Source of the DNA: Dehalobacter sp.
Lineage (GTDB): Bacteria; Bacillota; Desulfitobacteriia; Desulfitobacteriales; Syntrophobotulaceae
Assembly (NCBI GenBank): GCA_023667845.1
Contig: JAMPIU010000095.1
Span: 1 to 64,000 of the forward strand
Direction: 5' to 3'
DNA: 64,000 bases
A model generated the notes under the pieces. The model worked only from the letters and a program-made list of their open reading frames with translations, was not told the origin of the DNA and ran no database searches. This document shows, piece after piece, positions 1 to 64,000 of this stretch. The translations under genes were made by a program, and so were the position numbers. Position 1 is the stretch's first letter. Every line of letters starts with the position of its first letter.

Positions 1-258
1 TTCGAACATGGAGATCCTAAAGAACTTAAACAGAAGCTTGGAAATACCATGTGTATACTAGGGCTTTTTCCGGTAACGTTGTTACAATATGGTACGAAGG
101 AAGAATGTATTACTAAAGCGAAAGAATTATTGGATGATCTGGCTCCTGGCGGAGGATATATTTTCTCTACCGATAAGGAACTTCTTTCGGCGGCTGATGG
201 CAAGGCGGAAAACATTATTGCAGTAAACAAGTTTGTCATGGAGTACGGTATTTATTAA
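1..258 (+). CDS. UroD-type methyltransferase, C-terminal fragment (cut by window start)
   Basis: The reading frame is open from base 1 and ends at a TAA at 256-258, so the gene begins before the window. The 85 visible residues fit the C-terminus of the uroporphyrinogen decarboxylase (URO-D) fold: a buried strand ending in Cys-Ile-Leu-Gly, a helix beginning Gly-Thr-Lys-Glu-Glu-Cys, then the conserved PGGGYIFSTDKELL turn and a final helix. In anaerobic Firmicutes such proteins are often corrinoid or coenzyme-M type methyltransferases (MtaA/MtbA-like) rather than heme enzymes. Which of these it is cannot be decided without the N-terminal half. A small gene with a good ribosome site follows 35 bp downstream. 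Confidence 0.7.
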   Translation, partial: FEHGDPKELKQKLGNTMCILGLFPVTLLQYGTKEECITKAKELLDDLAPGGGYIFSTDKELLSAADGKAENIIAVNKFVMEYGIY

Positions 259-293
259 GGAGTATGGTATTTATTAATAGGAGGTGTTTTAGG

Positions 294-440
294 GTGGAAG
301 AACAAAAATTGTTGATCTCTTGGAGTGATATCGTTAAACAACATCCGGAGCTCGCAGATAAAGATCCTGCGATGGGTATGAATTGGGATATCGGGCAGGA
401 AATGATTTTCGCTTATGTAACTTTCCTGGCGCTCTTTTAA
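294..440 (+). CDS. Small hypothetical protein (48 aa) downstream of the UroD-type gene
   Basis: A GTG-started frame of 48 codons is preceded by a strong SD (AGGAGGTG, about 9 bases upstream) and lies 35 bp after the methyltransferase gene, before a good terminator hairpin, so it probably belongs to the same transcript. The product has a polar N-terminal half containing the stretch HPELADKDPAMGMNWDIGQE and a hydrophobic C-terminal end (MIFAYVTFLALF) that could touch a membrane or a partner protein. I do not recognise a family. Position and SD argue that it is real; its function is unknown. Confidence 0.5.
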   Translation: MEEQKLLISWSDIVKQHPELADKDPAMGMNWDIGQEMIFAYVTFLALF

Positions 441-467
441 ACAAAGAGAATAAGGAAGACTAATTTA

Positions 468-510
468 AAGAGACCGTAACGATGTTGATCGTTACGGTCT
501 CTTGATTTTG
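468..510 (+). terminator. Rho-independent terminator
   Basis: A perfect 15-bp stem (468-482 with 489-503) encloses a 6-base loop and is followed by a short, imperfect T-rich stretch. It closes the transcript of the UroD-type gene and the 48-aa gene. Confidence 0.75.
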
Positions 511-589
511 GGAACTAAAACGCCTTAGAGCCATTGACAATTGCTTCACTTTGTGAGAAGTAAAGATTTAGTTAAGCTTTTTATTGGCC

Positions 590-778
590 TTATAAGGTCC
601 TCATTTTTCCTTTTTGGCTGCTGACGTTAATTATACCAAGCGAGCTCAATTTCGGGACTTTAACGAGAACTTCAAGACGTTCGATGTTTAGGATTATTAC
701 TGGCCTAGGGAGGAATTGAGAAGCATCTTCTTCAAGAGGAAACTTTGCAAACCAGACATCACCATTATTAATAGTCAT
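590..778 (-). pseudogene. PemK/MazF-like toxin, internally shortened
   Basis: Read from the ATG at 778 the product begins MTINNGDVWFAKFPLEEDAS, then has the RPVIIL strand, which is the signature start of PemK/MazF-type endoribonuclease toxins. The frame ends after only 62 residues, against about 100-115 for the family. The last part (LSSLGIINVSSQKGKM) resembles the family C-terminus, so the gap looks like loss of roughly 30-40 middle residues, not a simple truncation. The start overlaps the end of the antitoxin gene by 11 bp, as in toxin-antitoxin operons. A working toxin is unlikely. A longer in-frame start at 835 lies inside the antitoxin gene and is not preferred. Confidence 0.55.
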
Positions 779-1001
779 TATTTTTAAGGTCTTTGTACAT
801 CTCATCCCATTCTGTCTCGGTAAGCCAGGTATCATCTTTTGGGATTACAGTAAGACCGGATTTATTAATTCTGGTATTAGATTTGGCAATCTTATCAATA
901 ACATCTTTATTTTTAATTATGAAGTCAGTAAAGACTGTGTCCTCTTTTTTTTGAGGTATTGGCATATTATCCATCTCCTCACGATTATACTTCTTATCCA
1001 T
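768..1001 (-). CDS. Putative antitoxin of the PemK-like pair
   Basis: This 77-aa acidic/basic mixed protein is encoded directly upstream of the PemK-like remnant and overlaps it by 11 bp. The C-terminal half, with a DDTWLTETEWDEMYKDL segment, is the kind of short helical region that wraps a MazF-type toxin; no DNA-binding motif is obvious. An SD-like AGGGATGG precedes the ATG at 1001; a second SD (GAGGAG) would allow a start about 11 codons later. The assignment rests mainly on gene order and toxin similarity. Since the toxin is broken, this may be a solitary antitoxin. Confidence 0.5.
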   Translation of the reverse strand: MDKKYNREEMDNMPIPQKKEDTVFTDFIIKNKDVIDKIAKSNTRINKSGLTVIPKDDTWLTETEWDEMYKDLKNNDY

Positions 1002-1118
1002 GTCATACCATCCCTAACAAGTTATTTTCAATAAATATTATATCCATTTTTTAGAATATAGAAGGTTATTGTCGGATGTGCATGGAATTAATTGTAATTA
1101 TCTGGAGATGGACACTAC

Positions 1119-1189
1119 ACATAACACGGGATTTACGCAACTTTATTAATATGAATGTGTTATGACGCTACGTAAATCCCTGAATGTTA
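1119..1189 (+). repeat. attC-like hairpin repeat 1, immediately 5' of the intron
   Basis: About 70 bases starting with a TAACACGGG block contain the arms GGGATTTACG (1128-1137) and CGTAAATCCC (1171-1180) and end in TGTTA at 1185-1189. The block aligns by eye, at roughly 70 percent, with the start of the second hairpin region at 2428-2494. The intron begins at the next base. If the intron is removed, the junction reads GTTAGAC, which fits the integron attC R' box consensus GTTRRRY. The left end (ACATAAC) fits the R'' consensus poorly, so recognition as attC is provisional. Confidence 0.4.
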
Positions 1190-1483
1190 GTGCGCCAAGC
1201 AAAGCTTGGTACTTCTTGCAAGGTGAGAGTCCTTGCTGGGCAAGGTCTAGCCAACTACCCATATCGCGTGTTGCGCCAAAACTGGCAACAGCAAGGTGAA
1301 GCGTATACAGAGAACCATATAGGCTACAGGGAGAACCGTAACTCCTGAAGTGTCAGAAGCAACTTAGATTTGAGTTTTGAGCTGGATTACGGAAGCGAAT
1401 ACTCTTGAAGAGCCCGGTGCGATAATTCCGCACGCCGGGATTCTGTGCGGGGGGTGTCGGGTAACCGGCATCTCTACTGTGAC
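1190..1483 (+). mobile_element. Short group II intron (class C-like) without reverse transcriptase
   Basis: The element starts with the group II 5' sequence GTGCG and contains the GGTGAGAGTCC block typical of domain I. It has a textbook 34-nt domain V at 1410-1443, beginning GAGCCC with the AGC catalytic triad and a CG bulge on the 3' side, followed by a domain VI hairpin and a 3' end in GAC near 1483. The whole element is only about 294 nt, has no ORF, and is shorter than even compact class C ribozymes, so domains I-IV are partly deleted. It sits directly after a hairpin, as class C introns do. Movement or splicing would need a protein supplied from elsewhere and may be impossible. Confidence 0.65.
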
Positions 1484-1507
1484 GACGACATTCCGGAGGT
1501 ATGAAAT

Positions 1508-2431
1508 ATGAATGTTTTGATTATTGGTGGAACAGGTTTTTTAGGAAGGAACTTAACCAAGGAGTTAATGTCTAGTGGTTATAAAGTATCTGTTATAACA
1601 AGAAATCGGCAATTCACAGCAGACAAAGTTGAAAATAATGTTGATCTAATAGAGTGGGATAATATTTCTCCGCTATCTTCAATTTATGATTTTAAGGAAT
1701 TTGATGTAGTTATTAATTTTGCAGGAGAATCAATCGGTAACCATCGTTGGTCCAATTTAGTTAAGCAAGAGATATTGAATAGTAGGATAAATACTACTCG
1801 TTCCATTGTTAACGCTATAAACGATGGGACTATGAATCCAAAAGTTCTAATAAACGCTTCAGCTGTAGGATACTATGGGCCTCGTCAGGATGATAAGATA
1901 GCCGAGAGTGAAGGTCCTGGACAGGATTTTCTTGCGGAAGTTTGCAAGAAATGGGAAGATGAAGCTTACAAGGTCCAAAATGAATTTACACGAGTCGTTA
2001 CTATTCGTATTGGGGTAGTATTGGGTAGCCAAGGTGCTCTTACAAGAATGGTTATACCCTTTAAATATTACATCGGTGGTCCATTAGGTAAAGGAAATCA
2101 GTGGCTTCCGTGGATTTACATTCAAGATCTAATCAGGATGTTTAGATTTATAATCGAACATGATGAGGTTACTGGTCCTGTAAATGGAACAGCACCAGAA
2201 CCAGTAAGAATGAAAGGCTTTTCAAAGATTTTAGGAGAAGTCTTAAAGAGACCATCATGGTTTCCAGTTCCCGAATTTGTATTGAAAATCGCATTAGGCC
2301 AAATGTCTGAAATGTTATTACATGGTCAAAGGGCTATTCCCCAAAAAATTAGTGATATTGGTTTCGAGTTTAAATTTCCTGATTTAAGGTCTGCTCTAGA
2401 GGATGCTTTGAGGAATCGGAACGTTGTCTAA
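1508..2431 (+). CDS. TIGR01777-type NAD-dependent epimerase/dehydratase (SDR)
   Basis: This is a 307-aa atypical short-chain dehydrogenase of the TIGR01777 / SDR39U1 group. The N-terminus has the nucleotide-binding motif GGTGFLG (residues 7-13); the family signatures NFAGESIGNHRW and SAVGYYG, and the C-terminal DUF1731-like part ending RSALEDAL, are all present. Length matches the family (about 300 aa). The substrate is unknown; the enzyme is cytoplasmic. The SD (GGAGG at 1494-1498) lies just after the group II intron end, so intron insertion left translation intact. The stop codon lies inside a GTCTAAC box, the arrangement seen in integron gene cassettes. Confidence 0.85.
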   Translation: MNVLIIGGTGFLGRNLTKELMSSGYKVSVITRNRQFTADKVENNVDLIEWDNISPLSSIYDFKEFDVVINFAGESIGNHRWSNLVKQEILNSRINTTRSIVNAINDGTMNPKVLINASAVGYYGPRQDDKIAESEGPGQDFLAEVCKKWEDEAYKVQNEFTRVVTIRIGVVLGSQGALTRMVIPFKYYIGGPLGKGNQWLPWIYIQDLIRMFRFIIEHDEVTGPVNGTAPEPVRMKGFSKILGEVLKRPSWFPVPEFVLKIALGQMSEMLLHGQRAIPQKISDIGFEFKFPDLRSALEDALRNRNVV

Positions 2432-2599
2432 CACGGCATTACCTCAACTTTGCCAATATGCATGCGGTTGGGACGCTGCGGGAATGCCTGAACGGTATCT
2501 ACAATCCTAGTATATTTGTTTTTTATCTGGGCTATATGAATGATTTTGTTAATTACTGCACAATGAATGCTTGCCCGGCGGAAATGCAAAACGTTAGAT
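2426..2599 (+). repeat. attC-like region 2
   Basis: The left end GTCTAAC (2426-2432) matches the R'' consensus RYYYAAC and is the exact complement of GTTAGAC, the box rebuilt upstream when the intron is removed. The right end GTTAGAT (2593-2599) matches R' (GTTRRRY) and is preceded by AAAAC. Between them, GGCATTACC and GGCGGAAATGC give partial inner arms. The first 70 bases resemble repeat 1. At about 174 bases the site is longer than most attC sites, so it may be one decayed site fused to the end of another. No coding function is evident in it. Confidence 0.4.
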
Positions 2600-2660
2600 G
2601 TATTCCCATGCGAGTTGCCTCCGCGACATCGTGTCGCTAAGAAAATCTATGGAGGATAAA

Positions 2661-3512
2661 ATGATTTCAATCAATTTCGAGAAATGTAAACATTGTACTG
2701 TTTGTATCAATCGTTTTAAAGGTTATTGCATCAGTAATGAGAACGGTAATCCTAAAATTGATTATATGATATGTAACCAATGTCAAAAGTGTATTGCTAT
2801 TTGTCCTCATCAGGCAATATTGATGAATGGCAAACAACCGATAAAGATTGAGGAACCTCTTAGAATTGTTGCAGATGATTTAAAAGAATTTTTAAAACGA
2901 AGGAGATCTATAAAAAAATTTAAAGATTGCAAAATACCCAGAGAAGTTTTATTGGAAATAGCTTCTGTTGCAAAGTATGCTCCTAATCAGAATAAGAATA
3001 TTGAAATAATTATTATTGATGATCTTGAATTAATTAATAAAATTGACAGATCAGCATTGAAATTTGTTTTGCGATTATATAATATATTTTTTTCTATGAA
3101 ATTCCTGACCAGCTTTATTCAATTGTTTTCAGACTCTTTGCCGACTATAAAAAAGAAAATGGAATTTGATTTACATATTAATAAACATGTTGTTAAAGAA
3201 AATACACAGGGATTGTACTTATTAATTGGGAATCCTAAGGTTCCTGTTACTGAGAGTAGTGCTCAATATCTATTATCAACGATGATCATATATGCAGAGG
3301 CCTTGGGAATCGGTAGTTGCTTAATGGATTCCCTCAAATTATCAATAAATAGAGCCCTGGCTATAAAAAATGCATTAAGAATTCCAAAAGGCAACAAAGT
3401 TCTTGGGGTACTTGCCGTAGGGTATTCAAATGAATGTATAGTTAATATTCCACAAGGATATGAGATTAATACTAGTTGGAACAGGAAAAATACCGAAACT
3501 ATTGTAGAATAA
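2661..3512 (+). CDS. Ferredoxin-nitroreductase fusion protein
   Basis: The product (283 aa from the ATG at 2661, chosen because GGAGG lies 6 bases upstream) has two [4Fe-4S] ferredoxin motifs near the N-terminus (CKHCTVC, and CNQCQKCIAICP at about 34-45). A nitroreductase fold follows from about residue 75, starting RRRSIKKFKD, with APNQ and LGIGSCLMD motifs of the FMN site. Such fusions pass electrons from low-potential donors to flavin-dependent reduction of small molecules; the substrate is unknown. The first Cys cluster lacks the usual fourth Cys-Pro, so one cluster may be incomplete. The gene lies between attC-like region 2 and a terminator facing it. Base composition is more A+T-rich than in the downstream core genes. 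Confidence 0.8.
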   Translation: MISINFEKCKHCTVCINRFKGYCISNENGNPKIDYMICNQCQKCIAICPHQAILMNGKQPIKIEEPLRIVADDLKEFLKRRRSIKKFKDCKIPREVLLEIASVAKYAPNQNKNIEIIIIDDLELINKIDRSALKFVLRLYNIFFSMKFLTSFIQLFSDSLPTIKKKMEFDLHINKHVVKENTQGLYLLIGNPKVPVTESSAQYLLSTMIIYAEALGIGSCLMDSLKLSINRALAIKNALRIPKGNKVLGVLAVGYSNECIVNIPQGYEINTSWNRKNTETIVE

Positions 3513-3652
3513 TACATAATATTTTGGTTTTTGCCCGTGCAAATTACCATCATTTACGGAAGCTGCCAGCGCAAAACTAATATAGACATATGTACCTTAA
3601 TTATCTCAAACTAACCTTCCTTTTTCCTTTCAGAGAAACATAATAAAAATAA

Positions 3653-3690
3653 AAAACGAGCTCCTTAATTTTTAATCAGGAACTCGTTTT
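3653..3690 (-). terminator. Terminator facing both ways, stronger on the minus strand
   Basis: An 11-bp stem with one mismatch (ACGAG..TCCT with AGGA..CTCGT) is flanked by A-runs on the left and TTTT on the right. On the minus strand the stem is followed by TTTTTTATTTTTATT, a strong termination tract. It ends the minus-strand small gene at 3747-3851 and probably the nitroreductase gene as well. Confidence 0.65.
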
Positions 3691-3746
3691 CACTCACTTA
3701 AGGTTTGGCTATATGAAATTAGCATCATTTTTCATCACGCCCCTTT

Positions 3747-3851
3747 TTAGGAGATTTTTTTGAGGACATTCTTTGACTCAGAAGCTTTTAAAGATTCAAG
3801 CCCAACTGAAGCGAGAATTTCTTCAATTATATTAATTTCTTTCTTGCTCAA
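3747..3851 (-). CDS. Very small hypothetical protein (34 aa), TTG start
   Basis: On the minus strand a strong SD (AAGGAGGTG, 3857-3865) stands 5 bases before a TTG that opens a 34-codon frame beginning MSKKEINIIEEILASVGLES. An in-frame ATG at 3869 would give 40 residues but would start before the SD. The peptide is charged and probably helical, has no cysteine, and shows no signal sequence. A minus-strand terminator lies 57 bp after the stop, so the gene forms a compact transcription unit. I do not recognise the family; a peptide signal, regulator or toxin component are all possible. Confidence 0.4.
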   Translation of the reverse strand: MSKKEINIIEEILASVGLESLKASESKNVLKKIS

Positions 3852-3869
3852 ATGCACACCTCCTTTCAT

Positions 3870-4120
3870 AAAACCTAATGATACCATAGAATATAAAATT
3901 TGACAAGGTAAATTTATTTACCAGACCTTTATTTGCCAGAGAAGTTAAATGAGCGTTAAATGAAATTGATCGCAAGGGCCGCGCCGTCCTGGAGCAAAAA
4001 AGTGACCTCCAGCTCCCCAATTTTGGAAGGCGATTTTGATAGGTTTATACTCAAGCCTTCACCATCTGAAGCCCGTCTACGTATGCTGTAATTAAAGCTA
4101 CCAAAAAGGCGGGAATCAAA
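3870..4120. other. Intergenic stretch with a doubtful 43-codon frame
   Basis: A frame at 3960-4091 on the plus strand (MKLIARAAPSWSKK onward, 43 codons) has no SD and no recognisable homologue by eye. It may be the tail of a decayed gene preceding the DUF3102 gene. Nothing else convincing is seen here. Confidence 0.25.
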
Positions 4121-4909
4121 ATGAATGAACCAATCACTGAACGTACGCCACTTGTCATCGCGGCTGAGATTAATAGGATCAAACAACAGACTAGTAAAAT
4201 CATGCTTACCAATGCCATTGAAGTCGGCAGGCGCCTGAAGGAGGCCAAGGCCCTGCTCCCGCATGGAGAATGGAGAACATGGCTGGTCGAATCGGTGAGC
4301 TATTCCCAGCGCACAGCCAACAGACTAATGCAGCTCTTTGAAGAATATGGAGATAAACTGTTCGCTTCCGCCGATGACGGGGGGAACTTAAATTCGTCAG
4401 CGCTGACGAATTTAACCTACTATCAGGCCCTCCTTCTTCTGGGGATTCCGGAAGACGAGCGGGAGAAATTTATCCTGCAGCATGATGTTAAAGATATGAC
4501 CACCCGGGAGCTGGATCAGGCTCTCAAACAACGGAACCAAACCACTCCGGAGAAAGAGCAGGCTCAAGTCACGCCCATACCAAATAATCCTCAGGATATC
4601 AAAATAGAATATATAACCGTCAAAAAAACCGACAAACCAAAAAGTGGGCCAACAACTGCAGCCCCCTCAACCTTTACCACGAAGTATGAAGAAAAATGCG
4701 CCGCTTGCTGCAAAACTATCGCCGATACATTCTACGAACTGCTGACAGCGCTTGGCCAACTGGCCAGACTTGATCCGGCGGTGAAGGAAAAATGCAGTAA
4801 AGACGCGAGTCGGCTTGCAGAAAATATGGTCGAAAGGCTTAAAGAGTGGCCACCTGTTATCAAGACGAATATGAAGGTTGAGACGTACGCCATCCATGAA
4901 AGGTGGTAG
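4121..4909 (+). CDS. DUF3102-domain protein
   Basis: The 262-aa protein has a DUF3102 region over roughly residues 10-150: a helix-rich segment with AIEVGRRLKEAKALLPHGEW and WLVESVSYSQRTANRLMQ, the second looking like a helix-turn-helix. This is followed by the linker TTRELDQALKQRNQ and a basic, proline-containing stretch, then a Cys-containing helical tail. DUF3102 proteins are common in Firmicutes, often near mobile DNA, and are thought to be DNA-binding or accessory factors; their role is not established. The SD (AAGGCGGGA) is modest. It is the last gene of the accessory zone and is followed by a terminator. Confidence 0.75.
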   Translation: MNEPITERTPLVIAAEINRIKQQTSKIMLTNAIEVGRRLKEAKALLPHGEWRTWLVESVSYSQRTANRLMQLFEEYGDKLFASADDGGNLNSSALTNLTYYQALLLLGIPEDEREKFILQHDVKDMTTRELDQALKQRNQTTPEKEQAQVTPIPNNPQDIKIEYITVKKTDKPKSGPTTAAPSTFTTKYEEKCAACCKTIADTFYELLTALGQLARLDPAVKEKCSKDASRLAENMVERLKEWPPVIKTNMKVETYAIHERW

Positions 4910-4987
4910 AATCGCCAACACCTTTATCCGGGAGTCGGCTTTGGCCTGCTTCATCACCGGATAGGCATTACCGGACCGTAACGAAAT

Positions 4988-5024
4988 AACAGCTGGAACA
5001 CCTTTGATTGTGTTCCGGCTGTTT
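4988..5024 (+). terminator. Terminator hairpin after the DUF3102 gene
   Basis: AACAGC-T-GGAACAC pairs with GTGTTCC-G-GCTGTT around an 8-base loop, followed by a short TTT run. It sits about 80 bp after the stop codon. Confidence 0.6.
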
Positions 5025-5104
5025 CCATATACCAATATTTATGATTATTAGTAGGAAATGATTCAGATATGTCGAAATAATAAATCGGATAAAGGGAGGT
5101 ATTT

Positions 5105-5608
5105 ATTATAGCTTATAAAAAAGTGAAAAAAGAATTAATTAGCTTATGTATTGGAGAAATAGTGGCTTCTCTTACATTTATACTTGCACTTATTTCGGTT
5201 AAGAATAATACAAACGTGAATATAGATGTGGTTATTATGTACCCTTTCTGTGTATTATTATTTATTTTATTTCAAGGAAGTTATTATTGGTTTTATCGCT
5301 TGAAAATGATAACAGGCAAAAAGGTAAATAAAAACGGATTCAGAAGAACATATAGGCTTTTGAAAATTATTGATTTAATTCTTATTCTATTGTATCCAGT
5401 GATAATCATTTTGGGATTCGCTTATGACGATGTAGTATTCACAAAATTCTCAACATTGATAGGAATATTTATTTATCTTTTTGGTATCGCAGAAATTATA
5501 AATTATTTTTATGTAAGATTGTCATATCGTAAAGCCAAAGATATAGTAGCTTTATTAAAGTTAAAGAATTTAAAGAAATCAAGCCTTAATAGCGAATTAA
5601 ATAAGTAA
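5105..5608 (+). CDS. Four-helix membrane protein of unknown function, non-standard start
   Basis: The protein has about four hydrophobic helices (near residues 8-28, 40-58, 85-103 and 113-133) and a basic C-terminus ending LKNLKKSSLNSELNK. No family is recognised. The only common start codon in the frame is a GTG at 5123, 22 bases after the strong SD (AAAGGGAGGT, 5091-5100), which is too far. ATT at 5105 or ATA at 5108 lie at a normal distance and would add 5-6 residues (IIAYKK). I prefer one of these rare starts. The coding sequence is much more A+T-rich than uppP downstream, which suggests separate origin. Confidence 0.55.
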   Translation: MIAYKKVKKELISLCIGEIVASLTFILALISVKNNTNVNIDVVIMYPFCVLLFILFQGSYYWFYRLKMITGKKVNKNGFRRTYRLLKIIDLILILLYPVIIILGFAYDDVVFTKFSTLIGIFIYLFGIAEIINYFYVRLSYRKAKDIVALLKLKNLKKSSLNSELNK

Positions 5609-5677
5609 CAACGTCCCCGTCTTGTATATCTAATTCACTCGTAAGTAAGGATACACTATTATTTCTATACAACACTA

Positions 5678-5965
5678 CTGAATATCGGTACTTCAGTTGA
5701 ACAACAATTAAATGAAGTTGGCATAAGAACAATTAAACAATGGCTTGAAGCTGGTAGTAAGCAAGCTTGGCTGAGAATAAAAGAAATGGATGACTCTGCA
5801 TGTATAAATAGGTTATATGCTTTAGAAGGTGCAATACAGGGAATTAGATGGTATGATCTTTCAGAAGCTATGAAAGGTGAGTTAAAGGAGTTTTATAACC
5901 TAAGGTTGACAGACAGCCTGTACAAGTGCCAAAATAGACCAGGCAAGAAAAAAGGGAATACATAG
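5678..5965 (+). pseudogene. TfoX C-terminal domain remnant
   Basis: Translation from about 5678 gives LNIGTSVEQQLNEVGIRT, a helix-hairpin-helix start, followed by AGSKQAWLRIKEMDD, then LYALEGAIQGIRWYDL and ELKEFYNL, all hallmarks of the TfoX/Sxy C-terminal domain. There is no ATG, GTG or TTG start and no SD; the frame is closed upstream by a stop shortly before. The N-terminal TfoX domain is absent. It is best read as a 5'-truncated remnant of a TfoX-family gene, which in other bacteria affects competence or transcription. A CTG start at 5678 is possible but unsupported. Confidence 0.6.
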
Positions 5966-5991
5966 ATCAAAATGACAGATAAGGAGACCGT

Positions 5992-6837
5992 ATGGGAACA
6001 ATTCAATTTATTATTCAATCCATTATTTTAGGTATCGTAGAAGGGATCACGGAGTTCCTGCCGGTCTCATCGACGGGCCATTTAATTATTTTTCAAAAGC
6101 TAATCGGGTTTCAGGGGACCAATCCGCATTATGTAGAGATGTATACCTATGTGATCCAGCTTGGAGCGATTTTGGCGGTCATTGTACTCTATTGGAAGAA
6201 GATCAAACAGACGCTGGTGGATTTCTTCCCGTCAAGAGTCGGCTACCAGGAATCCGGACTGAAATTCTGGCTGATGATTGTGCTGGCGTGTATTCCAGGT
6301 GCTACGATTGGAATTTTATTTGACGATACCGCGGAAAAATACCTGTTTTCCCCGATTCCTGTGGCGATAACACTTTTCCTCGGTGCAATCTTGATGATCT
6401 ACGCCGAGAATAGGCTTAGAAAAAATGCACCGGTCGGACGGGACTTGAATGTTTCCCCAAGACAGGCGGTTATGATCGGATTATTTCAATGTTTGGCGGT
6501 TATTCCGGGGATGTCCCGTTCAGCATCGACGATTATCGGCGGGTGGGTAGCCGGGCTGCCGACGGTGGCCGCCACGGAATTTTCGTTCTTCCTGGCGATT
6601 CCGGTGATGATTGGGATGAGCCTGCTGAAGGTTGTTAAAATTGGCGGTCTGGCTATTCTCACTTCGCAGGAAATCTTGTCTTTGGCTGTCGGCTTCATTG
6701 TATCCTTCCTGGTTGCAGTCATCGTTATCCAGAAATTCATTTCGTATTTACAAAGAAAACCGATGCGGATTTTTGCGATCTACAGAATGATATTTGCCGC
6801 GTTCGTACTGGCAGCCGGGGCAGCTGGTTTATTCTAA
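5992..6837 (+). CDS. uppP: Undecaprenyl-diphosphatase UppP (BacA family)
   Basis: This 281-aa integral membrane enzyme removes a phosphate from undecaprenyl diphosphate, regenerating the lipid carrier for peptidoglycan synthesis and giving bacitracin tolerance. Both active-site signatures are present: EGITEFLPVSSTGHLII (about residues 17-33) and PGMSRSASTIIGGW (about 170-183). About eight membrane helices are visible and the length is typical. The SD (AAGGAGA) stands 5 bases before the ATG. It appears to be a single-gene unit, followed by the T-box leader of the proline genes. Confidence 0.95.
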   Translation: MGTIQFIIQSIILGIVEGITEFLPVSSTGHLIIFQKLIGFQGTNPHYVEMYTYVIQLGAILAVIVLYWKKIKQTLVDFFPSRVGYQESGLKFWLMIVLACIPGATIGILFDDTAEKYLFSPIPVAITLFLGAILMIYAENRLRKNAPVGRDLNVSPRQAVMIGLFQCLAVIPGMSRSASTIIGGWVAGLPTVAATEFSFFLAIPVMIGMSLLKVVKIGGLAILTSQEILSLAVGFIVSFLVAVIVIQKFISYLQRKPMRIFAIYRMIFAAFVLAAGAAGLF

Positions 6838-6931
6838 ATCAGCTCGTTTTATCCGAATACCAGTCCTGAAGTTTATCAGACTTTCAAACATTCAGCCAGC
6901 CTTTTGGGACATTCGTCATCGAATATTCAGG

Positions 6932-6960
6932 TTGTTTCCGGATATTTTTTGTGCTAGAAT
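6932..6960 (+). promoter_or_regulatory. Sigma-A type promoter for the proline T-box transcript
   Basis: TTGTTT (6932-6937) and TAGAAT (6955-6960) are separated by 17 bases, just upstream of the T-box leader. Confidence 0.5.
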
Positions 6961-6969
6961 AAATTACAA

Positions 6970-7220
6970 TTGGAAAATTAAAACTGATGATCAACCCAGT
7001 ATGTTAACGGGTCATACAGAGAGGGGAACGATGTACACGTTTGTACAAAGCTGGAAGTTCTCTTGATAGTTAACAGAAACCCAGTTGTGAAGTGAGAATG
7101 AATAATCCTACGGCTGTCTCACCGTTATCTGAGCTTGAAGCGGCGTATTCGCAATTAAGGTGGTACCGCGGAAGATATACTTCTTTCGTCCTTAGATGGA
7201 CAGAGAAGTATTTATTTTTT
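6970..7220 (+). promoter_or_regulatory. T-box riboswitch (tRNA-sensing leader), probably proline-specific
   Basis: The conserved T-box AAGGTGGTACCGCG is at 7157-7170, followed by a terminator stem (ACTTCT..GTCC with GGAC..AGAAGT, 7178-7210) and a T-rich tract to 7220. The upstream stem I carries the AGAGAGGGG and GCTGGAAG motifs seen in these leaders. Uncharged tRNA binding would form the antiterminator and allow expression of proC-proB-proA. A CCC or CCA proline codon in an AGAAACCCAG context (about 7072-7081) is a plausible specifier, but the loop was placed by eye only. Confidence 0.88.
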
Positions 7221-7437
7221 CTGCAGCAAGTTTTTTCGCTGAACAATTAATATTTACTCGTAGACGGATTCGTAGATTCCGCTAACACCACAAATTTAGT
7301 CATCGTAATGGATGGCTAGCGTCAAGAGGAGCATGGATGCGAGCGATTATTTAATTTACGAATCAGTCTACAAAATGATCAAAAATAGTTTGCAAAATAT
7401 GATTGCAAAAATGATGAATAGGATGGGGTGTATTAAC

Positions 7438-8238
7438 ATGCAGACAATCGGATTTATCGGAACAGGCAATCTGGCATCTTCCGTGATCAAGGGGTTATCC
7501 CGGCAGGATACGGACTTCCGGATTATGGCCTATGACGTATTTCAGGAGAAAGCGGAACTCCTGGCCAAAACGTATGGTGTTGCGTATGCCTCTTTCGCCG
7601 AAACCATTCAGGGATCAGATGTTATATTTCTGGCGGTAAAGCCTAAAGATATCAAAGGTCTTCTTGACCAGCTCGCTCAGTTCAATCTTACAGGAAAACT
7701 TATTATTACGGTAGTGGCAGGAATAGGGCTGTCTGTTTACGAGCAGGCGCTTCCGGGCATTGCCGTGGTAAGGGTCATGCCCAACACGTCCAGTGCGGTT
7801 CTGCAGGCTGTATCCGGGTTGGCCAGAGGACGCTGTGTCACGGACGGACAGGCAAAAACGGCTGAGGCTATCTTTGCTGTTTTGGGAAAATTCCTGTGGA
7901 TTGACGACAGTAAAATGAATGCGCTGACTGCCGTCAGCGGCAGTGGCCCGGCCTATTTCTATTTCTTAACGGAACTGATGGCTCTGGCCGGTGAAAAGCT
8001 TGGCCTGACGAGAGACGAAGCTGAATTTCTGGCCGCAGAAACCATGGTCGGTGCAGGGAAAATGCTTGCGGAGAGCGGCAAAACTTCGCTGGAATTAAGA
8101 GAAGCTGTTACATCGCCGAACGGAACGACCTACGCGGCGCTGGAGAGCTTCCGGCAAGCCGGGCTGGCAGATATCGTCTATCAGGCTATGGAGGCCTGTG
8201 CCAAACGGGCTGAAGAGATGGAAGGAGAGTATGTTTGA
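7438..8238 (+). CDS. proC: Pyrroline-5-carboxylate reductase
   Basis: This enzyme reduces pyrroline-5-carboxylate to proline with NAD(P)H, the last step of proline synthesis. The Rossmann motif GFIGTGNLASS is at residues 5-15; the family signature AVSGSGPAYFYFL and the C-terminal TSPNGTTYAAL segment are present. The start chosen is the ATG at 7438, which has a GGGGTG SD and gives 266 residues, the usual length; the frame is open further upstream to 7312 but those codons show no conservation. It is the first gene after the T-box leader, and its stop directly abuts the proB start. Confidence 0.95.
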   Translation: MQTIGFIGTGNLASSVIKGLSRQDTDFRIMAYDVFQEKAELLAKTYGVAYASFAETIQGSDVIFLAVKPKDIKGLLDQLAQFNLTGKLIITVVAGIGLSVYEQALPGIAVVRVMPNTSSAVLQAVSGLARGRCVTDGQAKTAEAIFAVLGKFLWIDDSKMNALTAVSGSGPAYFYFLTELMALAGEKLGLTRDEAEFLAAETMVGAGKMLAESGKTSLELREAVTSPNGTTYAALESFRQAGLADIVYQAMEACAKRAEEMEGEYV

Positions 8239-9354
8239 ATGAATACCCTGAAAAGGGCGGTTTTAAAAATAGGCAGTAACAGCTTAAGCCTTGCGGAAGG
8301 CGGCATTGATGAAACGGTCATCGATCAACTGGCCGGGGTCATTGCTGAGCTGAGAAAGCAGGGGACAGATTGCATCCTGGTTACCTCCGGCGCTGTTGCT
8401 GCCGGGATGGCCAAGATGAAGCTGAAGGAACGTCCAAAGGATATTGTCGGCAAGCAGGCCACAGCGGCTGTCGGGCAGGGAATATTAATCGAAAGGTATT
8501 CGTACTATTTTGACAAATATGGGATGAGCTGTGCCCAGGTTCTTCTTTCCCGGATCGACTTGGTTGAAGCCGAACATTACCGGAATGCCAAGAATACCTT
8601 GGAGAAACTATTGAACTTCGGAGTTGTTCCGATCATCAATGAAAACGATACCGTGGTCTTCGAAGAATTATGCTTCGGGGATAATGACAGGTTATCCGCG
8701 CTGGTGGCAGGAATGGTCAATGCAGATTTGCTGGTCCTGCTGACAGATGTCGACGGTCTGTTTACAGCCAATCCAGTGTATAACCGGGAGGCTGTACTGG
8801 TTCCGAAAGTAGAGAATGTGGCAGAGGCAAAAAATCTGGCCGACGGCACAGGGTCTGCGGTTGGGACCGGAGGCATGGTCACCAAATTAAAGGCTGCTGA
8901 AATGGCAACCCGGTTCGGGACGCCGACCTTTCTGATGAATGCGTCAAGAATTGCCCAGATCAAAGACATTGCCGAAGGGAACTATCCGTTAGGGACCTAT
9001 TTCCCGCCGTTGAAGCATAAGCTTAATGGAAAAAAACGCTGGATGGCTTATGCAGCGTTATCGATGGGCACGGTTATCATTGACGCTGGTGCCGAAAAGG
9101 CCCTGCTTCATGACGGCAAGAGCCTGCTCGCTTCCGGAGTAACCGGGATCGAAGGATTTTGGGAGCGCAAAGATCTGATTAAAATAGTGAATAACCGCGG
9201 AGAAGAAATTGCCCGTGGTATTACAGAATTCAGCAGTGAAGAAACTGAAAAGGTCAAAGGATTCCACTCTGAGGAGATACGCAGGCTGATCCCGGAAATT
9301 AAAGCAGAGGAACTGGTTCACAGGGATAACCTGACGATTACGCAGGAATACTGA
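8239..9354 (+). CDS. proB: Glutamate 5-kinase with PUA domain
   Basis: ProB phosphorylates glutamate to gamma-glutamyl phosphate, the first and normally feedback-controlled step of proline synthesis. The amino-acid kinase domain (about residues 5-250) shows KIGSNSL, TSGAVAAGM, the substrate loop NENDTV and GTGGMVTK. A PUA domain covers about 275-355. The length of 371 aa is standard. The ATG follows the proC stop without a gap, so translation is probably coupled; the SD (GGAGAG) lies inside the end of proC. Confidence 0.96.
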   Translation: MNTLKRAVLKIGSNSLSLAEGGIDETVIDQLAGVIAELRKQGTDCILVTSGAVAAGMAKMKLKERPKDIVGKQATAAVGQGILIERYSYYFDKYGMSCAQVLLSRIDLVEAEHYRNAKNTLEKLLNFGVVPIINENDTVVFEELCFGDNDRLSALVAGMVNADLLVLLTDVDGLFTANPVYNREAVLVPKVENVAEAKNLADGTGSAVGTGGMVTKLKAAEMATRFGTPTFLMNASRIAQIKDIAEGNYPLGTYFPPLKHKLNGKKRWMAYAALSMGTVIIDAGAEKALLHDGKSLLASGVTGIEGFWERKDLIKIVNNRGEEIARGITEFSSEETEKVKGFHSEEIRRLIPEIKAEELVHRDNLTITQEY

Positions 9355-9490
9355 TCAAAAAAGTCAAATGATTCATTGGGCATCGGCAAAAGAAGTAATC
9401 TTGGATAGCAATGTAATGAAATATATGAGATATTGAATAAAAGAGATATCGAATAGAATGTACGGGAGATTGACAGGAGGTTGTTGAAAT

Positions 9491-10744
9491 ATGGATTTTG
9501 CTGAAGACCTTATCATGATTGGCCAGCGGGCCAAAAATGCGGCACGCAAACTGGCTTTCACTGGCACGGAAACAAAGAATAAAGCCTTACTCGCAATGGC
9601 CCAGGCGCTTCTTGACAACGAGGATGCAATTCTGGAAGCCAATGTGCTGGATGTTGCGGCAGCAGAGAAAAAAGGACTTAAAAAAAGCTTGATCAACCGT
9701 CTTCGTCTTAGCAGCGCCGGGATTTCAGATATCAGCAATGCGATCAAGGAAGTGGTCGGGCTGCCCGACCCTGTCGGCGGCGGAGAACTGTGGAAAAGGC
9801 CGAACGGTCTGGTTATTCAGAAGACGATGGTTCCGCTCGGTGTCGTGGCGATGATTTATGAAGCCCGGCCGAATGTGACGGTGGACGCAGCGGTGCTGTG
9901 TTTAAAATCCGGCAATGCCTGCATCTTACGCGGAGGCTCGGAAGCGATTGAAAGCAATAAAGTACTGGCCAGGGTGATCGCTGAAGCCGCTGAACAGAGT
10001 GGAATTCCGGAAGGTGCGATTCAGCTTATACCGAAGACGGATAGAGAGTATGCCCTGCAGCTGATGCGCATGAATAAATATATCGATGTGATCATTCCGC
10101 GGGGCGGGGCAGGACTGATTCACACAGTGGTTGAAAATTCCACCGTTCCGGTGATTGAGACGGGTACAGGGGTCTGTCATGCTTATGTTGATCTCGATGC
10201 TGATTATGAAAAGGCAGTATCGGTAGTCTTTAACGCCAAAACTCAGAAACCCGGCGTCTGCAATGCGCTGGAAACATTGCTCGTTCATGAGGCGGTGGCG
10301 GAAGAGTACCTGCCGATGATTGGAAGAAAATTTAAAGCGTACGGTGTTGAGATCCGCGGCTGTGAAAGAGTCAGAAAGATTTTGGATTATGCTATTCCGG
10401 CAACGGAAGAAGATTGGTCGACGGAGTACCTTGATTTGATCATCAGCGTTAAGGTCGTCAACAGTATCGACGAAGCGCTGGACCATATTTACACGTATAG
10501 CACGAAGCATTCTGAGACGATCATTACCGAAAACTACACGGCCTCCCAGCGTTTTTTAAATGAAATTGATGCGGCCGCGGTTTATGTTAACACTTCAACG
10601 CGTTTTACCGATGGCGGAAGATTCGGTTTTGGTGCTGAAATCGGCATTAGCACGCAGAAGCTGCATGCCCGCGGTCCGATGGCTTTGCCGGAACTGACGA
10701 CGATCAAATATATTGTTTATGGAAACGGCCATATTGTGGAATAG
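9491..10744 (+). CDS. proA: Gamma-glutamyl phosphate reductase
   Basis: ProA reduces gamma-glutamyl phosphate to glutamate semialdehyde, which cyclises to the ProC substrate. The 417-aa aldehyde-dehydrogenase fold shows the cofactor region NACILRGGSEAI and the catalytic cysteine in KTQKPGVCNALETLL (about residue 257). The C-terminus has the TDGGRFGFGAEIGIST signature. The SD AGGAGG stands 9 bases before the ATG. A 136-bp gap separates it from proB without a visible terminator, so the three genes are probably one transcript under the T-box. Confidence 0.96.
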   Translation: MDFAEDLIMIGQRAKNAARKLAFTGTETKNKALLAMAQALLDNEDAILEANVLDVAAAEKKGLKKSLINRLRLSSAGISDISNAIKEVVGLPDPVGGGELWKRPNGLVIQKTMVPLGVVAMIYEARPNVTVDAAVLCLKSGNACILRGGSEAIESNKVLARVIAEAAEQSGIPEGAIQLIPKTDREYALQLMRMNKYIDVIIPRGGAGLIHTVVENSTVPVIETGTGVCHAYVDLDADYEKAVSVVFNAKTQKPGVCNALETLLVHEAVAEEYLPMIGRKFKAYGVEIRGCERVRKILDYAIPATEEDWSTEYLDLIISVKVVNSIDEALDHIYTYSTKHSETIITENYTASQRFLNEIDAAAVYVNTSTRFTDGGRFGFGAEIGISTQKLHARGPMALPELTTIKYIVYGNGHIVE

Positions 10745-11325
10745 GCTTGATGCTGGATTTGTGGCACGCATACCAAATAGGGAGTAATATAAATAGATGT
10801 TTTCAAGTTCTGGTATGAATGCTTATAGATTTCTTCGCGCATCTTTGTGTTGCGGTGAAATCTGGCGGGTGCTATAATTTTTCAAGAGATATTCTATATT
10901 CATTCTGGTGAATATTTAGGATTTCGAAGTAAATATTGAGGTTGTTTTTGATATATTCGTGTTATCGCTGTATACTTTTTACTCTGTACCGGACCGGCTT
11001 TGGGATATTTCTTTTTGCCCATTTTGATGATCCGTGCGTGAAAGGTATGAGACCTTGAACGATTCCTTTGGATGGTTAGCACAGTGTGTTAATACCATAG
11101 ATAAGTTTCTATAAGGGGGCGATATTTTTTATTCTTTAGTTTGTGATCGTTAGTACTTGGAACAAATTTGAATGGATATATTAAAAGTTATACGTATATT
11201 TTGATATATCTAGACCGCCAAAGGCTCGACGCCAACCAAGTTTTCTTTAAAATGTAGGGAGGGATTCTTTTTTTGGGACACTGGTTGTGAATTTGAACAC
11301 AAAAAGTTACCTAAGGAGGTAAAAA
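10745..11325. other. Long intergenic region before the hydrogenase operon
   Basis: About 580 bases without a convincing gene. A minus-strand frame at 10900-11082 lacks an SD and looks like chance. The region contains a good promoter (10850-10878), which would give the hydrogenase mRNA a leader of about 440 nt. No known riboswitch was recognised. Confidence 0.5.
10850..10878 (+). promoter_or_regulatory. Sigma-A type promoter, probably for the hydrogenase operon
   Basis: TTGCGG (10850-10855) and a perfect TATAAT (10873-10878) are separated by exactly 17 bases. Confidence 0.55.
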
Positions 11326-11835
11326 ATGAGCAACAAAGTTGAAAATTGTCAATGTTGCTGTAGCGAAGAAACTGACCAACAAAAATTGGACATGATTGCT
11401 GAAGTGATCGAAAAATACAAGAATAGAGAAGGAAGCCTGATTCAAGTTCTTCATATGGCTCAGAATATTTATGGATATTTGCCTCTGGAAATCCAGAGAT
11501 TTATTGCAGAAAGTTTGAACAAGCCTTTGTCGGAGGTATCGGGCGTTGTTACTTTTTACTCTTTCTTTTCGACCCAGCCCAGAGGAAAGCACATTATCCG
11601 TGTTTGCCTTGGTACGGCTTGCTACGTAAGGGGCGGCAAGAAAATTATCGACCGTCTGGAACAGATCCTGGACATAGAAGTTGGCGGAACAACGCAAGAC
11701 AGGCTCTTCACTTTTGAGGTAGCCCGTTGTATCGGTGCCTGCGGACTGGCTCCAGCCATGATGATTGACGATGTCGTGTATAAGCAGGTTAACCCGGATA
11801 AGCTTGATAGTATCCTGAATAAATATAGAAATTAG
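11326..11835 (+). CDS. hydC: NADH-dependent [FeFe]-hydrogenase subunit, NuoE-like (HydC)
   Basis: This 169-aa subunit carries the thioredoxin-like [2Fe-2S] fold of NuoE. The helical N-terminal part (IAEVIEKYKNREGSLIQVLH, then AQNIYGYLP) is followed by the cluster ligands in CLGTACYVRGG and CIGACGLAPAMMID. Together with the next two genes it forms a trimeric NAD-linked, probably electron-bifurcating hydrogenase in the cytoplasm; this subunit relays electrons near the flavin. The N-terminus contains an extra Cys-rich NCQCCC that is not part of the usual family motif. The SD AAGGAGG stands 6 bases before the ATG. Confidence 0.9.
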   Translation: MSNKVENCQCCCSEETDQQKLDMIAEVIEKYKNREGSLIQVLHMAQNIYGYLPLEIQRFIAESLNKPLSEVSGVVTFYSFFSTQPRGKHIIRVCLGTACYVRGGKKIIDRLEQILDIEVGGTTQDRLFTFEVARCIGACGLAPAMMIDDVVYKQVNPDKLDSILNKYRN

Positions 11836-11861
11836 GGTAGGCTGGAGGTGAAATAAAGCGC

Positions 11862-14800
11862 ATGAAAGTCAATAGTGTTGCTGATTTGGATCAAATTAAA
11901 AAGGAATACAGTGAAAAACTGTCAAAGTATAATTATCAAATCCTTGTATGCGGAGGCGCAGGTTGTGTATCCTCCAACTGCGGTGAAGTATCCGCTGCGC
12001 TTGTGAAATATCTGGAAGAATACGAGCTTCAGGACAAGGTTGCAGTTAGTGAAACAGGCTGTATGGGGACTTGTGCGGTCGGTCCTGTCCTTCTTATTCT
12101 ACCTGATGAAACTTTTTATACGGATGTTAATCCCGAAAAAATGGCCGAGATCGTAAAATCTCACATTATCAACGGTACGGTGCTGGAAAAGTATACATTT
12201 TACGATCAGACGCTTGGCAAACACGTTCCCAATATTAAGGATATTGATTTTTTCAAAGACCAGGTCAAAATTGCGCTCAGAAACTGCGGTCAGATCGAAT
12301 ACGCTTCCATTGACGCTTATATTGCCAAAGACGGCTATTATGCGATTGCCAAAGCTGTGGGTGGCATGAAGCAGCAGGATGTTGTCGATGAAGTTAAAAA
12401 GTCCGGCATCAGAGGCCGCGGCGGTGCAGGGTTCCCTACAGGCATCAAATGGGAAGCTGGAATGAAATCAACGAGCGATCAGAAATTCATGGTCTGCAAT
12501 GCTGACGAAGGAGACCCTGGTGCGTTCATGGACAGAAGCGTCATCGAAGGTGACCCGCACAGTGTCATTGAAGGGATGATGCTCGGTGGTTATGCGATTG
12601 GTGCAAGCATGGGCTATGTCTATATCCGCGCGGAGTATCCGATTGCCGTTGAACGTCTGGGTGCCGCGATTGAAGAAGCCCGCGAGTGCGGCCTGCTCGG
12701 AGCGAAACTGTTTGGTTCGGATTTTGAGTTTAACCTGGAAATCCGGATTGGCGCAGGCGCTTTTGTCTGCGGTGAAGAAACATCTTTGATGGCTTCGATC
12801 GAAGGCAAACGCGGGGAACCCAAACAAAAACCACCGTTCCCGTTCGAACGCGGCTTGTTTGGCAAACCGACCATTATCAACAACGTAGAAACCTTAGCAT
12901 GCATTCCTCCGATCATTCTGAAGGGTTCGCACTGGTATTCGCAGTTTGGCACTGAAAAGAGCAAAGGCACCAAGGTCTTCGCACTGGCCGGAGATATCGT
13001 CAATACCGGTATCGTCGAAGTCCCGATGGGCATGAGCCTTGGCAATATTTTGTTCAATATTGGTGGGGGCATTCCCGGAGGTAAAAACTTCAAGGCTGCC
13101 CAGGCCGGAGGCCCTTCCGGCGGCTGTATAACAAAGGAATATCTGAATACGCCGATGGATTATGAAAATATCAGCAAAATCGGTGCCATTATGGGATCCG
13201 GCGGACTGGTCGTCATGAATGAGGATACCTGTATGGTCGATACCGCCAGGTACTTCATGGATTTCATCCAGGATGAGTCCTGCGGAAAATGCGTTCCTTG
13301 CCGTGTGGGAACCAAAAGAATGCTCGAGATCCTGGAACGCATTACCAAGGGAGAAGGCCAGGAAGGCGATATCGAACTTCTCGAAGAGCTCGGCGCTCAG
13401 ATCAAAGAAACCGCAATGTGCGGTTTGGGTCAGACGGCTCCCAATCCGGTCTTAAGCACCATCCGGTATTTCCGTGACGAATACGAAGAGCATATCAAGA
13501 ACAAATACTGCCGCGCCGGCGTATGTTCGGATTTATTCCTTTCGCCGTGTGAGAATGCCTGCCCGGCAAGCGTCAATGTACCCGGATATATGGGCTTGAT
13601 CTCGGCAGGAAGATATATCGATGCTTACAACCTTATCAGACAGGAAAATCCGTTTCCGGCTATTTGCGGAAGAATTTGCACGCACCCGTGCGAAAGCAAA
13701 TGCCGCAGGGCGCAGCTGGACGAAGCGATCTCGATTTCCGATCTGAAACGGTTCGTGGCGGATTATGCGTTCAAGCATGAGGAAGAATCCACGAAAGACA
13801 TTGTCTTTCCGAAAAACGGCAAGAGCGTCGGCATTATTGGCGCAGGTCCTTCAGGCTTGACTTGCGGCTATTACCTGGCAAGACTTGGCTATGAGGTCGA
13901 TGTTTATGAAGCAGCACCTGTGGCCGGAGGCCTACTTGCATTTGGTATTCCGGAATACAGGCTGCCCAAAGACGTGCTCAAGCATGAAATCAAACTGATT
14001 GAGCAAGTCGGCGTCAAGATCCATCTGAATACCGAAGTAGGCAATGACGTCAGCTTCGCCGGGCTGCGCAAAAAACATCATTCCATTTATATTGCAACAG
14101 GAACCCAGCTGTCCAACAAGATCAATATCCCGGGCGAAGACCTCGAAGGGGTTGTTCACGGCTTGAATTTCCTGCGCAATGTGAACCTCGGACAGGATGT
14201 GAAGATCGGTGAAACCGTGGCGATTATCGGCGGCGGCAATACTGCGATTGATGCAGCTAGAACGGCTTTAAGGTTAGGCGCTAAGAAAGTCAATGTTTTG
14301 TATAGAAGAACTATCCAAGATATGCCTGCTGATGCCAGAGAAATCTGCGATATGATTGAAGAAGGCATTGAGATTATTCCGCTGGTTGCCCCGACCCGTT
14401 TTATTGGCAAAGACAAAATCGAAGCAATTGAATGCGTCAGAATGAAGGTGAGCGGCTTTGATTCTGCCGGCAGAAGAAAACCAAAAATTGAAGAAGGATC
14501 CACTTTCACCCTGAAGGTCGATATGGTCATCCCGGCGGTCAGCCAGTCTTCGGATCTGCCGTTTGTCGGAATGGATGATGTTGAATTAACAGAGTGGGGA
14601 ACTTTTATTACGGATAAAGACACCTTGATGACCACGATGGATGGCGTATTTGCCGGCGGTGACGTTGCCAGAGGTTCCGATGTCGCAATCACGGCAATTG
14701 CAGACGGTAAGAAAGCTGCATCTTCCATTGACCTCTACCTGGGTGGCAAAGGCGTACTGAATAAAGGCGAAAAGATCGAAATTCCTGCGCCGGCAGATCA

Positions 14801-14948
14801 GGACGAACTCGTTGAGCATGCCAGATTCCCAATGGAAGTTCTTGACCCTGAAAAGAGAAAAGACTGCTTCTGCGAGGTGGCTCAAGGGTACCACAAGCTC
14901 AATGCAATTGCAGAATCTATGCGCTGTTTACGCTGTGACAGGAGGTAG
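11862..14948 (+). CDS. hydB: NuoF-like hydrogenase flavoprotein fused to a GltD-like oxidoreductase (HydB)
   Basis: This 1028-residue protein joins modules usually found in separate proteins. Residues about 1-110 are a [2Fe-2S] thioredoxin-like domain (ETGCMGTCAVGP). Residues about 130-540 are NuoF, with the NADH/FMN motifs GRGGAGFPTG (about 185) and CNADEGDPGAFMDR, and the [4Fe-4S] site ESCGKCVPCRVG (about 472). Where HydB normally ends in two ferredoxin clusters, this one continues with a Cys-rich GltD N-domain (CENACPAS, about 562; CGRICTHPCESKCRR) and a two-Rossmann FAD/NAD(P) module (GIIGAGPSGLTCGYY about 654; AIIGGGNTAIDAA about 786). A final CLRCD tail follows. The enzyme may couple NADH, a second pyridine nucleotide and H2, but this is inferred. 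Confidence 0.9.
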   Translation: MKVNSVADLDQIKKEYSEKLSKYNYQILVCGGAGCVSSNCGEVSAALVKYLEEYELQDKVAVSETGCMGTCAVGPVLLILPDETFYTDVNPEKMAEIVKSHIINGTVLEKYTFYDQTLGKHVPNIKDIDFFKDQVKIALRNCGQIEYASIDAYIAKDGYYAIAKAVGGMKQQDVVDEVKKSGIRGRGGAGFPTGIKWEAGMKSTSDQKFMVCNADEGDPGAFMDRSVIEGDPHSVIEGMMLGGYAIGASMGYVYIRAEYPIAVERLGAAIEEARECGLLGAKLFGSDFEFNLEIRIGAGAFVCGEETSLMASIEGKRGEPKQKPPFPFERGLFGKPTIINNVETLACIPPIILKGSHWYSQFGTEKSKGTKVFALAGDIVNTGIVEVPMGMSLGNILFNIGGGIPGGKNFKAAQAGGPSGGCITKEYLNTPMDYENISKIGAIMGSGGLVVMNEDTCMVDTARYFMDFIQDESCGKCVPCRVGTKRMLEILERITKGEGQEGDIELLEELGAQIKETAMCGLGQTAPNPVLSTIRYFRDEYEEHIKNKYCRAGVCSDLFLSPCENACPASVNVPGYMGLISAGRYIDAYNLIRQENPFPAICGRICTHPCESKCRRAQLDEAISISDLKRFVADYAFKHEEESTKDIVFPKNGKSVGIIGAGPSGLTCGYYLARLGYEVDVYEAAPVAGGLLAFGIPEYRLPKDVLKHEIKLIEQVGVKIHLNTEVGNDVSFAGLRKKHHSIYIATGTQLSNKINIPGEDLEGVVHGLNFLRNVNLGQDVKIGETVAIIGGGNTAIDAARTALRLGAKKVNVLYRRTIQDMPADAREICDMIEEGIEIIPLVAPTRFIGKDKIEAIECVRMKVSGFDSAGRRKPKIEEGSTFTLKVDMVIPAVSQSSDLPFVGMDDVELTEWGTFITDKDTLMTTMDGVFAGGDVARGSDVAITAIADGKKAASSIDLYLGGKGVLNKGEKIEIPAPADQDELVEHARFPMEVLDPEKRKDCFCEVAQGYHKLNAIAESMRCLRCDRR

Positions 14949-14957
14949 GGTAAAGGC

Positions 14958-16745
14958 ATGGTAAATTTAAGAATTAATAACAAAAGTGTTTCCGCTTTGG
15001 AGGGCGCGACTATCCTGGAAGCCGCGAAACAGAACAATATTCATATTCCTAACTTGTGCTATTTGGAAGGCGTTCATAAGTTTGGTTCCTGCAGACTGTG
15101 CGTTGTTGAAGTCGAAGGCGCCAAGAGCCTTCAGCCTTCCTGCATGGTTACGGTCAGAGAAGGAATGGTTGTCAAAACCAACACCGAAAAAGTCCGTAAG
15201 GCCCGGAAAGTCCTTTATGAACTGATTCTGTCCGACCATCCGAAAGACTGTCTGAACTGCGAACGCAATCAAAGCTGCGAGCTGCAGGAAATGGGTAATA
15301 TGCTCGGCGTCAGTGAAGCCCGTTTCGAAGGAAAACGTTCAGCCGGCTGCATCGACAAATCCCCTTCTATTACCCGGGATATGTCCAAATGCATTCTTTG
15401 CCGCAGATGTATCACTGTCTGCAACGAAATTCAGCAGGTTGGTATTCTGAATGCACAAAACCGCGGATTTAAGACGGTTGTCGGTCCGGCTATGGATCTG
15501 CCGATTAATTCCGTAAACTGTGCTTACTGCGGACAGTGTACGGTGGTTTGTCCTGTAGGCGCGCTGAAGGAAACCGATGCGATTCAGGATGTCTGGCAGG
15601 CGATCAATGATCCCAATAAACGCGTTGTTGTTCAGGTTGCCCCTGCGATTAGGGCTGCAATCGGCGAAGAGTTCGGGCTGGAACCCGGGACACTCGTTAC
15701 CGGCAAACTCGCTTCTGCTTTGAGAGAACTCGGCTTCGACGATGTGTTCGACACCAACTTTACGGCTGACCTGACCATTATGGAAGAAGGCACCGAATTC
15801 TTGACCAGGGTGAAAAATGCGCTGACCGGCGGCCAGGCTACCCTGCCGATGATTACAAGCTGCAGCCCGGGCTGGATCAAATATGTTGAGCATGCCTATC
15901 CGGAAGAACTTGACCATCTCTCGACCTGCAAATCCCCGCATACCATGCTTGGGGCGCTGGCGAAGTCCTATTATGCCGACAAGATCGAAGTGGATCCGAA
16001 GGACATGTATGTTGTATCGATCATGCCCTGTACGGCCAAGAAGTTCGAAATTTCCAGACCGGAAATGCAGAACAATGGCGTACCGAATGTCGATGCCGTA
16101 CTGACGACCAGAGAACTTGCCAAGATGATTAAGGAAGCCGGCATTGATTTTGTAAACCTCGAAGACAGCAAATTTGACAATCCGCTGGGTCTTTCCTCCG
16201 GTGCTGCCGATATCTTCGGCGTTACCGGCGGTGTTATGGAAGCTGCCCTGCGTACGGTTTACGAAGTGGTTACGGGACGGGAACTGCCGTTTGATAAGCT
16301 CCATGTTACTCCGATCGTTGGCCTGGAACAGATTAAGACAGCAGATGTGATCATCGAGAATCCTGTTGAAGCTTATAAGTTCCTCGACGGAGTTACGGTC
16401 AAAGTTGCTGTAACCAGTGGTCTGGCAGGAGCGAAGATCCTTCTGGACCAAATTGCCAAAGGTGAATCCCCCTATCACTTTATCGAAGTGATGGGATGTC
16501 CCGGCGGCTGCATCAGCGGCGGCGGCCAGCCCAGACCGACCACACCGGAGATTCGTCAGAAACGTCTCCAGGCTATTTATAAGGAAGATGAAGGCAAGCA
16601 GCTTAGGAAATCTCATGAGAATGAAGATGTCATGAAACTGTATGCCGAGTTTCTGAAAGAACCCAATGGCCATAAATCGCATGAACTGCTGCACACACAT
16701 TATACGCAGCGTGGAAAGTTTAATGAATATCTCTGCAAGTCGTAA
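14958..16745 (+). CDS. hydA: [FeFe]-hydrogenase catalytic subunit (HydA, group A3-like)
   Basis: The 595-aa subunit interconverts protons and H2. In order it has a plant-type [2Fe-2S] ferredoxin domain (about 1-80, CRLC), a His-Cys [4Fe-4S] site (HPKDCLNCERNQSCELQ), and two [4Fe-4S] clusters (CILCRRCITVC and CAYCGQCTVVCP). The H-cluster domain has all three signatures: TSCSPGW (about 300), MPCTAKKFE (about 355) and EVMGCPGGCISGGGQP (about 509). A small-subunit-like tail ends the protein. No signal peptide is present, so it is cytoplasmic. The gene follows hydB by 9 bp. The maturases HydE, HydF and HydG are not in the window. Confidence 0.96.
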   Translation: MVNLRINNKSVSALEGATILEAAKQNNIHIPNLCYLEGVHKFGSCRLCVVEVEGAKSLQPSCMVTVREGMVVKTNTEKVRKARKVLYELILSDHPKDCLNCERNQSCELQEMGNMLGVSEARFEGKRSAGCIDKSPSITRDMSKCILCRRCITVCNEIQQVGILNAQNRGFKTVVGPAMDLPINSVNCAYCGQCTVVCPVGALKETDAIQDVWQAINDPNKRVVVQVAPAIRAAIGEEFGLEPGTLVTGKLASALRELGFDDVFDTNFTADLTIMEEGTEFLTRVKNALTGGQATLPMITSCSPGWIKYVEHAYPEELDHLSTCKSPHTMLGALAKSYYADKIEVDPKDMYVVSIMPCTAKKFEISRPEMQNNGVPNVDAVLTTRELAKMIKEAGIDFVNLEDSKFDNPLGLSSGAADIFGVTGGVMEAALRTVYEVVTGRELPFDKLHVTPIVGLEQIKTADVIIENPVEAYKFLDGVTVKVAVTSGLAGAKILLDQIAKGESPYHFIEVMGCPGGCISGGGQPRPTTPEIRQKRLQAIYKEDEGKQLRKSHENEDVMKLYAEFLKEPNGHKSHELLHTHYTQRGKFNEYLCKS

Positions 16746-16798
16746 TCTTGCTATCACAACCGGATTTCTCAATATTTTTGCTGATTTCTTCAAATTAT

Positions 16799-16905
16799 TG
16801 CATCCTTGCACAAAATTATTTCGTGCGAGGATGCAACTGCCCTAGAAAACGCACCGTCAAGAAAGAGCCTAATGCGTAGAATGCTTAGGCTCTTTCTTTT
16901 TCTTT
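16799..16905 (+). terminator. Two tandem hairpins ending the hydrogenase operon
   Basis: The first hairpin (about 16799-16834) pairs TGCATCCTTGCAC with GTGCGAGGATGCA but lacks a T-run. The second pairs GAAAGAGCCTAA (16861-16872) with TTAGGCTCTTTC (16885-16896) and is followed by a T-rich tract, making a strong intrinsic terminator. Confidence 0.85.
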
Positions 16906-16978
16906 CCGAATGTTGTAGTATTAATTTCCAAGGAAACAGTGCAGCTTTAATTCGAGCTAAGGGTAGGTACACCGCTTG

Positions 16979-17815
16979 ATGCAAATCAATCAAGAAAAAA
17001 CGAAAAAAAGGTTTGACCGGCATGGAAATCCACATAATCGGATAAAGCTTGTGAATATACTCAGAGGGGCAGTTTTCCCATTAGCTGTGATTGTAGTTTG
17101 GGAATTAGCGGCACGCAGCGGTCTGATCAATACCTACATCTTGCCTTCGCCAAGTGAGATATTAAAAACATTTCTGCATATGCTTACAACCGGGATTTGG
17201 GAAGAACATCTGCTGGCAAGTTTACGGAGATTGGTGTACGGGTTCTTTTTGACGGTTGTTTTTGCAGTTCCGATGGGTATTCTGGTAGGCAAAGCCAGAG
17301 GATTCAGACATTGGGTGAATCCTACGCTGCATTTTTTGCAGCAGATTCCGCCAATCGCTTGGATCCCGATTTTTATGCTTTTGCTCGGGATTGATGAAGC
17401 TTCCAAAGTAGCCATCATTGTGTATGCCTCATTTTTTCCGGTTTTCTTGAATACGGTGCAGGGCGTTACCAGTGTTGATCCGAAGCTGATCGAAGTTGGC
17501 CATGCCTATATGCTTTCTCCATGGGAAATGATTAAAAAGGTGTATATCCCTTCGGCAGCCATGTCGATTTTTGTGGGCCTGAGGCTTGGGTTAAGCAATT
17601 GCTGGCGGGCGCTGGTCGGAGCGGAAATGCTGGGAGCATCTTCGGGAATAGGCTATTTGATCATTGAAGGCAGACAATTAGCCCAATACGATAAAATTTT
17701 TGTTGCGATAGTCACCATCGGAACTGCCGGGATGCTTATCGACCTTTTCCTCAGAAAAATTGAAAATAAGCTAATGCCGTGGAAAAAGATGTATCAAGCA
17801 GGTGAGCGCAAATGA
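16979..17815 (+). CDS. ABC transporter permease, SsuC/TauC type
   Basis: This is a 278-aa inner-membrane permease of the nitrate/sulfonate/taurine/thiamine-precursor group, with about six membrane helices and the EAA-loop signature EVGHAYMLSPWEMIKKVYIPSA. It pairs with the ATPase and lipoprotein encoded next. A TTG immediately before the ATG is also possible as the start. The SD (AGGGTAGG) is moderate. The permease stop overlaps the ATPase start by 4 bp. The substrate cannot be read from sequence; sulfonates, aromatic acids and pyrimidine precursors are all carried by relatives. Confidence 0.88.
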   Translation: MQINQEKTKKRFDRHGNPHNRIKLVNILRGAVFPLAVIVVWELAARSGLINTYILPSPSEILKTFLHMLTTGIWEEHLLASLRRLVYGFFLTVVFAVPMGILVGKARGFRHWVNPTLHFLQQIPPIAWIPIFMLLLGIDEASKVAIIVYASFFPVFLNTVQGVTSVDPKLIEVGHAYMLSPWEMIKKVYIPSAAMSIFVGLRLGLSNCWRALVGAEMLGASSGIGYLIIEGRQLAQYDKIFVAIVTIGTAGMLIDLFLRKIENKLMPWKKMYQAGERK

Positions 17816-18555
17816 ATAAGGTTTTAGTCGAAGTCCATGATGTCGGTAAGGTTTTCCACAGCGACTGGGGAAGTATTGAAGCCCTGAAAGAAGTCAATTT
17901 CCGGTGCAACCAATCAGAATTTGTCAGTATTGTCGGAGCCAGCGGGTGCGGCAAAACTACGCTGCTCCGGATTATTGCCGGATTGGAACCGCCGAGCAGC
18001 GGAGAAGTGCTGATTGATGGAGAAAACATTGACGGGCCCGGTTATGGGCGTGCCGTCGTATTTCAGGAGCCGCGGCTCTTTCCGTGGCTGACCGTTGAAA
18101 AAAATACCGCGCTGGGTATCCAAGGAGTAGAGAAACAAGACGAAGTTGAGAAAATTGTGGCCAGCTCGCTTCAGTTGGTAGGGTTAACACAGTTTAGCAA
18201 AGCGTATCCTCACGAACTGTCCGGAGGAATGGCCCAAAGGGTCTCTTTGGCGCGAGCGCTCACTTTTAAACCGAAAGTATTCTTGATGGATGAGCCTTTT
18301 TCGGCCCTTGATGCCCAGACTAGGACCAGAATGCAGGAAGAAATCATTGATCTTTGGCATAAAACCGAAAAAACCGTTATCTTTGTCACCCATGATATCG
18401 AAGAAGCACTGACCGTGAGCCAGAAAATCATGATTATGTCGCCGTCTCCCGGTACGATCAAAGAGGTCTTGGAAGTACCTTTTGCTTATCCAAGAAATCC
18501 TGAGGGGTTAGAATTTATCAACATGAGGAAATATATACTAGAGGCCATTCGCTAA
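17812..18555 (+). CDS. ABC transporter ATP-binding protein, SsuB/TauB type
   Basis: This 247-aa ATPase energises the transporter. It has Walker A GASGCGKTT (about residues 43-51), a Q-loop in VFQEPRLFPW, the signature LSGGMAQRVSLARAL, Walker B VFLMDEPFSALD and the switch histidine in FVTHDIEEAL. The short Q-loop sequence EPRLFPW is typical of the SsuB/TauB/NrtD group. The start overlaps the permease stop (ATGA), indicating translational coupling. Confidence 0.93.
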   Translation: MNKVLVEVHDVGKVFHSDWGSIEALKEVNFRCNQSEFVSIVGASGCGKTTLLRIIAGLEPPSSGEVLIDGENIDGPGYGRAVVFQEPRLFPWLTVEKNTALGIQGVEKQDEVEKIVASSLQLVGLTQFSKAYPHELSGGMAQRVSLARALTFKPKVFLMDEPFSALDAQTRTRMQEEIIDLWHKTEKTVIFVTHDIEEALTVSQKIMIMSPSPGTIKEVLEVPFAYPRNPEGLEFINMRKYILEAIR

Positions 18556-18607
18556 GCGAATCAAATGTTTTCGATAAGTATTACGAGGATTACGAGGAGG
18601 GTTATTC

Positions 18608-19600
18608 ATGAAGAAGTATCTTAAAGTTTCTTTCGCTGTATTATTATCATTATTGCTGCTGATTTCGGTGACAGGCTGTCAGCCGAATACGGCCAAACAG
18701 CAGGAAAAACCAAAAATTATTAATATATCGTATTCGACGAAGCCTTTGAATGCCCCGGCGATCGTCGCCCTTGAAAAGCAGATTTTTGAAAAAGAGTTTG
18801 CAAAGGATGGAATCCAGGTGAAGTGGAACGAACTGGAAGGGCCGGCAACCACTGAAGCCCTTGCTGCCAAATCGATTGATTTTGCCACATCACTGAATTA
18901 TGTTTCGGCTATCATCTCGAATGCAAACGGCAACGATATCAAGATTCTGGCGAGCTATTCCAAGTTTCCGAAGGGAATTGGCCTGGTTGCAGCCAAAAAT
19001 GGCGGAATTGCATCCGTAGCGGATCTGAAGGGGAAAAAGGTTGCATTGCAGCAGGGGACGATGCTGCATGAAATGCTGATCAAAGCGCTAGCTGAGGCAG
19101 GGTTATCTGCGAATGATGTCCAGATGATCAGCATGGCCTCAGCCGACGCCTTAAACGCGCTGCTGCAAAAACAAGTGGATGCCGCGGTCATCCCCGATCC
19201 TCTGCTGACCAAAGGGATTGCTTCCCAAAAAATCACCCTGATCCGGAATGCTGAAGGCCTTATCCCCGGTCAGGCTGTGATTGCCGCGCGAACAGAGTTT
19301 ATCCAGAAATACCCTGAAACAACAAAGCGTTTTCTGGAAATCCATCAGCAGATATTGGACTGGATACAGGAAAATCAGGATGAAGCTTTGCGAATGACGG
19401 CTGACACCAATGGAATGGAGCTTAAAGCGGTAACTGCTTTATATCCGAAATTTGATTTTACGATGCCGATTGACAGCCAGGATATTGAAAAACTCAAAGA
19501 ATCGGCTGAATTTCTTAAAGAAAATAGTTTTATCAAGTCCGATGTTAATCCCGACGAGTTGATCAATCATCTGGTCGATACCGGATATCTTCCCAAATAA
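18608..19600 (+). CDS. Substrate-binding lipoprotein, SsuA type
   Basis: The 330-aa protein begins with a lipoprotein signal (MKKYLKVSFAVLLSLLLL, then ISVTGC; cysteine near 25), so it is anchored outside the membrane and delivers substrate to the permease. The body is an NMT1/SsuA-like periplasmic-binding fold: INISYSTKPLNAPAIVALEK, the block ADLKGKKVALQQGTMLHEM and KQVDAAVIPDPL. The SD (AGGAGGG) precedes the ATG by 6 bases. A long, structured-looking spacer after it separates this operon from hypF. Confidence 0.9.
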   Translation: MKKYLKVSFAVLLSLLLLISVTGCQPNTAKQQEKPKIINISYSTKPLNAPAIVALEKQIFEKEFAKDGIQVKWNELEGPATTEALAAKSIDFATSLNYVSAIISNANGNDIKILASYSKFPKGIGLVAAKNGGIASVADLKGKKVALQQGTMLHEMLIKALAEAGLSANDVQMISMASADALNALLQKQVDAAVIPDPLLTKGIASQKITLIRNAEGLIPGQAVIAARTEFIQKYPETTKRFLEIHQQILDWIQENQDEALRMTADTNGMELKAVTALYPKFDFTMPIDSQDIEKLKESAEFLKENSFIKSDVNPDELINHLVDTGYLPK

Positions 19601-19716
19601 CCATTAGAGAAAAGCCCGATGTAAGTTATCATTAATTACCGGAACATGTAGAATGTCTCTCATATTAATCACATGAAAAATAAGGATGATATTACAAACA
19701 GAAGAGTGGTAAAAAC

Positions 19717-22272
19717 GTGAAAAGAGCTGTAAGGATTCTGATCAACGGCATTGTTCAGGGTGTCGGCTTCAGGCCGTTTATTTTTAAACTTGCCCGGGAA
19801 CTGGACATTAAAGGCTGGGTAAACAATTTCAGCGGCGGAGTCGAGATTCAGGCTGAAGGGGAACGGGTAGAGGATTTTATTCGCAGAATCAGAACAGACC
19901 AGCCGGCTTTGGCTGTGATTGTATCGCTGGAGATAACAGAGATCCCGGTTCAGCATTACCGGGAGTTCACGATCACAGAAAGCAGGGAGTCCGAAGACAA
20001 GGATGTTTTGATCTCTCCGGATGTTGCAGTATGCAGGGACTGCTTGCAGGAGATGCTTCACAGTAAGGATCGGCGCTACCTCTATCCGTTTATCAATTGT
20101 ACCAATTGCGGTCCGCGCTATACAATCATCAAGGATCGGCCTTATGACCGCAAGAAAACGACCATGGCGGGTTTTCAGATGTGCCCGGAATGCCATCAGG
20201 AATATCAGGATGCGCTGGACAGGCGGTTTCATGCCCAGCCGACTGCTTGTGCGGTTTGTGGGCCTGCACTTAAACTACTGGATCGTACAGGCAATGAAAT
20301 TAGCGGCAACGGGATCGGCATTGACTTGCTGCAGGAAGGTGCGATCCTGGCCGTCAAAGGTCTTGGCGGCTTTCATCTCGTCTGTGATGCCTGCAATGAT
20401 GAGGCGGTCAGCAGATTGCGCCGGGTCAAAGAGCGCGGAGCAAAACCATTTGCTGTCATGGTTAGGAATATTGAAACCGCCCTCCAAGAGGTGACCATGA
20501 CGGAGCTCGAAAAATCGACGCTTGCCGGTCCCTCTGCACCGATTGTCCTGCTGCCGCGCAAGAAGAATGAAAATAGCCGGATTTCTCCGGAAACAGCACC
20601 TGGCCTTCAATCACTTGGCATCATGCTGCCGTATACGCCGGTTCATCATCTGCTCTTTCAGGGGACCAATGATTATCTGGTGATGACCAGTGCAAACCTG
20701 AGTGGCCGGCCGTTAATTTACGACAATCAGGAAGCGTTGGCAGGTTTAAGCGGGATTGCTGATTATTTTCTTCTAAACAACAGGGATATTTATCATCCGT
20801 GCGATGATTCAGTCGTGCAGATGATCGGGGATCAAATGACCTTTATCCGTAGGGCCAGGGGCTATGTGCCGCTGCCGCTATTTTTGAAACAGGAGATCAA
20901 AACACCGATTGTCGGTCTGGGCGGAGAAATGAAAAATGCTTTCTGCCTTGCTTCCGGAAAGATGGCTTTCATGAGCCAGTATATTGGAGATATGCATGGA
21001 TATGAAAATTTGGAACGTTTTGAACAGGAGTTATACTCCTTTCAGAAGGTAACAAACATTGCTCCGCAAAAAACTGCTTATGATATGCATCCGGAATATT
21101 CGACGACCCGGATTGCCCGGTCGATGGATTGCCCGAAATTTCGCGTTCAGCACCATCATGCCCATCTCGTCAGCGTGATGGCTGAACATGGGATAGATGA
21201 TCCGATGCTCGGCCTGGTTTGCGACGGAACAGGTTATGGCGAGGACGGCAGGATTTGGGGCTTTGAGTATCTTTTCGGAAATCAGGAAGGCTATAAGCGC
21301 AAAGCACACCTTGAATATCTGCCCTTGCCCGGCGGCGATGCCGGAGCTAAATATCCGCTCAGGATTGCCTATGCTTACTTGAAGAAACTTATGACACAAG
21401 AAGAATGGCAGCGGACGGAACCGCTTTGGGCCAAATTATCTTCTCAGGAAAAGAATATCCTGGATGGCCAGCTTCGAAGCGGATTTCAGCTGTTTGACAC
21501 TTCCAGCGCCGGACGCCTATTTGACGCGGTTAGCGGTATACTGGGGGTTTGTACAGAAGTGACATACGAGGGACAAGCAGCGATCGAATTGGAGAGTGTA
21601 GCCGAGAAGTGGTTGGAGGATTGTAGCGAAGGGAACGTACAAACTTCTAGCTTGCAGGACAGCGGGAACAAGGACATTCAGAAAAACCTGAACGAATTCC
21701 AAAGAATAACGCAGCAGGCTTCAATGAGGGTTAAGGCGTTGGCAGCTCTTTGGGATCAATACGAGAAATCCGGTCAGACAAGTACAGAGGGACGCTTGAG
21801 ACTTATTGAGCAATATAACGTAATGGCCGGCAGGACAGATGGAAGTTTCTGTCCGGACTTATATCCTGCTTTATATCCAGCCTGTCTGGAGATTTCAGGT
21901 GAACCGCAGCCCGGTGTTCTTCACGTAAAAGTGGGGAGCCTCTTAAAAGAGATCTCCAACGATGTGCTGCTTCAGAAAAACCCTGGGGAAGCTGCGCTTA
22001 GATTTCACTATTCTTTAGCGTGTCAGATGCTCGAAACGGCGATGCTTATTGGTCTTGAAAACAAAAAACTGCCGATTGCAGGCGGTGTTTTCCAGAATAA
22101 GCTGTTGACCGAGATTCTACTGTTCTTGGCGGGAGAGATCGGGGTAGAGATCCTTTACCCGCAGAAACTTCCGTCCGGGGACGGCGGTCTTGCCTTCGGT
22201 CAGGTGCTGATTGTAAATGCCGCGATTGAAGAAAAACCAGAAACAATGGGTTCTAATTTTGATCTTAGCTGA
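19717..22272 (+). CDS. hypF: Carbamoyltransferase HypF ([NiFe]-hydrogenase maturation)
   Basis: HypF makes the cyanide ligands of [NiFe]-hydrogenases from carbamoyl phosphate. An acylphosphatase domain is at about 1-90 (NGIVQGVGFRPF), followed by a double zinc finger (CRDCLQEM, CTNCGPRYT, CPECHQEY, CAVCGP). A YrdC-like domain (about 190-370; GGFHLVCDA, PSAPIVLLPRK) and a Kae1-like domain with HHHAHLVSVMAEH follow. At 851 aa it is longer than most HypF proteins (about 750-780); the extra sequence lies around residues 630-720 between conserved blocks. No other hyp gene or [NiFe]-hydrogenase gene is nearby, so the partner operates elsewhere in the genome. It starts at GTG with a weak SD. Confidence 0.93.
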   Translation: MKRAVRILINGIVQGVGFRPFIFKLARELDIKGWVNNFSGGVEIQAEGERVEDFIRRIRTDQPALAVIVSLEITEIPVQHYREFTITESRESEDKDVLISPDVAVCRDCLQEMLHSKDRRYLYPFINCTNCGPRYTIIKDRPYDRKKTTMAGFQMCPECHQEYQDALDRRFHAQPTACAVCGPALKLLDRTGNEISGNGIGIDLLQEGAILAVKGLGGFHLVCDACNDEAVSRLRRVKERGAKPFAVMVRNIETALQEVTMTELEKSTLAGPSAPIVLLPRKKNENSRISPETAPGLQSLGIMLPYTPVHHLLFQGTNDYLVMTSANLSGRPLIYDNQEALAGLSGIADYFLLNNRDIYHPCDDSVVQMIGDQMTFIRRARGYVPLPLFLKQEIKTPIVGLGGEMKNAFCLASGKMAFMSQYIGDMHGYENLERFEQELYSFQKVTNIAPQKTAYDMHPEYSTTRIARSMDCPKFRVQHHHAHLVSVMAEHGIDDPMLGLVCDGTGYGEDGRIWGFEYLFGNQEGYKRKAHLEYLPLPGGDAGAKYPLRIAYAYLKKLMTQEEWQRTEPLWAKLSSQEKNILDGQLRSGFQLFDTSSAGRLFDAVSGILGVCTEVTYEGQAAIELESVAEKWLEDCSEGNVQTSSLQDSGNKDIQKNLNEFQRITQQASMRVKALAALWDQYEKSGQTSTEGRLRLIEQYNVMAGRTDGSFCPDLYPALYPACLEISGEPQPGVLHVKVGSLLKEISNDVLLQKNPGEAALRFHYSLACQMLETAMLIGLENKKLPIAGGVFQNKLLTEILLFLAGEIGVEILYPQKLPSGDGGLAFGQVLIVNAAIEEKPETMGSNFDLS

Positions 22273-22301
22273 TATTAAAAAGAAACCTTCTAAGGCTGGG
22301 C

Positions 22302-22452
22302 TACGCAATGTATAGCCGCTTTCGGCAGATTGAGCCCTCCTTGGCGAGTCGCTCCTTGCCATCCATGGCATCGCGACATTAGGCCATCCGTGGCCGTCAA
22401 ACAGCCGCGCTCCGCATCGTGCTCCGCTTGACGCTGGCTAATACATTGCGTA
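22302..22452. repeat. 151-bp element bounded by long inverted repeats
   Basis: TACGCAATGTATAGCC (22302-22317) is the near-perfect inverse of GGCTAATACATTGCGTA (22436-22452), with one extra base. The GC-rich interior holds further small hairpins (TGCCATCCATGGCA, GGCCATCCGTGGCC) and a CGTCAA/TTGACG pair. It starts 30 bp after hypF, contains no ORF, and could be a mobile miniature element, a REP-type repeat or a structured RNA. Confidence 0.5.
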
Positions 22453-22529
22453 TCCTAGTCTCTGGTTTTATGTAGTCAATCTTTTCAGCTTTGTTTATCT
22501 TTATGGTCAGTATTAGGCTGATTTTGAGC

Positions 22530-22589
22530 AAAAAACAGAGCTGTTGCACAACGAATTACTTAAATCGTTGTGCAACAGCCCTGTTTTTT
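22530..22589. terminator. Strong bidirectional terminator hairpin
   Basis: CTGTTGCACAACGA (22541-22554) pairs perfectly with TCGTTGTGCAACAG (22565-22578), extended by AAAAAACAG and CTGTTTTTT on the outside after a 2-base mismatch. A related hairpin occurs at 40017-40068. Confidence 0.8.
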
Positions 22590-22690
22590 AGTAGTGACGG
22601 CCATGAATCAAAAATGTTAAGACGTTTGACAAGTATTCGCAAAAAAAGCCCAATTCTGTTAAGTAATTAACAATACTTGATTAATTTCCT

Positions 22691-22714
22691 ATGTCAGTTT
22701 AATATTAATGACAT
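22691..22714. promoter_or_regulatory. Palindromic site upstream of the formate dehydrogenase operon
   Basis: ATGTCA (22691-22696) and TGACAT (22709-22714) flank a TTAATATTAA palindrome about 80 bp before fdhA. It could be a regulator site. The bound factor is unknown. Confidence 0.3.
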
Positions 22715-22794
22715 TGCAGGTTAGAATATTCAGAAAATTTAAAAACTTGCAAAAAGCAAAAATTGTTGTTCAAAAAAAGTAAAGGAGGAGAAAA

Positions 22795-25700
22795 ATGGAT
22801 TTATCAAGACGTAATTTCCTGAAATTATCAGGAGCTTCCTTGGCTTCGCTGGCGCTTGGCCTTGGTTTTGATCCCGACCTCGCTCAGGCTCAGGGATATG
22901 CACTTAAGATTGAAGGTACAAAAAAAATTCCGAGCATTTGCCATTTTTGTTCCGGAGGGTGCGGCTTGCTTCTCTATATCAAAGATGAAAAGCTGGTGTA
23001 TTTAGCCGGGGATCCCGATCATCCAACCAATAACGGGGCACTTTGTTCTAAGGCAGCCAGCTTGAGAGAAGTTGCCTATTCGGAGGCTCGGATCACGAAA
23101 CCGATGTATCGTGCTCCGGGGGCAAATGAATGGCAGGAAATATCCTGGGACGAGGCTATCGACAAAGTAGCCAAAAAAGTCAAAGATGTCAGGGAGAAAA
23201 CCTGGAAGACTGATGCCGATGTCATTAACGCAGCTACAGGGAAGACCGAGAGACTTGCTGTCAACAGGACTGAGGGGATTGCTGTTCTAGGATCCGCTGA
23301 AATCGATAATGAAGAATCCTACTTAGTTAAAAAACTATCAATGCTTTTAGGCACGCCCTATAACGAACATCAGGCCCGGATATGACACGCGCCCACGGTG
23401 GCAAGTTTGTCACCTTCATTTGGCCGTGGTGCCATGACCAATTCCTGGCCGGATCTGATGAATGCTGAACTCTTCTTAATTGCAGGCTCAAATTGTGCCG
23501 AAAACCATCCCGTTGCTATGCGGTGGATCAATAAGGCCAAGGAGCGCGGTGCAAAAGTGATTGTGGTTGATCCTCGTTTTACACGGACAGCCTCGCAGGC
23601 AGATATATTTGCTCAGATTCGCCCGGGTACAGATATTGCCTATCTGGGGGCAATCATCAATTATATATTGGAAAATGAGCTCTATGATCACGATTATGTC
23701 CTTAATTACACAAATGCTCTGTACAAAATAAGCAAGGATTTTCAATTCAAGGATGGACTATTTTCCGGATTTGACCCCGAAAAGAAAAAATACAAAACCG
23801 ATAGTTGGGGTTATCAATTAGACGAATCTAACAAACCGGTTAAAGCTCTGATCCTTACTGATCCTGACAGCGTCTTCAGCAAATTAAAAGAGCATTATTC
23901 CCGTTATGATATGAAAACTGCTGAGAATATTACAGGGATACCTGCATCAAAAATTAAGGAAATTGCCGATGCTTTCTGCAGCGCCAAACCTGCGTCTATC
24001 CTTTATGCATTGGGGATGACCCATCACACAACGGCCGTACAAGGCATCCGGTGTTATGGCATTATCCAGCTGTTGATGGGCAATATCGGCAAAGCGGGAG
24101 GCGGTATCAACGCTTTGCGCGGCGAGCCGAATGTCCAGGGTTCCACAGATATGGCCAATCTCTATAATAATCTGCCAGGTTATCTTCCGGCCCCCTCCCA
24201 TTCCGACAAGACACTCAAAGATTATCTGGTACGAAACGGCTCCAACCGGGAAAAACATCTTGTATCGTTATTGAAGGCCTGGTTTGGAGATAAAGCGACT
24301 AAGGAAAACGACTATTGTTTCAATTATCTGCCAAAATACGATTCCAATGTCAATTCAAGTTTGGTTCGAATTTGGGATGCGGTGAATAAAGGCCAATTCC
24401 AGATGATGCTGAATATCGGCTCCAATTCACTGGTATCCGTACCGAACCTCGAAGTGGTCCGCCAGGCTTTGCCTAAACTAGAGATGTTGGTCGTCTCCGA
24501 TTTATTTGAAATCGAGACTGCCCAGTTCTGGCGGGAGCCCGGTGTTGATCCGTCTAAAATTATGACGGAAGTAATCTTTTTCCCGGCTGCCTTTGTCTAT
24601 GAAAAAGACGGGACGCTGACGAACTCAGGCCGCTGGGTTCAGTGGAAGGATGCAGCACTCAAGCCCCTGGGCGAATGCAAGCCGGATTTGGATATGCTCG
24701 ATCTGTTGTATAAGCGGGTGAAAAACTTATATGAAGGCAGTACGGATCCCAAAGACAGACCGATTCTCGATGCGCGCTGGGATTACGGCCATGAGCCGAA
24801 AGCGCTTAAGGTGTTGCAGGAATTAAACGGCTATGATGAAACGAGCGGTGAATTATTGCCGACGTTAGCTGATTATCTCAAAGCACCGGTCGGGTCAGTA
24901 TCTACCGGATGCTGGATTTATGCCGGTGTTACCGGGAAAGGCAATTTGGCTGCACGCCGAGGAAATGAAGATCCCTCCGGACTCGGATTGTTCCGCGAAT
25001 GGAGCTTTGCTTGGCCGGGAAATATCCGTATTTTATACAATCGTGCATCCTGTGATGCCCAGGGACAGCCTGTGGATCCCAAACGCAAATTAATTTGGTG
25101 GGACGCGGCCAAAAATGTTTGGGCCGGCAATGACGGTGCTGACGTAGTCGACAAGACGAAAGGGCCTGACACTCCGGAAGGAAAGCTGGCTTTCCGTATG
25201 AATCCGGAAGGAGTAGGGCGTTTGTTTGCAGGCAAATATACAAGCGGGATACCAACAACGCCTTCAGCAGACGGCAAACCGGCCGGCGGTGTGAATGTAG
25301 GAGGGATCTGCAACGATGGTCCGCTACCGGAGTTTTACGAGCCGGTGGAAAGTCCTGCGGAGAATATCTTCCATCCGAATGTGTCGAGCAATCCGATTGT
25401 GGCAATGCCCAAAACATTGCCCGATGTTCAGAAGGTTGGTAACCGTAAAGATTATCCTTATGTGCTGACGACTTATGGCGTAAGCGAACACTTCTGTGCC
25501 GGCGGTATCACCCGCAACATTCCGATGTTGAACGAACTTATGCCGGAACCTTTTGCTGAAATCAGCAAAAACCTTGCAGCGAAAATTGGCGTACAAGATG
25601 GTGACCGCGTTGAAATATCTTCGGCACGCGGCAAGGTTGAGATCCGTTGTCTTGTCACAGACCGCATTCAGTCGTATGAGGTACATGGACAACCGACCGA

Positions 25701-25842
25701 AACGATCGGTGTGCCTTGGAGTTGGGGTTTTGCATCTTTAAATCCTGGATCGAGCATCAATGAAGTGACAATCGGCGTAATTGACCCGACAGCAGGAACA
25801 CCCGAATATAAATGTTGTCTCGTCAATATAAGGAGGGTTTAG
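22795..25842 (+). CDS. fdhA: Selenocysteine formate dehydrogenase catalytic subunit, exported
   Basis: The gene is one 1015-residue selenoprotein read through an in-frame TGA at 23383-23385 (residue 197). The context NEHQARI-U-HAPTVASLSPSFG is the FdnG/FdoG active-site motif, and a SECIS hairpin directly follows the TGA. A Tat signal (RRNFLK, residues 5-10) directs the folded enzyme across the membrane. The [4Fe-4S] site is CHFCSGGC plus Cys84. The rest is the molybdopterin/tungstopterin fold, ending with the cofactor-binding domain (KVEIRCLVTDR). It oxidises formate to CO2 and passes electrons to FdhB and FdhC. The SD AAAGGAGG precedes the ATG. Confidence 0.95.
23383..23420 (+). promoter_or_regulatory. 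Bacterial SECIS element with UGA selenocysteine codon
   Basis: After the TGA, GGTGGC (23397-23402) pairs with GTCACC (23409-23414) around the loop AAGTTT. Distance and loop resemble SelB-binding hairpins of E. coli fdnG and fdhF. Confidence 0.85.
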
Positions 25843-25844
25843 AG

Positions 25845-26660
25845 ATGGCAAAAAAAATGATTTTGGTGGACGGATCCAAATGTACCGGCTGCAAAGCCTG
25901 TTCAGCAGCCTGCAAGGAATGGAATGATCTTCCGACTGAAAAAACCTCTCTTGTCAAAAGTTATCAGAGTATGGCCGATTTTACACCAAACACCTATACG
26001 TATGTAACATTTGAGGAAAAGTATGAAAATAATAACATGCACTGGCTGATGCGCAAGGCGCAGTGTTTTCACTGCGATGATCCCTCCTGCCTGAAAGCGT
26101 GTTCCTCAAGTGCCATATCCAAAACAGATTCCGGGTTTGTGGTCATTGATCAAGATAAATGTATTGGATGCGGATACTGTGCCCAGTTTTGTCCGTTTAA
26201 TGTACCTAAGATTGATAAAACCACAGAGAAGGCTAACAAATGCACCGGTTGCGTAGGGAGAGTGGAAAACGGTCTTGAGCCTGCCTGCGTAAAAATCTGC
26301 CAGCCAGGAGCGCTGTCATTCGGTAATTACGATACCATGCTGGGGATTGCCCAAGCACGGTTGGCCGAGGTAAAAAAGAAGTTCCCCAACGCTAATCTTT
26401 ATGGTCAGAATGGGCAGTCAGGTACAACCTACCGCTATATTTTGCTCGATACGCCTGCTGCCTATGGTCTGCCTGAAAATCCATCGACTGATTTAACACT
26501 TTATCTATGGAAAGATATTATCCGGCCTATCGGCAAAATTGCAATAGGCGGTGCTGCTGCGGCAGTCGTTGTGGGAGTGGCGATTAATGCGCTAAAGGGA
26601 AACTACAAAAAAGATTCTGATCAAGATCAGCATCCGATAAAGAGAGAGGAGGAGATGTAA
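25845..26660 (+). CDS. fdhB: Formate dehydrogenase iron-sulfur subunit
   Basis: The 271-aa subunit carries four [4Fe-4S] motifs (CTGCKACSAACKEW, CFHCDDPSCLKAC, CIGCGYCAQFCPF, CTGCVGRVENGLEPACVKIC) that wire the catalytic subunit to the membrane cytochrome. A single membrane helix near residues 230-250 (IGGAAAAVVVGVAINAL) anchors it, as in FdnH. The start is the ATG at 25845, 2 bp after the fdhA stop, with an AGGAGGG SD inside fdhA; an upstream in-frame start overlaps fdhA and is not needed. Confidence 0.93.
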   Translation: MAKKMILVDGSKCTGCKACSAACKEWNDLPTEKTSLVKSYQSMADFTPNTYTYVTFEEKYENNNMHWLMRKAQCFHCDDPSCLKACSSSAISKTDSGFVVIDQDKCIGCGYCAQFCPFNVPKIDKTTEKANKCTGCVGRVENGLEPACVKICQPGALSFGNYDTMLGIAQARLAEVKKKFPNANLYGQNGQSGTTYRYILLDTPAAYGLPENPSTDLTLYLWKDIIRPIGKIAIGGAAAAVVVGVAINALKGNYKKDSDQDQHPIKREEEM

Positions 26661-27340
26661 TGAATGAAAAAAAATCAGGCTCGAATCAAGTTCCCGGCAA
26701 AATACTCCGTTTTACCAAAGGGGAAAGATTGAGCCATTGGGTTCATGCTGTAAGCTTTTTTGTTCTCCTCCTCACAGGGTGGGGCATACTATCCGAATTC
26801 AGCCGGCCGGTACTCATGATTTTTGGGGGAGTTGACGTTTCCCGCATCCTTCACAGGGTTTTTGCCGTGATTTTTGTTGTGGTCGTTGTAGCGATGTTCT
26901 TTATCAAGGATCCAAAATATCACTGGGAATGGCTGCGTTCTGCTTTTCGATTTACGAAAGCGGATATCGCGCATATCATGGCTTTTCCCAAGGAATTTTT
27001 TGGAGGACACGGCAACTACCCGGCTCAGGGCAAGTTTAACGGCGGAGAAAAGATCAACTCTTTGATTACGATCCTGGGTTCCGTATTCATCACCTTGAGC
27101 GGATTTATCATGTGGTCCCCTCATGTTTTCCCAGATCAGTTGGTCCGGATAGCTTATCCCGTTCACGATATGTCGATGTTTATGATGGTTGCAGCGTTGA
27201 TGGGACATCTCTATTTATCTTTGCTTCATCCTGAATCAAGGGCTGCTCTGCCGGGCATGTTAAAGGGATACGTCTCGGAAAAATTTGCGAAGGCGCATCA
27301 CGCTGCCTGGTATAAAGAGGTCAAGGACCAAGAGAAATAG
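26660..27340 (+). CDS. fdhC: Formate dehydrogenase cytochrome b subunit (FdnI type)
   Basis: The 226-aa membrane subunit has four hydrophobic helices and the histidines expected to bind b hemes (LSHWVHAVSFF, HRVFAVIF, HDMSMFMMVAALMGHLYLSLLHPE). It transfers electrons from formate to the quinone pool. The ATG overlaps the fdhB stop by one base (TAATG). The order alpha-beta-gamma matches E. coli fdnGHI. Confidence 0.92.
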   Translation: MNEKKSGSNQVPGKILRFTKGERLSHWVHAVSFFVLLLTGWGILSEFSRPVLMIFGGVDVSRILHRVFAVIFVVVVVAMFFIKDPKYHWEWLRSAFRFTKADIAHIMAFPKEFFGGHGNYPAQGKFNGGEKINSLITILGSVFITLSGFIMWSPHVFPDQLVRIAYPVHDMSMFMMVAALMGHLYLSLLHPESRAALPGMLKGYVSEKFAKAHHAAWYKEVKDQEK

Positions 27341-27405
27341 TCGAAAGCCAGAACCGGTACGGTGAAATCATTTTGACACTGTCTTAACCTTTGGGAGGGA
27401 TGTAC

Positions 27406-28143
27406 TTGTGTACTGAAAAGACCGATGGAGGACAAGCAACAAGTTTGTCTGCTGTCAAAGAGAATTATTCAAAAATGAGAGCAGAGATCACTGCCTGGCA
27501 AAAAGAAAACAACCTGAAGGATTTGAAATTACCGTCGAGATCCGGGCAGTATCCATTATTCACCATCAATGATCTGCCGGAAAACGCCATCATTGATTTA
27601 TGGGACAGGTTGAACATTGTTGCGGAAGAAAAGATAGACCACTCCAAACTTGCCGTTCTCCAAGATGAGTTCAGCGCAGGCCGTATTCAAGGAAACGAAC
27701 CTCTTTTCAGCCGTCTGAGCTTAGCAATAGCTGGGGTAGCTCAAGTGGTATATCAGCAATTGCATATCTCTGCAAGTGTGGATGATCAGCCAATGTGCCC
27801 ATGTCCGGTTTGTGGTGAAGATAATCTTATAACAACATTGGATGCGTTGAATGGAAAACGCTTTACACATTGTCTTGTCTGCGGAAACGAGAGGCCAATA
27901 AAAATATCGGGCTGCATACACTGCGGCAGTGAAAACTCTTTTCAACAAACGTATCTCAATTCTGCCGAGTTTCCTGGAGTGGAGGTTGTTGTCTGTTTAG
28001 ATTGCGGCCAATATTTTAAAGAAATTGATTTGCGCGAACGGAAAGTCGAAGATTTAGATTGGGAGAATATACGTACCCTGCCCCTTAATTACGCAGCCGA
28101 ACAATGGATTTTAAAGAACAGACCGATAATGAGCTTAAACTGA
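27406..28143 (+). CDS. fdhE: FdhE-type formate dehydrogenase accessory protein
   Basis: The protein (about 245 aa) has the FdhE signature of paired Cys-x2-Cys zinc/iron sites: CPCPVCGEDN, HCLVCGNERP, GCIHCGSE and VCLDCGQYFKEIDLRE. FdhE helps assemble or activate Tat-exported formate dehydrogenases. I choose the TTG at 27406 because GGGAGG lies 7 bases before it; the ATG at 27400 overlaps that SD. It is the last gene of the fdh operon, followed by a strong terminator. Confidence 0.85.
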   Translation: MCTEKTDGGQATSLSAVKENYSKMRAEITAWQKENNLKDLKLPSRSGQYPLFTINDLPENAIIDLWDRLNIVAEEKIDHSKLAVLQDEFSAGRIQGNEPLFSRLSLAIAGVAQVVYQQLHISASVDDQPMCPCPVCGEDNLITTLDALNGKRFTHCLVCGNERPIKISGCIHCGSENSFQQTYLNSAEFPGVEVVVCLDCGQYFKEIDLRERKVEDLDWENIRTLPLNYAAEQWILKNRPIMSLN

Positions 28144-28162
28144 ATAGCCGATACAGATAAGA

Positions 28163-28205
28163 GGAAGACAGGGTGTCAGTGAAGATACCCTGTCTTCCTT
28201 TTTTT
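28163..28205 (+). terminator. Terminator of the fdh operon
   Basis: GGAAGACAGGGTGTC pairs with GATACCCTGTCTTCC around a 6-base loop and is followed by seven T residues. Confidence 0.92.
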
Positions 28206-28283
28206 GCTGAATGATATGATGCAGAAACAAGTGCTTCTTCTGGGGAAGCCGTTGTTCACTCCTAATGATTTTTAATTACATTT

Positions 28284-29453
28284 TCATGGTTTCAGACTAA
28301 ACGATTTTGATACAGCTCCACTGCCTGCTATTTTTGCCTCTATTTCTACTTCTACGTCAGCTTGCTGGAAAATACCCCTCCAGTTCGGGGCAATTTCCTG
28401 CCAGTAAGAAGGAGCGTAACGATGTATTTTCTGCATAAGGCCAAAATAATCCGCATCATATTTTTTGGCGCAGGCAATTGATTTTAACGGATATTCGCGG
28501 ATTTTATCGGAAATGATTCTTTCTAGTGGTTTGATTTGATCTGGGGTAATGTCATATCCATCAGTTTCAGCAACGAATCCTACCGTTTGAATTTTGATCT
28601 TAAAGGAAGGTTTACCATCGATTATTTTAAAATTAATCTTATTTTTAGAGCCTGATATATAATAAGATAAAGATTTATTATCTTTTGTAAACGGAACCAC
28701 AATATGAACATTCTTAAGTTTTCTGGAAATTAGCAGGTACCCCAAGGACTCTTCTTTATCTAGCCAACCCACAAGTTTAGCTTCACGAAAAACGCCAAAA
28801 CCCTGAACAATGACAGAATCAGGAACAGTTTCTCCTTCCATTGAAGAGATCGGTTCTATCTCAGGTAGTAACGCGTCCCGATCGGGACTGAGCAGCCATT
28901 CTGAAAATTCATTCATTGTAACGCCGCAGGCCACGCCTTTGTCGATTGCTATTTTCTCCGACTGATTTTTAACCTGTTGGGTGAGGGTGGTAGTTCCTGA
29001 AGGTTCCAACTGTATAATCTGTGAAGCTAATCCTTTGGTTGCCAACACAAAAACAGCCGGACGCGAATCAGGGTTACCCATTGTAATTTCAATTTGAGGC
29101 AAGATTTTTTCCTGAGCACTACGTGCTCCAAAAACATAAACATAAGTATGTCCATAAAAAGCCGTCTTTGGCAATCGCACCATTAGTTTACTTATTAAAT
29201 CGTTCAATGATGTACTTGAAGCGCTGATCAAATAGTCGGAAGAAGCGCCCTCTTTTTTTTGGTTGTCTTCCATACTGGTTGGGCGCATCATTCTGGACCA
29301 AATTTGATATTGGTCAACCCCATTTATATTGATATAGTCTCCAGCAAACATTGTAACGACCGCAAGCTCCTCTACTTCCTTTTTACATCCCGACATAAGA
29401 ATAGTCGTCAAGAGGAGGAGCAATAGGGCAACGTGCGTAAATTTACGTTTCAT
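28284..29453 (-). CDS. gerC: Spore germination lipoprotein, Ger(x)C family
   Basis: The 389-aa lipoprotein (signal with lipobox MSGC, cysteine near 22) is the C component of a GerA-type germinant receptor. The family features are an N-terminal GerAC domain (VVTMFAGDYININGVDQYQ), a threaded central beta domain, and a C-terminal domain ending near YWQEIAPNWRGIFQQADVEVEIEAKI. It sits in the inner spore membrane with GerA and GerB. The gene starts 5 bp after gerB and ends the operon. Confidence 0.9.
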   Translation of the reverse strand: MKRKFTHVALLLLLLTTILMSGCKKEVEELAVVTMFAGDYININGVDQYQIWSRMMRPTSMEDNQKKEGASSDYLISASSTSLNDLISKLMVRLPKTAFYGHTYVYVFGARSAQEKILPQIEITMGNPDSRPAVFVLATKGLASQIIQLEPSGTTTLTQQVKNQSEKIAIDKGVACGVTMNEFSEWLLSPDRDALLPEIEPISSMEGETVPDSVIVQGFGVFREAKLVGWLDKEESLGYLLISRKLKNVHIVVPFTKDNKSLSYYISGSKNKINFKIIDGKPSFKIKIQTVGFVAETDGYDITPDQIKPLERIISDKIREYPLKSIACAKKYDADYFGLMQKIHRYAPSYWQEIAPNWRGIFQQADVEVEIEAKIAGSGAVSKSFSLKP

Positions 29454-29458
29454 CTTAA

Positions 29459-30547
29459 TTAACTTCCTCTTTTTTTTCTTATTATCGCAACAGTGAGAAG
29501 GAACAAAGGTAGTGCTATTTCAAAAAATAGTGCGAAAGGCGGCCAGTACTTTCTAAAAATGTCCTGTAACTGAATGGTACTACTACTCACAAAAGTTGCA
29601 GCTGTTACTTGTAACGGGGCTAAATAACAGACGACGGGGTAATAGGACTTCAAACCGAAAATTTGTGCGGTTATGAGACAGGTCAAATAGTATAACAAAG
29701 TTGTTTTAATCATGATGATGGTTAGCCAAAAAAAGAAAATGAAACCTTCAATCCGTTGGACATAGTTCCCGTATTCTATTGATTTAACAAAACTCCAAAA
29801 AGGAAAGAGCAAATGACCGGAAAGATTTGGACCGACTACCGTAATAATAATTAGGGTACATAGGGTTATAAAACACATAGACGCCAGAATCGCCCAAAGA
29901 CTTTTGCTCCAGATCTCCTGAGGCTTGTTTACAATTGGCAGCAGCATGATAAGTACGACGATCTCTCCAAAAAGGGAGGCAGCAACCGCCGAATCCGGTA
30001 AAAGGGGCTGGATTCCTTTTTCAAAAAGAGGCAGCACTCTTTCGTAGTCTACTTTGAACAGCGCCAGGCCAAATAAACACACGAAGCTGATAATAAAAAG
30101 GGGCAACACAAATTGGTTGGCCCGGACAATGACCTCAATTCCTTTATAGGCTCCAAACCCCGCTACTGCTACAATAACAATGATAAGGAGCAGTAGTGAA
30201 CTTCCGAATGATAGACTGTAACTCAGGAACTCTGAAAATTCCCTAATTGTAAGGGTATTGGTTGTAAAAAAAAACAGGACATAGGCAAGGCAGAAAACCT
30301 TACCCATTACTTTCCCAAGAACAATTTCGCTGTATTTAGATAAAGTGGTCCGTGAAAAACGCTGCCCTAATTTTAAAATAATCAGCAGCGAGATTACGCC
30401 TGCCAGACAAGAGAATGAGGTAACAAGCCAAGCTGATTGTCCGGCCCTCTGCACAATGATTCCTGGGACGAAGAGAATAGAGGTAGCAGTAATCAGCGTA
30501 AACAGCAGCATGCCAGTTTGTGTACCGGAGATTCTTTCTTTATCTAT
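29459..30547 (-). CDS. gerB: Spore germination permease-like protein GerB, apparent ATA start
   Basis: This ten-helix protein belongs to the GerAB / spore germination APC-type permease family, the part of the receptor that senses the germinant. The first ATG (30511) falls inside the conserved N-terminus: the frame upstream encodes KERISGTQTG, a segment that relatives have right after their start. That upstream frame has no ATG, GTG or TTG, but an ATA at 30545-30547 lies 7 bases after an AAGGGGTG SD, so I extend the gene to 30547 (362 aa). It begins 8 bp after the gerA stop. Confidence 0.8.
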   Translation of the reverse strand: MDKERISGTQTGMLLFTLITATSILFVPGIIVQRAGQSAWLVTSFSCLAGVISLLIILKLGQRFSRTTLSKYSEIVLGKVMGKVFCLAYVLFFFTTNTLTIREFSEFLSYSLSFGSSLLLLIIVIVAVAGFGAYKGIEVIVRANQFVLPLFIISFVCLFGLALFKVDYERVLPLFEKGIQPLLPDSAVAASLFGEIVVLIMLLPIVNKPQEIWSKSLWAILASMCFITLCTLIIITVVGPNLSGHLLFPFWSFVKSIEYGNYVQRIEGFIFFFWLTIIMIKTTLLYYLTCLITAQIFGLKSYYPVVCYLAPLQVTAATFVSSSTIQLQDIFRKYWPPFALFFEIALPLFLLTVAIIRKKRGS

Positions 30548-30554
30548 GGCTCAT

Positions 30555-32150
30555 TCACCCCTTATCCGGTTTAGTAGGGCCTTGCTTGGAGGCTTGACGT
30601 ATGGGCTCTTCTGCACCGGTAAGGCGTGGTCTGGCAGACATAGCCCACCAGGGGGCACGGAAAAAAGTATCTTTCAAATCAGACACGCTTAGGGGAGCAA
30701 TCGGCGATAAATAAGGTATGCCGAAGGAACGCAGACCACAGAGATGATATAAAATAACCATCAGACCCGAGACTATTCCGAATATGCCCAGTATACTGGA
30801 CAAAATGATTAGGACGAAGCGTAAAATTCTAATACTGGTACCTATAGAATAATCCGGAAAAACAAAAGAAGCGATTGCTGTTATACTGACGACAATAACC
30901 GTAATAGGGCTGACAATGCCGGCGGTAACCGCGGCTTGACCTATGACCAGACCGCCTACGGTACTTATCGCCTGACCTACAGTCTTCGGTAATCGGACAC
31001 CGGCCTCACGTAACAACTCAAAGGTGAGCTCCATTAAGATAATTTCAATTGAAATGGGAAATGGCAAATCACTACGTGCTCCGGCTACTGTGGTGAGAAA
31101 GGTCAAGGGAATCAGCTCGGCGTTATTGGAAAAGACAGCAATGGTAATGGCAGGAGCTAATAATGCAATATTGATCGCAATAAAACGGCCGATTCTGATT
31201 AAAGTGGCGAAAAGATTGTTATTATAATAATCTTCAGATGCCTGCAAAAGAGAAACAATTGTACAAGGAACGATTAATACCGATGGGGTATTATTCACAA
31301 TAATAGCGATTCTTCCTTCGCACAAAGATGCCGCTGTTCGGTCTGGACGTTCAGTATTTTGGACAAGTGGAAAAAGCGTAAAGGATTCATCAGCGATTAA
31401 CTCTTCGATATAACCGCTGTCTAAAATACTGTCAATGTCAATTCTGTTAAGGCGTACCTTTACTTCCTCGACAATTTTATCATTCGCAATTCCTTGAATA
31501 TAACAGATTCCTACTTTGGTCTGAGTAAGTTTCCCAAGGGTTATCGATTGATATTTCAGGCGGTTGGAAGAGATCCGTCTTCGCAATAAGCTAACATTTG
31601 TGGACAGGTTTTCAACAAAACTGTCTCTTGGACCCCTTATGCTCTGTTCCGTGGAGGGTTCATTGACGGCTCTTTGTTCGTACCCTTGAACTGCTGTAGC
31701 AATCGCTGTGGAATAACCGTCGATCACTAAAATAAGGTGACCGCTAAGCAAAAAGTTGCTTAATTGTTGAATGTCTGATACGAGTTGAGTCTGGTGATTA
31801 GGCAACAGCCTTTGAAGAATGATTTCAGGCAGATTGGCTTTGGTTGTTGATATTTCAAGTGTCCGAAAAAAGTTTTCCTGCATTAATGATTTAAGTATTG
31901 ATTCGTTAACCATAACCGGATCGCAGAGACTTGCGGCGTAAATGATAAAAGCTCTTGTTGGGACTGGAAGATCAAGTAAAAATTCCTTGCTTACAATGTC
32001 TTCACAAAGATGGAAAAACGCTTGCAATATTTTGAGATTTATATCAATTTCAGAAGTTAATTTTTTTGTTTCTTGAGAATCATTTTGAGGTGTCTTAAAT
32101 GTTATCTGGGGTGAATTGCTAAGTATCTTAGTTAACAGTTCCTTAATCAT
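30555..32150 (-). CDS. gerA: Spore germination receptor subunit GerA
   Basis: The 531-aa GerAA/GerKA-type subunit has a soluble N-terminal part (about 1-280, with GYSTAIATAVQGYEQRAV and EPSTEQSIRGPRDSFVENL) and a membrane C-terminal part (about 290-500) with FPISIEIILMELTFELLREAG and RLPKTVGQAISTVGGLVIGQAAV. It ends in the usual proline-rich tail RPRLTGAEEPIRQ. With GerB and GerC it forms a germinant receptor of the dormant spore. Gene order is A-B-C, unlike the second ger operon in this window (A-C-B). Confidence 0.93.
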   Translation of the reverse strand: MIKELLTKILSNSPQITFKTPQNDSQETKKLTSEIDINLKILQAFFHLCEDIVSKEFLLDLPVPTRAFIIYAASLCDPVMVNESILKSLMQENFFRTLEISTTKANLPEIILQRLLPNHQTQLVSDIQQLSNFLLSGHLILVIDGYSTAIATAVQGYEQRAVNEPSTEQSIRGPRDSFVENLSTNVSLLRRRISSNRLKYQSITLGKLTQTKVGICYIQGIANDKIVEEVKVRLNRIDIDSILDSGYIEELIADESFTLFPLVQNTERPDRTAASLCEGRIAIIVNNTPSVLIVPCTIVSLLQASEDYYNNNLFATLIRIGRFIAINIALLAPAITIAVFSNNAELIPLTFLTTVAGARSDLPFPISIEIILMELTFELLREAGVRLPKTVGQAISTVGGLVIGQAAVTAGIVSPITVIVVSITAIASFVFPDYSIGTSIRILRFVLIILSSILGIFGIVSGLMVILYHLCGLRSFGIPYLSPIAPLSVSDLKDTFFRAPWWAMSARPRLTGAEEPIRQASKQGPTKPDKG

Positions 32151-32262
32151 TTGTTATTGTATCCTAGCTCTGATTTTTTATTTAGTTTATCCTAGGCAGT
32201 GCAATTTATACTTAACAGATTTGTCTATGCCCTTCGGATCAATGTTATTCTTCTGACTTTTT

Positions 32263-32400
32263 CTATACGATGATCTCTGCTCCACAATATCGGCAGGTCT
32301 TGCTGTTCGACAGATTTGTTTTTTCGCATTTCGGACAATCTTCAATCCTGAAGACCGAATGGTTAACGAAAATTTTATTTGGCCCTTTTCTCTTATTCAG
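32263..32400 (-). pseudogene. Zinc-ribbon mini-protein remnant
   Basis: The minus strand encodes EDCPKCEKTNLSNSKTCRYC followed by GAEIIV and a stop, a two-CxxC zinc ribbon. It closely matches the intact 42-aa protein at 40412-40540. The frame has no ATG, GTG or TTG start with an SD, so it appears decayed. Confidence 0.4.
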
Positions 32401-32408
32401 CGTATAAT
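32379..32408 (+). promoter_or_regulatory. Promoter of the lost tetR copy
   Basis: TTGGCC and TATAAT (32403-32408) with an 18-base spacer. The CAGCGTATAATCAAAT block is shared with the promoter of the intact tetR gene at 53527-53555. Confidence 0.4.
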
Positions 32409-32455
32409 CAAATGTTGAATATTTGTTCAAACTTTTAATAAAACGGAGTGATCTT

Positions 32456-32506
32456 ATTCTGAATGATAAAGTGGATACTCGTCAAAGAATCTTAAATATA
32501 ATTTAA
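32456..32506 (+). pseudogene. 5' remnant of a tetR-family gene
   Basis: The frame reads ILNDKVDTRQRILNII and then stops. It matches the first residues of the intact TetR (ILNGRVDTRQRILETA), and homology extends upstream through the SD region and the TATAAT box. After the RQRIL codons the match ends abruptly. This is the stump of a paralogous regulator. Confidence 0.6.
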
Positions 32507-32600
32507 TATGATTTATAATTTCTTGCTGAGCTTGTTCAGGTGTTTTGAAAATTGCATCCTGGATAAGCTCCCTTTTTATTGCAATAATCTTTAATGGAAG
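32507..32600 (-). pseudogene. Possible IS3-type transposase C-terminal remnant
   Basis: The minus-strand frame reads KRELIQDAIFKTPEQAQQEI, then INHIKLY, a pattern like the last 30-35 residues of IS3-family OrfB (K-REL...F-T-EA...I..YI..Y). It begins where tetR homology ends, so an insertion followed by deletion may have destroyed that gene. The call rests on a short similarity. Confidence 0.3.
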
Positions 32601-32612
32601 GGAAAAATTCCA

Positions 32613-32642
32613 TTGACATAAATATATAGACCAGTCTATTAT
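32613..32642 (+). promoter_or_regulatory. Promoter with TetR-type operator, molybdoenzyme operon copy 1
   Basis: TTGACA (32613-32618) and TATTAT (32637-32642) with an 18-base spacer enclose ATAGACCAGTCTAT (32626-32639). A repressor bound here would block RNA polymerase. The same layout occurs at 56084-56112. Confidence 0.75.
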
Positions 32643-32794
32643 TGATTTAAGGGGAATACATTTATGTAGAAATTTCTATGTACCCTTACAATCCCAAATA
32701 CCGGTAAAGTCAAGTTGCAGCTAAGTTTAAATCTCACAAAATGAGTCCGGCAGAAATTAAACACATCAGAATTTCTAACGAAAGGAGGCAATTC

Positions 32795-33511
32795 ATGGAT
32801 ACTGATAAAGGTTGTACTATTTTTTCAGATATACCTGTTTCCGCTGCACAAACACGCGTTCATTTATGTCAATTGATGAACATTCACTTCATGATATTGC
32901 CGGATTTCATGTTTGTGAAAAAAATCCGAAGTGAGGTCTTCATCTCCATCCTAGAAGAATTGTCCAACGAAAATGTTTTGTGGCCTGAGCTGAGTGAAGG
33001 ATCTTCTTTAATGCTGGAGTATATTCGATCAACTGCTCAAATAGAGGCATCTAAATTCTCGGATATTCTAGGAGTGGACAGGACCAGACTGTACAGGGGA
33101 ATTAAACCAGGCTATGGACCTCCGCCTCCTTGCGAAGCCGTGTGGACTGAACATACACACGATGCTGCAGCAGTGTTGCAGGAATTATCGGAAGTCTATC
33201 GAAAGTCCGGGATGATCGTATCAGATGAAGCAAAGGAGAGGCCGGATTATATTGGGGTTGAGCTGGAATACCTGAGTCAACTTGCCGTACAGGAGATAGA
33301 AGCTTGGCAATCTGGTAATGAAGACAAGGCCAGAGAATTGCTTGCAAAGCAGTACCATTTTTTAATCGAACATCCTGGAAGATGGATGCCCCGTTTCATC
33401 GAAGAATCGCTATCCATGGCAGATACTGATTTTTATAAGGGACATCTATCTATGCTACACAGCTTCTTAGCCCATGAACAAAAGAGAATCGACATCATTA
33501 TTAAAAATTAA
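32795..33511 (+). CDS. TorD/DmsD-type molybdoenzyme chaperone, copy 1
   Basis: The 238-aa helical protein has the TorD-family motif YGPPPPCEAVW (about residues 106-116) and a C-terminal pattern (FYKGHLSMLHSFLAHEQKRID) typical of Tat-enzyme chaperones. It should bind the Tat signal of the molybdoenzyme encoded next and hold it until the cofactor is inserted. The start is the ATG at 32795, 8 bases after AAAGGAGG. It differs from copy 2 (56262-56978) mainly in the N-terminal half; two blocks in the middle and the last 100 bases are almost identical. Confidence 0.85.
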   Translation: MDTDKGCTIFSDIPVSAAQTRVHLCQLMNIHFMILPDFMFVKKIRSEVFISILEELSNENVLWPELSEGSSLMLEYIRSTAQIEASKFSDILGVDRTRLYRGIKPGYGPPPPCEAVWTEHTHDAAAVLQELSEVYRKSGMIVSDEAKERPDYIGVELEYLSQLAVQEIEAWQSGNEDKARELLAKQYHFLIEHPGRWMPRFIEESLSMADTDFYKGHLSMLHSFLAHEQKRIDIIIKN

Positions 33512-33553
33512 GGCATTTTGTTTATTTTTTCACTAAGATGGAGGTGACTTATT

Positions 33554-36238
33554 TTGCTTAAAAATGTTGAGAAATCCAAGATAACACGCAGGGGTTTCTT
33601 AAAAGGAACAGGTGGAGCGGTTGCGTTTTTAGCATTATCAGGCAACTTGTTCCCGATTTCAAAGCAGATCTTTGCCCAAACGGATGGAACAGCCGTGTCC
33701 GAAACCGTAGTAAAACCTGGTCTCTGCCACTCATGTCATCTTGCGAAATGCAGTCTGCTTTACACAGTCAAGGATGGGGTACTTGTTCATGTTGAAGGAA
33801 ACCCGGAGGGGCCCTGGAATAAGGGAAAATGCTGCGTAAGAGGGCAGTCAAGTCCGGCTTTTGTGTATAATCCATATCGGGTAAAATCACCGATGAAGAG
33901 GACCAACCCTAAAAAAGGATTGGATGTCGATCCGGGATGGGTGGAAATCAGCTGGGACGAAGCTATCAACACAATGGTAGAAAAGCTTTCGGCTATTCGC
34001 AAAAGTGATCCGCGCAAGTTGTGGTGGATGCAGGGTTTCCCGGCTTTCCCCAATCAAATAACCGGAATGAGAGCCATTTTCCCGACGGTTTTCGGCACCC
34101 CGAACCAAGGGATGATTACCGGGGCCATGTGTTCGGTACACTTGACCAACGGGCTGGTTCAAGGCGGTTTTGCCCAGTATCCTGATTGGGACTATGCCAA
34201 ATATATTCTCTCGGTAGGGAATACGACAGCACCAAACATCGGGCCTGGAGACGGAGCTGCAAATTATATTGTTGATAAAGTGAAAAGTGGCACACGGTTA
34301 GTCGTTGTCGATCCGCGCTGTTCACCCGAGGCCAAGCTTGGGGAATGGGTTCCGATTAGACCGGCATCGGATTTTCCGTTTATGCTTTCATTGGCCCATG
34401 TCATCCTGCATGAACTGAACACATTTGATGTTTGGTTTGTAAAGAACCGTACAACCGGACCGTACCTGATCAGTCCTGAAGGGGATTACCTGAAGAATGC
34501 CGCCAACAAGCCGCTCGTCTGGGATTCCGTGGCCAAAGCCGCGAAGGCTTTTGATGATCCGAGCATTGGAGATTATGCGCTTGAAGGTTCCTATGAAGTC
34601 AATGGTGTTAAGGTACAGCCTGCTTTTGAACTTCTGAAACAGGGAATGGTTAAATACACGCCGGAATGGGCTGAGGAACTGACGACGATTCCGGCCGCTA
34701 AGATTCGTGAAATTGCGAAGGACCTTATCGAGAATGCCCAGATCGGCAGTACCGTTAACATCAACGGGGTTACCTTGCCGCTTCGCCCGGCTGTAATTTG
34801 CGTCAGCCGCGGATTGACCAGTCATCGTGACGGTCACCATGCATTCTGGATGTCCATGGTCGTTAACCAGTTGATCGGTGCTGTAGCCGTGCCGGGAGGA
34901 AATATTGTGGCCCCTGATCCGAAGGCGCTTACGCCGGGTGAAGACGGTGTCGTCATTCCGGAGAATTTCCATTGCAAATTCACACCTTGGCAATGGCCGC
35001 CGCAAGCACTGGAGGCCAGAGAGTTCCAGCCGTATTGTTTTGACATCACCTACCGCATGATCGATTTGATTCTCGACCCGAAACCCTATTATGCTAACTA
35101 TACCCCGGAAATGTTCATTAGTTTCGCCGCAAACCTTTATACGAAGGGCGGAAATCCGGAACGGATCGGGGAAGCCTTAGCCAAGATACCGTTTGTTGTA
35201 TCGATTGCTCACCATGTTGATGAACACACAGCCTTCGCCGATCTGGTCATGCCGGAAGCATCTTATCTGGAGATGCCGACAGCTTTCTACTTCCAAATGT
35301 ACAGACCGGGATCAGCAAGATTAGGCAACATCCATATCGGGCACAGAGAGATCATTAAACCTGTCAATAATGTGCGGATTATGGACGAAGTGTTCACCGA
35401 TATCGCGGAACGGATGGGAATGCTCTATGGGCCGGGACCGGACAAACTGAATTTTATGACCAACATTATTTTGGGCATTCCGCCCCAATTCTGGCTTGAT
35501 CTGGGCAAGAAACACAAGGCGGCGGATGTTGTCGAGCGTTACTTGAAAGGGCAATACGGTCCGCAAATCACGCTTGATGCTTTGGCCGCAAAAGGTTTTG
35601 TCTATGATGAGATGAAACCGCAGGATGTCTACAACTACACCGCTTTTCCTGGCAAAACGACACGTCACCCGCTTTACAATGTTTATTACAAGAGAGCGGG
35701 AGAACAGTTGCTGGCCGGCATGGAAAAAGCAGGAGTTAAACATCCGGGCTTCAGTGACGAAGAGATTAAGTTTTACTATACGGGTGTGCCGGCTTGGAAG
35801 CCGACGCCAACGCAAAGTGCGCCGGCAGAATATGATCTTTACGGCGTCGTTTGGAAAATTCCCCAATTCCTGTTTGATATCAGCGGCGTTGGGACCAACC
35901 CCTGGCTTGTCGAAACAGCAGAACAAAACCCCGATTTCGGCAAAATTCTGCTGAATACGGCAACTGCGGACAAAAAAGGATTAAAAGACGGGGATATGGT
36001 CTATGTCGAAAGTCAATTCGGTGGGAAAATCGGGCCTTATCCCGTTAAAACCACTGAGTTGCTGCATCCCGATTGCATGGGCGTTGCATCAGGTATAGGG
36101 CGTTTAGTCTCGACAATGAATCCGTTGTCAAAGAAAAATATTCCGTATAACCGCTTGCTTGCCTCAACATGGGAGAGCATTGAGGTTATAACCGGGGGTA
36201 TTGAAAACAGCCCTAGAATGAAAATAACGAAGGCATAG
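33554..36238 (+). CDS. Exported molybdopterin oxidoreductase (CISM catalytic subunit), copy 1
   Basis: The 894-aa protein has a Tat signal (TRRGFLKG, residues 11-18, then a hydrophobic stretch), so it works outside the membrane. A [4Fe-4S] site is formed by Cys58, Cys61, Cys66 and Cys93 or 94. A cysteine in GAMCSVHLTNG (residue 192) is the candidate Mo ligand. Molybdopterin-dinucleotide-binding segments follow (VVDPRCSPEAK, HHVDEHTAFADLVMPEASY). With the next two genes it forms a complex of the polysulfide/thiosulfate/arsenate-reductase type; the substrate is not determined. It starts with TTG, 7 bases after GGAGGTG. The downstream YeeE and rhodanese genes hint at sulfur chemistry for this copy. 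Confidence 0.9.
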   Translation: MLKNVEKSKITRRGFLKGTGGAVAFLALSGNLFPISKQIFAQTDGTAVSETVVKPGLCHSCHLAKCSLLYTVKDGVLVHVEGNPEGPWNKGKCCVRGQSSPAFVYNPYRVKSPMKRTNPKKGLDVDPGWVEISWDEAINTMVEKLSAIRKSDPRKLWWMQGFPAFPNQITGMRAIFPTVFGTPNQGMITGAMCSVHLTNGLVQGGFAQYPDWDYAKYILSVGNTTAPNIGPGDGAANYIVDKVKSGTRLVVVDPRCSPEAKLGEWVPIRPASDFPFMLSLAHVILHELNTFDVWFVKNRTTGPYLISPEGDYLKNAANKPLVWDSVAKAAKAFDDPSIGDYALEGSYEVNGVKVQPAFELLKQGMVKYTPEWAEELTTIPAAKIREIAKDLIENAQIGSTVNINGVTLPLRPAVICVSRGLTSHRDGHHAFWMSMVVNQLIGAVAVPGGNIVAPDPKALTPGEDGVVIPENFHCKFTPWQWPPQALEAREFQPYCFDITYRMIDLILDPKPYYANYTPEMFISFAANLYTKGGNPERIGEALAKIPFVVSIAHHVDEHTAFADLVMPEASYLEMPTAFYFQMYRPGSARLGNIHIGHREIIKPVNNVRIMDEVFTDIAERMGMLYGPGPDKLNFMTNIILGIPPQFWLDLGKKHKAADVVERYLKGQYGPQITLDALAAKGFVYDEMKPQDVYNYTAFPGKTTRHPLYNVYYKRAGEQLLAGMEKAGVKHPGFSDEEIKFYYTGVPAWKPTPTQSAPAEYDLYGVVWKIPQFLFDISGVGTNPWLVETAEQNPDFGKILLNTATADKKGLKDGDMVYVESQFGGKIGPYPVKTTELLHPDCMGVASGIGRLVSTMNPLSKKNIPYNRLLASTWESIEVITGGIENSPRMKITKA

Positions 36239-36252
36239 GAGGATGATTACCC

Positions 36253-36861
36253 ATGAGATATGGTATGATAATTGACCTAACTCGGTGTATCGGCTGCGAT
36301 GCCTGCACTGTTGCCTGCAAACAGACAAATGGAACCGGACCTGGCGAATTCTGGTGCAGGGTGTATAAGACTCAGGAGGGGAAATACCCGGATGCCCGGC
36401 CGGTTTATTCTCCTGTACTTTGCAACCATTGTGATAATCCGCCCTGTAAAAAAGTATGTCCGGTAGGAGCAACACAAAAACAGGCAGATGGTATCGTTGC
36501 GGTTGATGCGGACAAATGCATCGGCTGCAGGTACTGCATTGCGGCTTGCCCGTATGATGTCAGGCATTTTGTTACGTCAACTTCTAAAGGATATTATCCG
36601 GAAAAAGGGCTTTCGACTTTTGAAAAGGCCATGTACCCGCTTCATCAGGAGGGCACTGTCGAAAAATGTGAGTTTTGTCAAGGCAGATTGGCCGAGGGCA
36701 AGCAACCGGCCTGTGTCCAGGCTTGTACGGCTGTTGCCAGAATATTTGGGGATCTTGATGATCCGAATAGCGAAGCTGCAAAATTGGTGAGTTCCGGAAA
36801 AGCGTATACACTTTTGCCTGAAGCCGGTACAAATCCAAGAGTGTACTATATCAAAGGATAG
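36253..36861 (+). CDS. Four-cluster ferredoxin subunit (CISM beta), copy 1
   Basis: The 202-aa protein is a DmsB/PsrB/NrfC-type electron-transfer subunit with four [4Fe-4S] motifs: [42 protein letters not shown] and [20 protein letters not shown]. It has no signal and would be exported together with the Tat-bearing catalytic subunit. It links the Mo site to the NrfD-type membrane subunit. An AGGAGG SD overlaps the end of the upstream gene. Confidence 0.93.
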
Positions 36862-36879
36862 AAGGGGTGGTGAAAAAAT

Positions 36880-37959
36880 ATGGATACACTGAATGAAGTG
36901 ACAACAATAGAAAAATTTAGAAATTCTCCGGGCAATAAAAAAATAATTGGTTTTGGTGTTTTGGCTTTAATTGGCATAGCCGCCTGGATCATTCAGCTTA
37001 CTGTAGGATTAGATGTCTTAGCAGCAGGGAAGAGCATGGCATGGGGCGTTTACATTGCATCCTTCTTTCTGCTGGCCGGCACCGGAGGCGGATTGCTGAT
37101 TCTCTCAGCTTTGGGAGATTTCGGAATACTTTCTGCCGTTAAAATGCAGCGCCGTTCGTTGCTGATCGCTGCGATTGCTTGTTTCATCGCTGCCGGTTTT
37201 ACGATTCTGATGGATATTGGCAGGCCGGAGCGTGTCCTCAACATGCTTTTTTCTCCCAATTTCTCGTCTATGTTTATATGGGATTTTTACTCTCTGGGTC
37301 TGTCTTTGATTCTAGGCATTGTTTGCCTCTTTAGCAAACCAAGCAAAATTCTCGCTAGTTTAACAACGTTGGTCGCCTTGGCTTTGTTAATTGTTGAAGG
37401 ATTAATTTTGACTGTCAGTACCGGAAACCCCATGTGGACCAGTGTTTTGACGCCTTTGTTGTTTGTGGTCGAGGCGTTTGTAACGGCGACAGCGGTTGCT
37501 TTGGTTATAAGAGATACAAAGGAAAGCGATGGCCGTTTGGAGAAAACATTAGCTGTTTTATTACTGGCAACCTTGGCAGTCAGCCTTGTCGAAATTGCTG
37601 CTGTAAGCCTTCTCGGAATGCATGCAGAAGCCAAAACGAGTTTTCAGCTTCTCCTGAGCGGAAACTTAGCGCCGTTTTTCTGGGGACAGATCCTTCTGGG
37701 CATCCTATTGCCTTTCGTTTTGCTGGTAAAATACAAGAGCGGCAATAACGTGAAAGCGGCCTCAATCTTGGCTTTTGCGGGGATATTTGTAGCCAAGATG
37801 AATTTGCTGGTGGCGGGGCAAGCATTGCCGTTTGAAAATTTCCAGGTCACCTACGTACCGTCGTTGGTGGAGTGGGGAGGATTTATTGGAGGGTTAGGAA
37901 TTGCGGCTTTCTTGTATATTCTAGGTATACTTGTTCTACCGGTAAAAAAGGATTTATAG
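36880..37959 (+). CDS. NrfD/PsrC-type membrane subunit, copy 1
   Basis: The 359-aa protein has about nine to ten hydrophobic helices and belongs to the NrfD/PsrC quinol-interacting family (ASFFLLAGTGGGLLILSALG near the N-terminus; DIGRPERVLNMLFSPNFSSM). It exchanges electrons between the quinone pool and the ferredoxin subunit and carries no heme. Copy 2 differs at the penultimate residue (Asp here, Gly there). An AGGGGTGG SD precedes the ATG. Confidence 0.92.
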   Translation: MDTLNEVTTIEKFRNSPGNKKIIGFGVLALIGIAAWIIQLTVGLDVLAAGKSMAWGVYIASFFLLAGTGGGLLILSALGDFGILSAVKMQRRSLLIAAIACFIAAGFTILMDIGRPERVLNMLFSPNFSSMFIWDFYSLGLSLILGIVCLFSKPSKILASLTTLVALALLIVEGLILTVSTGNPMWTSVLTPLLFVVEAFVTATAVALVIRDTKESDGRLEKTLAVLLLATLAVSLVEIAAVSLLGMHAEAKTSFQLLLSGNLAPFFWGQILLGILLPFVLLVKYKSGNNVKAASILAFAGIFVAKMNLLVAGQALPFENFQVTYVPSLVEWGGFIGGLGIAAFLYILGILVLPVKKDL

Positions 37960-38004
37960 AGGGGTACACCTATCCTAATTGAGAATACAAAATAAATTAG
38001 GAAA

Positions 38005-38035
38005 TGGAGGGTCAGGTGTTAGCCTGGCCCTTCCA
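38005..38035 (+). other. Hairpin between nrfD and the YeeE genes
   Basis: GGAGGGTCAGG pairs with CCTGGCCCTTCC around a 6-base loop; no T-run follows. It may attenuate or stabilise the transcript between the reductase and the YeeE genes. Confidence 0.4.
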
Positions 38036-38079
38036 AACAACATTAGCAGTAAAAGTAAAGTAGGCAGGAGGTGAGAGAG

Positions 38080-38613
38080 TTGCTGCTGATTGATGCTTTA
38101 AAGAAAAAAAGATGGTCGCCATGGATCGCAGGTGGATTACTAGGGGTAACGGCTGTGGCTTGTTATGCTATTGCAGAAAAAACGTTGGGTGCTTCAGGCG
38201 GCTTTGAAAGCATGGCTAGCATTCTAGGTTCTTCTTTTCACTTGAGTTGGGCAAACTCTATTTATTTTAGGCTTGTAAAGCCACCCGAAGTTAGTTTCCA
38301 GATGGTTCAATTTATAGGTATGTTTTTTGGCGCGTTAATTGCTAGTTTTTACTCTCGGGATCTGAAAATTAGAATGATCCCAGATCAAGAATGGGTACAA
38401 AGATTTGGCCCAAGTAAAGTTAAAAGATGGATTCTTATTTTTCTAGGCGGAGTAATTATTGAATTTGCTGCTGGGATTGCCGGAGGCTGCACAAGTGGTT
38501 TAGGTATTTCCGGGACAATACAGTTGTCTCCAGCGGGATTAATATTTATCGTTGGGGTGTTCACTAGCGGAATCTTGATGACGAAAATTCTCTACGGGAG
38601 GAATTATCGATGA
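38080..38613 (+). CDS. YeeE/YedE-family transporter, first half
   Basis: The protein (177 aa from the TTG at 38080, 6 bases after AGGAGGTG) has about four membrane helices and the family motif AGGCTSGLGISG with its conserved cysteine. YeeE/YedE (TsuA-type) proteins carry thiosulfate or related sulfur species. Here the family is split into two genes that overlap by 4 bp, so the pair probably forms one transporter. An in-frame GTG at 38071 lies within the SD and is less likely. Confidence 0.82.
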   Translation: MLLIDALKKKRWSPWIAGGLLGVTAVACYAIAEKTLGASGGFESMASILGSSFHLSWANSIYFRLVKPPEVSFQMVQFIGMFFGALIASFYSRDLKIRMIPDQEWVQRFGPSKVKRWILIFLGGVIIEFAAGIAGGCTSGLGISGTIQLSPAGLIFIVGVFTSGILMTKILYGRNYR

Positions 38614-39188
38614 CAACGATATTAATTCCGATCTTGATTGGTCTTTTCTTTGGTTTCGCTCTCCAAAAAGCAGGGTTAGGTCATTATGATAAAATTGTGA
38701 ATCAGTTCAGATTTAAAGATAATACCATGATGAAATTTATGATGAGTGCTATTTCAGTTGGGCTTGTAGGTATTTATTTTTTGAAGGATATTGGTTTTCT
38801 AAATCTTATAGCAGTTCCGGATACTTATGTGGTTGGTAATCTTGTAGGTGGACTTTTGTTCGGAATAGGGATGGCCATTGCGGGCACTTGTCCGGGAACA
38901 TTGATAGTCGGGGTAGGGCAGGGAAATTTAGATTATCTAATCCCAGGTTTCCTAGGTTTCCTAACAGGTGCAGTCTTGTTCGGGATTGCTTATCAGCCAT
39001 TCTTTCTCAAAATCTACCCTATTGCATCTTATGGAAGAAAAACTCTCGAAGATCTTTTCCATATTAATCATTGGTTTATCATTGTTATTTTTGTATTAAT
39101 GACTTTGGTTTTTTATTTTATATCTAAGAAAAGAGAGCATTCTTTATCAACTCAACCGCAAATGAAAGAGGAAGGAGCGAAAGCTTGA
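38610..39188 (+). CDS. YeeE/YedE-family transporter, second half
   Basis: The 192-aa partner has about five membrane helices and the second conserved cysteine motif AIAGTCPGTLIVGVGQGN. It starts inside the stop region of the first half (ATGA overlap), which ensures equal synthesis. The pair probably imports a sulfur compound or feeds sulfane sulfur toward the exported reductase, an inference from context. Confidence 0.83.
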   Translation: MTTILIPILIGLFFGFALQKAGLGHYDKIVNQFRFKDNTMMKFMMSAISVGLVGIYFLKDIGFLNLIAVPDTYVVGNLVGGLLFGIGMAIAGTCPGTLIVGVGQGNLDYLIPGFLGFLTGAVLFGIAYQPFFLKIYPIASYGRKTLEDLFHINHWFIIVIFVLMTLVFYFISKKREHSLSTQPQMKEEGAKA

Positions 39189-39733
39189 TGAGTAAAACTA
39201 GATTCACAGTCCAGTTTTTTACTGTGGTAATTATCCTATTCTTGATTCTAACAGGATGTACAAAAAATAATGTCAGCGAAAATACATTAATAACTCAACA
39301 AACTCCTCCGAAGACCCAATCTCAGACGGTTGAACAGTCCAATTCTCAAATAAATGAAATTTCTGAACCGGATAGCCCTCTTGCACCGATACCAGCTAAT
39401 TCAAAAATCACGGTCAGAGAACTATATCAAGGCATTCAAGCAAAAAAAGAATGGCAGATATTTGATACCAGAAATTATTCTGTGTATGCTCTGGCCCATG
39501 TCCCGTCTGCCCAAAATATTCCGTTAGCCTCCTTAGAAAATAGAATTAACGAAATTTCTAAAAAAACACAAGTAATCTTTATTTTTTTTAATGATGAAGA
39601 CGCTGAAAAAGGTTGGCAGATATTAATATCTAATGGATATGATCCCAATCTTGTCAAAGTTCTCGAAGGTGGGATGGATCAATGGGAAAAGGCCGGTTAC
39701 AAATCAGAAAACGGATTACCAGCTGGGTGTTAA
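39188..39733 (+). CDS. Rhodanese-like lipoprotein lacking the catalytic cysteine
   Basis: The 181-aa lipoprotein (lipobox LTGC, cysteine near 24) has a Ser/Thr/Gln-rich linker and then a rhodanese fold: IFDTRNYSVYALAHVPSAQN, IPLASLENRI and VLEGGMDQWEKAGY. The strand that normally ends in the catalytic Cys loop reads VIFIFFNDEDAEKG, so no active-site cysteine is present. The only other cysteine is the very last residue. It may bind rather than transfer sulfur. Its ATG overlaps the second YeeE stop by one base. Confidence 0.8.
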   Translation: MSKTRFTVQFFTVVIILFLILTGCTKNNVSENTLITQQTPPKTQSQTVEQSNSQINEISEPDSPLAPIPANSKITVRELYQGIQAKKEWQIFDTRNYSVYALAHVPSAQNIPLASLENRINEISKKTQVIFIFFNDEDAEKGWQILISNGYDPNLVKVLEGGMDQWEKAGYKSENGLPAGC

Positions 39734-39866
39734 GCTCATGCGTAAGCTATAGTTTTTGAAAGTTCAATTCCCTCCAAAGAAGACCGGTAGGGATATGAGG
39801 ATCACTTTAGCCAAATAAGCCTACCTTAGCGGTAGACTGCTCAGACAGTAGACAAAAGAAGAAATA

Positions 39867-39914
39867 CCCTTATCCAAATGGTATAATTATACTATACAAA
39901 TAGGGGTATTTTTT
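39867..39914 (+). terminator. Terminator after the YeeE-rhodanese genes
   Basis: AAATACCCTTAT pairs with ATAGGGGTATTT (one G-T wobble) across a long A+T-rich loop and is followed by a run of T. Confidence 0.65.
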
Positions 39915-40016
39915 GATGTATGTGAAAATTTCAGTTAACTGATCAAGCCTTGGAATTGAATTTACTGAATTCTGCAATTGGGGCTCTTCGTGGCTTACAG
40001 TTGTTCTATTATTGAC

Positions 40017-40068
40017 AAAAAAAACTGCTGCACAAACTATTTGCGTTCGTTGTGCAACAGCCCTTTAT
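40017..40068. terminator. Hairpin related to the one at 22530-22589
   Basis: CTGCTGCACAAA (40025-40036) pairs with GTTGTGCAACAG (40049-40060). An A-run precedes it. The sequence TTGTGCAACAGCCCT is shared with the hairpin downstream of hypF. It faces the convergent ends of the rhodanese operon and the minus-strand gene at 40125. Confidence 0.5.
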
Positions 40069-40124
40069 TTGGTCATCAATCTGAAGATTATCCCAAGAAA
40101 CATGTTTAGGACAGCTACTTCGGA

Positions 40125-40346
40125 TTAAGCCTTAAGATTCACATTAGCTTCTTTTTTTGTTTTGCGCCATGCAATGACTGATACCATAAAGCTTCCCATA
40201 AACCCGCTTATGGCTCCATTAATGCCGTTGTTTAAGAGATTAGAAATTTCTGTTGTAGGAAAAGGCGCAACAAATTTAGCAATTATTACACACATTATAA
40301 AACCTATGAATAAACCTGGGATAGAAGAAAGAGCAGATTTTAACAT
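40125..40346 (-). CDS. Small membrane protein (73 aa)
   Basis: Two hydrophobic helices are visible (about residues 8-27 and 43-61) with a basic Lys-rich tail (WRKTKKEANVNLKA). The SD AGGAGG stands 8 bases before the ATG. No family is recognised. It lies downstream of the zinc-ribbon gene on the same strand and may share its transcript. Confidence 0.6.
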   Translation of the reverse strand: MLKSALSSIPGLFIGFIMCVIIAKFVAPFPTTEISNLLNNGINGAISGFMGSFMVSVIAWRKTKKEANVNLKA

Positions 40347-40411
40347 ACATAAACCTCCTAAATCATAAAAGTTTACTTCTGAACATCGCTATTTCTGTCC
40401 TAATCAATTTA

Positions 40412-40540
40412 TTATTCTGTCTTTTTTTCCACTGCGATCTCTGCACCGCAATGTCGACAAACCTTACTGTTAGGTAAGTTTGTTTTCCCGCATTTCGGAC
40501 AATCGACGGGCTTCTGTGCAGTGGGGGGTCTAAAACACAT
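40412..40540 (-). CDS. Zinc-ribbon mini-protein (42 aa)
   Basis: The frame from the ATG at 40538-40540 reads MCFRPPTAQKPVDCPKCGKT, then NLPNSKVCRHCGAEIAVEKKTE: a single zinc ribbon with two CxxC knuckles. A strong SD (GAGGAGGTG) precedes it. A decayed relative is at 32263-32400, and another zinc-ribbon mini-gene at 43812-44027. All three border molybdoenzyme operons. The function is unknown; RNA or DNA binding or an assembly role are possible. Confidence 0.65.
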   Translation of the reverse strand: MCFRPPTAQKPVDCPKCGKTNLPNSKVCRHCGAEIAVEKKTE

Positions 40541-40556
40541 AGAGATAACCACCTCC

Positions 40557-40820
40557 TCAATGATTTAAGATATTTGGTACTATGGTGGGCAATGTGATTT
40601 CCATCTGCCTCAATCCGGCAGACCTATGGTCAGCGGAAAATGGAAATATTGGATGCCCGATTCGGTGTAATTTCTTTGGAGTCCACCAAATATATAGTGC
40701 AAAAAATATGCCAACATATTGAAGTGCTGTTACCAACATCCGAATTGTTTCTGAAGTTGTTATTTTTCGCGGCATTTTTTTAGGAAAGCTAATAGTGGAA
40801 GCCCATTTCTCCTTTTGCAT
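40557..40820 (-). CDS. Doubtful ORF with one membrane helix
   Basis: An 87-codon frame has one possible membrane helix (LQYVGIFFALYIWW) but no SD before its first ATG and no recognised family. An AAGGAG inside it could serve a later start. It overlaps the upstream dyad of the next operon at its 5' end. It could be a small membrane protein cotranscribed with the zinc-ribbon gene, or chance. Confidence 0.25.
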   Translation of the reverse strand: MQKEKWASTISFPKKMPRKITTSETIRMLVTALQYVGIFFALYIWWTPKKLHRIGHPIFPFSADHRSAGLRQMEITLPTIVPNILNH

Positions 40821-40843
40821 ATTTATCGAAAAGTGGACAAAAG
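40812..40843 (+). promoter_or_regulatory. Upstream dyad (probable activator site), sigma-54 operon A
   Basis: CTTTTGCA (40812-40819) and TGGACAAAAG (40834-40843) form a dyad CTTTTG..CAAAAG with 26-bp spacing. The same dyad with the same spacing is found before the paralogous operon at 44010-44041. The 24-base block beginning TGGACA is conserved with one change. Confidence 0.6.
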
Positions 40844-40953
40844 TTTAAAAAATACACTCCTTGAAAAAGGTAGAGCGCTGCAGCATGTCTTTACAAGCGC
40901 TTAAAGTGTAGACTTAAGCGTTCTTGCAAGGAACTGTTTTCTAAGGAAATTCG

Positions 40954-40969
40954 TGGCACGGATAATGCA
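40954..40969 (+). promoter_or_regulatory. Sigma-54 (-24/-12) promoter of molybdoenzyme operon A
   Basis: TGGCACGGATAATGCA has GG and GC separated by exactly 10 bases and matches the sigma-54 consensus TGGCAC-N5-TTGC closely. It lies 111 bp after the upstream dyad and 127 bp before the gene. Confidence 0.75.
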
Positions 40970-41095
40970 CTTATATACGCGTGGAGTCCAAAATTAAATG
41001 AATAGAGCTGGAGAAGTTTCTTGGGGTCACGCCTCTGATCCAGGTGCTTGCTCACAGTCTCTATTCGCATAAAAAAATTTATCGGAGGGATAAGA

Positions 41096-43345
41096 ATGGA
41101 ATCAAAATGGCAGCAAACATTGGCTGACGGTACGGTGGTAACCAGGACTTGTGCATGGTCCCCCCCGGGTTGCCATTCCGTTGGCTGTGGTCTCAGATTG
41201 TATGTCAAAGACGGGAAACTCGTTAAGGTAGAAGGCGATCCCGAACATCCAATCACGAAAGGACGGTTGTGTGTTCGCTGTTTAGCTTTGAAAGAATACG
41301 TCTATCATCCGGATAGGATTGTTTATCCGATGAAACGTGACAGGAAAGACCGCGGCAAAAACAAATGGGTACGTACTACCTGGGATGAAGCGTATGATAT
41401 CATCGCCAAGGAAACACACCGGATCCAGAAAGAATATGGCAACGAAGCAATCATGTTATTCGATGGCACCGGTCGAGAAGCTACAATTTACCATACAACC
41501 CTTTGTAATGCTGTTCTGCAGACTCCGAATAACTGTTATGCGCAGAGCGGCTGGTCCTGTTACGGACCGCGTATCGCCATTACTGCCTTTGTGCTGGGTT
41601 CCGGTGTGCCGGAAATGGACTATGCAGCCAATTTACCGGGGCGGTATGATGATCCTCAGTACGTATTGCCGAAATATGTTATGCTCTGGGGCAAGGATCC
41701 ACTGCCTTCAAATCCCGATGGACTCTGGGGACACGCCCTCATTGAAATGATGAAGCGTGGAACGAAGGTTATCATGATCGATCCCAGGACGACATGGCTG
41801 GGTACGAGAGCAGCACATGTGCTTCGCCTGCGTCCCGGTACTGACGCGGCTCTGGCGTTGGCTCTCCTGAACGTTATCATCAACGAAGACCTTGTTGACC
41901 ATGAGTTTATTGATAAATGGTGCCATGGCTTCGAAGAACTTAAAGAACGCGTCCAACAATATCCTCCGTCAAAGGTTGCGGAAATCACAGGAGTCCCTGC
42001 AGAACAAATCATTGAGGTCGCGCGCATTCTTGGTACGAAAAAACCCAACGCTATTAGCTGGGGCCTCGCCATTGACCAGAATCCTAATGGTGTTCAGGTG
42101 GGACAGGCGGTGCTGTCAATAGCGGCGATTACCGGTAATCTTGACATCCCGGGAGGGACCACCATTGGTTTTGCTGTCGGCGGACTTCAGGACGCCCAGG
42201 GTGCTAAAGATGTTACGGAAGTAAGCGCTGCAGACCTGCCGGCGGGTCTTTACGAAAAACGTATCGGGCTTAATGAATATCCTGCTTTGGCCGCGACAAT
42301 CAATCATGCTCATCCTGACTTATGTTTGGATACGCTGGAAACCGGCAAACCCTATGCCATTAAGATGGGCTGGATCCAAGGCACCAATTTAATCTCGCCT
42401 ACGAACACGGCTCAGCCCAACAGGTGGTATAAAAAATTGAAGGAACTGGAATTTGTCGCAGCGGCAGATACCTTCATGACACCGACTATCATGGCCATCG
42501 GTGATGTCTTCCTACCTGTCTCCACCTTTGCGGAGCATGACGGTGTAATCCGTACCCACTCCGGCATGAATACATTCTATACAGGATCAACCAACAAAGC
42601 GCTTACGGTCGGTGAAGCAAGATCCGACTTGGAGATCATTTATGGACTCGGTCGTGTCATGAATCCGGCAGCATTCCCAATGCCTTTCGAAGAGTTTTTT
42701 GAAATGCAGACCATGCATGGAGAGCCTTTTAGATACAAAGATCTTAAAGAGAAGGTCTTAATTCAGGCCCCACCTGTCTATAAGAAGCATGAAAAGGGTC
42801 TGCTCCGTCGTGACGGTCAACCAGGTTTTGAAACAACTTCAGGTAAGGTCGAACTTCGTTGCAGCATGTACGAAGCCTTTGGGGATGATCCGCTACCGTA
42901 TTATCAAGAGCCTCGTTACGGTCCAAAGAGCGAGTATGCCAAAGATTATCCCCTGATTTTGACCACCGGAGCCAGGAAATATACTTCATTCCATTCGGAA
43001 CACCGCCAGATTCCCTCGCTGCGTGAAATCACTCCCGATCCGTTGGTGGAAATCCATCCTAAAACCGCTGCCAAATACGGTATTAAAGCAGGCGACTGGG
43101 TTAAAGTTGAAAATATGTTCGGCTCCGCCAAGTTGAAAGCGAATGTGACTCCCATTGTCTCTCCTGACCAAGTGATGTGTGCTCATGGCTGGTGGTTCCC
43201 GGAAGAAGACGGGGAAGAGCCAAACTTGTTCGGTGTATGGAAATCCAATATCAACACCATGATTCCGCACAAAGAAATCGGGAAGCTTGGATTCGGTGCA
43301 CCTTACAAGAGCATGATCTGCAAAATTTCTAAAGCACAAGACTAA
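41096..43345 (+). CDS. Cytoplasmic molybdopterin oxidoreductase A
   Basis: The 749-aa enzyme belongs to the DMSO-reductase superfamily but has no Tat or Sec signal, so it is cytoplasmic. The N-terminal Fe-S motif has unusual spacing: Cys19-x6-Cys26-x4-Cys31 and Cys59. WSCYGPRI around Cys155 aligns with the V-U-HGPT region of formate dehydrogenase, making Cys155 the candidate Mo ligand. Cofactor-binding segments (IDPRTTWLGTRAAHVLRLRPGTD; C-terminal SAKLKANVTPIV) are intact. The start is the ATG at 41096 after CGGAGGG. It is a close paralog of the enzyme at 44247. Candidate activities include hydroxylation, dehydroxylation or hydration of a small organic molecule; none is proven by sequence. 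Confidence 0.85.
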   Translation: MESKWQQTLADGTVVTRTCAWSPPGCHSVGCGLRLYVKDGKLVKVEGDPEHPITKGRLCVRCLALKEYVYHPDRIVYPMKRDRKDRGKNKWVRTTWDEAYDIIAKETHRIQKEYGNEAIMLFDGTGREATIYHTTLCNAVLQTPNNCYAQSGWSCYGPRIAITAFVLGSGVPEMDYAANLPGRYDDPQYVLPKYVMLWGKDPLPSNPDGLWGHALIEMMKRGTKVIMIDPRTTWLGTRAAHVLRLRPGTDAALALALLNVIINEDLVDHEFIDKWCHGFEELKERVQQYPPSKVAEITGVPAEQIIEVARILGTKKPNAISWGLAIDQNPNGVQVGQAVLSIAAITGNLDIPGGTTIGFAVGGLQDAQGAKDVTEVSAADLPAGLYEKRIGLNEYPALAATINHAHPDLCLDTLETGKPYAIKMGWIQGTNLISPTNTAQPNRWYKKLKELEFVAAADTFMTPTIMAIGDVFLPVSTFAEHDGVIRTHSGMNTFYTGSTNKALTVGEARSDLEIIYGLGRVMNPAAFPMPFEEFFEMQTMHGEPFRYKDLKEKVLIQAPPVYKKHEKGLLRRDGQPGFETTSGKVELRCSMYEAFGDDPLPYYQEPRYGPKSEYAKDYPLILTTGARKYTSFHSEHRQIPSLREITPDPLVEIHPKTAAKYGIKAGDWVKVENMFGSAKLKANVTPIVSPDQVMCAHGWWFPEEDGEEPNLFGVWKSNINTMIPHKEIGKLGFGAPYKSMICKISKAQD

Positions 43346-43365
43346 TTAAGGTAGGAGGTAAAGAG

Positions 43366-43707
43366 ATGTCAAATTATGGTTTATTAATTGACTATCAATA
43401 TTGCTCCGGCTGTAAAAGCTGCGAGATAGCATGCAGAAACGAAAAAGAGCTTCCAGTTGGCAAATGGGGAATCAAAGTACTGGAAATGGGACCATGGGAA
43501 TTTGAGCCGGGAGTTTATGAATGGAACTATATTCCTATGCCGACTTCATACTGTGATCTTTGCGCGGACAGAGTTGCCCAGGGAAATGGAAACGTCCCCT
43601 CCTGCGTGCTTCATTGTCTGGCCAGCGCCATTGAATACGGCACAGTAGATGAACTGAGTGCTAAGATGAAAGAAAAAGGTAAAAAGGTATATTTAATTAA
43701 GCCTTAA
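43366..43707 (+). CDS. Small two-cluster ferredoxin partner A
   Basis: The 113-aa protein has CSGCKSCEIACRNE near the N-terminus and a second set, YCDLCADRV and SCVLHCLASAIEYG, enough for two [4Fe-4S] clusters. It resembles a stripped-down DmsB-type subunit, with half the usual clusters. Being encoded 20 bp after the molybdoenzyme with a GGAGG SD, it is its likely electron carrier. Compared with partner B it has two extra residues (GN) between the second cysteine pair. Confidence 0.85.
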   Translation: MSNYGLLIDYQYCSGCKSCEIACRNEKELPVGKWGIKVLEMGPWEFEPGVYEWNYIPMPTSYCDLCADRVAQGNGNVPSCVLHCLASAIEYGTVDELSAKMKEKGKKVYLIKP

Positions 43708-43736
43708 CAACGGTATATTTCCTGCTAAAAGTCGTC

Positions 43737-43766
43737 AAGCCGCACCCTGCTAAAAGGGTGTGGCTT
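43737..43766 (+). terminator. Hairpin after ferredoxin A
   Basis: AAGCCGCACCCT pairs with AGGGTGTGGCTT around a 6-base loop. There is no direct T-run. A related hairpin follows ferredoxin B at 46873-46908. Confidence 0.45.
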
Positions 43767-43811
43767 CGGCTGTTTGAATATAGGCCTTTTTTTCAGGGAG
43801 GAGAGATAAAC

Positions 43812-44027
43812 TTGTGTTATTTTTGCAGTCCTACATGTGAGCATTGCCGGCCGAAATATCTGATTTGTCCAAATTGCAGTACGAAAAATATTCTGGAACT
43901 TGATAGTTGTCTAAAATGTCGTTCTCCTTTAACAGGAGAAATGAAGGAGGCCCGATATGAAGAATGGAGAAAAAACAAGGCAAAAAACGATTCTCCTGAA
44001 ACAAGTAAACTTTTGCATGATTTTTAA
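43812..44027 (+). CDS. Cys-rich zinc-ribbon protein (71 aa)
   Basis: From the TTG at 43812 (7 bases after GGGAGGAG) the product reads MCYFCSPTCEHCRPKYLICP with further knuckles CPNC and CLKC, giving four CxxC pairs, then a charged helical tail. An in-frame ATG at 43758 lies before the SD. It is placed between the two sigma-54 operons, and its 3' end overlaps the upstream dyad of operon B. It may be an assembly or regulatory factor. The family is not recognised. Confidence 0.6.
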   Translation: MCYFCSPTCEHCRPKYLICPNCSTKNILELDSCLKCRSPLTGEMKEARYEEWRKNKAKNDSPETSKLLHDF

Positions 44028-44045
44028 AAAATGGACAAAAGTTTA
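44006..44045 (+). promoter_or_regulatory. Upstream dyad (probable activator site), sigma-54 operon B
   Basis: TAAACTTTTG (44006-44015) and CAAAAGTTTA (44036-44045) form a perfect 10-bp inverted repeat whose CTTTTG and CAAAAG cores are 26 bp apart, as before operon A. Confidence 0.65.
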
Positions 44046-44098
44046 AAAAATGCACAACGTAGTAAAGTAAAAAGCGCAGTTTGTCTCAGTGATCCCCT

Positions 44099-44114
44099 TG
44101 GTACGGATCTTGAA
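44099..44114 (+). promoter_or_regulatory. Sigma-54-like promoter of molybdoenzyme operon B
   Basis: TGGTACGGATCTTGAA keeps the GG, the ACGGAT core and the 10-base spacing of the operon A promoter, but has GA in place of the -12 GC. It is weaker by consensus. Confidence 0.5.
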
Positions 44115-44246
44115 ATAGATCTCTTATGGAGTCTATAACAAATTGAATAGGACTGGAGATGTTCCTTGGGGTCATGCCTCTGATCCCGATACTGATTACG
44201 GTAACTATTCGCTCAACGATTAAGAAAAAGTATTGGAGGAATAAGA

Positions 44247-46496
44247 ATGGATTCAACATGGCGGCAAACATTAGCCGACGGTACGGTGGTAACCAGAACT
44301 TGTGCATGGTCACCACCGGGATGCCATCCCGTTGGCTGTGGTCTCAAATTGTTTGTCAAAGACGGAAAACTCATCAAGGTAGAAGGTGATCCCGAACACC
44401 CGATCACGAAGGGTCGGTTATGTGTTCGTTGTTTAGCTTTAAAAGAATATGTCTATCATCCGGATAGGATTATCTATCCGATGAAACGTGCTAGAGAAGA
44501 TCGCGGTAAGAACAAGTGGGAGCGCATCACCTGGGAAGAGGCTTTTGATACCATCGCTAAAGAAACACGCCGGGTCCAAAAAGAATACGGCAACGAAGCA
44601 ATCATGGAATTCGACGGTACCGGCAGAGAAGGTACGGTTTATCATACAACCCTTTGTAATGCTGTATTGCAGACTCCGAATGATTGCTATGCACAGAGCG
44701 GTTGGTCCTGCTACGGCCCACGTATCGCCATCACCGCGTTTATGCTGGGTTCCGGCGTGCCGGAAATGGACTATGCCGGAGCTCTACCCGGCCGGTATGA
44801 TAATCCTGAATACGTATTGCCGAAATATGTTTTACTCTGGGGCAAGGAACCGCTCAATTCCAACCCCGATGGACTTTGGGGCCACAGTCTCATTGAAATG
44901 ATGAAACGCGGAACGAAGGTGATCATGGTCGATCCCAGAATGACATGGCTGGGTACGAGATCAGCGCATGTGCTCCGACTGCGTCCCGGTACCGATGCGG
45001 CTATGGCCTTGGCGATCCTGAACGTTATCATCAACGAAGACCTTGTTGACCACGATTTTGTTAATAAATGGTGCTTTGGCTTTGAAGATCTTAAGAAACG
45101 TGTCCAAGAGTATACGCCGTCAATGGCTTCGGAAATCACAGGGGTTCCCGCAGAACAGATCATCGAAGTCGCCCGTATTCTCGGTACGAAAAAACCCAAC
45201 GCTATTAGCTGGGGATTATCCATTGACCAGAATCCCAATGGTGTTCAGGTTGGACAGGCGGTATTGTCTATAGCGGCGATTACCGGCAACCTCGACATTC
45301 CTGGCGGCACCTTATTGGGCTTTGCCGTCGGCGGACTTCAGGATGCTCAGGGAGCGAGAGACGTTTCGAAAGTAAATGCGGCTGACCTGCCGGCGCATCT
45401 CCACGAAAAACGTATTGGTTGTGAAGAATATCCTGCTGTGGCTGCGACGGCCAATCATGCACATCCCGACCTATCCTTGGAAACGCTGGAAACCGGCAAA
45501 CCTTATCCCATTAAGATGGGCTGGATCCAAGCTACCAATATTATTACGCCTACTTGTTCGGCTCAGCCTAAGAGATGGCATAAAGTATTGAAGGAACTGG
45601 AGTTTGTCGTAGCAGCAGATGTCTTCATGACGCCGACCATTATGGCCTGCGGTGATATCTTCCTGCCTGTATCCACCTTTGCGGAGCATGAAGGCATTGT
45701 GCGTACGCACTTTGGCATGAACCCTGCTATTGAGGGTGCCACCATTCCAGCGATTAAAGTCGGTGAAGCAAAATCCGACCTGGAGATCATTTATGGACTC
45801 GGTCGTATCCTTAACCCTGAAGCATTTAATATGGATTGGCCGGCGTTTCTCAATTCACAAGTCATGCACGGACCGGGACACACTTATGAACAACTTCGCG
45901 AGAAGGTCGTAATTCAGTCCAGATTTGCCTATAGGAAATATGAAAAGGGTATACTGCGTCGTGACGGTCAGCCCGGCTTTGAAACGACTTCAGGTAAGGT
46001 TGAACTCTACTGCAGCATGTATGAAGCCTTTGGTGATGACCCACTGCCGTATTATCAAGAACCGCGTTATAGTCCTCTGAGTGAATATGCCAAAGATTAT
46101 CCGCTGGTTTTGACCACCGGCGCCAGAAGAATTACGTCGTTCCACTCGGAACACCGCCAGATCCCCTCGCTGCGTGAAATCACTCCTGATCCGTGGGCGC
46201 AAATCCATCCTGAGACCGCTGCCAAATACGGCATCCAAAATGGCGACTGGGTCAACATTGAAAATATGTTTGGCTCTGCCAAGCTGAAGGCGGAAGTAAC
46301 ACCCATTGTCAGACGCGACTGCGTTTCAGCAGCCCATGGCTGGTGGTTCCCTGAAGAAAATGGGGAAGAGCCAAACCTGTACGGTGTATGGAAATCTAAC
46401 GTCAACAGCCTGATCCCCCATAAAGAAATCGGTAAGCTTGGATACGGCGCACCCTATAAGAGTATGATCTGCAAAATTTCCAAAGCACAAGATTAA
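44247..46496 (+). CDS. Cytoplasmic molybdopterin oxidoreductase B
   Basis: This 749-aa paralog of enzyme A has the same length, the same Cys-x6-Cys-x4-Cys cluster motif (RTCAWSPPGCHPVGCGLKLF) and the same WSCYGPRI candidate Mo-ligand motif. Differences concentrate in the last third (for example NPAIEGATIPAI and NMDWPAFLNSQVMHGPGHTY), where substrate-channel residues often lie, so the two enzymes may act on different but related compounds. It lacks a signal peptide. A TTGGAGGAA SD precedes the ATG. It has its own upstream dyad and sigma-54-like promoter. Confidence 0.85.
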   Translation: MDSTWRQTLADGTVVTRTCAWSPPGCHPVGCGLKLFVKDGKLIKVEGDPEHPITKGRLCVRCLALKEYVYHPDRIIYPMKRAREDRGKNKWERITWEEAFDTIAKETRRVQKEYGNEAIMEFDGTGREGTVYHTTLCNAVLQTPNDCYAQSGWSCYGPRIAITAFMLGSGVPEMDYAGALPGRYDNPEYVLPKYVLLWGKEPLNSNPDGLWGHSLIEMMKRGTKVIMVDPRMTWLGTRSAHVLRLRPGTDAAMALAILNVIINEDLVDHDFVNKWCFGFEDLKKRVQEYTPSMASEITGVPAEQIIEVARILGTKKPNAISWGLSIDQNPNGVQVGQAVLSIAAITGNLDIPGGTLLGFAVGGLQDAQGARDVSKVNAADLPAHLHEKRIGCEEYPAVAATANHAHPDLSLETLETGKPYPIKMGWIQATNIITPTCSAQPKRWHKVLKELEFVVAADVFMTPTIMACGDIFLPVSTFAEHEGIVRTHFGMNPAIEGATIPAIKVGEAKSDLEIIYGLGRILNPEAFNMDWPAFLNSQVMHGPGHTYEQLREKVVIQSRFAYRKYEKGILRRDGQPGFETTSGKVELYCSMYEAFGDDPLPYYQEPRYSPLSEYAKDYPLVLTTGARRITSFHSEHRQIPSLREITPDPWAQIHPETAAKYGIQNGDWVNIENMFGSAKLKAEVTPIVRRDCVSAAHGWWFPEENGEEPNLYGVWKSNVNSLIPHKEIGKLGYGAPYKSMICKISKAQD

Positions 46497-46518
46497 TAAA
46501 TTGTAAGGAGATAAAGCG

Positions 46519-46854
46519 ATGTCAAATCATGGTTTACTGATTGATTATCAATATTGCTCCGGCTGTAAAAGCTGCGAGATAGCCTGTAAAAACGAAAAAG
46601 AGCTTCCCATAGGCAAATGGGGGATCAAGGTACTGGAAATGGGCCCCTGGGAATTTGAGCCGGGAACTTATGAATGGAACTATATTCCCACACCGACTTC
46701 ATATTGTGATCTCTGCGCCGACAGAGTTGCCGAAGGAAATGTCCCCTCCTGTGTTCTTCATTGTCTGGCCAGCGCCATCGAATACGGAACAATAGATGAG
46801 CTGAGTGCCAAAATGAAAGAAAAAGGGGAAAAAGTGTATTTAATTAAGCCCTAA
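46519..46854 (+). CDS. Small two-cluster ferredoxin partner B
   Basis: The 111-aa protein is nearly identical to partner A: CSGCKSCEIACKNE, YCDLCADRV and SCVLHCLASAIEYG. It starts 22 bp after enzyme B with a moderate AAGGAG SD. It likely shuttles electrons to or from enzyme B in the cytoplasm. The strong similarity suggests that A and B carriers could be interchangeable. Confidence 0.85.
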   Translation: MSNHGLLIDYQYCSGCKSCEIACKNEKELPIGKWGIKVLEMGPWEFEPGTYEWNYIPTPTSYCDLCADRVAEGNVPSCVLHCLASAIEYGTIDELSAKMKEKGEKVYLIKP

Positions 46855-46872
46855 CCAAATTTCTCATATAGC

Positions 46873-46917
46873 GTCAAGCCACACTCTGAAAACGGGCGTG
46901 GCTTTGACAGTTTTTAT
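46873..46917 (+). terminator. Terminator of operon B
   Basis: GTCAAGCCAC pairs with GTGGCTTTGAC, with some mismatches nearer the loop, and is followed by AGTTTTTAT. Confidence 0.7.
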
Positions 46918-46920
46918 AAG

Positions 46921-46948
46921 TTGAATTGAGAAAAAAAACATGTATAAT
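46921..46948 (+). promoter_or_regulatory. Sigma-A type promoter of the sigma-54 activator gene
   Basis: TTGAAT (46921-46926) and TATAAT (46943-46948), spacer 16 bases. Confidence 0.5.
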
Positions 46949-47032
46949 AAAATTGAATCAGCTTTATCTTAACTGTTTTCGACGGGTTATAAAGAAAAGT
47001 GAAATTCGTTTTTCCCAGAAGGGGAGGGTACC

Positions 47033-49048
47033 ATGAGAGGAATAGGTCAGTATCATCGAATGACGAAGGAACGCTGGGAAGGGATCATCCGTTTTCGAAA
47101 TGATTTGCTGGCAGGGAAGAAGGTAGACTGGCAGACTCCGTATTTGCCGCCCGAAATACTGTCGTCATGGAAGCGTTGTTTGGCGGAAAATTTGGACATG
47201 AATAGTTATGACCAAAGACACCCGATTATTGAGATGGATGACTCAGCAATGGACGACGCTTTAATCGGCAGTATTCCGATCTCTTCGTTGATGTCGATTT
47301 TTGAGGATATTCCATATTCCGATGACTTTCCCCCTGTCTTTTTCATGCTGGACATAAAGGGAAATGTGCTGTACCGCAATCTAAAACCCTCTGAGGCTGC
47401 ACGGAGCGAACTTTTTAAAGCAGTCGCTCAAGAGAATATTATTGGAACCACCGCAAACAGTTTGGCCAAATTATATAAAAGGCCTTTTCAGCTTCAAGGG
47501 CCGGAGCACTTTTGCAATACGCTTGGGAATAGTGTAGGGACCTGTGTACCCATTTTTGACACCAAGGGTGAAATGGTTGCCGCGCTGACAACAGCCCAGC
47601 TGTTAAATGATACCCCATGGGATGATACGTTTCAAAATTTATGTTTTCAAACATTCCAATTGGTGACGTTGATCGCAGCTGCACTGGAAAGCCGTCTTCA
47701 TTTTGAGGAAAAATGTTCCGAACTGGAAAAAGCCAATTCACGTTTGGAGACAACGATGTCCATCATCGATGAGAGTATTATCACTATCGATCGGCAGGGC
47801 AATATTATCGGAATCAACAATGAAGGGTGCCGTATTTTTTCTCGTATAGCTGATGATTTAAAGCCAACAAACATCTGCAAATATTTATTGGACAATTCAC
47901 GGTTGATGGCGGCCGTTAATGCAGGACAATCTGCGGATTTCGAGGAGGCATTGTGCATTAATGGGGAAATACAGTCCTACTTGATTGCCTGCCGCCCGAT
48001 TTTAAAAAAGGGTCAGAAGACACCCGAAGGAGCTGTCCTACAACTGAACCCAACCGAACGGATCAACAAACAATCTGCTGTCCGGGCGGGGAGTTCAGCC
48101 GTTTTTACTTTTGAGAATATTATGGGACAAAATTCATATTTTGAGCAGGTTAAAGCAGTGGGCAAAAAAGTAGCGGCTTCACCCGAAAATGTTTTATTGG
48201 TAGGGGAGAGCGGGACAGGCAAAGAGCTTTTCGCTCAGGCAATTCACAACAGCTATCGGCCTAATGGACCTTTCGTTGCCATCAATTGCGCAGCCATTCC
48301 GAGAGAATTGATCGAGAGTGAATTATTTGGTTATGAAGGCGGGAGTTTCACCGGAGCAAACCGTAAAGGCCGGCCGGGAAAAATCGAATTGGCCAATGAC
48401 GGGACGCTGTTTTTGGATGAGATCGGGGATATGCCGTTGGAAGTTCAGCCCGTTCTTTTGCGTGTTCTGCAGAATAATGAAGTAACACGAATTGGCGGTT
48501 CCGTAGCGAAAAAGATTAATTTTCGCGTGATTGCCGCTACGAATAAAAATCCCTTGGAACTGATCGAGAAGAAAATGTTTCGGGAAGATCTGTATTATCG
48601 ATTATCGGTATTTTATATTTATATACCGGCTTTGCGGGAGAGGAGAGATGATATTCCTCATTTATGCCGTTATTTTATCAAAAACTATTGCCGTAAAATG
48701 AGGAAGTCGGTACCTGAATTATCTATCAAGATGGAGAATTACCTGCAGAACTTGTATTGGCCCGGCAATATTCGTCAGTTGGAACACGCGATTATCTATG
48801 CGGTCAACATGGCAGATGGCAGTGCTATTTGCCCAGAGCATCTGCCGCCGGATGTAACCGGCAATTTTGGGAAGAATACACTTTTGGAAAAGCCCCATGA
48901 ATTTAAATTTCTCAAAACAATGGAAAAGAAACAGATTGAGGATACGCTTATAAATAATCATAACAATGTCCGTTTGGCGGCAGAAAAGCTTGGCATCTGC
49001 AAATCGACGATGTACCGAAAACTTAAGGAATATAATATTGACTTCTGA
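47033..49048 (+). CDS. Sigma-54-dependent transcriptional activator (GAF-PAS-AAA-Fis)
   Basis: The 671-aa regulator has a GAF-like sensor region (about 70-220, with [20 protein letters not shown] typical of AcoR/DhaR-type proteins) and a PAS domain (about 240-350). The AAA+ domain has Walker A GESGTGKE (about 391), the sigma-54 contact loop GSFTGA (about 437; Ser replaces the commoner Ala) and FLDEIGDM. A Fis-type helix-turn-helix is at about 630-668 ([20 protein letters not shown]). It lies just after the two sigma-54-type operons, so it is their probable activator, with the ligand sensed by GAF or PAS. GGGGAGGG precedes the ATG. Confidence 0.93.
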
Positions 49049-49120
49049 TGAAATAGTTTACTCTTGGATTTGAACAAAACAATTAAATAGGGAAAAGCGT
49101 CTTTGACATAAGTAAATAAA

Positions 49121-49165
49121 CAATACGCACCGGCTATTCACGGTGCGTATTGTTGTTATGTCAGT
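49121..49165 (+). terminator. Terminator of the activator gene
   Basis: CAATACGCACCG (49121-49132) pairs perfectly with CGGTGCGTATTG (49141-49152), followed by TTGTT. The first possible gerA start codon falls inside this hairpin, which argues for a later start. Confidence 0.7.
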
Positions 49166-49235
49166 GTTTATTGCTTTAATGTTTATCAAACCATATATTC
49201 ACGGCATTGCATCCTGCAATAAAACATTTTTGTAT

Positions 49236-50903
49236 ATGATAAAATTTTTTGGTGAAACTAAATACAATCAATTTTGTTGGAAAGGCCTGGAACAGGTGTT
49301 CAATTATATTTTAAAGAAATTGCTTTTTTTGTTGCATAGTCAAAACTGCTATCCCGATGAAGAAGAAAATATTCAGAGACCTTCTCAGGCTAATCTCTCT
49401 GATAATCTAAAAAACAACCTCGATATTTTAAGGGGTATTTTAGGGACTAGCCCTGATATCACGATTCGTGAATTTGCTTTTGGCTTTCAGGGGCAAACTG
49501 ACGGAGCGCTTATTTTTCTTAATGGCATGACGGATCTAAACAACATTAATGATAATATTATTAAACCATTAATGTACGATAGCCGGTTAGCGGGTAAAGA
49601 CTCATTGGTATCTGATAGTATTGAGGTTGTTAGAAAGACTATGCTTTCAGTGGGATATGCAAAAAAGGTAACTTCTATAGATGAAATTGTTGAAGAGTGT
49701 TTATCAGGGAATACGGTTCTGCTGATAAATGGTTCTTCGGGGGCTTTGGTTATGAGCGGTGGAGACGGAGAAAACCGAGGTGTGGAAGAGCCGCAAACGG
49801 ATTCAGTTGTTCGGGGACCACGTGAAGGTTTTAACGAAAGAATATTAACCAATATAACTTTACTAAGACGTAAAATAAAGAATCCTAATTTTACTGTGAA
49901 AACAATAAAAATAGGGAAACAAACCAAAACGACTGTATGTATCGTCTATTTGAAGGGAATTGCGAATCCTAAACTTATCGCTGAAGTCCAACGACGGATA
50001 AGTAGAATCAAGACTGATGCCATTCTGGAATCAGGGTATATTGAACAATATATTGAAGATGCTCCTTTTTCAATTTTTGCTACAGTTGCCAACAGTGAAA
50101 AACCGGATATTATTGCGGCAAAAATACTAGAGGGACGGGCCGCGATCATGGTTGACGGAACACCTTTTGTGCTAACCGTACCCATGGTTTTCATTGAAAG
50201 CTTTCAAAGCTCGGAAGATTACTATGCCCGGCCCTATTTTGTCAGCGTGATTAGAGTAATCAGGTTTATTGCTTATACAATCAGCATCCTTGCTCCAGCA
50301 ACTTATGTAGCGATCTCAACCTTTCATCAGGAATTACTTCCTACTCCTTTATTGATCACAATGGCGGCAGCCGAGGAAGGGGTTCCTTTTCCAGCAATAA
50401 TGGAAGCTTTTATTATGGGTATAATATTCGAAATCCTCAGGGAGGCCGGAATCCGGTTGCCGCGTCCTGTCGGTCAAGCAATAAGTATTGTTGGCGCTTT
50501 GGTAATCGGGGAATCTGCAGTTTCAGCCGGACTTATCGGGTCACCTATGGTTATTGTGGTAGCTTTAACAGCTGTAGCCAGTTTTGCGGTTCCCGGACAG
50601 ACAGACTCGGGAGGTATTCTGCGTTTGATTTTTGTTATTCTTGCAGGGACCTCAGGTGGGTATGGAATTATGATCGGGTTATTGGGGATGCTTGTTCATT
50701 TTGCATCTTTAAGGTCTTTTGGGATCCCATACTTATCGCCGCTGGCGCCGCTTAGTCTCACTGATATGAAAGATACTTTTATCAGAGCGCCTATTTGGGC
50801 GATGGTCACTCGTCCTCGAGCTATCGGGTGGCATGATCCTGAACGGCAGGATTTCAGGTTGAGGCCTGAACCTCCATCTAAAGAGACAAATAAACCAAAA
50901 TAA
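49236..50903 (+). CDS. gerA: Spore germination receptor subunit GerA, second operon
   Basis: This GerAA-type subunit is recognised by DSVVRGPREGFNERILTNIT, then LLRRKIK, AKILEGRAAIMVDGTPFVLT and the membrane part with EAFIMGIIFEILREAGIRLP and RPVGQAISIVGALVIGESAV. The frame is open from 49143, but that start is inside a terminator hairpin; I give the ATG at 49236 (555 aa), without a clear SD, so the true start is uncertain. It differs strongly from the GerA at 30555 in its N-terminal half and so probably senses another germinant. Confidence 0.88.
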   Translation: MIKFFGETKYNQFCWKGLEQVFNYILKKLLFLLHSQNCYPDEEENIQRPSQANLSDNLKNNLDILRGILGTSPDITIREFAFGFQGQTDGALIFLNGMTDLNNINDNIIKPLMYDSRLAGKDSLVSDSIEVVRKTMLSVGYAKKVTSIDEIVEECLSGNTVLLINGSSGALVMSGGDGENRGVEEPQTDSVVRGPREGFNERILTNITLLRRKIKNPNFTVKTIKIGKQTKTTVCIVYLKGIANPKLIAEVQRRISRIKTDAILESGYIEQYIEDAPFSIFATVANSEKPDIIAAKILEGRAAIMVDGTPFVLTVPMVFIESFQSSEDYYARPYFVSVIRVIRFIAYTISILAPATYVAISTFHQELLPTPLLITMAAAEEGVPFPAIMEAFIMGIIFEILREAGIRLPRPVGQAISIVGALVIGESAVSAGLIGSPMVIVVALTAVASFAVPGQTDSGGILRLIFVILAGTSGGYGIMIGLLGMLVHFASLRSFGIPYLSPLAPLSLTDMKDTFIRAPIWAMVTRPRAIGWHDPERQDFRLRPEPPSKETNKPK

Positions 50904-50924
50904 TAGAAAAATTTAAGGTGGATA

Positions 50925-52097
50925 ATGAGAAGTATTCAAATAATCTTAAAATTAATACCTGCTTTGTGCCTGGTCTTTGTTTTAAGCGGTTGTTGGAGCC
51001 AGCATGAGTTAAATACCTTGGCTATTGTTTCGGGCGTAGGCCTGGATAAGGCCAAGGAACCCGATATAGAAATGACAGTTCAAATTATCAAACCGGGGGA
51101 AATTAAATCAGGTAAAAAAGAAGAAAACGGCGGCAGTAGCCCGAAAGGCTACCTGAACCTAACGAACACTGGAGACAGCGAATCTGATATCGCACGCGGT
51201 TTTTCTCATGAAATGAATAAACTACTTTTCTTTCCACACAATCAGATTTTAGTATTTAGCCGTGACCTGGCAGAAGAAGGGCTGCAAAACCATATTGATT
51301 TTTTCGTTCGCGATCATGAGACTCGGCTTAATACTTGGGTTTTAATCTCTAAAGAGCGAGCCAGTGAAGTTTTAAATGTAGCACCGGAATTGGGAAAAGT
51401 TCCAGCGATGGAGATTGGCCACCTGGTTGAGTCCCAAAATAAAACATCCCAATCAAGTATTGTGAATTTAGAGCAATTTATAACCCGGTTAATGAGCAAG
51501 ACGACAGCCCCTATAGCTCCTTTTATAGAAATTACAGGTGGAGAAAAACAGAAAAAAATTATGGTATCGGGTACAGCGATTTTTAAAAAGGACAAATTAG
51601 TTGGCCAGCTCGACAAGGACGAAACCCGTGGTCTTTTATGGGTTATTAATGAAGTAAAAAGCGGCATTATTGAGGTAAAGAGTCCTAACGGTGATGGTAA
51701 AGCCAGTCTGGAAATAACTCGCTCCAACACCAAAATAATCCCCGAAATTATTGATGGCAAGATTCACTTTAAAATAGAAATTAAAGAAGAAGGTAGCTTA
51801 GGCAGCCAGTCCAGCCATGAGGATTTAGCATTGCCACTTGCTTTCGAATCTCTGGAAAAAGAGCAATCTGCAGTAATTGAAAATGAAATAATGGCTGCCT
51901 TAGAAAAAGCCAAAAAACTCAATACAGATATTTTTGGCTTTGGGGATATTTTCAATAAAAAATATCCCAAAGAGTGGAAAGAGTTGGAAGGTAACTGGGA
52001 TGAAGTGTTTCCCGATATTGATGTTGAATTTGCTATCGAAGCCAAATTGCGCTTCACTGGCAGAATTACAAGTCCGGTTGTATTAAAACAGGAGTAG
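50925..52097 (+). CDS. gerC: Spore germination lipoprotein, Ger(x)C family, second operon
   Basis: The 390-aa lipoprotein (lipobox LSGC, cysteine near 23, followed by WSQHELNTLAIVSGVGLDK) is a classical GerAC-type protein, closer to the family consensus than the one at 28284. The C-terminus has FGFGDIFNKKYPKEWKELEGNW, typical of the family. An AAGGTGG SD precedes the ATG. In this operon gerC lies between gerA and gerB. Confidence 0.92.
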   Translation: MRSIQIILKLIPALCLVFVLSGCWSQHELNTLAIVSGVGLDKAKEPDIEMTVQIIKPGEIKSGKKEENGGSSPKGYLNLTNTGDSESDIARGFSHEMNKLLFFPHNQILVFSRDLAEEGLQNHIDFFVRDHETRLNTWVLISKERASEVLNVAPELGKVPAMEIGHLVESQNKTSQSSIVNLEQFITRLMSKTTAPIAPFIEITGGEKQKKIMVSGTAIFKKDKLVGQLDKDETRGLLWVINEVKSGIIEVKSPNGDGKASLEITRSNTKIIPEIIDGKIHFKIEIKEEGSLGSQSSHEDLALPLAFESLEKEQSAVIENEIMAALEKAKKLNTDIFGFGDIFNKKYPKEWKELEGNWDEVFPDIDVEFAIEAKLRFTGRITSPVVLKQE

Positions 52098-52104
52098 GTA
52101 ATTT

Positions 52105-53184
52105 ATGAAAATTGAAAAAGGAGAAATTGCAAGCTCGCAACTGATGTTTCTCGTAGCAGCAACTGTCCAGTGTTCAGCCTTGATGGTAGCTTTTATGACA
52201 AGATTCGCCAAACATGATACATCGCTCATCGCTTTAATCAGTCTGGCAATCAGTATATTAATTGCTCTGGTTTATATAATCCTTGTCCAAAAGTTTCCCG
52301 GCAATAATTTGATCCAGATTAACGATATCATTTACGGCACTTATTTGGGCAAGTTGGTTTCAGCACAATATCTCTTATTTTTTATATTACTAATACCTGC
52401 CAACTTTCAATATCTTGGAGAGTTTGTGTTGACTTACATCATGCCGGAAACACCGACGAGCTTTATCATAATTATGTTTGCAATTGTTTGTGCCTGGGCG
52501 GTCCGTGAAGGGCTAGAGGTTATAGCCAGGATTGGGATTATTCTGGCAGTAACTGCCGTAATCATATTTTTAGTAACATTTGTATTACTACTAAAAGATA
52601 TGGATTTTACCAACTTTTTACCGGTTTTGGTACTTCCGCTCAAGGATATCATTTATAGCATTGGAATTTTGGTGACGATGCCCTTTGGCGAGATTTTGGT
52701 TTTTCTCATGATTATCCCTTATGTAAATGTGCTAAAACAGGCAAAAAGTTCCGTCCTGTTGGGGTTAATAATCGGAGGGGCAACCCTGCTAATCATTAGT
52801 ATACAATTTACAACGGTATTGGGGGACACCTCAGCGATTATGGTCTCTCCTTATTTTGAAGCGGTGAGGATGATCAACATAGCGGGCATAATAACCCGGA
52901 TGGAAATACTTGTTGCGATTGGGCTCATGATCACAATGTTTGTAAAGGTTATCGTTCAATATTATGCAGTTGTATTGGGAACTGCCCAGTTATTTAATTT
53001 CCGTTCTTATTTGCCGCTTGTGTTTCCCATCGGGGCTATCAGTATAAGTTTAGCGTTTCTATCATTTGCTTCCCCGGTAGGAACTTATATTAAAATGGGT
53101 TGGCCTATTTTTTGTGTATATTTCGAAATTTTGATTCCTTTGATATCCTTGCTGGTAGCCCAAATTAGAAAATTGCCCAAATAA
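52105..53184 (+). CDS. gerB: Spore germination permease-like protein GerB, second operon
   Basis: The 359-aa protein has ten membrane helices and starts KIEKGEIASSQLMFLVAATV, the usual GerAB N-terminus. It shows NDIIYGTYLGKLVSAQYLLFF and the MPFGEILVFLMIIPYVN helix. It is the likely germinant-binding subunit. It starts 7 bp after gerC with an AGGAGTAGG SD. Confidence 0.92.
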   Translation: MKIEKGEIASSQLMFLVAATVQCSALMVAFMTRFAKHDTSLIALISLAISILIALVYIILVQKFPGNNLIQINDIIYGTYLGKLVSAQYLLFFILLIPANFQYLGEFVLTYIMPETPTSFIIIMFAIVCAWAVREGLEVIARIGIILAVTAVIIFLVTFVLLLKDMDFTNFLPVLVLPLKDIIYSIGILVTMPFGEILVFLMIIPYVNVLKQAKSSVLLGLIIGGATLLIISIQFTTVLGDTSAIMVSPYFEAVRMINIAGIITRMEILVAIGLMITMFVKVIVQYYAVVLGTAQLFNFRSYLPLVFPIGAISISLAFLSFASPVGTYIKMGWPIFCVYFEILIPLISLLVAQIRKLPK

Positions 53185-53197
53185 TTAGGAGGGAAAT

Positions 53198-53425
53198 ATG
53201 AAAATATTTTTATTGATTGTTGTTTTTATTGCGGGAGTGTTGATCGATGTTCCGGGGCTTATCAGAAAAAAATATTGGCGTGAGCTTGTCGTGTGTTCGT
53301 TTATCCTATTATTCGCTTTTATAATAAGTTTACTGCAAATATTAGGGGTGAAGTTGCCTAGTCCATTTGTAAGCATAAATAATTTCTTGAGAGATATGGT
53401 ACCTTTTAAAAATTTTTTACAATAA
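53198..53425 (+). CDS. Small membrane protein of the ger operon (75 aa)
   Basis: Two hydrophobic helices (about residues 2-18 and 29-49) and a strong TTAGGAGGG SD 6 bases before the ATG, 13 bp after gerB. Short two-helix proteins of this kind often accompany clostridial ger operons (GerD- or GerX-like place, not homologous by eye). The role is unknown. Confidence 0.65.
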   Translation: MKIFLLIVVFIAGVLIDVPGLIRKKYWRELVVCSFILLFAFIISLLQILGVKLPSPFVSINNFLRDMVPFKNFLQ

Positions 53426-53526
53426 ATTATTTCCTAGAAACCTGAAAGTCATTTGATAAAGCTACAACATAAAGATTATAACGTGCAATCCATCATATAT
53501 GTAAAGAAAGAGGAAATCAATAAGGA

Positions 53527-53555
53527 TTGTCCATTTCTCTAAAACAGCGTATAAT
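53527..53555 (+). promoter_or_regulatory. Promoter of the tetR gene
   Basis: TTGTCC (53527-53532) and TATAAT (53550-53555) with a 17-base spacer; the -10 region is shared with the tetR remnant at 32403. Confidence 0.55.
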
Positions 53556-53607
53556 CAAATCAATAATTGAACGCTGATTTCAAACAATAACAAAACGGGG
53601 TGATTTT

Positions 53608-54174
53608 ATTCTTAATGGCAGAGTAGATACACGTCAAAGAATCCTTGAAACAGCTTCCCAGCTTTTTCAGAAAAAAGGATATCATGCGACGGGGCTGAAC
53701 GAAATTATTAAAGAAAGTGGTGCACCGAAAGGTTCTCTTTATTATCATTTTCCAAATGGCAAAGAAGAACTGGCGTTAGAATCCATAAAGTTAGTGGGGT
53801 CTGTCATTCGAAATAATGTAGAGGGAAGTTTATCAAGTGTTGCTGATCTTAATCAGGCCTTTAAACTAATGATTGAAGAACTAGCAACATATATTATTCA
53901 CGAAGAAAGTTATTTATCTGTAACTTTACTGTCCTTAGAAGTGTCATCAATAAGTGAAATGTTGAGAAAAGCCTGCGAACAAGAGTATAACTCTTGGATA
54001 AATGTTTTTACTAAAAAATTGATTCAAGGAGGATTTACTGCGGAAAAAGCTCAAAAGCTAGCGGTTCTGATTCAATCCATGATTGATGGGGCTGTTACCC
54101 TGTCTGTCACAAAAAAAGATACAGCACCACTTCAAATTGCAGCAGACAGTATTTCTTTATTGTTAATATCTTAA
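53608..54174 (+). CDS. TetR-family repressor (LmrA/YxaF-like), apparent ATT start
   Basis: The protein has an N-terminal TetR helix-turn-helix (VDTRQRILETASQLFQKKGY, then HATGLNEIIKESGAPKGSLYYHFPNGKEELAL), closest in pattern to Bacillus LmrA/YxaF, whose operators contain TAGA-N2-GGTCTA. A helical ligand-binding C-domain follows. The first common start in frame (GTG at 53794) lies after the DNA-binding domain and cannot be right. The open frame upstream has only ATA and ATT; ATT at 53608 stands 5 bases after GGGGTG and is also the conserved codon in the remnant copy. From there the protein has 188 residues. It probably represses its neighbours by binding the ATAGACCGGTCTAT sites. Confidence 0.85.
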   Translation: MLNGRVDTRQRILETASQLFQKKGYHATGLNEIIKESGAPKGSLYYHFPNGKEELALESIKLVGSVIRNNVEGSLSSVADLNQAFKLMIEELATYIIHEESYLSVTLLSLEVSSISEMLRKACEQEYNSWINVFTKKLIQGGFTAEKAQKLAVLIQSMIDGAVTLSVTKKDTAPLQIAADSISLLLIS

Positions 54175-54198
54175 AAGAGTTTTTTATATTAATTAATA

Positions 54199-54212
54199 AT
54201 AGACCGGTCTAT
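54199..54212. promoter_or_regulatory. TetR-type operator between tetR and the chemoreceptor gene
   Basis: ATAGACCGGTCTAT is a perfect 14-bp palindrome and overlaps a TATATA -10-like sequence, 58 bp before the chemoreceptor gene. Confidence 0.75.
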
Positions 54213-54270
54213 ATAAAGTCATATATAATTAATTTATTTAAATAAAATTGAGAAATGGAGTGGATATTGT

Positions 54271-55971
54271 ATGAGATTTCAAAACCTTCGTATTCATAAT
54301 AAATTGATTTGTGGTTTCATGATTGTCATTTTGTTCATCGCAGGGCTAGGTGGTTTTACTTGGTACAAGCTGAATGCTATTCAACATGAAGTGACGAATA
54401 TAAGAACAAACTCTCTCCTGAGTATCGAAATCGTAAATGGTCTTGCAAGGGGGACTAGCGATGTCAATCGTTTAATCGCCAATTATATTATAAATCCGGA
54501 TGAGAATATCTTAAAACAACTAGATGAGAAGAAAGCAATAGCAGACCAAAAGTATCCGGAGTATGAAAAGTTAATTACAACCCCAGAAGAAAGGAAGATT
54601 TACCAGGAACACATTGACTATTGGAGCCAATATGTTGCGCATATACCAAAACTTCTAGCTTATGGGCAAGCCAAAGATTACCAAGGCTTAGCTGCCGAAC
54701 TTCAATCAGCTTCTACAACATGGGACAAGTCCAACGGAAAACTATTAGAGATAGTTCAGCTAAAAGAAAAAAATATCGAAGAGGCAATTAATCAAGTTAT
54801 TGCCAGTGAAAAAATGATCATCTATTCGGTACTCGCCTGTTCTCTTATACTGATCATTTTAGCGCTTATTTTGGCTTTCTTTGTTGCCCGGTCAATTACA
54901 AAACCTCTGGCCCGTTTGCAGGAAGAATTGGAGAATTTGGTCAAAAACGGTGGTGACCTGACCAAAAGAATAGAAATTCAGAACAAAGATGAAACAGGAG
55001 AACTAGCGGATATTGTAAACAATTTTTTGGCTTTTCTTCGCAATACAATCAGTTTGGTTGCACAAAGTTCAAAACAAGTTGCAGCTTTTTCCCAACAGTT
55101 GAATCAAAATTCAGAACAATCGGCACAGGCTGCAAATTCAGTCGCAATTTCAATAACAAATGTTGCCCAAAGGGTTGAAGAACAGCTTAAATCCACAATC
55201 GAATTATCAGTGCTGATGCAGGAAATGGATAAGGCGCAGCATTTAATTGAATCAAACATTGGTGAAGTTGCTAATCAGTCTTCTCAAGCTAAAGAGAGGG
55301 CTAAAGAAGGTGCTGGCGCGGTCGAAAAAGCAGTAAGCCAGATGAATAATATTGATCAAACCGTATCTTATTCTGCAGAGGCCGTAGCGAAATTAGGGGA
55401 ACGCTCGAAGGTAATAGGACAGTTTGTCGATACCATTACAGGTCTGGCCGGACAGACAAATCTGCTGGCGTTAAATGCAGCTATCGAAGCTGCACGTGCC
55501 GGAGAACAAGGGAAAGGTTTTGCTGTAGTAGCCGATGAGGTGAGGAAACTGGCGGAACAGTCACAAAAAGCTGCTGAGCAAATTGCCGGGATTATCGCAG
55601 ACATTCAGACGGATACAGATTCTGTGGTATGTTCCATTAATAACGGCAACAAGGAAGTCAAGCTGGGGATGGAAACGGTCGATGATGCCGGAAAAGCCTT
55701 CAGTGAAATTGTTGAAATGGTCAATATCGTTTCGAATCAAGTGGATGGAATTACTGAGGTTGTAAAGCAGACGATTAGCGGGAGTCGAAAAATAGCCGAT
55801 GTATTCATCAGAATTGAATCTGAAAGCAAAATGTCCGTTGACGAGGCACAAACCGTATCGGCTGCAACAGAAGAACAATCCGCATCGGTTCAGGAAGTTG
55901 CATCTTCAAGCCAGGAGCTTTCGGTGCTGGCCAGCAAATTGGAAGAAGCTGTGGTTAAGTTCAGGGTTTAG
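54271..55971 (+). CDS. Methyl-accepting chemotaxis protein
   Basis: The 566-aa receptor has a first membrane helix (about 11-31) and an extracellular four-helix-bundle domain (about 35-185). A second helix (about 189-210), a HAMP domain (about 210-265) and the cytoplasmic signalling domain follow, the last with the hairpin tip [20 protein letters not shown], then [21 protein letters not shown]. It steers motility in response to a ligand. Its promoter region carries the same operator as the two molybdoenzyme operons, so it is probably made together with them. A TGGAGTGG SD precedes the ATG. Confidence 0.93.
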
Positions 55972-56015
55972 GCCAAACATAGAGTTTTTATTTAATTAAG
56001 GTTAATATTTTATGG

Positions 56016-56058
56016 AAAGGGGCTGTAAACCTTATAAAGTTTCGTTACGCCCTTTATA
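56016..56058 (+). terminator. Weak terminator after the chemoreceptor gene
   Basis: AAAGGG and CCCTTT enclose an inner AAAC/GTTT pair; A+T-rich sequence follows. The hairpin is imperfect. Confidence 0.35.
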
Positions 56059-56083
56059 ATAAATTTTTAAATAAATATTCTAT

Positions 56084-56112
56084 TTGACATATTATATAGA
56101 CCGGTCTATTAT
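56084..56112 (+). promoter_or_regulatory. Promoter with TetR-type operator, molybdoenzyme operon copy 2
   Basis: TTGACA (56084-56089) and TATTAT (56107-56112), spacer 17 bases, enclose the perfect palindrome ATAGACCGGTCTAT (56096-56109). Confidence 0.8.
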
Positions 56113-56261
56113 ACAATTAGTGATTTATTATGGGGGTTGCGACGTGCAGCTTTACAATCCCCAATATCATCAGAAGTTGCTTTGCTGCTACAGATGGTGA
56201 CTCACAAATGGGTTCCGGTAGAAGGTAGATGTTTAACAATTTAATTGAAAGGAGGCAATTC

Positions 56262-56978
56262 ATGAATACTGATAGCGAAAGTATTTTATTTGCGGATGAA
56301 TGTATTTGTGCTGCACAAGCACGAGCTTATCTCTGTCATTTGATGAATATTCACTTCATGGGATTGCCGGATCTCACATTTGTAGAGCAAATTCGGAGCG
56401 AGGATTTCATCTCCATACTGGAAGAACTGTCCAACGAAAATGTTTTGTGTCCGAATCTGGACGTAGGAGCTTCTTTAATGCTGGGGTATATTCAATCAAC
56501 CGCTAAAATGGAAGCACCTGAACTCTCTGAAACCTTAGGAGTCGATAGGACCAGACTATACAGGGGAATTAAACCAGGCTATGGACCTCCGCCGCCGTGC
56601 GAGGCCGTATGGATTACCTGTGTTCGTGACGCAACAGTGGTATTGCAGGAATTGTCGGGAATCTATCGGCTGTCTGGAATGAAAGTTTCAGATGAAGCAA
56701 AGGAGAGGCCGGATTATATTGGGGTTGAGCTGGAATACCTGCGTCAACTTGCCGTACAGGAGATAGAAGCTTGGAAATCCAGTAATGAAGAGAAAGCCAA
56801 AGAGTTGCTTGAAAAGCAATACAACTTTCTGACAGAGCATCTGTGTTTATGGATACCTAATTTCATTGAAAAAGCGCTATCCATGGCAGATACTGATTTT
56901 TATAAGGGACATCTATCTATGCTACACAGCTTCTTAGCCCATGAACAAAAGAGAATCGACATCATTATTAAAAATTAG
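56262..56978 (+). CDS. TorD/DmsD-type molybdoenzyme chaperone, copy 2
   Basis: This 238-aa chaperone shares YGPPPPCEAVW and the C-terminus with copy 1 but differs at many N-terminal positions. The start is the ATG at 56262, after AAAGGAGG. The middle block 56689-56774 matches copy 1 with one change, and identity becomes almost complete from 56875 on. The mosaic suggests gene conversion between the two copies. Its client is the identical catalytic subunit encoded next. Confidence 0.85.
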   Translation: MNTDSESILFADECICAAQARAYLCHLMNIHFMGLPDLTFVEQIRSEDFISILEELSNENVLCPNLDVGASLMLGYIQSTAKMEAPELSETLGVDRTRLYRGIKPGYGPPPPCEAVWITCVRDATVVLQELSGIYRLSGMKVSDEAKERPDYIGVELEYLRQLAVQEIEAWKSSNEEKAKELLEKQYNFLTEHLCLWIPNFIEKALSMADTDFYKGHLSMLHSFLAHEQKRIDIIIKN

Positions 56979-57019
56979 GCATTTTATTTATTTTTTCACT
57001 AAGATGGAGGTGACTTATT

Positions 57020-59704
57020 TTGCTTAAAAATGTTGAGAAATCCAAGATAACACGCAGGGGTTTCTTAAAAGGAACAGGTGGAGCGGTTGCGTTTTTAGCA
57101 TTATCAGGCAACTTGTTCCCGATTTCAAAGCAGATCTTTGCCCAAACGGATGGAACAGCCGTGTCCGAAACCGTAGTAAAACCTGGTCTCTGCCACTCAT
57201 GTCATCTTGCGAAATGCAGTCTGCTTTACACAGTCAAGGATGGGGTACTTGTTCATGTTGAAGGAAACCCGGAGGGGCCCTGGAATAAGGGAAAATGCTG
57301 CGTAAGAGGGCAGTCAAGTCCGGCTTTTGTGTATAATCCATATCGGGTAAAATCACCGATGAAGAGGACCAACCCTAAAAAAGGATTGGATGTCGATCCG
57401 GGATGGGTGGAAATCAGCTGGGACGAAGCTATCAACACAATGGTAGAAAAGCTTTCGGCTATTCGCAAAAGTGATCCGCGCAAGTTGTGGTGGATGCAGG
57501 GTTTCCCGGCTTTCCCCAATCAAATAACCGGAATGAGAGCCATTTTCCCGACGGTTTTCGGCACCCCGAACCAAGGGATGATTACCGGGGCCATGTGTTC
57601 GGTACACTTGACCAACGGGCTGGTTCAAGGCGGTTTTGCCCAGTATCCTGATTGGGACTATGCCAAATATATTCTCTCGGTAGGGAATACGACAGCACCA
57701 AACATCGGGCCTGGAGACGGAGCTGCAAATTATATTGTTGATAAAGTGAAAAGTGGCACACGGTTAGTCGTTGTCGATCCGCGCTGTTCACCCGAGGCCA
57801 AGCTTGGGGAATGGGTTCCGATTAGACCGGCATCGGATTTTCCGTTTATGCTTTCATTGGCCCATGTCATCCTGCATGAACTGAACACATTTGATGTTTG
57901 GTTTGTAAAGAACCGTACAACCGGACCGTACCTGATCAGTCCTGAAGGGGATTACCTGAAGAATGCCGCCAACAAGCCGCTCGTCTGGGATTCCGTGGCC
58001 AAAGCCGCGAAGGCTTTTGATGATCCGAGCATTGGAGATTATGCGCTTGAAGGTTCCTATGAAGTCAATGGTGTTAAGGTACAGCCTGCTTTTGAACTTC
58101 TGAAACAGGGAATGGTTAAATACACGCCGGAATGGGCTGAGGAACTGACGACGATTCCGGCCGCTAAGATTCGTGAAATTGCGAAGGACCTTATCGAGAA
58201 TGCCCAGATCGGCAGTACCGTTAACATCAACGGGGTTACCTTGCCGCTTCGCCCGGCTGTAATTTGCGTCAGCCGCGGATTGACCAGTCATCGTGACGGT
58301 CACCATGCATTCTGGATGTCCATGGTCGTTAACCAGTTGATCGGTGCTGTAGCCGTGCCGGGAGGAAATATTGTGGCCCCTGATCCGAAGGCGCTTACGC
58401 CGGGTGAAGACGGTGTCGTCATTCCGGAGAATTTCCATTGCAAATTCACACCTTGGCAATGGCCGCCGCAAGCACTGGAGGCCAGAGAGTTCCAGCCGTA
58501 TTGTTTTGACATCACCTACCGCATGATCGATTTGATTCTCGACCCGAAACCCTATTATGCTAACTATACCCCGGAAATGTTCATTAGTTTCGCCGCAAAC
58601 CTTTATACGAAGGGCGGAAATCCGGAACGGATCGGGGAAGCCTTAGCCAAGATACCGTTTGTTGTATCGATTGCTCACCATGTTGATGAACACACAGCCT
58701 TCGCCGATCTGGTCATGCCGGAAGCATCTTATCTGGAGATGCCGACAGCTTTCTACTTCCAAATGTACAGACCGGGATCAGCAAGATTAGGCAACATCCA
58801 TATCGGGCACAGAGAGATCATTAAACCTGTCAATAATGTGCGGATTATGGACGAAGTGTTCACCGATATCGCGGAACGGATGGGAATGCTCTATGGGCCG
58901 GGACCGGACAAACTGAATTTTATGACCAACATTATTTTGGGCATTCCGCCCCAATTCTGGCTTGATCTGGGCAAGAAACACAAGGCGGCGGATGTTGTCG
59001 AGCGTTACTTGAAAGGGCAATACGGTCCGCAAATCACGCTTGATGCTTTGGCCGCAAAAGGTTTTGTCTATGATGAGATGAAACCGCAGGATGTCTACAA
59101 CTACACCGCTTTTCCTGGCAAAACGACACGTCACCCGCTTTACAATGTTTATTACAAGAGAGCGGGAGAACAGTTGCTGGCCGGCATGGAAAAAGCAGGA
59201 GTTAAACATCCGGGCTTCAGTGACGAAGAGATTAAGTTTTACTATACGGGTGTGCCGGCTTGGAAGCCGACGCCAACGCAAAGTGCGCCGGCAGAATATG
59301 ATCTTTACGGCGTCGTTTGGAAAATTCCCCAATTCCTGTTTGATATCAGCGGCGTTGGGACCAACCCCTGGCTTGTCGAAACAGCAGAACAAAACCCCGA
59401 TTTCGGCAAAATTCTGCTGAATACGGCAACTGCGGACAAAAAAGGATTAAAAGACGGGGATATGGTCTATGTCGAAAGTCAATTCGGTGGGAAAATCGGG
59501 CCTTATCCCGTTAAAACCACTGAGTTGCTGCATCCCGATTGCATGGGCGTTGCATCAGGTATAGGGCGTTTAGTCTCGACAATGAATCCGTTGTCAAAGA
59601 AAAATATTCCGTATAACCGCTTGCTTGCCTCAACATGGGAGAGCATTGAGGTTATAACCGGGGGTATTGAAAACAGCCCTAGAATGAAAATAACGAAGGC
59701 ATAG
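57020..59704 (+). CDS. Exported molybdopterin oxidoreductase (CISM catalytic subunit), copy 2
   Basis: The 894-aa translation is identical to that of the gene at 33554: same TTG start and SD, Tat signal TRRGFLKG, [4Fe-4S] cysteines 58, 61, 66 and 93/94, and candidate Mo-ligand Cys192. Enzyme function must be the same as for copy 1. The difference between the operons therefore lies in dosage, chaperone and downstream genes, since copy 2 lacks the YeeE and rhodanese genes. Confidence 0.9.
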   Translation: MLKNVEKSKITRRGFLKGTGGAVAFLALSGNLFPISKQIFAQTDGTAVSETVVKPGLCHSCHLAKCSLLYTVKDGVLVHVEGNPEGPWNKGKCCVRGQSSPAFVYNPYRVKSPMKRTNPKKGLDVDPGWVEISWDEAINTMVEKLSAIRKSDPRKLWWMQGFPAFPNQITGMRAIFPTVFGTPNQGMITGAMCSVHLTNGLVQGGFAQYPDWDYAKYILSVGNTTAPNIGPGDGAANYIVDKVKSGTRLVVVDPRCSPEAKLGEWVPIRPASDFPFMLSLAHVILHELNTFDVWFVKNRTTGPYLISPEGDYLKNAANKPLVWDSVAKAAKAFDDPSIGDYALEGSYEVNGVKVQPAFELLKQGMVKYTPEWAEELTTIPAAKIREIAKDLIENAQIGSTVNINGVTLPLRPAVICVSRGLTSHRDGHHAFWMSMVVNQLIGAVAVPGGNIVAPDPKALTPGEDGVVIPENFHCKFTPWQWPPQALEAREFQPYCFDITYRMIDLILDPKPYYANYTPEMFISFAANLYTKGGNPERIGEALAKIPFVVSIAHHVDEHTAFADLVMPEASYLEMPTAFYFQMYRPGSARLGNIHIGHREIIKPVNNVRIMDEVFTDIAERMGMLYGPGPDKLNFMTNIILGIPPQFWLDLGKKHKAADVVERYLKGQYGPQITLDALAAKGFVYDEMKPQDVYNYTAFPGKTTRHPLYNVYYKRAGEQLLAGMEKAGVKHPGFSDEEIKFYYTGVPAWKPTPTQSAPAEYDLYGVVWKIPQFLFDISGVGTNPWLVETAEQNPDFGKILLNTATADKKGLKDGDMVYVESQFGGKIGPYPVKTTELLHPDCMGVASGIGRLVSTMNPLSKKNIPYNRLLASTWESIEVITGGIENSPRMKITKA

Positions 59705-59718
59705 GAGGATGATTACCC

Positions 59719-60327
59719 ATGAGATATGGTATGATAATTGACCTAACTCGGTGTATCGGCTGCGATGCCTGCACTGTTGCCTGCAAACAGACAAATGGAA
59801 CCGGACCTGGCGAATTCTGGTGCAGGGTGTATAAGACTCAGGAGGGGAAATACCCGGATGCCCGGCCGGTTTATTCTCCTGTACTTTGCAACCATTGTGA
59901 TAATCCGCCCTGTAAAAAAGTATGTCCGGTAGGAGCAACACAAAAACAGGCAGATGGTATCGTTGCGGTTGATGCGGACAAATGCATCGGCTGCAGGTAC
60001 TGCATTGCGGCTTGCCCGTATGATGTCAGGCATTTTGTTACGTCAACTTCTAAAGGATATTATCCGGAAAAAGGGCTTTCGACTTTTGAAAAGGCCATGT
60101 ACCCGCTTCATCAGGAGGGCACTGTCGAAAAATGTGAGTTTTGTCAAGGCAGATTGGCCGAGGGCAAGCAACCGGCCTGTGTCCAGGCTTGTACGGCTGT
60201 TGCCAGAATATTTGGGGATCTTGATGATCCGAATAGCGAAGCTGCAAAATTGGTGAGTTCCGGAAAAGCGTATACACTTTTGCCTGAAGCCGGTACAAAT
60301 CCAAGAGTGTACTATATCAAAGGATAG
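59719..60327 (+). CDS. Four-cluster ferredoxin subunit (CISM beta), copy 2
   Basis: The 202-aa sequence is identical to the protein at 36253, with all sixteen cluster cysteines retained. It connects the copy 2 catalytic subunit to its NrfD-type membrane partner. Confidence 0.93.
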
Positions 60328-60345
60328 AAGGGGTGGTGAAAAAAT

Positions 60346-61425
60346 ATGGATACACTGAATGAAGTGACAACAATAGAAAAATTTAGAAATTCTCCGGGCA
60401 ATAAAAAAATAATTGGTTTTGGTGTTTTGGCTTTAATTGGCATAGCCGCCTGGATCATTCAGCTTACTGTAGGATTAGATGTCTTAGCAGCAGGGAAGAG
60501 CATGGCATGGGGCGTTTACATTGCATCCTTCTTTCTGCTGGCCGGCACCGGAGGCGGATTGCTGATTCTCTCAGCTTTGGGAGATTTCGGAATACTTTCT
60601 GCCGTTAAAATGCAGCGCCGTTCGTTGCTGATCGCTGCGATTGCTTGTTTCATCGCTGCCGGTTTTACGATTCTGATGGATATTGGCAGGCCGGAGCGTG
60701 TCCTCAACATGCTTTTTTCTCCCAATTTCTCGTCTATGTTTATATGGGATTTTTACTCTCTGGGTCTGTCTTTGATTCTAGGCATTGTTTGCCTCTTTAG
60801 CAAACCAAGCAAAATTCTCGCTAGTTTAACAACGTTGGTCGCCTTGGCTTTGTTAATTGTTGAAGGATTAATTTTGACTGTCAGTACCGGAAACCCCATG
60901 TGGACCAGTGTTTTGACGCCTTTGTTGTTTGTGGTCGAGGCGTTTGTAACGGCGACAGCGGTTGCTTTGGTTATAAGAGATACAAAGGAAAGCGATGGCC
61001 GTTTGGAGAAAACATTAGCTGTTTTATTACTGGCAACCTTGGCAGTCAGCCTTGTCGAAATTGCTGCTGTAAGCCTTCTCGGAATGCATGCAGAAGCCAA
61101 AACGAGTTTTCAGCTTCTCCTGAGCGGAAACTTAGCGCCGTTTTTCTGGGGACAGATCCTTCTGGGCATCCTATTGCCTTTCGTTTTGCTGGTAAAATAC
61201 AAGAGCGGCAATAACGTGAAAGCGGCCTCAATCTTGGCTTTTGCGGGGATATTTGTAGCCAAGATGAATTTGCTGGTGGCGGGGCAAGCATTGCCGTTTG
61301 AAAATTTCCAGGTCACCTACGTACCGTCGTTGGTGGAGTGGGGAGGATTTATTGGAGGGTTAGGAATTGCGGCTTTCTTGTATATTCTAGGTATACTTGT
61401 TCTACCGGTAAAAAAGGGTTTATAG
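60346..61425 (+). CDS. NrfD/PsrC-type membrane subunit, copy 2
   Basis: The 359-aa sequence equals the protein at 36880 except for Gly in place of Asp at the penultimate position. It is the quinone-side subunit of the copy 2 complex and the last gene of this operon; a terminator follows 20 bp downstream. Confidence 0.92.
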   Translation: MDTLNEVTTIEKFRNSPGNKKIIGFGVLALIGIAAWIIQLTVGLDVLAAGKSMAWGVYIASFFLLAGTGGGLLILSALGDFGILSAVKMQRRSLLIAAIACFIAAGFTILMDIGRPERVLNMLFSPNFSSMFIWDFYSLGLSLILGIVCLFSKPSKILASLTTLVALALLIVEGLILTVSTGNPMWTSVLTPLLFVVEAFVTATAVALVIRDTKESDGRLEKTLAVLLLATLAVSLVEIAAVSLLGMHAEAKTSFQLLLSGNLAPFFWGQILLGILLPFVLLVKYKSGNNVKAASILAFAGIFVAKMNLLVAGQALPFENFQVTYVPSLVEWGGFIGGLGIAAFLYILGILVLPVKKGL

Positions 61426-61444
61426 AGGAGAGTATTATGTAAGA

Positions 61445-61487
61445 AGAGGCCTTCGTTACTATAATAGCAACGAAGGCCTCTTTTATT
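61445..61487. terminator. Bidirectional terminator
   Basis: GAGGCCTTCGTT pairs perfectly with AACGAAGGCCTC around a 12-base loop, followed by TTTTATT. It separates the convergent nrfD and CRP/FNR-type genes. Confidence 0.85.
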
Positions 61488-61507
61488 GATTGATCCCATA
61501 TCTCATA

Positions 61508-62170
61508 CTACCTTTTCGGAATATTATCTAAAAAGACTATAAATTTTCCATCTATCTTATCCAATAACCCCTCACTTATTAGATTTTTCAGAATCTGTGT
61601 AACTCTTACCCTCGTCGAGCCGACAATGTCGGCAATAAACTGGTGGGTAAGGGGTTTTCCAATTAAATAGCCATTTCCTGTTTTCATACCATATTTTTTG
61701 GCTAAATTCACCAAGAGAAAATATACCCTGTCTTCGACTTCTTCAAAGGTCTGACCAGCCAGGTAAAAAGACAATCCTTGCAGCTTCAAAATTAAGGATC
61801 GCAGCATACAGTCCAAAATACTGGGATCCTCATATCCGGCTTTTGCAAGCACATCATGTTCGAATATGGCAATTTCAACGGGTGTAAGACAGGTTATAGT
61901 CAAAGCATAGTAAATGCCATCTACGAGTACGTCATCTATAAATGCCCTTGCTTCTCGAATAGCAATCGTTCTCTTGCGTCCGCCGGCACTTGTTATACTA
62001 ATTTCTACAGTTCCGGATAAAAGTAGGGAAAGTTTATTATCGAGCCCTTCCCCGTAGATAATATCTCCTTTGGCATATTTTGCGGCTTTTGATAACGTTA
62101 ATAATTTTTGCACCATTTCATCGGCGATCATGTTTCCAGTCCAAGGAGACCATTCTTCCCACTGTCCCAT
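61508..62170 (-). CDS. CRP/FNR-family transcriptional regulator
   Basis: The 220-aa regulator has a cyclic-nucleotide-binding-type beta barrel (about 25-120, KYAKGDIIYGEGLDNKLSLLLSG) and a dimer helix. A C-terminal winged helix (about 170-215) has LTHQFIADIVGSTRVRVTQI, then LKNL. It has no N-terminal cysteine cluster, so it is not an oxygen-sensing FNR; pattern and host group resemble CprK-type regulators that bind small organic effectors. The start is the ATG at 62170, 8 bases after AGGTGG; a GTG at 62182 is inside the SD. The adjacent MFS gene and the TGTAT-N6-ATACA sites upstream of it are likely targets. Confidence 0.9.
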   Translation of the reverse strand: MGQWEEWSPWTGNMIADEMVQKLLTLSKAAKYAKGDIIYGEGLDNKLSLLLSGTVEISITSAGGRKRTIAIREARAFIDDVLVDGIYYALTITCLTPVEIAIFEHDVLAKAGYEDPSILDCMLRSLILKLQGLSFYLAGQTFEEVEDRVYFLLVNLAKKYGMKTGNGYLIGKPLTHQFIADIVGSTRVRVTQILKNLISEGLLDKIDGKFIVFLDNIPKR

Positions 62171-62293
62171 ATTGATAACCACCTATTGTTTAACAAAATC
62201 GTAAATGAACGATATTAGTTTCGGTTAGTATAAATTTGACACACCTCAATTATACCTTATGTCATTAATATTATGCATACGTATTCAGATATA

Positions 62294-62336
62294 AATAACG
62301 CATGTCGTTTAGGAATACTGAATGACATGCGTTATT
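62294..62336 (-). terminator. Terminator of the MFS gene
   Basis: AATAACGCATGTC (62294-62306) pairs perfectly with GACATGCGTTATT (62324-62336). On the minus strand a T/A-rich stretch follows. Confidence 0.7.
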
Positions 62337-62393
62337 ATTGTTTACAGTATAGTATTCTTCAGAACATTGCCTGTGATAAGTAACGAATGAATG

Positions 62394-63608
62394 TCAGGAA
62401 GACAATGAGCGTTGTTCAGATTTATTAAGGGAGTTCTCTCTGAGCTTGAGAACCAGAATTAAGGGAATTAAAACCAACAGCAGGACACTTACGACACTAA
62501 ATGCAACGGAGAAAACACCGTGACTGGCATCAAGGACTGTTCCGAATAAAATGGCACCGAATGAGCCGCCGACGTCAAACGAAATGATCAATAAACCCAT
62601 TCCGATGCTGAGGTTTTTCTCGCTGACCATTTCAGGCATAGCGGAATAACAAACGGGAGCAACGACTGTGAATCCTAAACCAAGTAGTACGGCCCAAATG
62701 AAGAACGTATTCATGAAGTGGAATCCAATCGCACAATAGGAAGCTGCCATAAGAACAGCACCAAAAATCAGGATCGGACGCTTGTAATTTTTCAGACCTT
62801 TATCCAAGGCGGCTCCGAAGAACGGGGAAAGTACAAGCGGGATAATCATAATCAGGCTTGCAAACAAACCGATCTGTGCCGGCGGGGTGCCGTTCATACC
62901 GAAATATGTCGGACCAAAGTTTACATAAGCGGAGACCGACAAAGTAAAGACTGCGTAGATGACGGCAAGGAGCCACATGTTGATGCTTTTGGGTGTGTCT
63001 TTAAGGCTGTGCGATGCTGCCGAAACTTCAGCATTTGCTTTCGGAAGACGCAGGAAAAGAAGACAAAGTAAGAAGACGGCGATTTCCAGACATGCGATCA
63101 TAAACATCGTATTGCGCCATCCCACTGCAGCTCCGACGCGACCGAAAACGTTTAAACCAAAAATCATTCCGAGTGGTTGAGCTGCCGTAAACAGGGCCAT
63201 GGCCATGCCCATATTTTTTTCATCGAAGTAACCTGTAACAAAGAGGGGCGTGACAATAATTAATGTCGTGCTACCTAAACCGGCAATAATCCGGCCAATA
63301 ACGATTGTCCAGAAATCAGTGGCAGTTCCGGTAAGTGCAACCCCGGCGCCAATTAACAAAAGTGCAATTAATACAAGTGTTTTGCGGTTAACCTTATTTG
63401 CCAGCAAGGAAATAAAATACGCAAATACAATTCCGCAAAGCGTAGCAGCAGACATCGCAAATCCGACTTGGGTATTGTTCATCGGGATATCTTTCAAAAT
63501 TAATCCAACGTTGGGAGCAATACTAATTTGGGAAGAGTTGAAAGCAATCATCGTTAAGCACATGAGCAACAGTACAACCCATTTGTAAGATCTGTTTGGC
63601 TCAGACAT
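62394..63608 (-). CDS. Major facilitator superfamily transporter
   Basis: The 404-aa protein has twelve membrane helices, the loop 2-3 motif LANKVNRKT and a GRIIAGLGSTTLIIVTPLFV helix, as in organic-anion and nitrate/nitrite-like MFS carriers. It may import the substrate or export the product of one of the molybdoenzymes. An AGGAGG SD stands 8 bases before the ATG. The 290-bp region upstream contains regulator dyads shared with a divergent gene. Confidence 0.88.
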   Translation of the reverse strand: MSEPNRSYKWVVLLLMCLTMIAFNSSQISIAPNVGLILKDIPMNNTQVGFAMSAATLCGIVFAYFISLLANKVNRKTLVLIALLLIGAGVALTGTATDFWTIVIGRIIAGLGSTTLIIVTPLFVTGYFDEKNMGMAMALFTAAQPLGMIFGLNVFGRVGAAVGWRNTMFMIACLEIAVFLLCLLFLRLPKANAEVSAASHSLKDTPKSINMWLLAVIYAVFTLSVSAYVNFGPTYFGMNGTPPAQIGLFASLIMIIPLVLSPFFGAALDKGLKNYKRPILIFGAVLMAASYCAIGFHFMNTFFIWAVLLGLGFTVVAPVCYSAMPEMVSEKNLSIGMGLLIISFDVGGSFGAILFGTVLDASHGVFSVAFSVVSVLLLVLIPLILVLKLRENSLNKSEQRSLSS

Positions 63609-63707
63609 CAGAATACCTCCTATTTTTTATTTTTAAAAATGAAACAACGAAATTAGTTTCACCTCCTTTTTCATTTTCGATTATAAGATGGGAGGACAAA
63701 ATGAGAT

Positions 63708-63723
63708 TGTATTATGTGATACC
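63708..63723. promoter_or_regulatory. CRP-type dyad 1 (imperfect)
   Basis: TGTAT-N6-ATACC: one base differs from the symmetric form. The spacing equals the CRP site TGTGA-N6-TCACA. Confidence 0.45.
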
Positions 63724-63737
63724 ATTTGAGAAATGTT

Positions 63738-63755
63738 TTGTATCTAATAATACAA
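63738..63755. promoter_or_regulatory. CRP-type dyad 2 (perfect)
   Basis: TTGTATCTAATAATACAA is a perfect 6-6-6 dyad, centred about 31 bp from dyad 1, so on the same face of the helix. Confidence 0.6.
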
Positions 63756-63810
63756 TTTTTTTTCTGTGCAACGTAACGATTTATTTTTGATAGGAGACAA
63801 CACAAAAGGA

Positions 63811-63826
63811 TGTATCAAGTAATACA
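63811..63826. promoter_or_regulatory. CRP-type dyad 3
   Basis: TGTATCAAGTAATACA is a perfect TGTAT-N6-ATACA dyad, about 74 bp before the GTG start of the gene at 63900. Confidence 0.6.
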
Positions 63827-63899
63827 AAAAAAAATCAAGGTGTTATCTTATAATCTTAGCTGAAAAGGATTAATTATTATTTTATTAGGAGGGTAAAAA

Positions 63900-64000
63900 G
63901 TGTCATTTAGAAAAGTATCGACAAACAAACAGATACAGTTCTCAACTACGTTATTGGGTCTCGAAAAACTTTTAAATTTTTCTGCAAAGAGATATCCCAG
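63900..64000 (+). CDS. Start of an unidentified gene (cut by window end)
   Basis: A strong SD (TTAGGAGGG) stands 7 bases before a GTG that opens a frame to the window end: MSFRKVSTNKQIQFSTTLLG, then LEKLLNFSAKRYP. Thirty-three residues are too few to assign a family. The gene is divergent from the MFS transporter and shares its regulatory region with three CRP-type dyads. Confidence 0.6.
   Translation, partial: MSFRKVSTNKQIQFSTTLLGLEKLLNFSAKRYP

Follow-up and report, generated by a model that had tools for sequence, protein, structure and literature searches.

The window, a 64,000-nucleotide stretch of Dehalobacter sp. DNA, contains a locus of two tandem molybdoenzyme units, a small gene between them, and a regulator gene behind them, all on the forward strand. 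Unit 1 is composed of a 749-residue bis-MGD molybdoenzyme (catalytic subunit 1, 41096–43345) and a 113-residue electron-transfer subunit with two [4Fe-4S] clusters (43366–43707). Unit 2 repeats this arrangement with a second 749-residue catalytic subunit (44247–46496; 81% identity to subunit 1) and a 111-residue electron-transfer subunit, also with two [4Fe-4S] clusters (46519–46854; 91% identity to partner 1). The intervening ORF (43812–44027) has a TTG start and a GGAGG Shine-Dalgarno sequence and encodes a 71-residue protein with two four-cysteine zinc ribbons, a recurrent companion of the enzyme family. A PrdR/DhaR-like, sigma-54-dependent enhancer-binding activator of 671 residues, probably a substrate-responsive regulator, is encoded at 47033–49048. 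A first-pass annotation had described the two enzymes and their small partners, and the ORFs, lengths, and coordinates agree with it; the zinc-ribbon ORF, the downstream activator, and a duplicated upstream element were absent from that account. Both copies are under purifying selection and are therefore maintained: the enzymes have a dN/dS of 0.18 and their partners one of 0.06.

The catalytic subunits match PF00384, PF01568, and PF04879 above cut-off (Mo-binding, MGD-binding, and Fe4S4 domains). Their N-termini, MESKWQQ... and MDSTWRQ..., lack a twin arginine and display no visible Tat or Sec signal, bearing out the missing export signal noted earlier. In contrast, the formate dehydrogenase at 22795 of the same window begins with SRRNFLKLSG. 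Each partner contains eight cysteines, arranged as CxxCxxCxxxC and CxxC-x11/13-CxxxC. Compared with a four-cluster beta subunit, the partner matches the two outer cysteine groups, the first and the last, and lacks the two-cluster insert between them. The partners had been regarded as half the size of those of relatives. They do hold two clusters, but the relatives with three or four are distant members of the DMSO-reductase family, and nearly all close relatives examined have equally half-size partners.

In both enzymes the N-terminal cluster motif is C19-x6-C26-x4-C31-x27-C59, read as RTC19AWSPPGC26H[SP]VGC31G...GRLC59VRC, and the candidate metal ligand is Cys155 in GWSC155YGPR. The spacing and the cysteine first reported from the letters are thus present in both sequences. 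The odd spacing is a trait of the family that varies within it and is not peculiar to the window pair, judging from the sequences of 147 distinct relatives. Cys31 and Cys59 are kept in 135/147 of these; among those 135, position 26 is Cys in 107 and Asp in 28, and 68 carry a Cys at position 19 or 20. None of the 28 Asp26 members lacks a Cys at 19/20. The pattern is suggestive of co-variation between positions 19 and 26, although Asp26 is concentrated in one subtree and may reflect a single event. The remaining 12 relatives (L051, L053, L054, L055, L060, L062, L087, L137, L140, and L142, together with L079 and L096) have lost the cluster cysteines, and 10 of the 12 fall in one subclade (RSNTWSPPGSHPVGYGVKV).

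His27 and Cys155 are invariant in 147/147 relatives, including the 12 without cluster cysteines. Cys155 aligns with Cys141, the tungsten ligand of acetylene hydratase. His27 directly follows the second cluster cysteine and occupies the position of Asp13 in acetylene hydratase. Since it is retained where the cluster is gone, His27 would more likely be catalytic than a ligand. The invariance of these two residues, set against the dispensable cluster ligands, indicates which mutants to make. The region around the N-terminal cluster is modelled poorly, with a pLDDT of 63 for residues 21–30, which leaves Cys19, Cys26, Cys31, and Cys59 as candidate ligands of a single cluster.

Unit 1 is preceded by a sigma-54 (-24/-12) promoter, TGGCAC-GGATA-ATGC, on the forward strand at 40954–40968 (TGGCACGGATAATGC). 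It matches 9/10 consensus positions and lies 142 bases upstream of the ATG. A UAS-like dyad, CTTTTG-N20-CAAAAG, is located farther upstream (40812–40843, no strand assigned) and is a candidate site to which the activator would bind. Its right arm falls in a 24-bp element that is repeated upstream of unit 2 and has two matches in the window, with 0 expected. A second dyad with the same arms and spacing (44010–44041, no strand assigned) lies upstream of unit 2, which has a degenerate -24/-12 element, TGGTAC-GGATC-TTGA (44099–44113, forward strand). In this element the -12 box is missing its GC, and the match falls below the threshold of the promoter scan; expression of unit 2 may accordingly be weak or unlike that of unit 1. 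The leader between promoter and start is well conserved in both units (41000–41090 and 44125–44235; TTGGGGTCAYGCCTCTGATCC); it has no Rfam match and is not a common motif in the upstream regions of relatives. An Rfam scan of the whole locus revealed no riboswitch or other RNA family.

Sigma-54 control extends to related loci. The genome encodes rpoN, and most of the Bacillota copies examined have a similar sigma-54 activator no more than about 6 kb away. When 400 bases upstream of 35 Bacillota genes were scanned, a -24/-12 match at ≥8/10 positions was present in 24/35 regions, whereas 200 dinucleotide-shuffle sets averaged 1.7 such regions and never exceeded 6; matches at 9/10 positions numbered 17 versus 0.2. 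Although related loci do not count as independent, these numbers draw on many genomes and paralogues. The dehydroxylase genes discussed below have regulators of the LuxR or LysR type next to them in Gordonibacter and Eggerthella; in the case of the Eggerthella enzymes, activators of the LuxR type have been shown to switch on the genes in response to the enzymes' substrates. By analogy, the Bacillota activator may do the job of the LuxR-type regulators in substrate-responsive induction.

The closest solved sequence is acetylene hydratase, with an E-value of 4e-77 that improves to 5e-135 with a family profile. The predicted structure (pLDDT 88.9, pTM 0.91) also has acetylene hydratase as its best fold match, with a Z-score of 39.5 and an rmsd of 2.4 Å over 691 residues. 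The closest genomic relatives are enzymes of Bacillota, Gordonibacter, and other Eggerthellaceae. A maximum-likelihood tree built by a quick method puts both window proteins in a 64-row clade with an SH-aLRT of 99. This clade comprises enzymes of Gordonibacter, Eggerthellaceae, and Bacillota; acetylene hydratase, polysulfide reductase, and formate dehydrogenase all fall outside it. The long-branch outgroup positions are unsure, but the position of the window pair deep in the clade is independent of them. The nearest tree neighbours of the pair are a protein from a genome of the same genus (58% identity), two G. pamelaeae proteins (54% and 49%), and a protein of an uncultured bacterium (48%).

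Gut bacteria use the catechol dehydroxylase family to remove hydroxyl groups from plant catechols. The Gordonibacter-type members are cytoplasmic and consist of a small bis-MGD subunit without a Tat signal and a small 4Fe-4S protein, and acetylene hydratase is their closest characterised relative outside the group (PMC7028382, PMC11887054). Two of them, GPA_25810 and GPA_25800, are described in the literature as (+)-Eldh1 and (+)-Eldh2, colocalised and 74% identical. Within the clade are the products of two neighbouring genes of G. pamelaeae 7-10-1-b, located near 2.59 Mb, which are 73.8% identical to each other. On the basis of this identity, adjacency, and map position, we infer that they represent (+)-Eldh1/(+)-Eldh2. 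A literature search with the GPA_ locus tags gave no matches, and Dodh, Gp Hcdh, Gs Vadh, and Eadh1/2 were therefore not mapped to sequences.

The window pair resembles the Gordonibacter-type enzymes (Dodh, Gp Hcdh, Gs Vadh, (+)-Eldh1/2, and Eadh1/2) in clade, as tested with the presumed Eldh1/2 pair, and in size class, 749 residues fitting the range of about 750–800 without Tat. The likeness extends to the cytoplasmic location, the adjacent two-cluster 4Fe-4S subunit, the Cys ligand motif, and the missing canonical first cluster cysteine; in the presumed Eldh enzymes, position 19 is occupied by Thr, and C26-x3-C follows. The window pair differs in its Bacillota host and shares 43% identity over about 745 residues with the presumed Eldh pair. 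It also has a sigma-54 activator rather than a LuxR/LysR regulator, and no adjacent MFS transporter of the kind that Gordonibacter clusters contain; a LuxR/LysR regulator and an MFS transporter in the cluster are typical of Coriobacteriia and do not define the enzyme. The flanks of the locus include no catechol-specific gene or transporter, the nearest MFS gene found being at 62394. The Eggerthella-type enzymes (Dadh, Cadh, and El Hcdh) share the broad family and, from the literature, the predicted chemistry, but they differ in their Tat export, larger size, membrane anchoring, and ferredoxin with four clusters; no sequence in the tree could be assigned to one of them by name.

These comparisons bear on the earlier suggestion of an undescribed subfamily. 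The Gordonibacter type is itself marked by the half-size partner, the absent signal, and the lack of the canonical first cysteine, and the clade is supported by an SH-aLRT of 99, so the suggestion is not supported. The first-pass annotation had proposed a phylogeny with characterised family members and had named clear placement in a clade of known substrate and the same motif as evidence against itself. The placement in a characterised clade was obtained; a member combining the exact motif with a known substrate was not identified. The kind of enzyme is a known one, and what is new is its occurrence in an unstudied host, under a different switch, and with an overlooked companion gene. Desulfitobacterium has been named among carriers of putative dehydroxylases (PMC7028382), and a literature search found no assayed Bacillota member of the family. 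Searches for relatives gave only 30%-identity matches on plasmids and one distant fragment on viral contigs. The Gordonibacter genomes of L061, L056, and L065 (G073, G074, and G076) each contain more than 30 family matches with E < 1e-60.

The window enzymes are likely to be cytoplasmic enzymes that are induced by their substrate, reductively dehydroxylate catechol-type aromatics, and probably serve as electron sinks. This reading draws on the clade placement, an architecture that matches the published definition, the invariance of Cys155 and His27, the fold, and the sigma-54 context. Among the substrate classes guessed earlier, catechol dehydroxylation is the best supported, and acetylene hydration and transhydroxylation fare poorly. 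A redox-neutral hydration or dehydration like that of acetylene hydratase (PDB 2E7Z) is favoured by the best solved match in both sequence and fold and by the aligned metal-ligand cysteine. It is nonetheless very improbable. Asp13, essential in acetylene hydratase, is replaced by His27, and the cluster motif is C-x2-C-x3-C...C there versus C-x6-C-x4-C here, two differences on which membership in that group was rejected. Furthermore, acetylene hydratase is a non-redox tungsten enzyme without a dedicated electron-transfer partner, whereas such a partner, superfluous for a hydratase, is present in every unit, and the tree groups the window pair with the catechol dehydroxylases. The least probable reading is hydroxyl transfer between aromatic rings, as catalysed by pyrogallol-phloroglucinol transhydroxylase (PDB 4V4C). 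That enzyme shares the DMSO-reductase superfamily, is soluble and two-subunit, acts on polyphenols, and is matched by Foldseek. However, its large subunit matches with an E-value of 2e-8 and ranks far behind acetylene hydratase (4e-77), formate dehydrogenase, and polysulfide reductase. Its small subunit is of another kind (E 0.0016), and the two groups form separate clades in published trees (PMC7028382); membership was rejected on the E-values of both subunits.

The reductive removal or reduction of another group on an aromatic or enol-type molecule would leave the molybdenum centre and the two-cluster partner unchanged. Substrates are known for few members of this very large family, no relative above about 45% identity was linked to a named activity, and identity to the presumed characterised pair is only 43%. 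The genome also carries several reductive-dehalogenase-family genes, and the organism therefore probably respires organic acceptors. Even so, a target group other than hydroxyl is unlikely, given that the clade members with reported activity are all catechol dehydroxylases in the literature, and that the architecture and adjacent dedicated activator point to inducible use on one substrate class.

For a catechol dehydroxylase, the following sequence of events can be proposed. A catechol-type aromatic or close analogue would act as the ligand of the adjacent sigma-54 activator, which would turn the genes on from the -24/-12 promoter; promoter and activator are both seen in the sequence. Electrons from a low-potential donor would reach the metal by way of both clusters in the small partner and, probably, the N-terminal cluster of the enzyme. 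By homology, the metal would be bis-MGD molybdenum held by Cys155, and molybdenum rather than tungsten would be expected as in Gp Hcdh. The reduced molybdenum would then remove one ring hydroxyl as water to give a mono-phenol, with His27, at the Asp13 position of acetylene hydratase, as a conceivable acid/base. Each of the two copies probably has its own substrate.

The Gordonibacter enzyme Gp Hcdh is a Mo enzyme that dehydroxylates hydrocaffeic acid; it supports respiration and has been connected with ATP formation. For D. hafniense, growth on vanillate proceeds through O-demethylation and then requires an electron acceptor, so such organisms could produce catechols themselves. The window enzymes might accordingly have an electron-sink or respiratory role, for example, by consuming the catechols that remain once methoxy-aromatics have been O-demethylated. 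URO-D-family genes were considered as a hint of an O-demethylase and set aside, the family being too broad for any conclusion. Catechol dehydroxylase-type enzymes have been studied almost only in gut Coriobacteriia; the present locus extends them to sigma-54-controlled systems in an anaerobe with reductive-dehalogenase-family genes, and the adjacent regulators may be used for finding substrates.

The zinc-ribbon gene seems to be an overlooked companion of the family. The window protein has only weak zinc-ribbon matches in Pfam and NCBIfam. Double zinc-ribbon genes recognised by a general pattern reach a density of 0.100 per kb in the 1.5 kb around the enzymes versus 0.0048 elsewhere in the same loci, a 20-fold enrichment beside the enzyme genes. 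In a whole-genome search of 73 genomes of the order, using the zinc-ribbon sequence families A4 and A5 and an E-value below 1e-150 for enzyme presence, the gene was found in 12/15 genomes with the enzyme and 0/58 without (Fisher p 2.5e-11). The seed sequences came from 6 of the 15 enzyme genomes; with these excluded, the counts are 6/9 versus 0/58 (p about 8e-7). Species relatedness weakens both p-values. Several copies first seen as distant adjoin further family members, as in L237 with the order AB-AB-zinc ribbon-activator, and the copies L234, L235, L236, and L242–L245 have no adjoining enzyme in the stretch read. The gene stands beside the enzyme family in both Bacillota and Coriobacteriia (L165, L194–L197, L203, L208–L210, L237–L241, L158, and L159).

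A literature search found no paper joining 'catechol dehydroxylase' with 'zinc ribbon', and zinc is unmentioned in the main catechol dehydroxylase papers searched. The protein could tentatively be viewed as a dedicated, undescribed third component that is required for activity in Bacillota and Coriobacteriia, where it would assist maturation or docking or act as an electron carrier that binds metal. In the scheme above, it would most likely serve in assembly or docking, which is a guess and the weakest step. If true, such a requirement may be part of the reason why expression of the enzymes in standard hosts is difficult, and the companion is a concrete candidate for a missing component.

Elsewhere in the window, a 4.4-kb block is present in two copies (33521–37962 and 56987–61428) that differ by one mismatch. 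It encodes a PhsA/PsrA-like molybdoenzyme, a four-cluster FeS subunit, and a membrane anchor, and each copy follows a different TorD-like gene. The repeat may have arisen by gene conversion or a duplication of very recent date, or may stem from the assembly. The formate dehydrogenase alpha subunit (22795–25842) has a Tat signal at its start and is split near 23386 by a TGA in frame, as would fit a selenocysteine codon. A group II intron domain (Rfam RF02005) is matched at 1226–1337.
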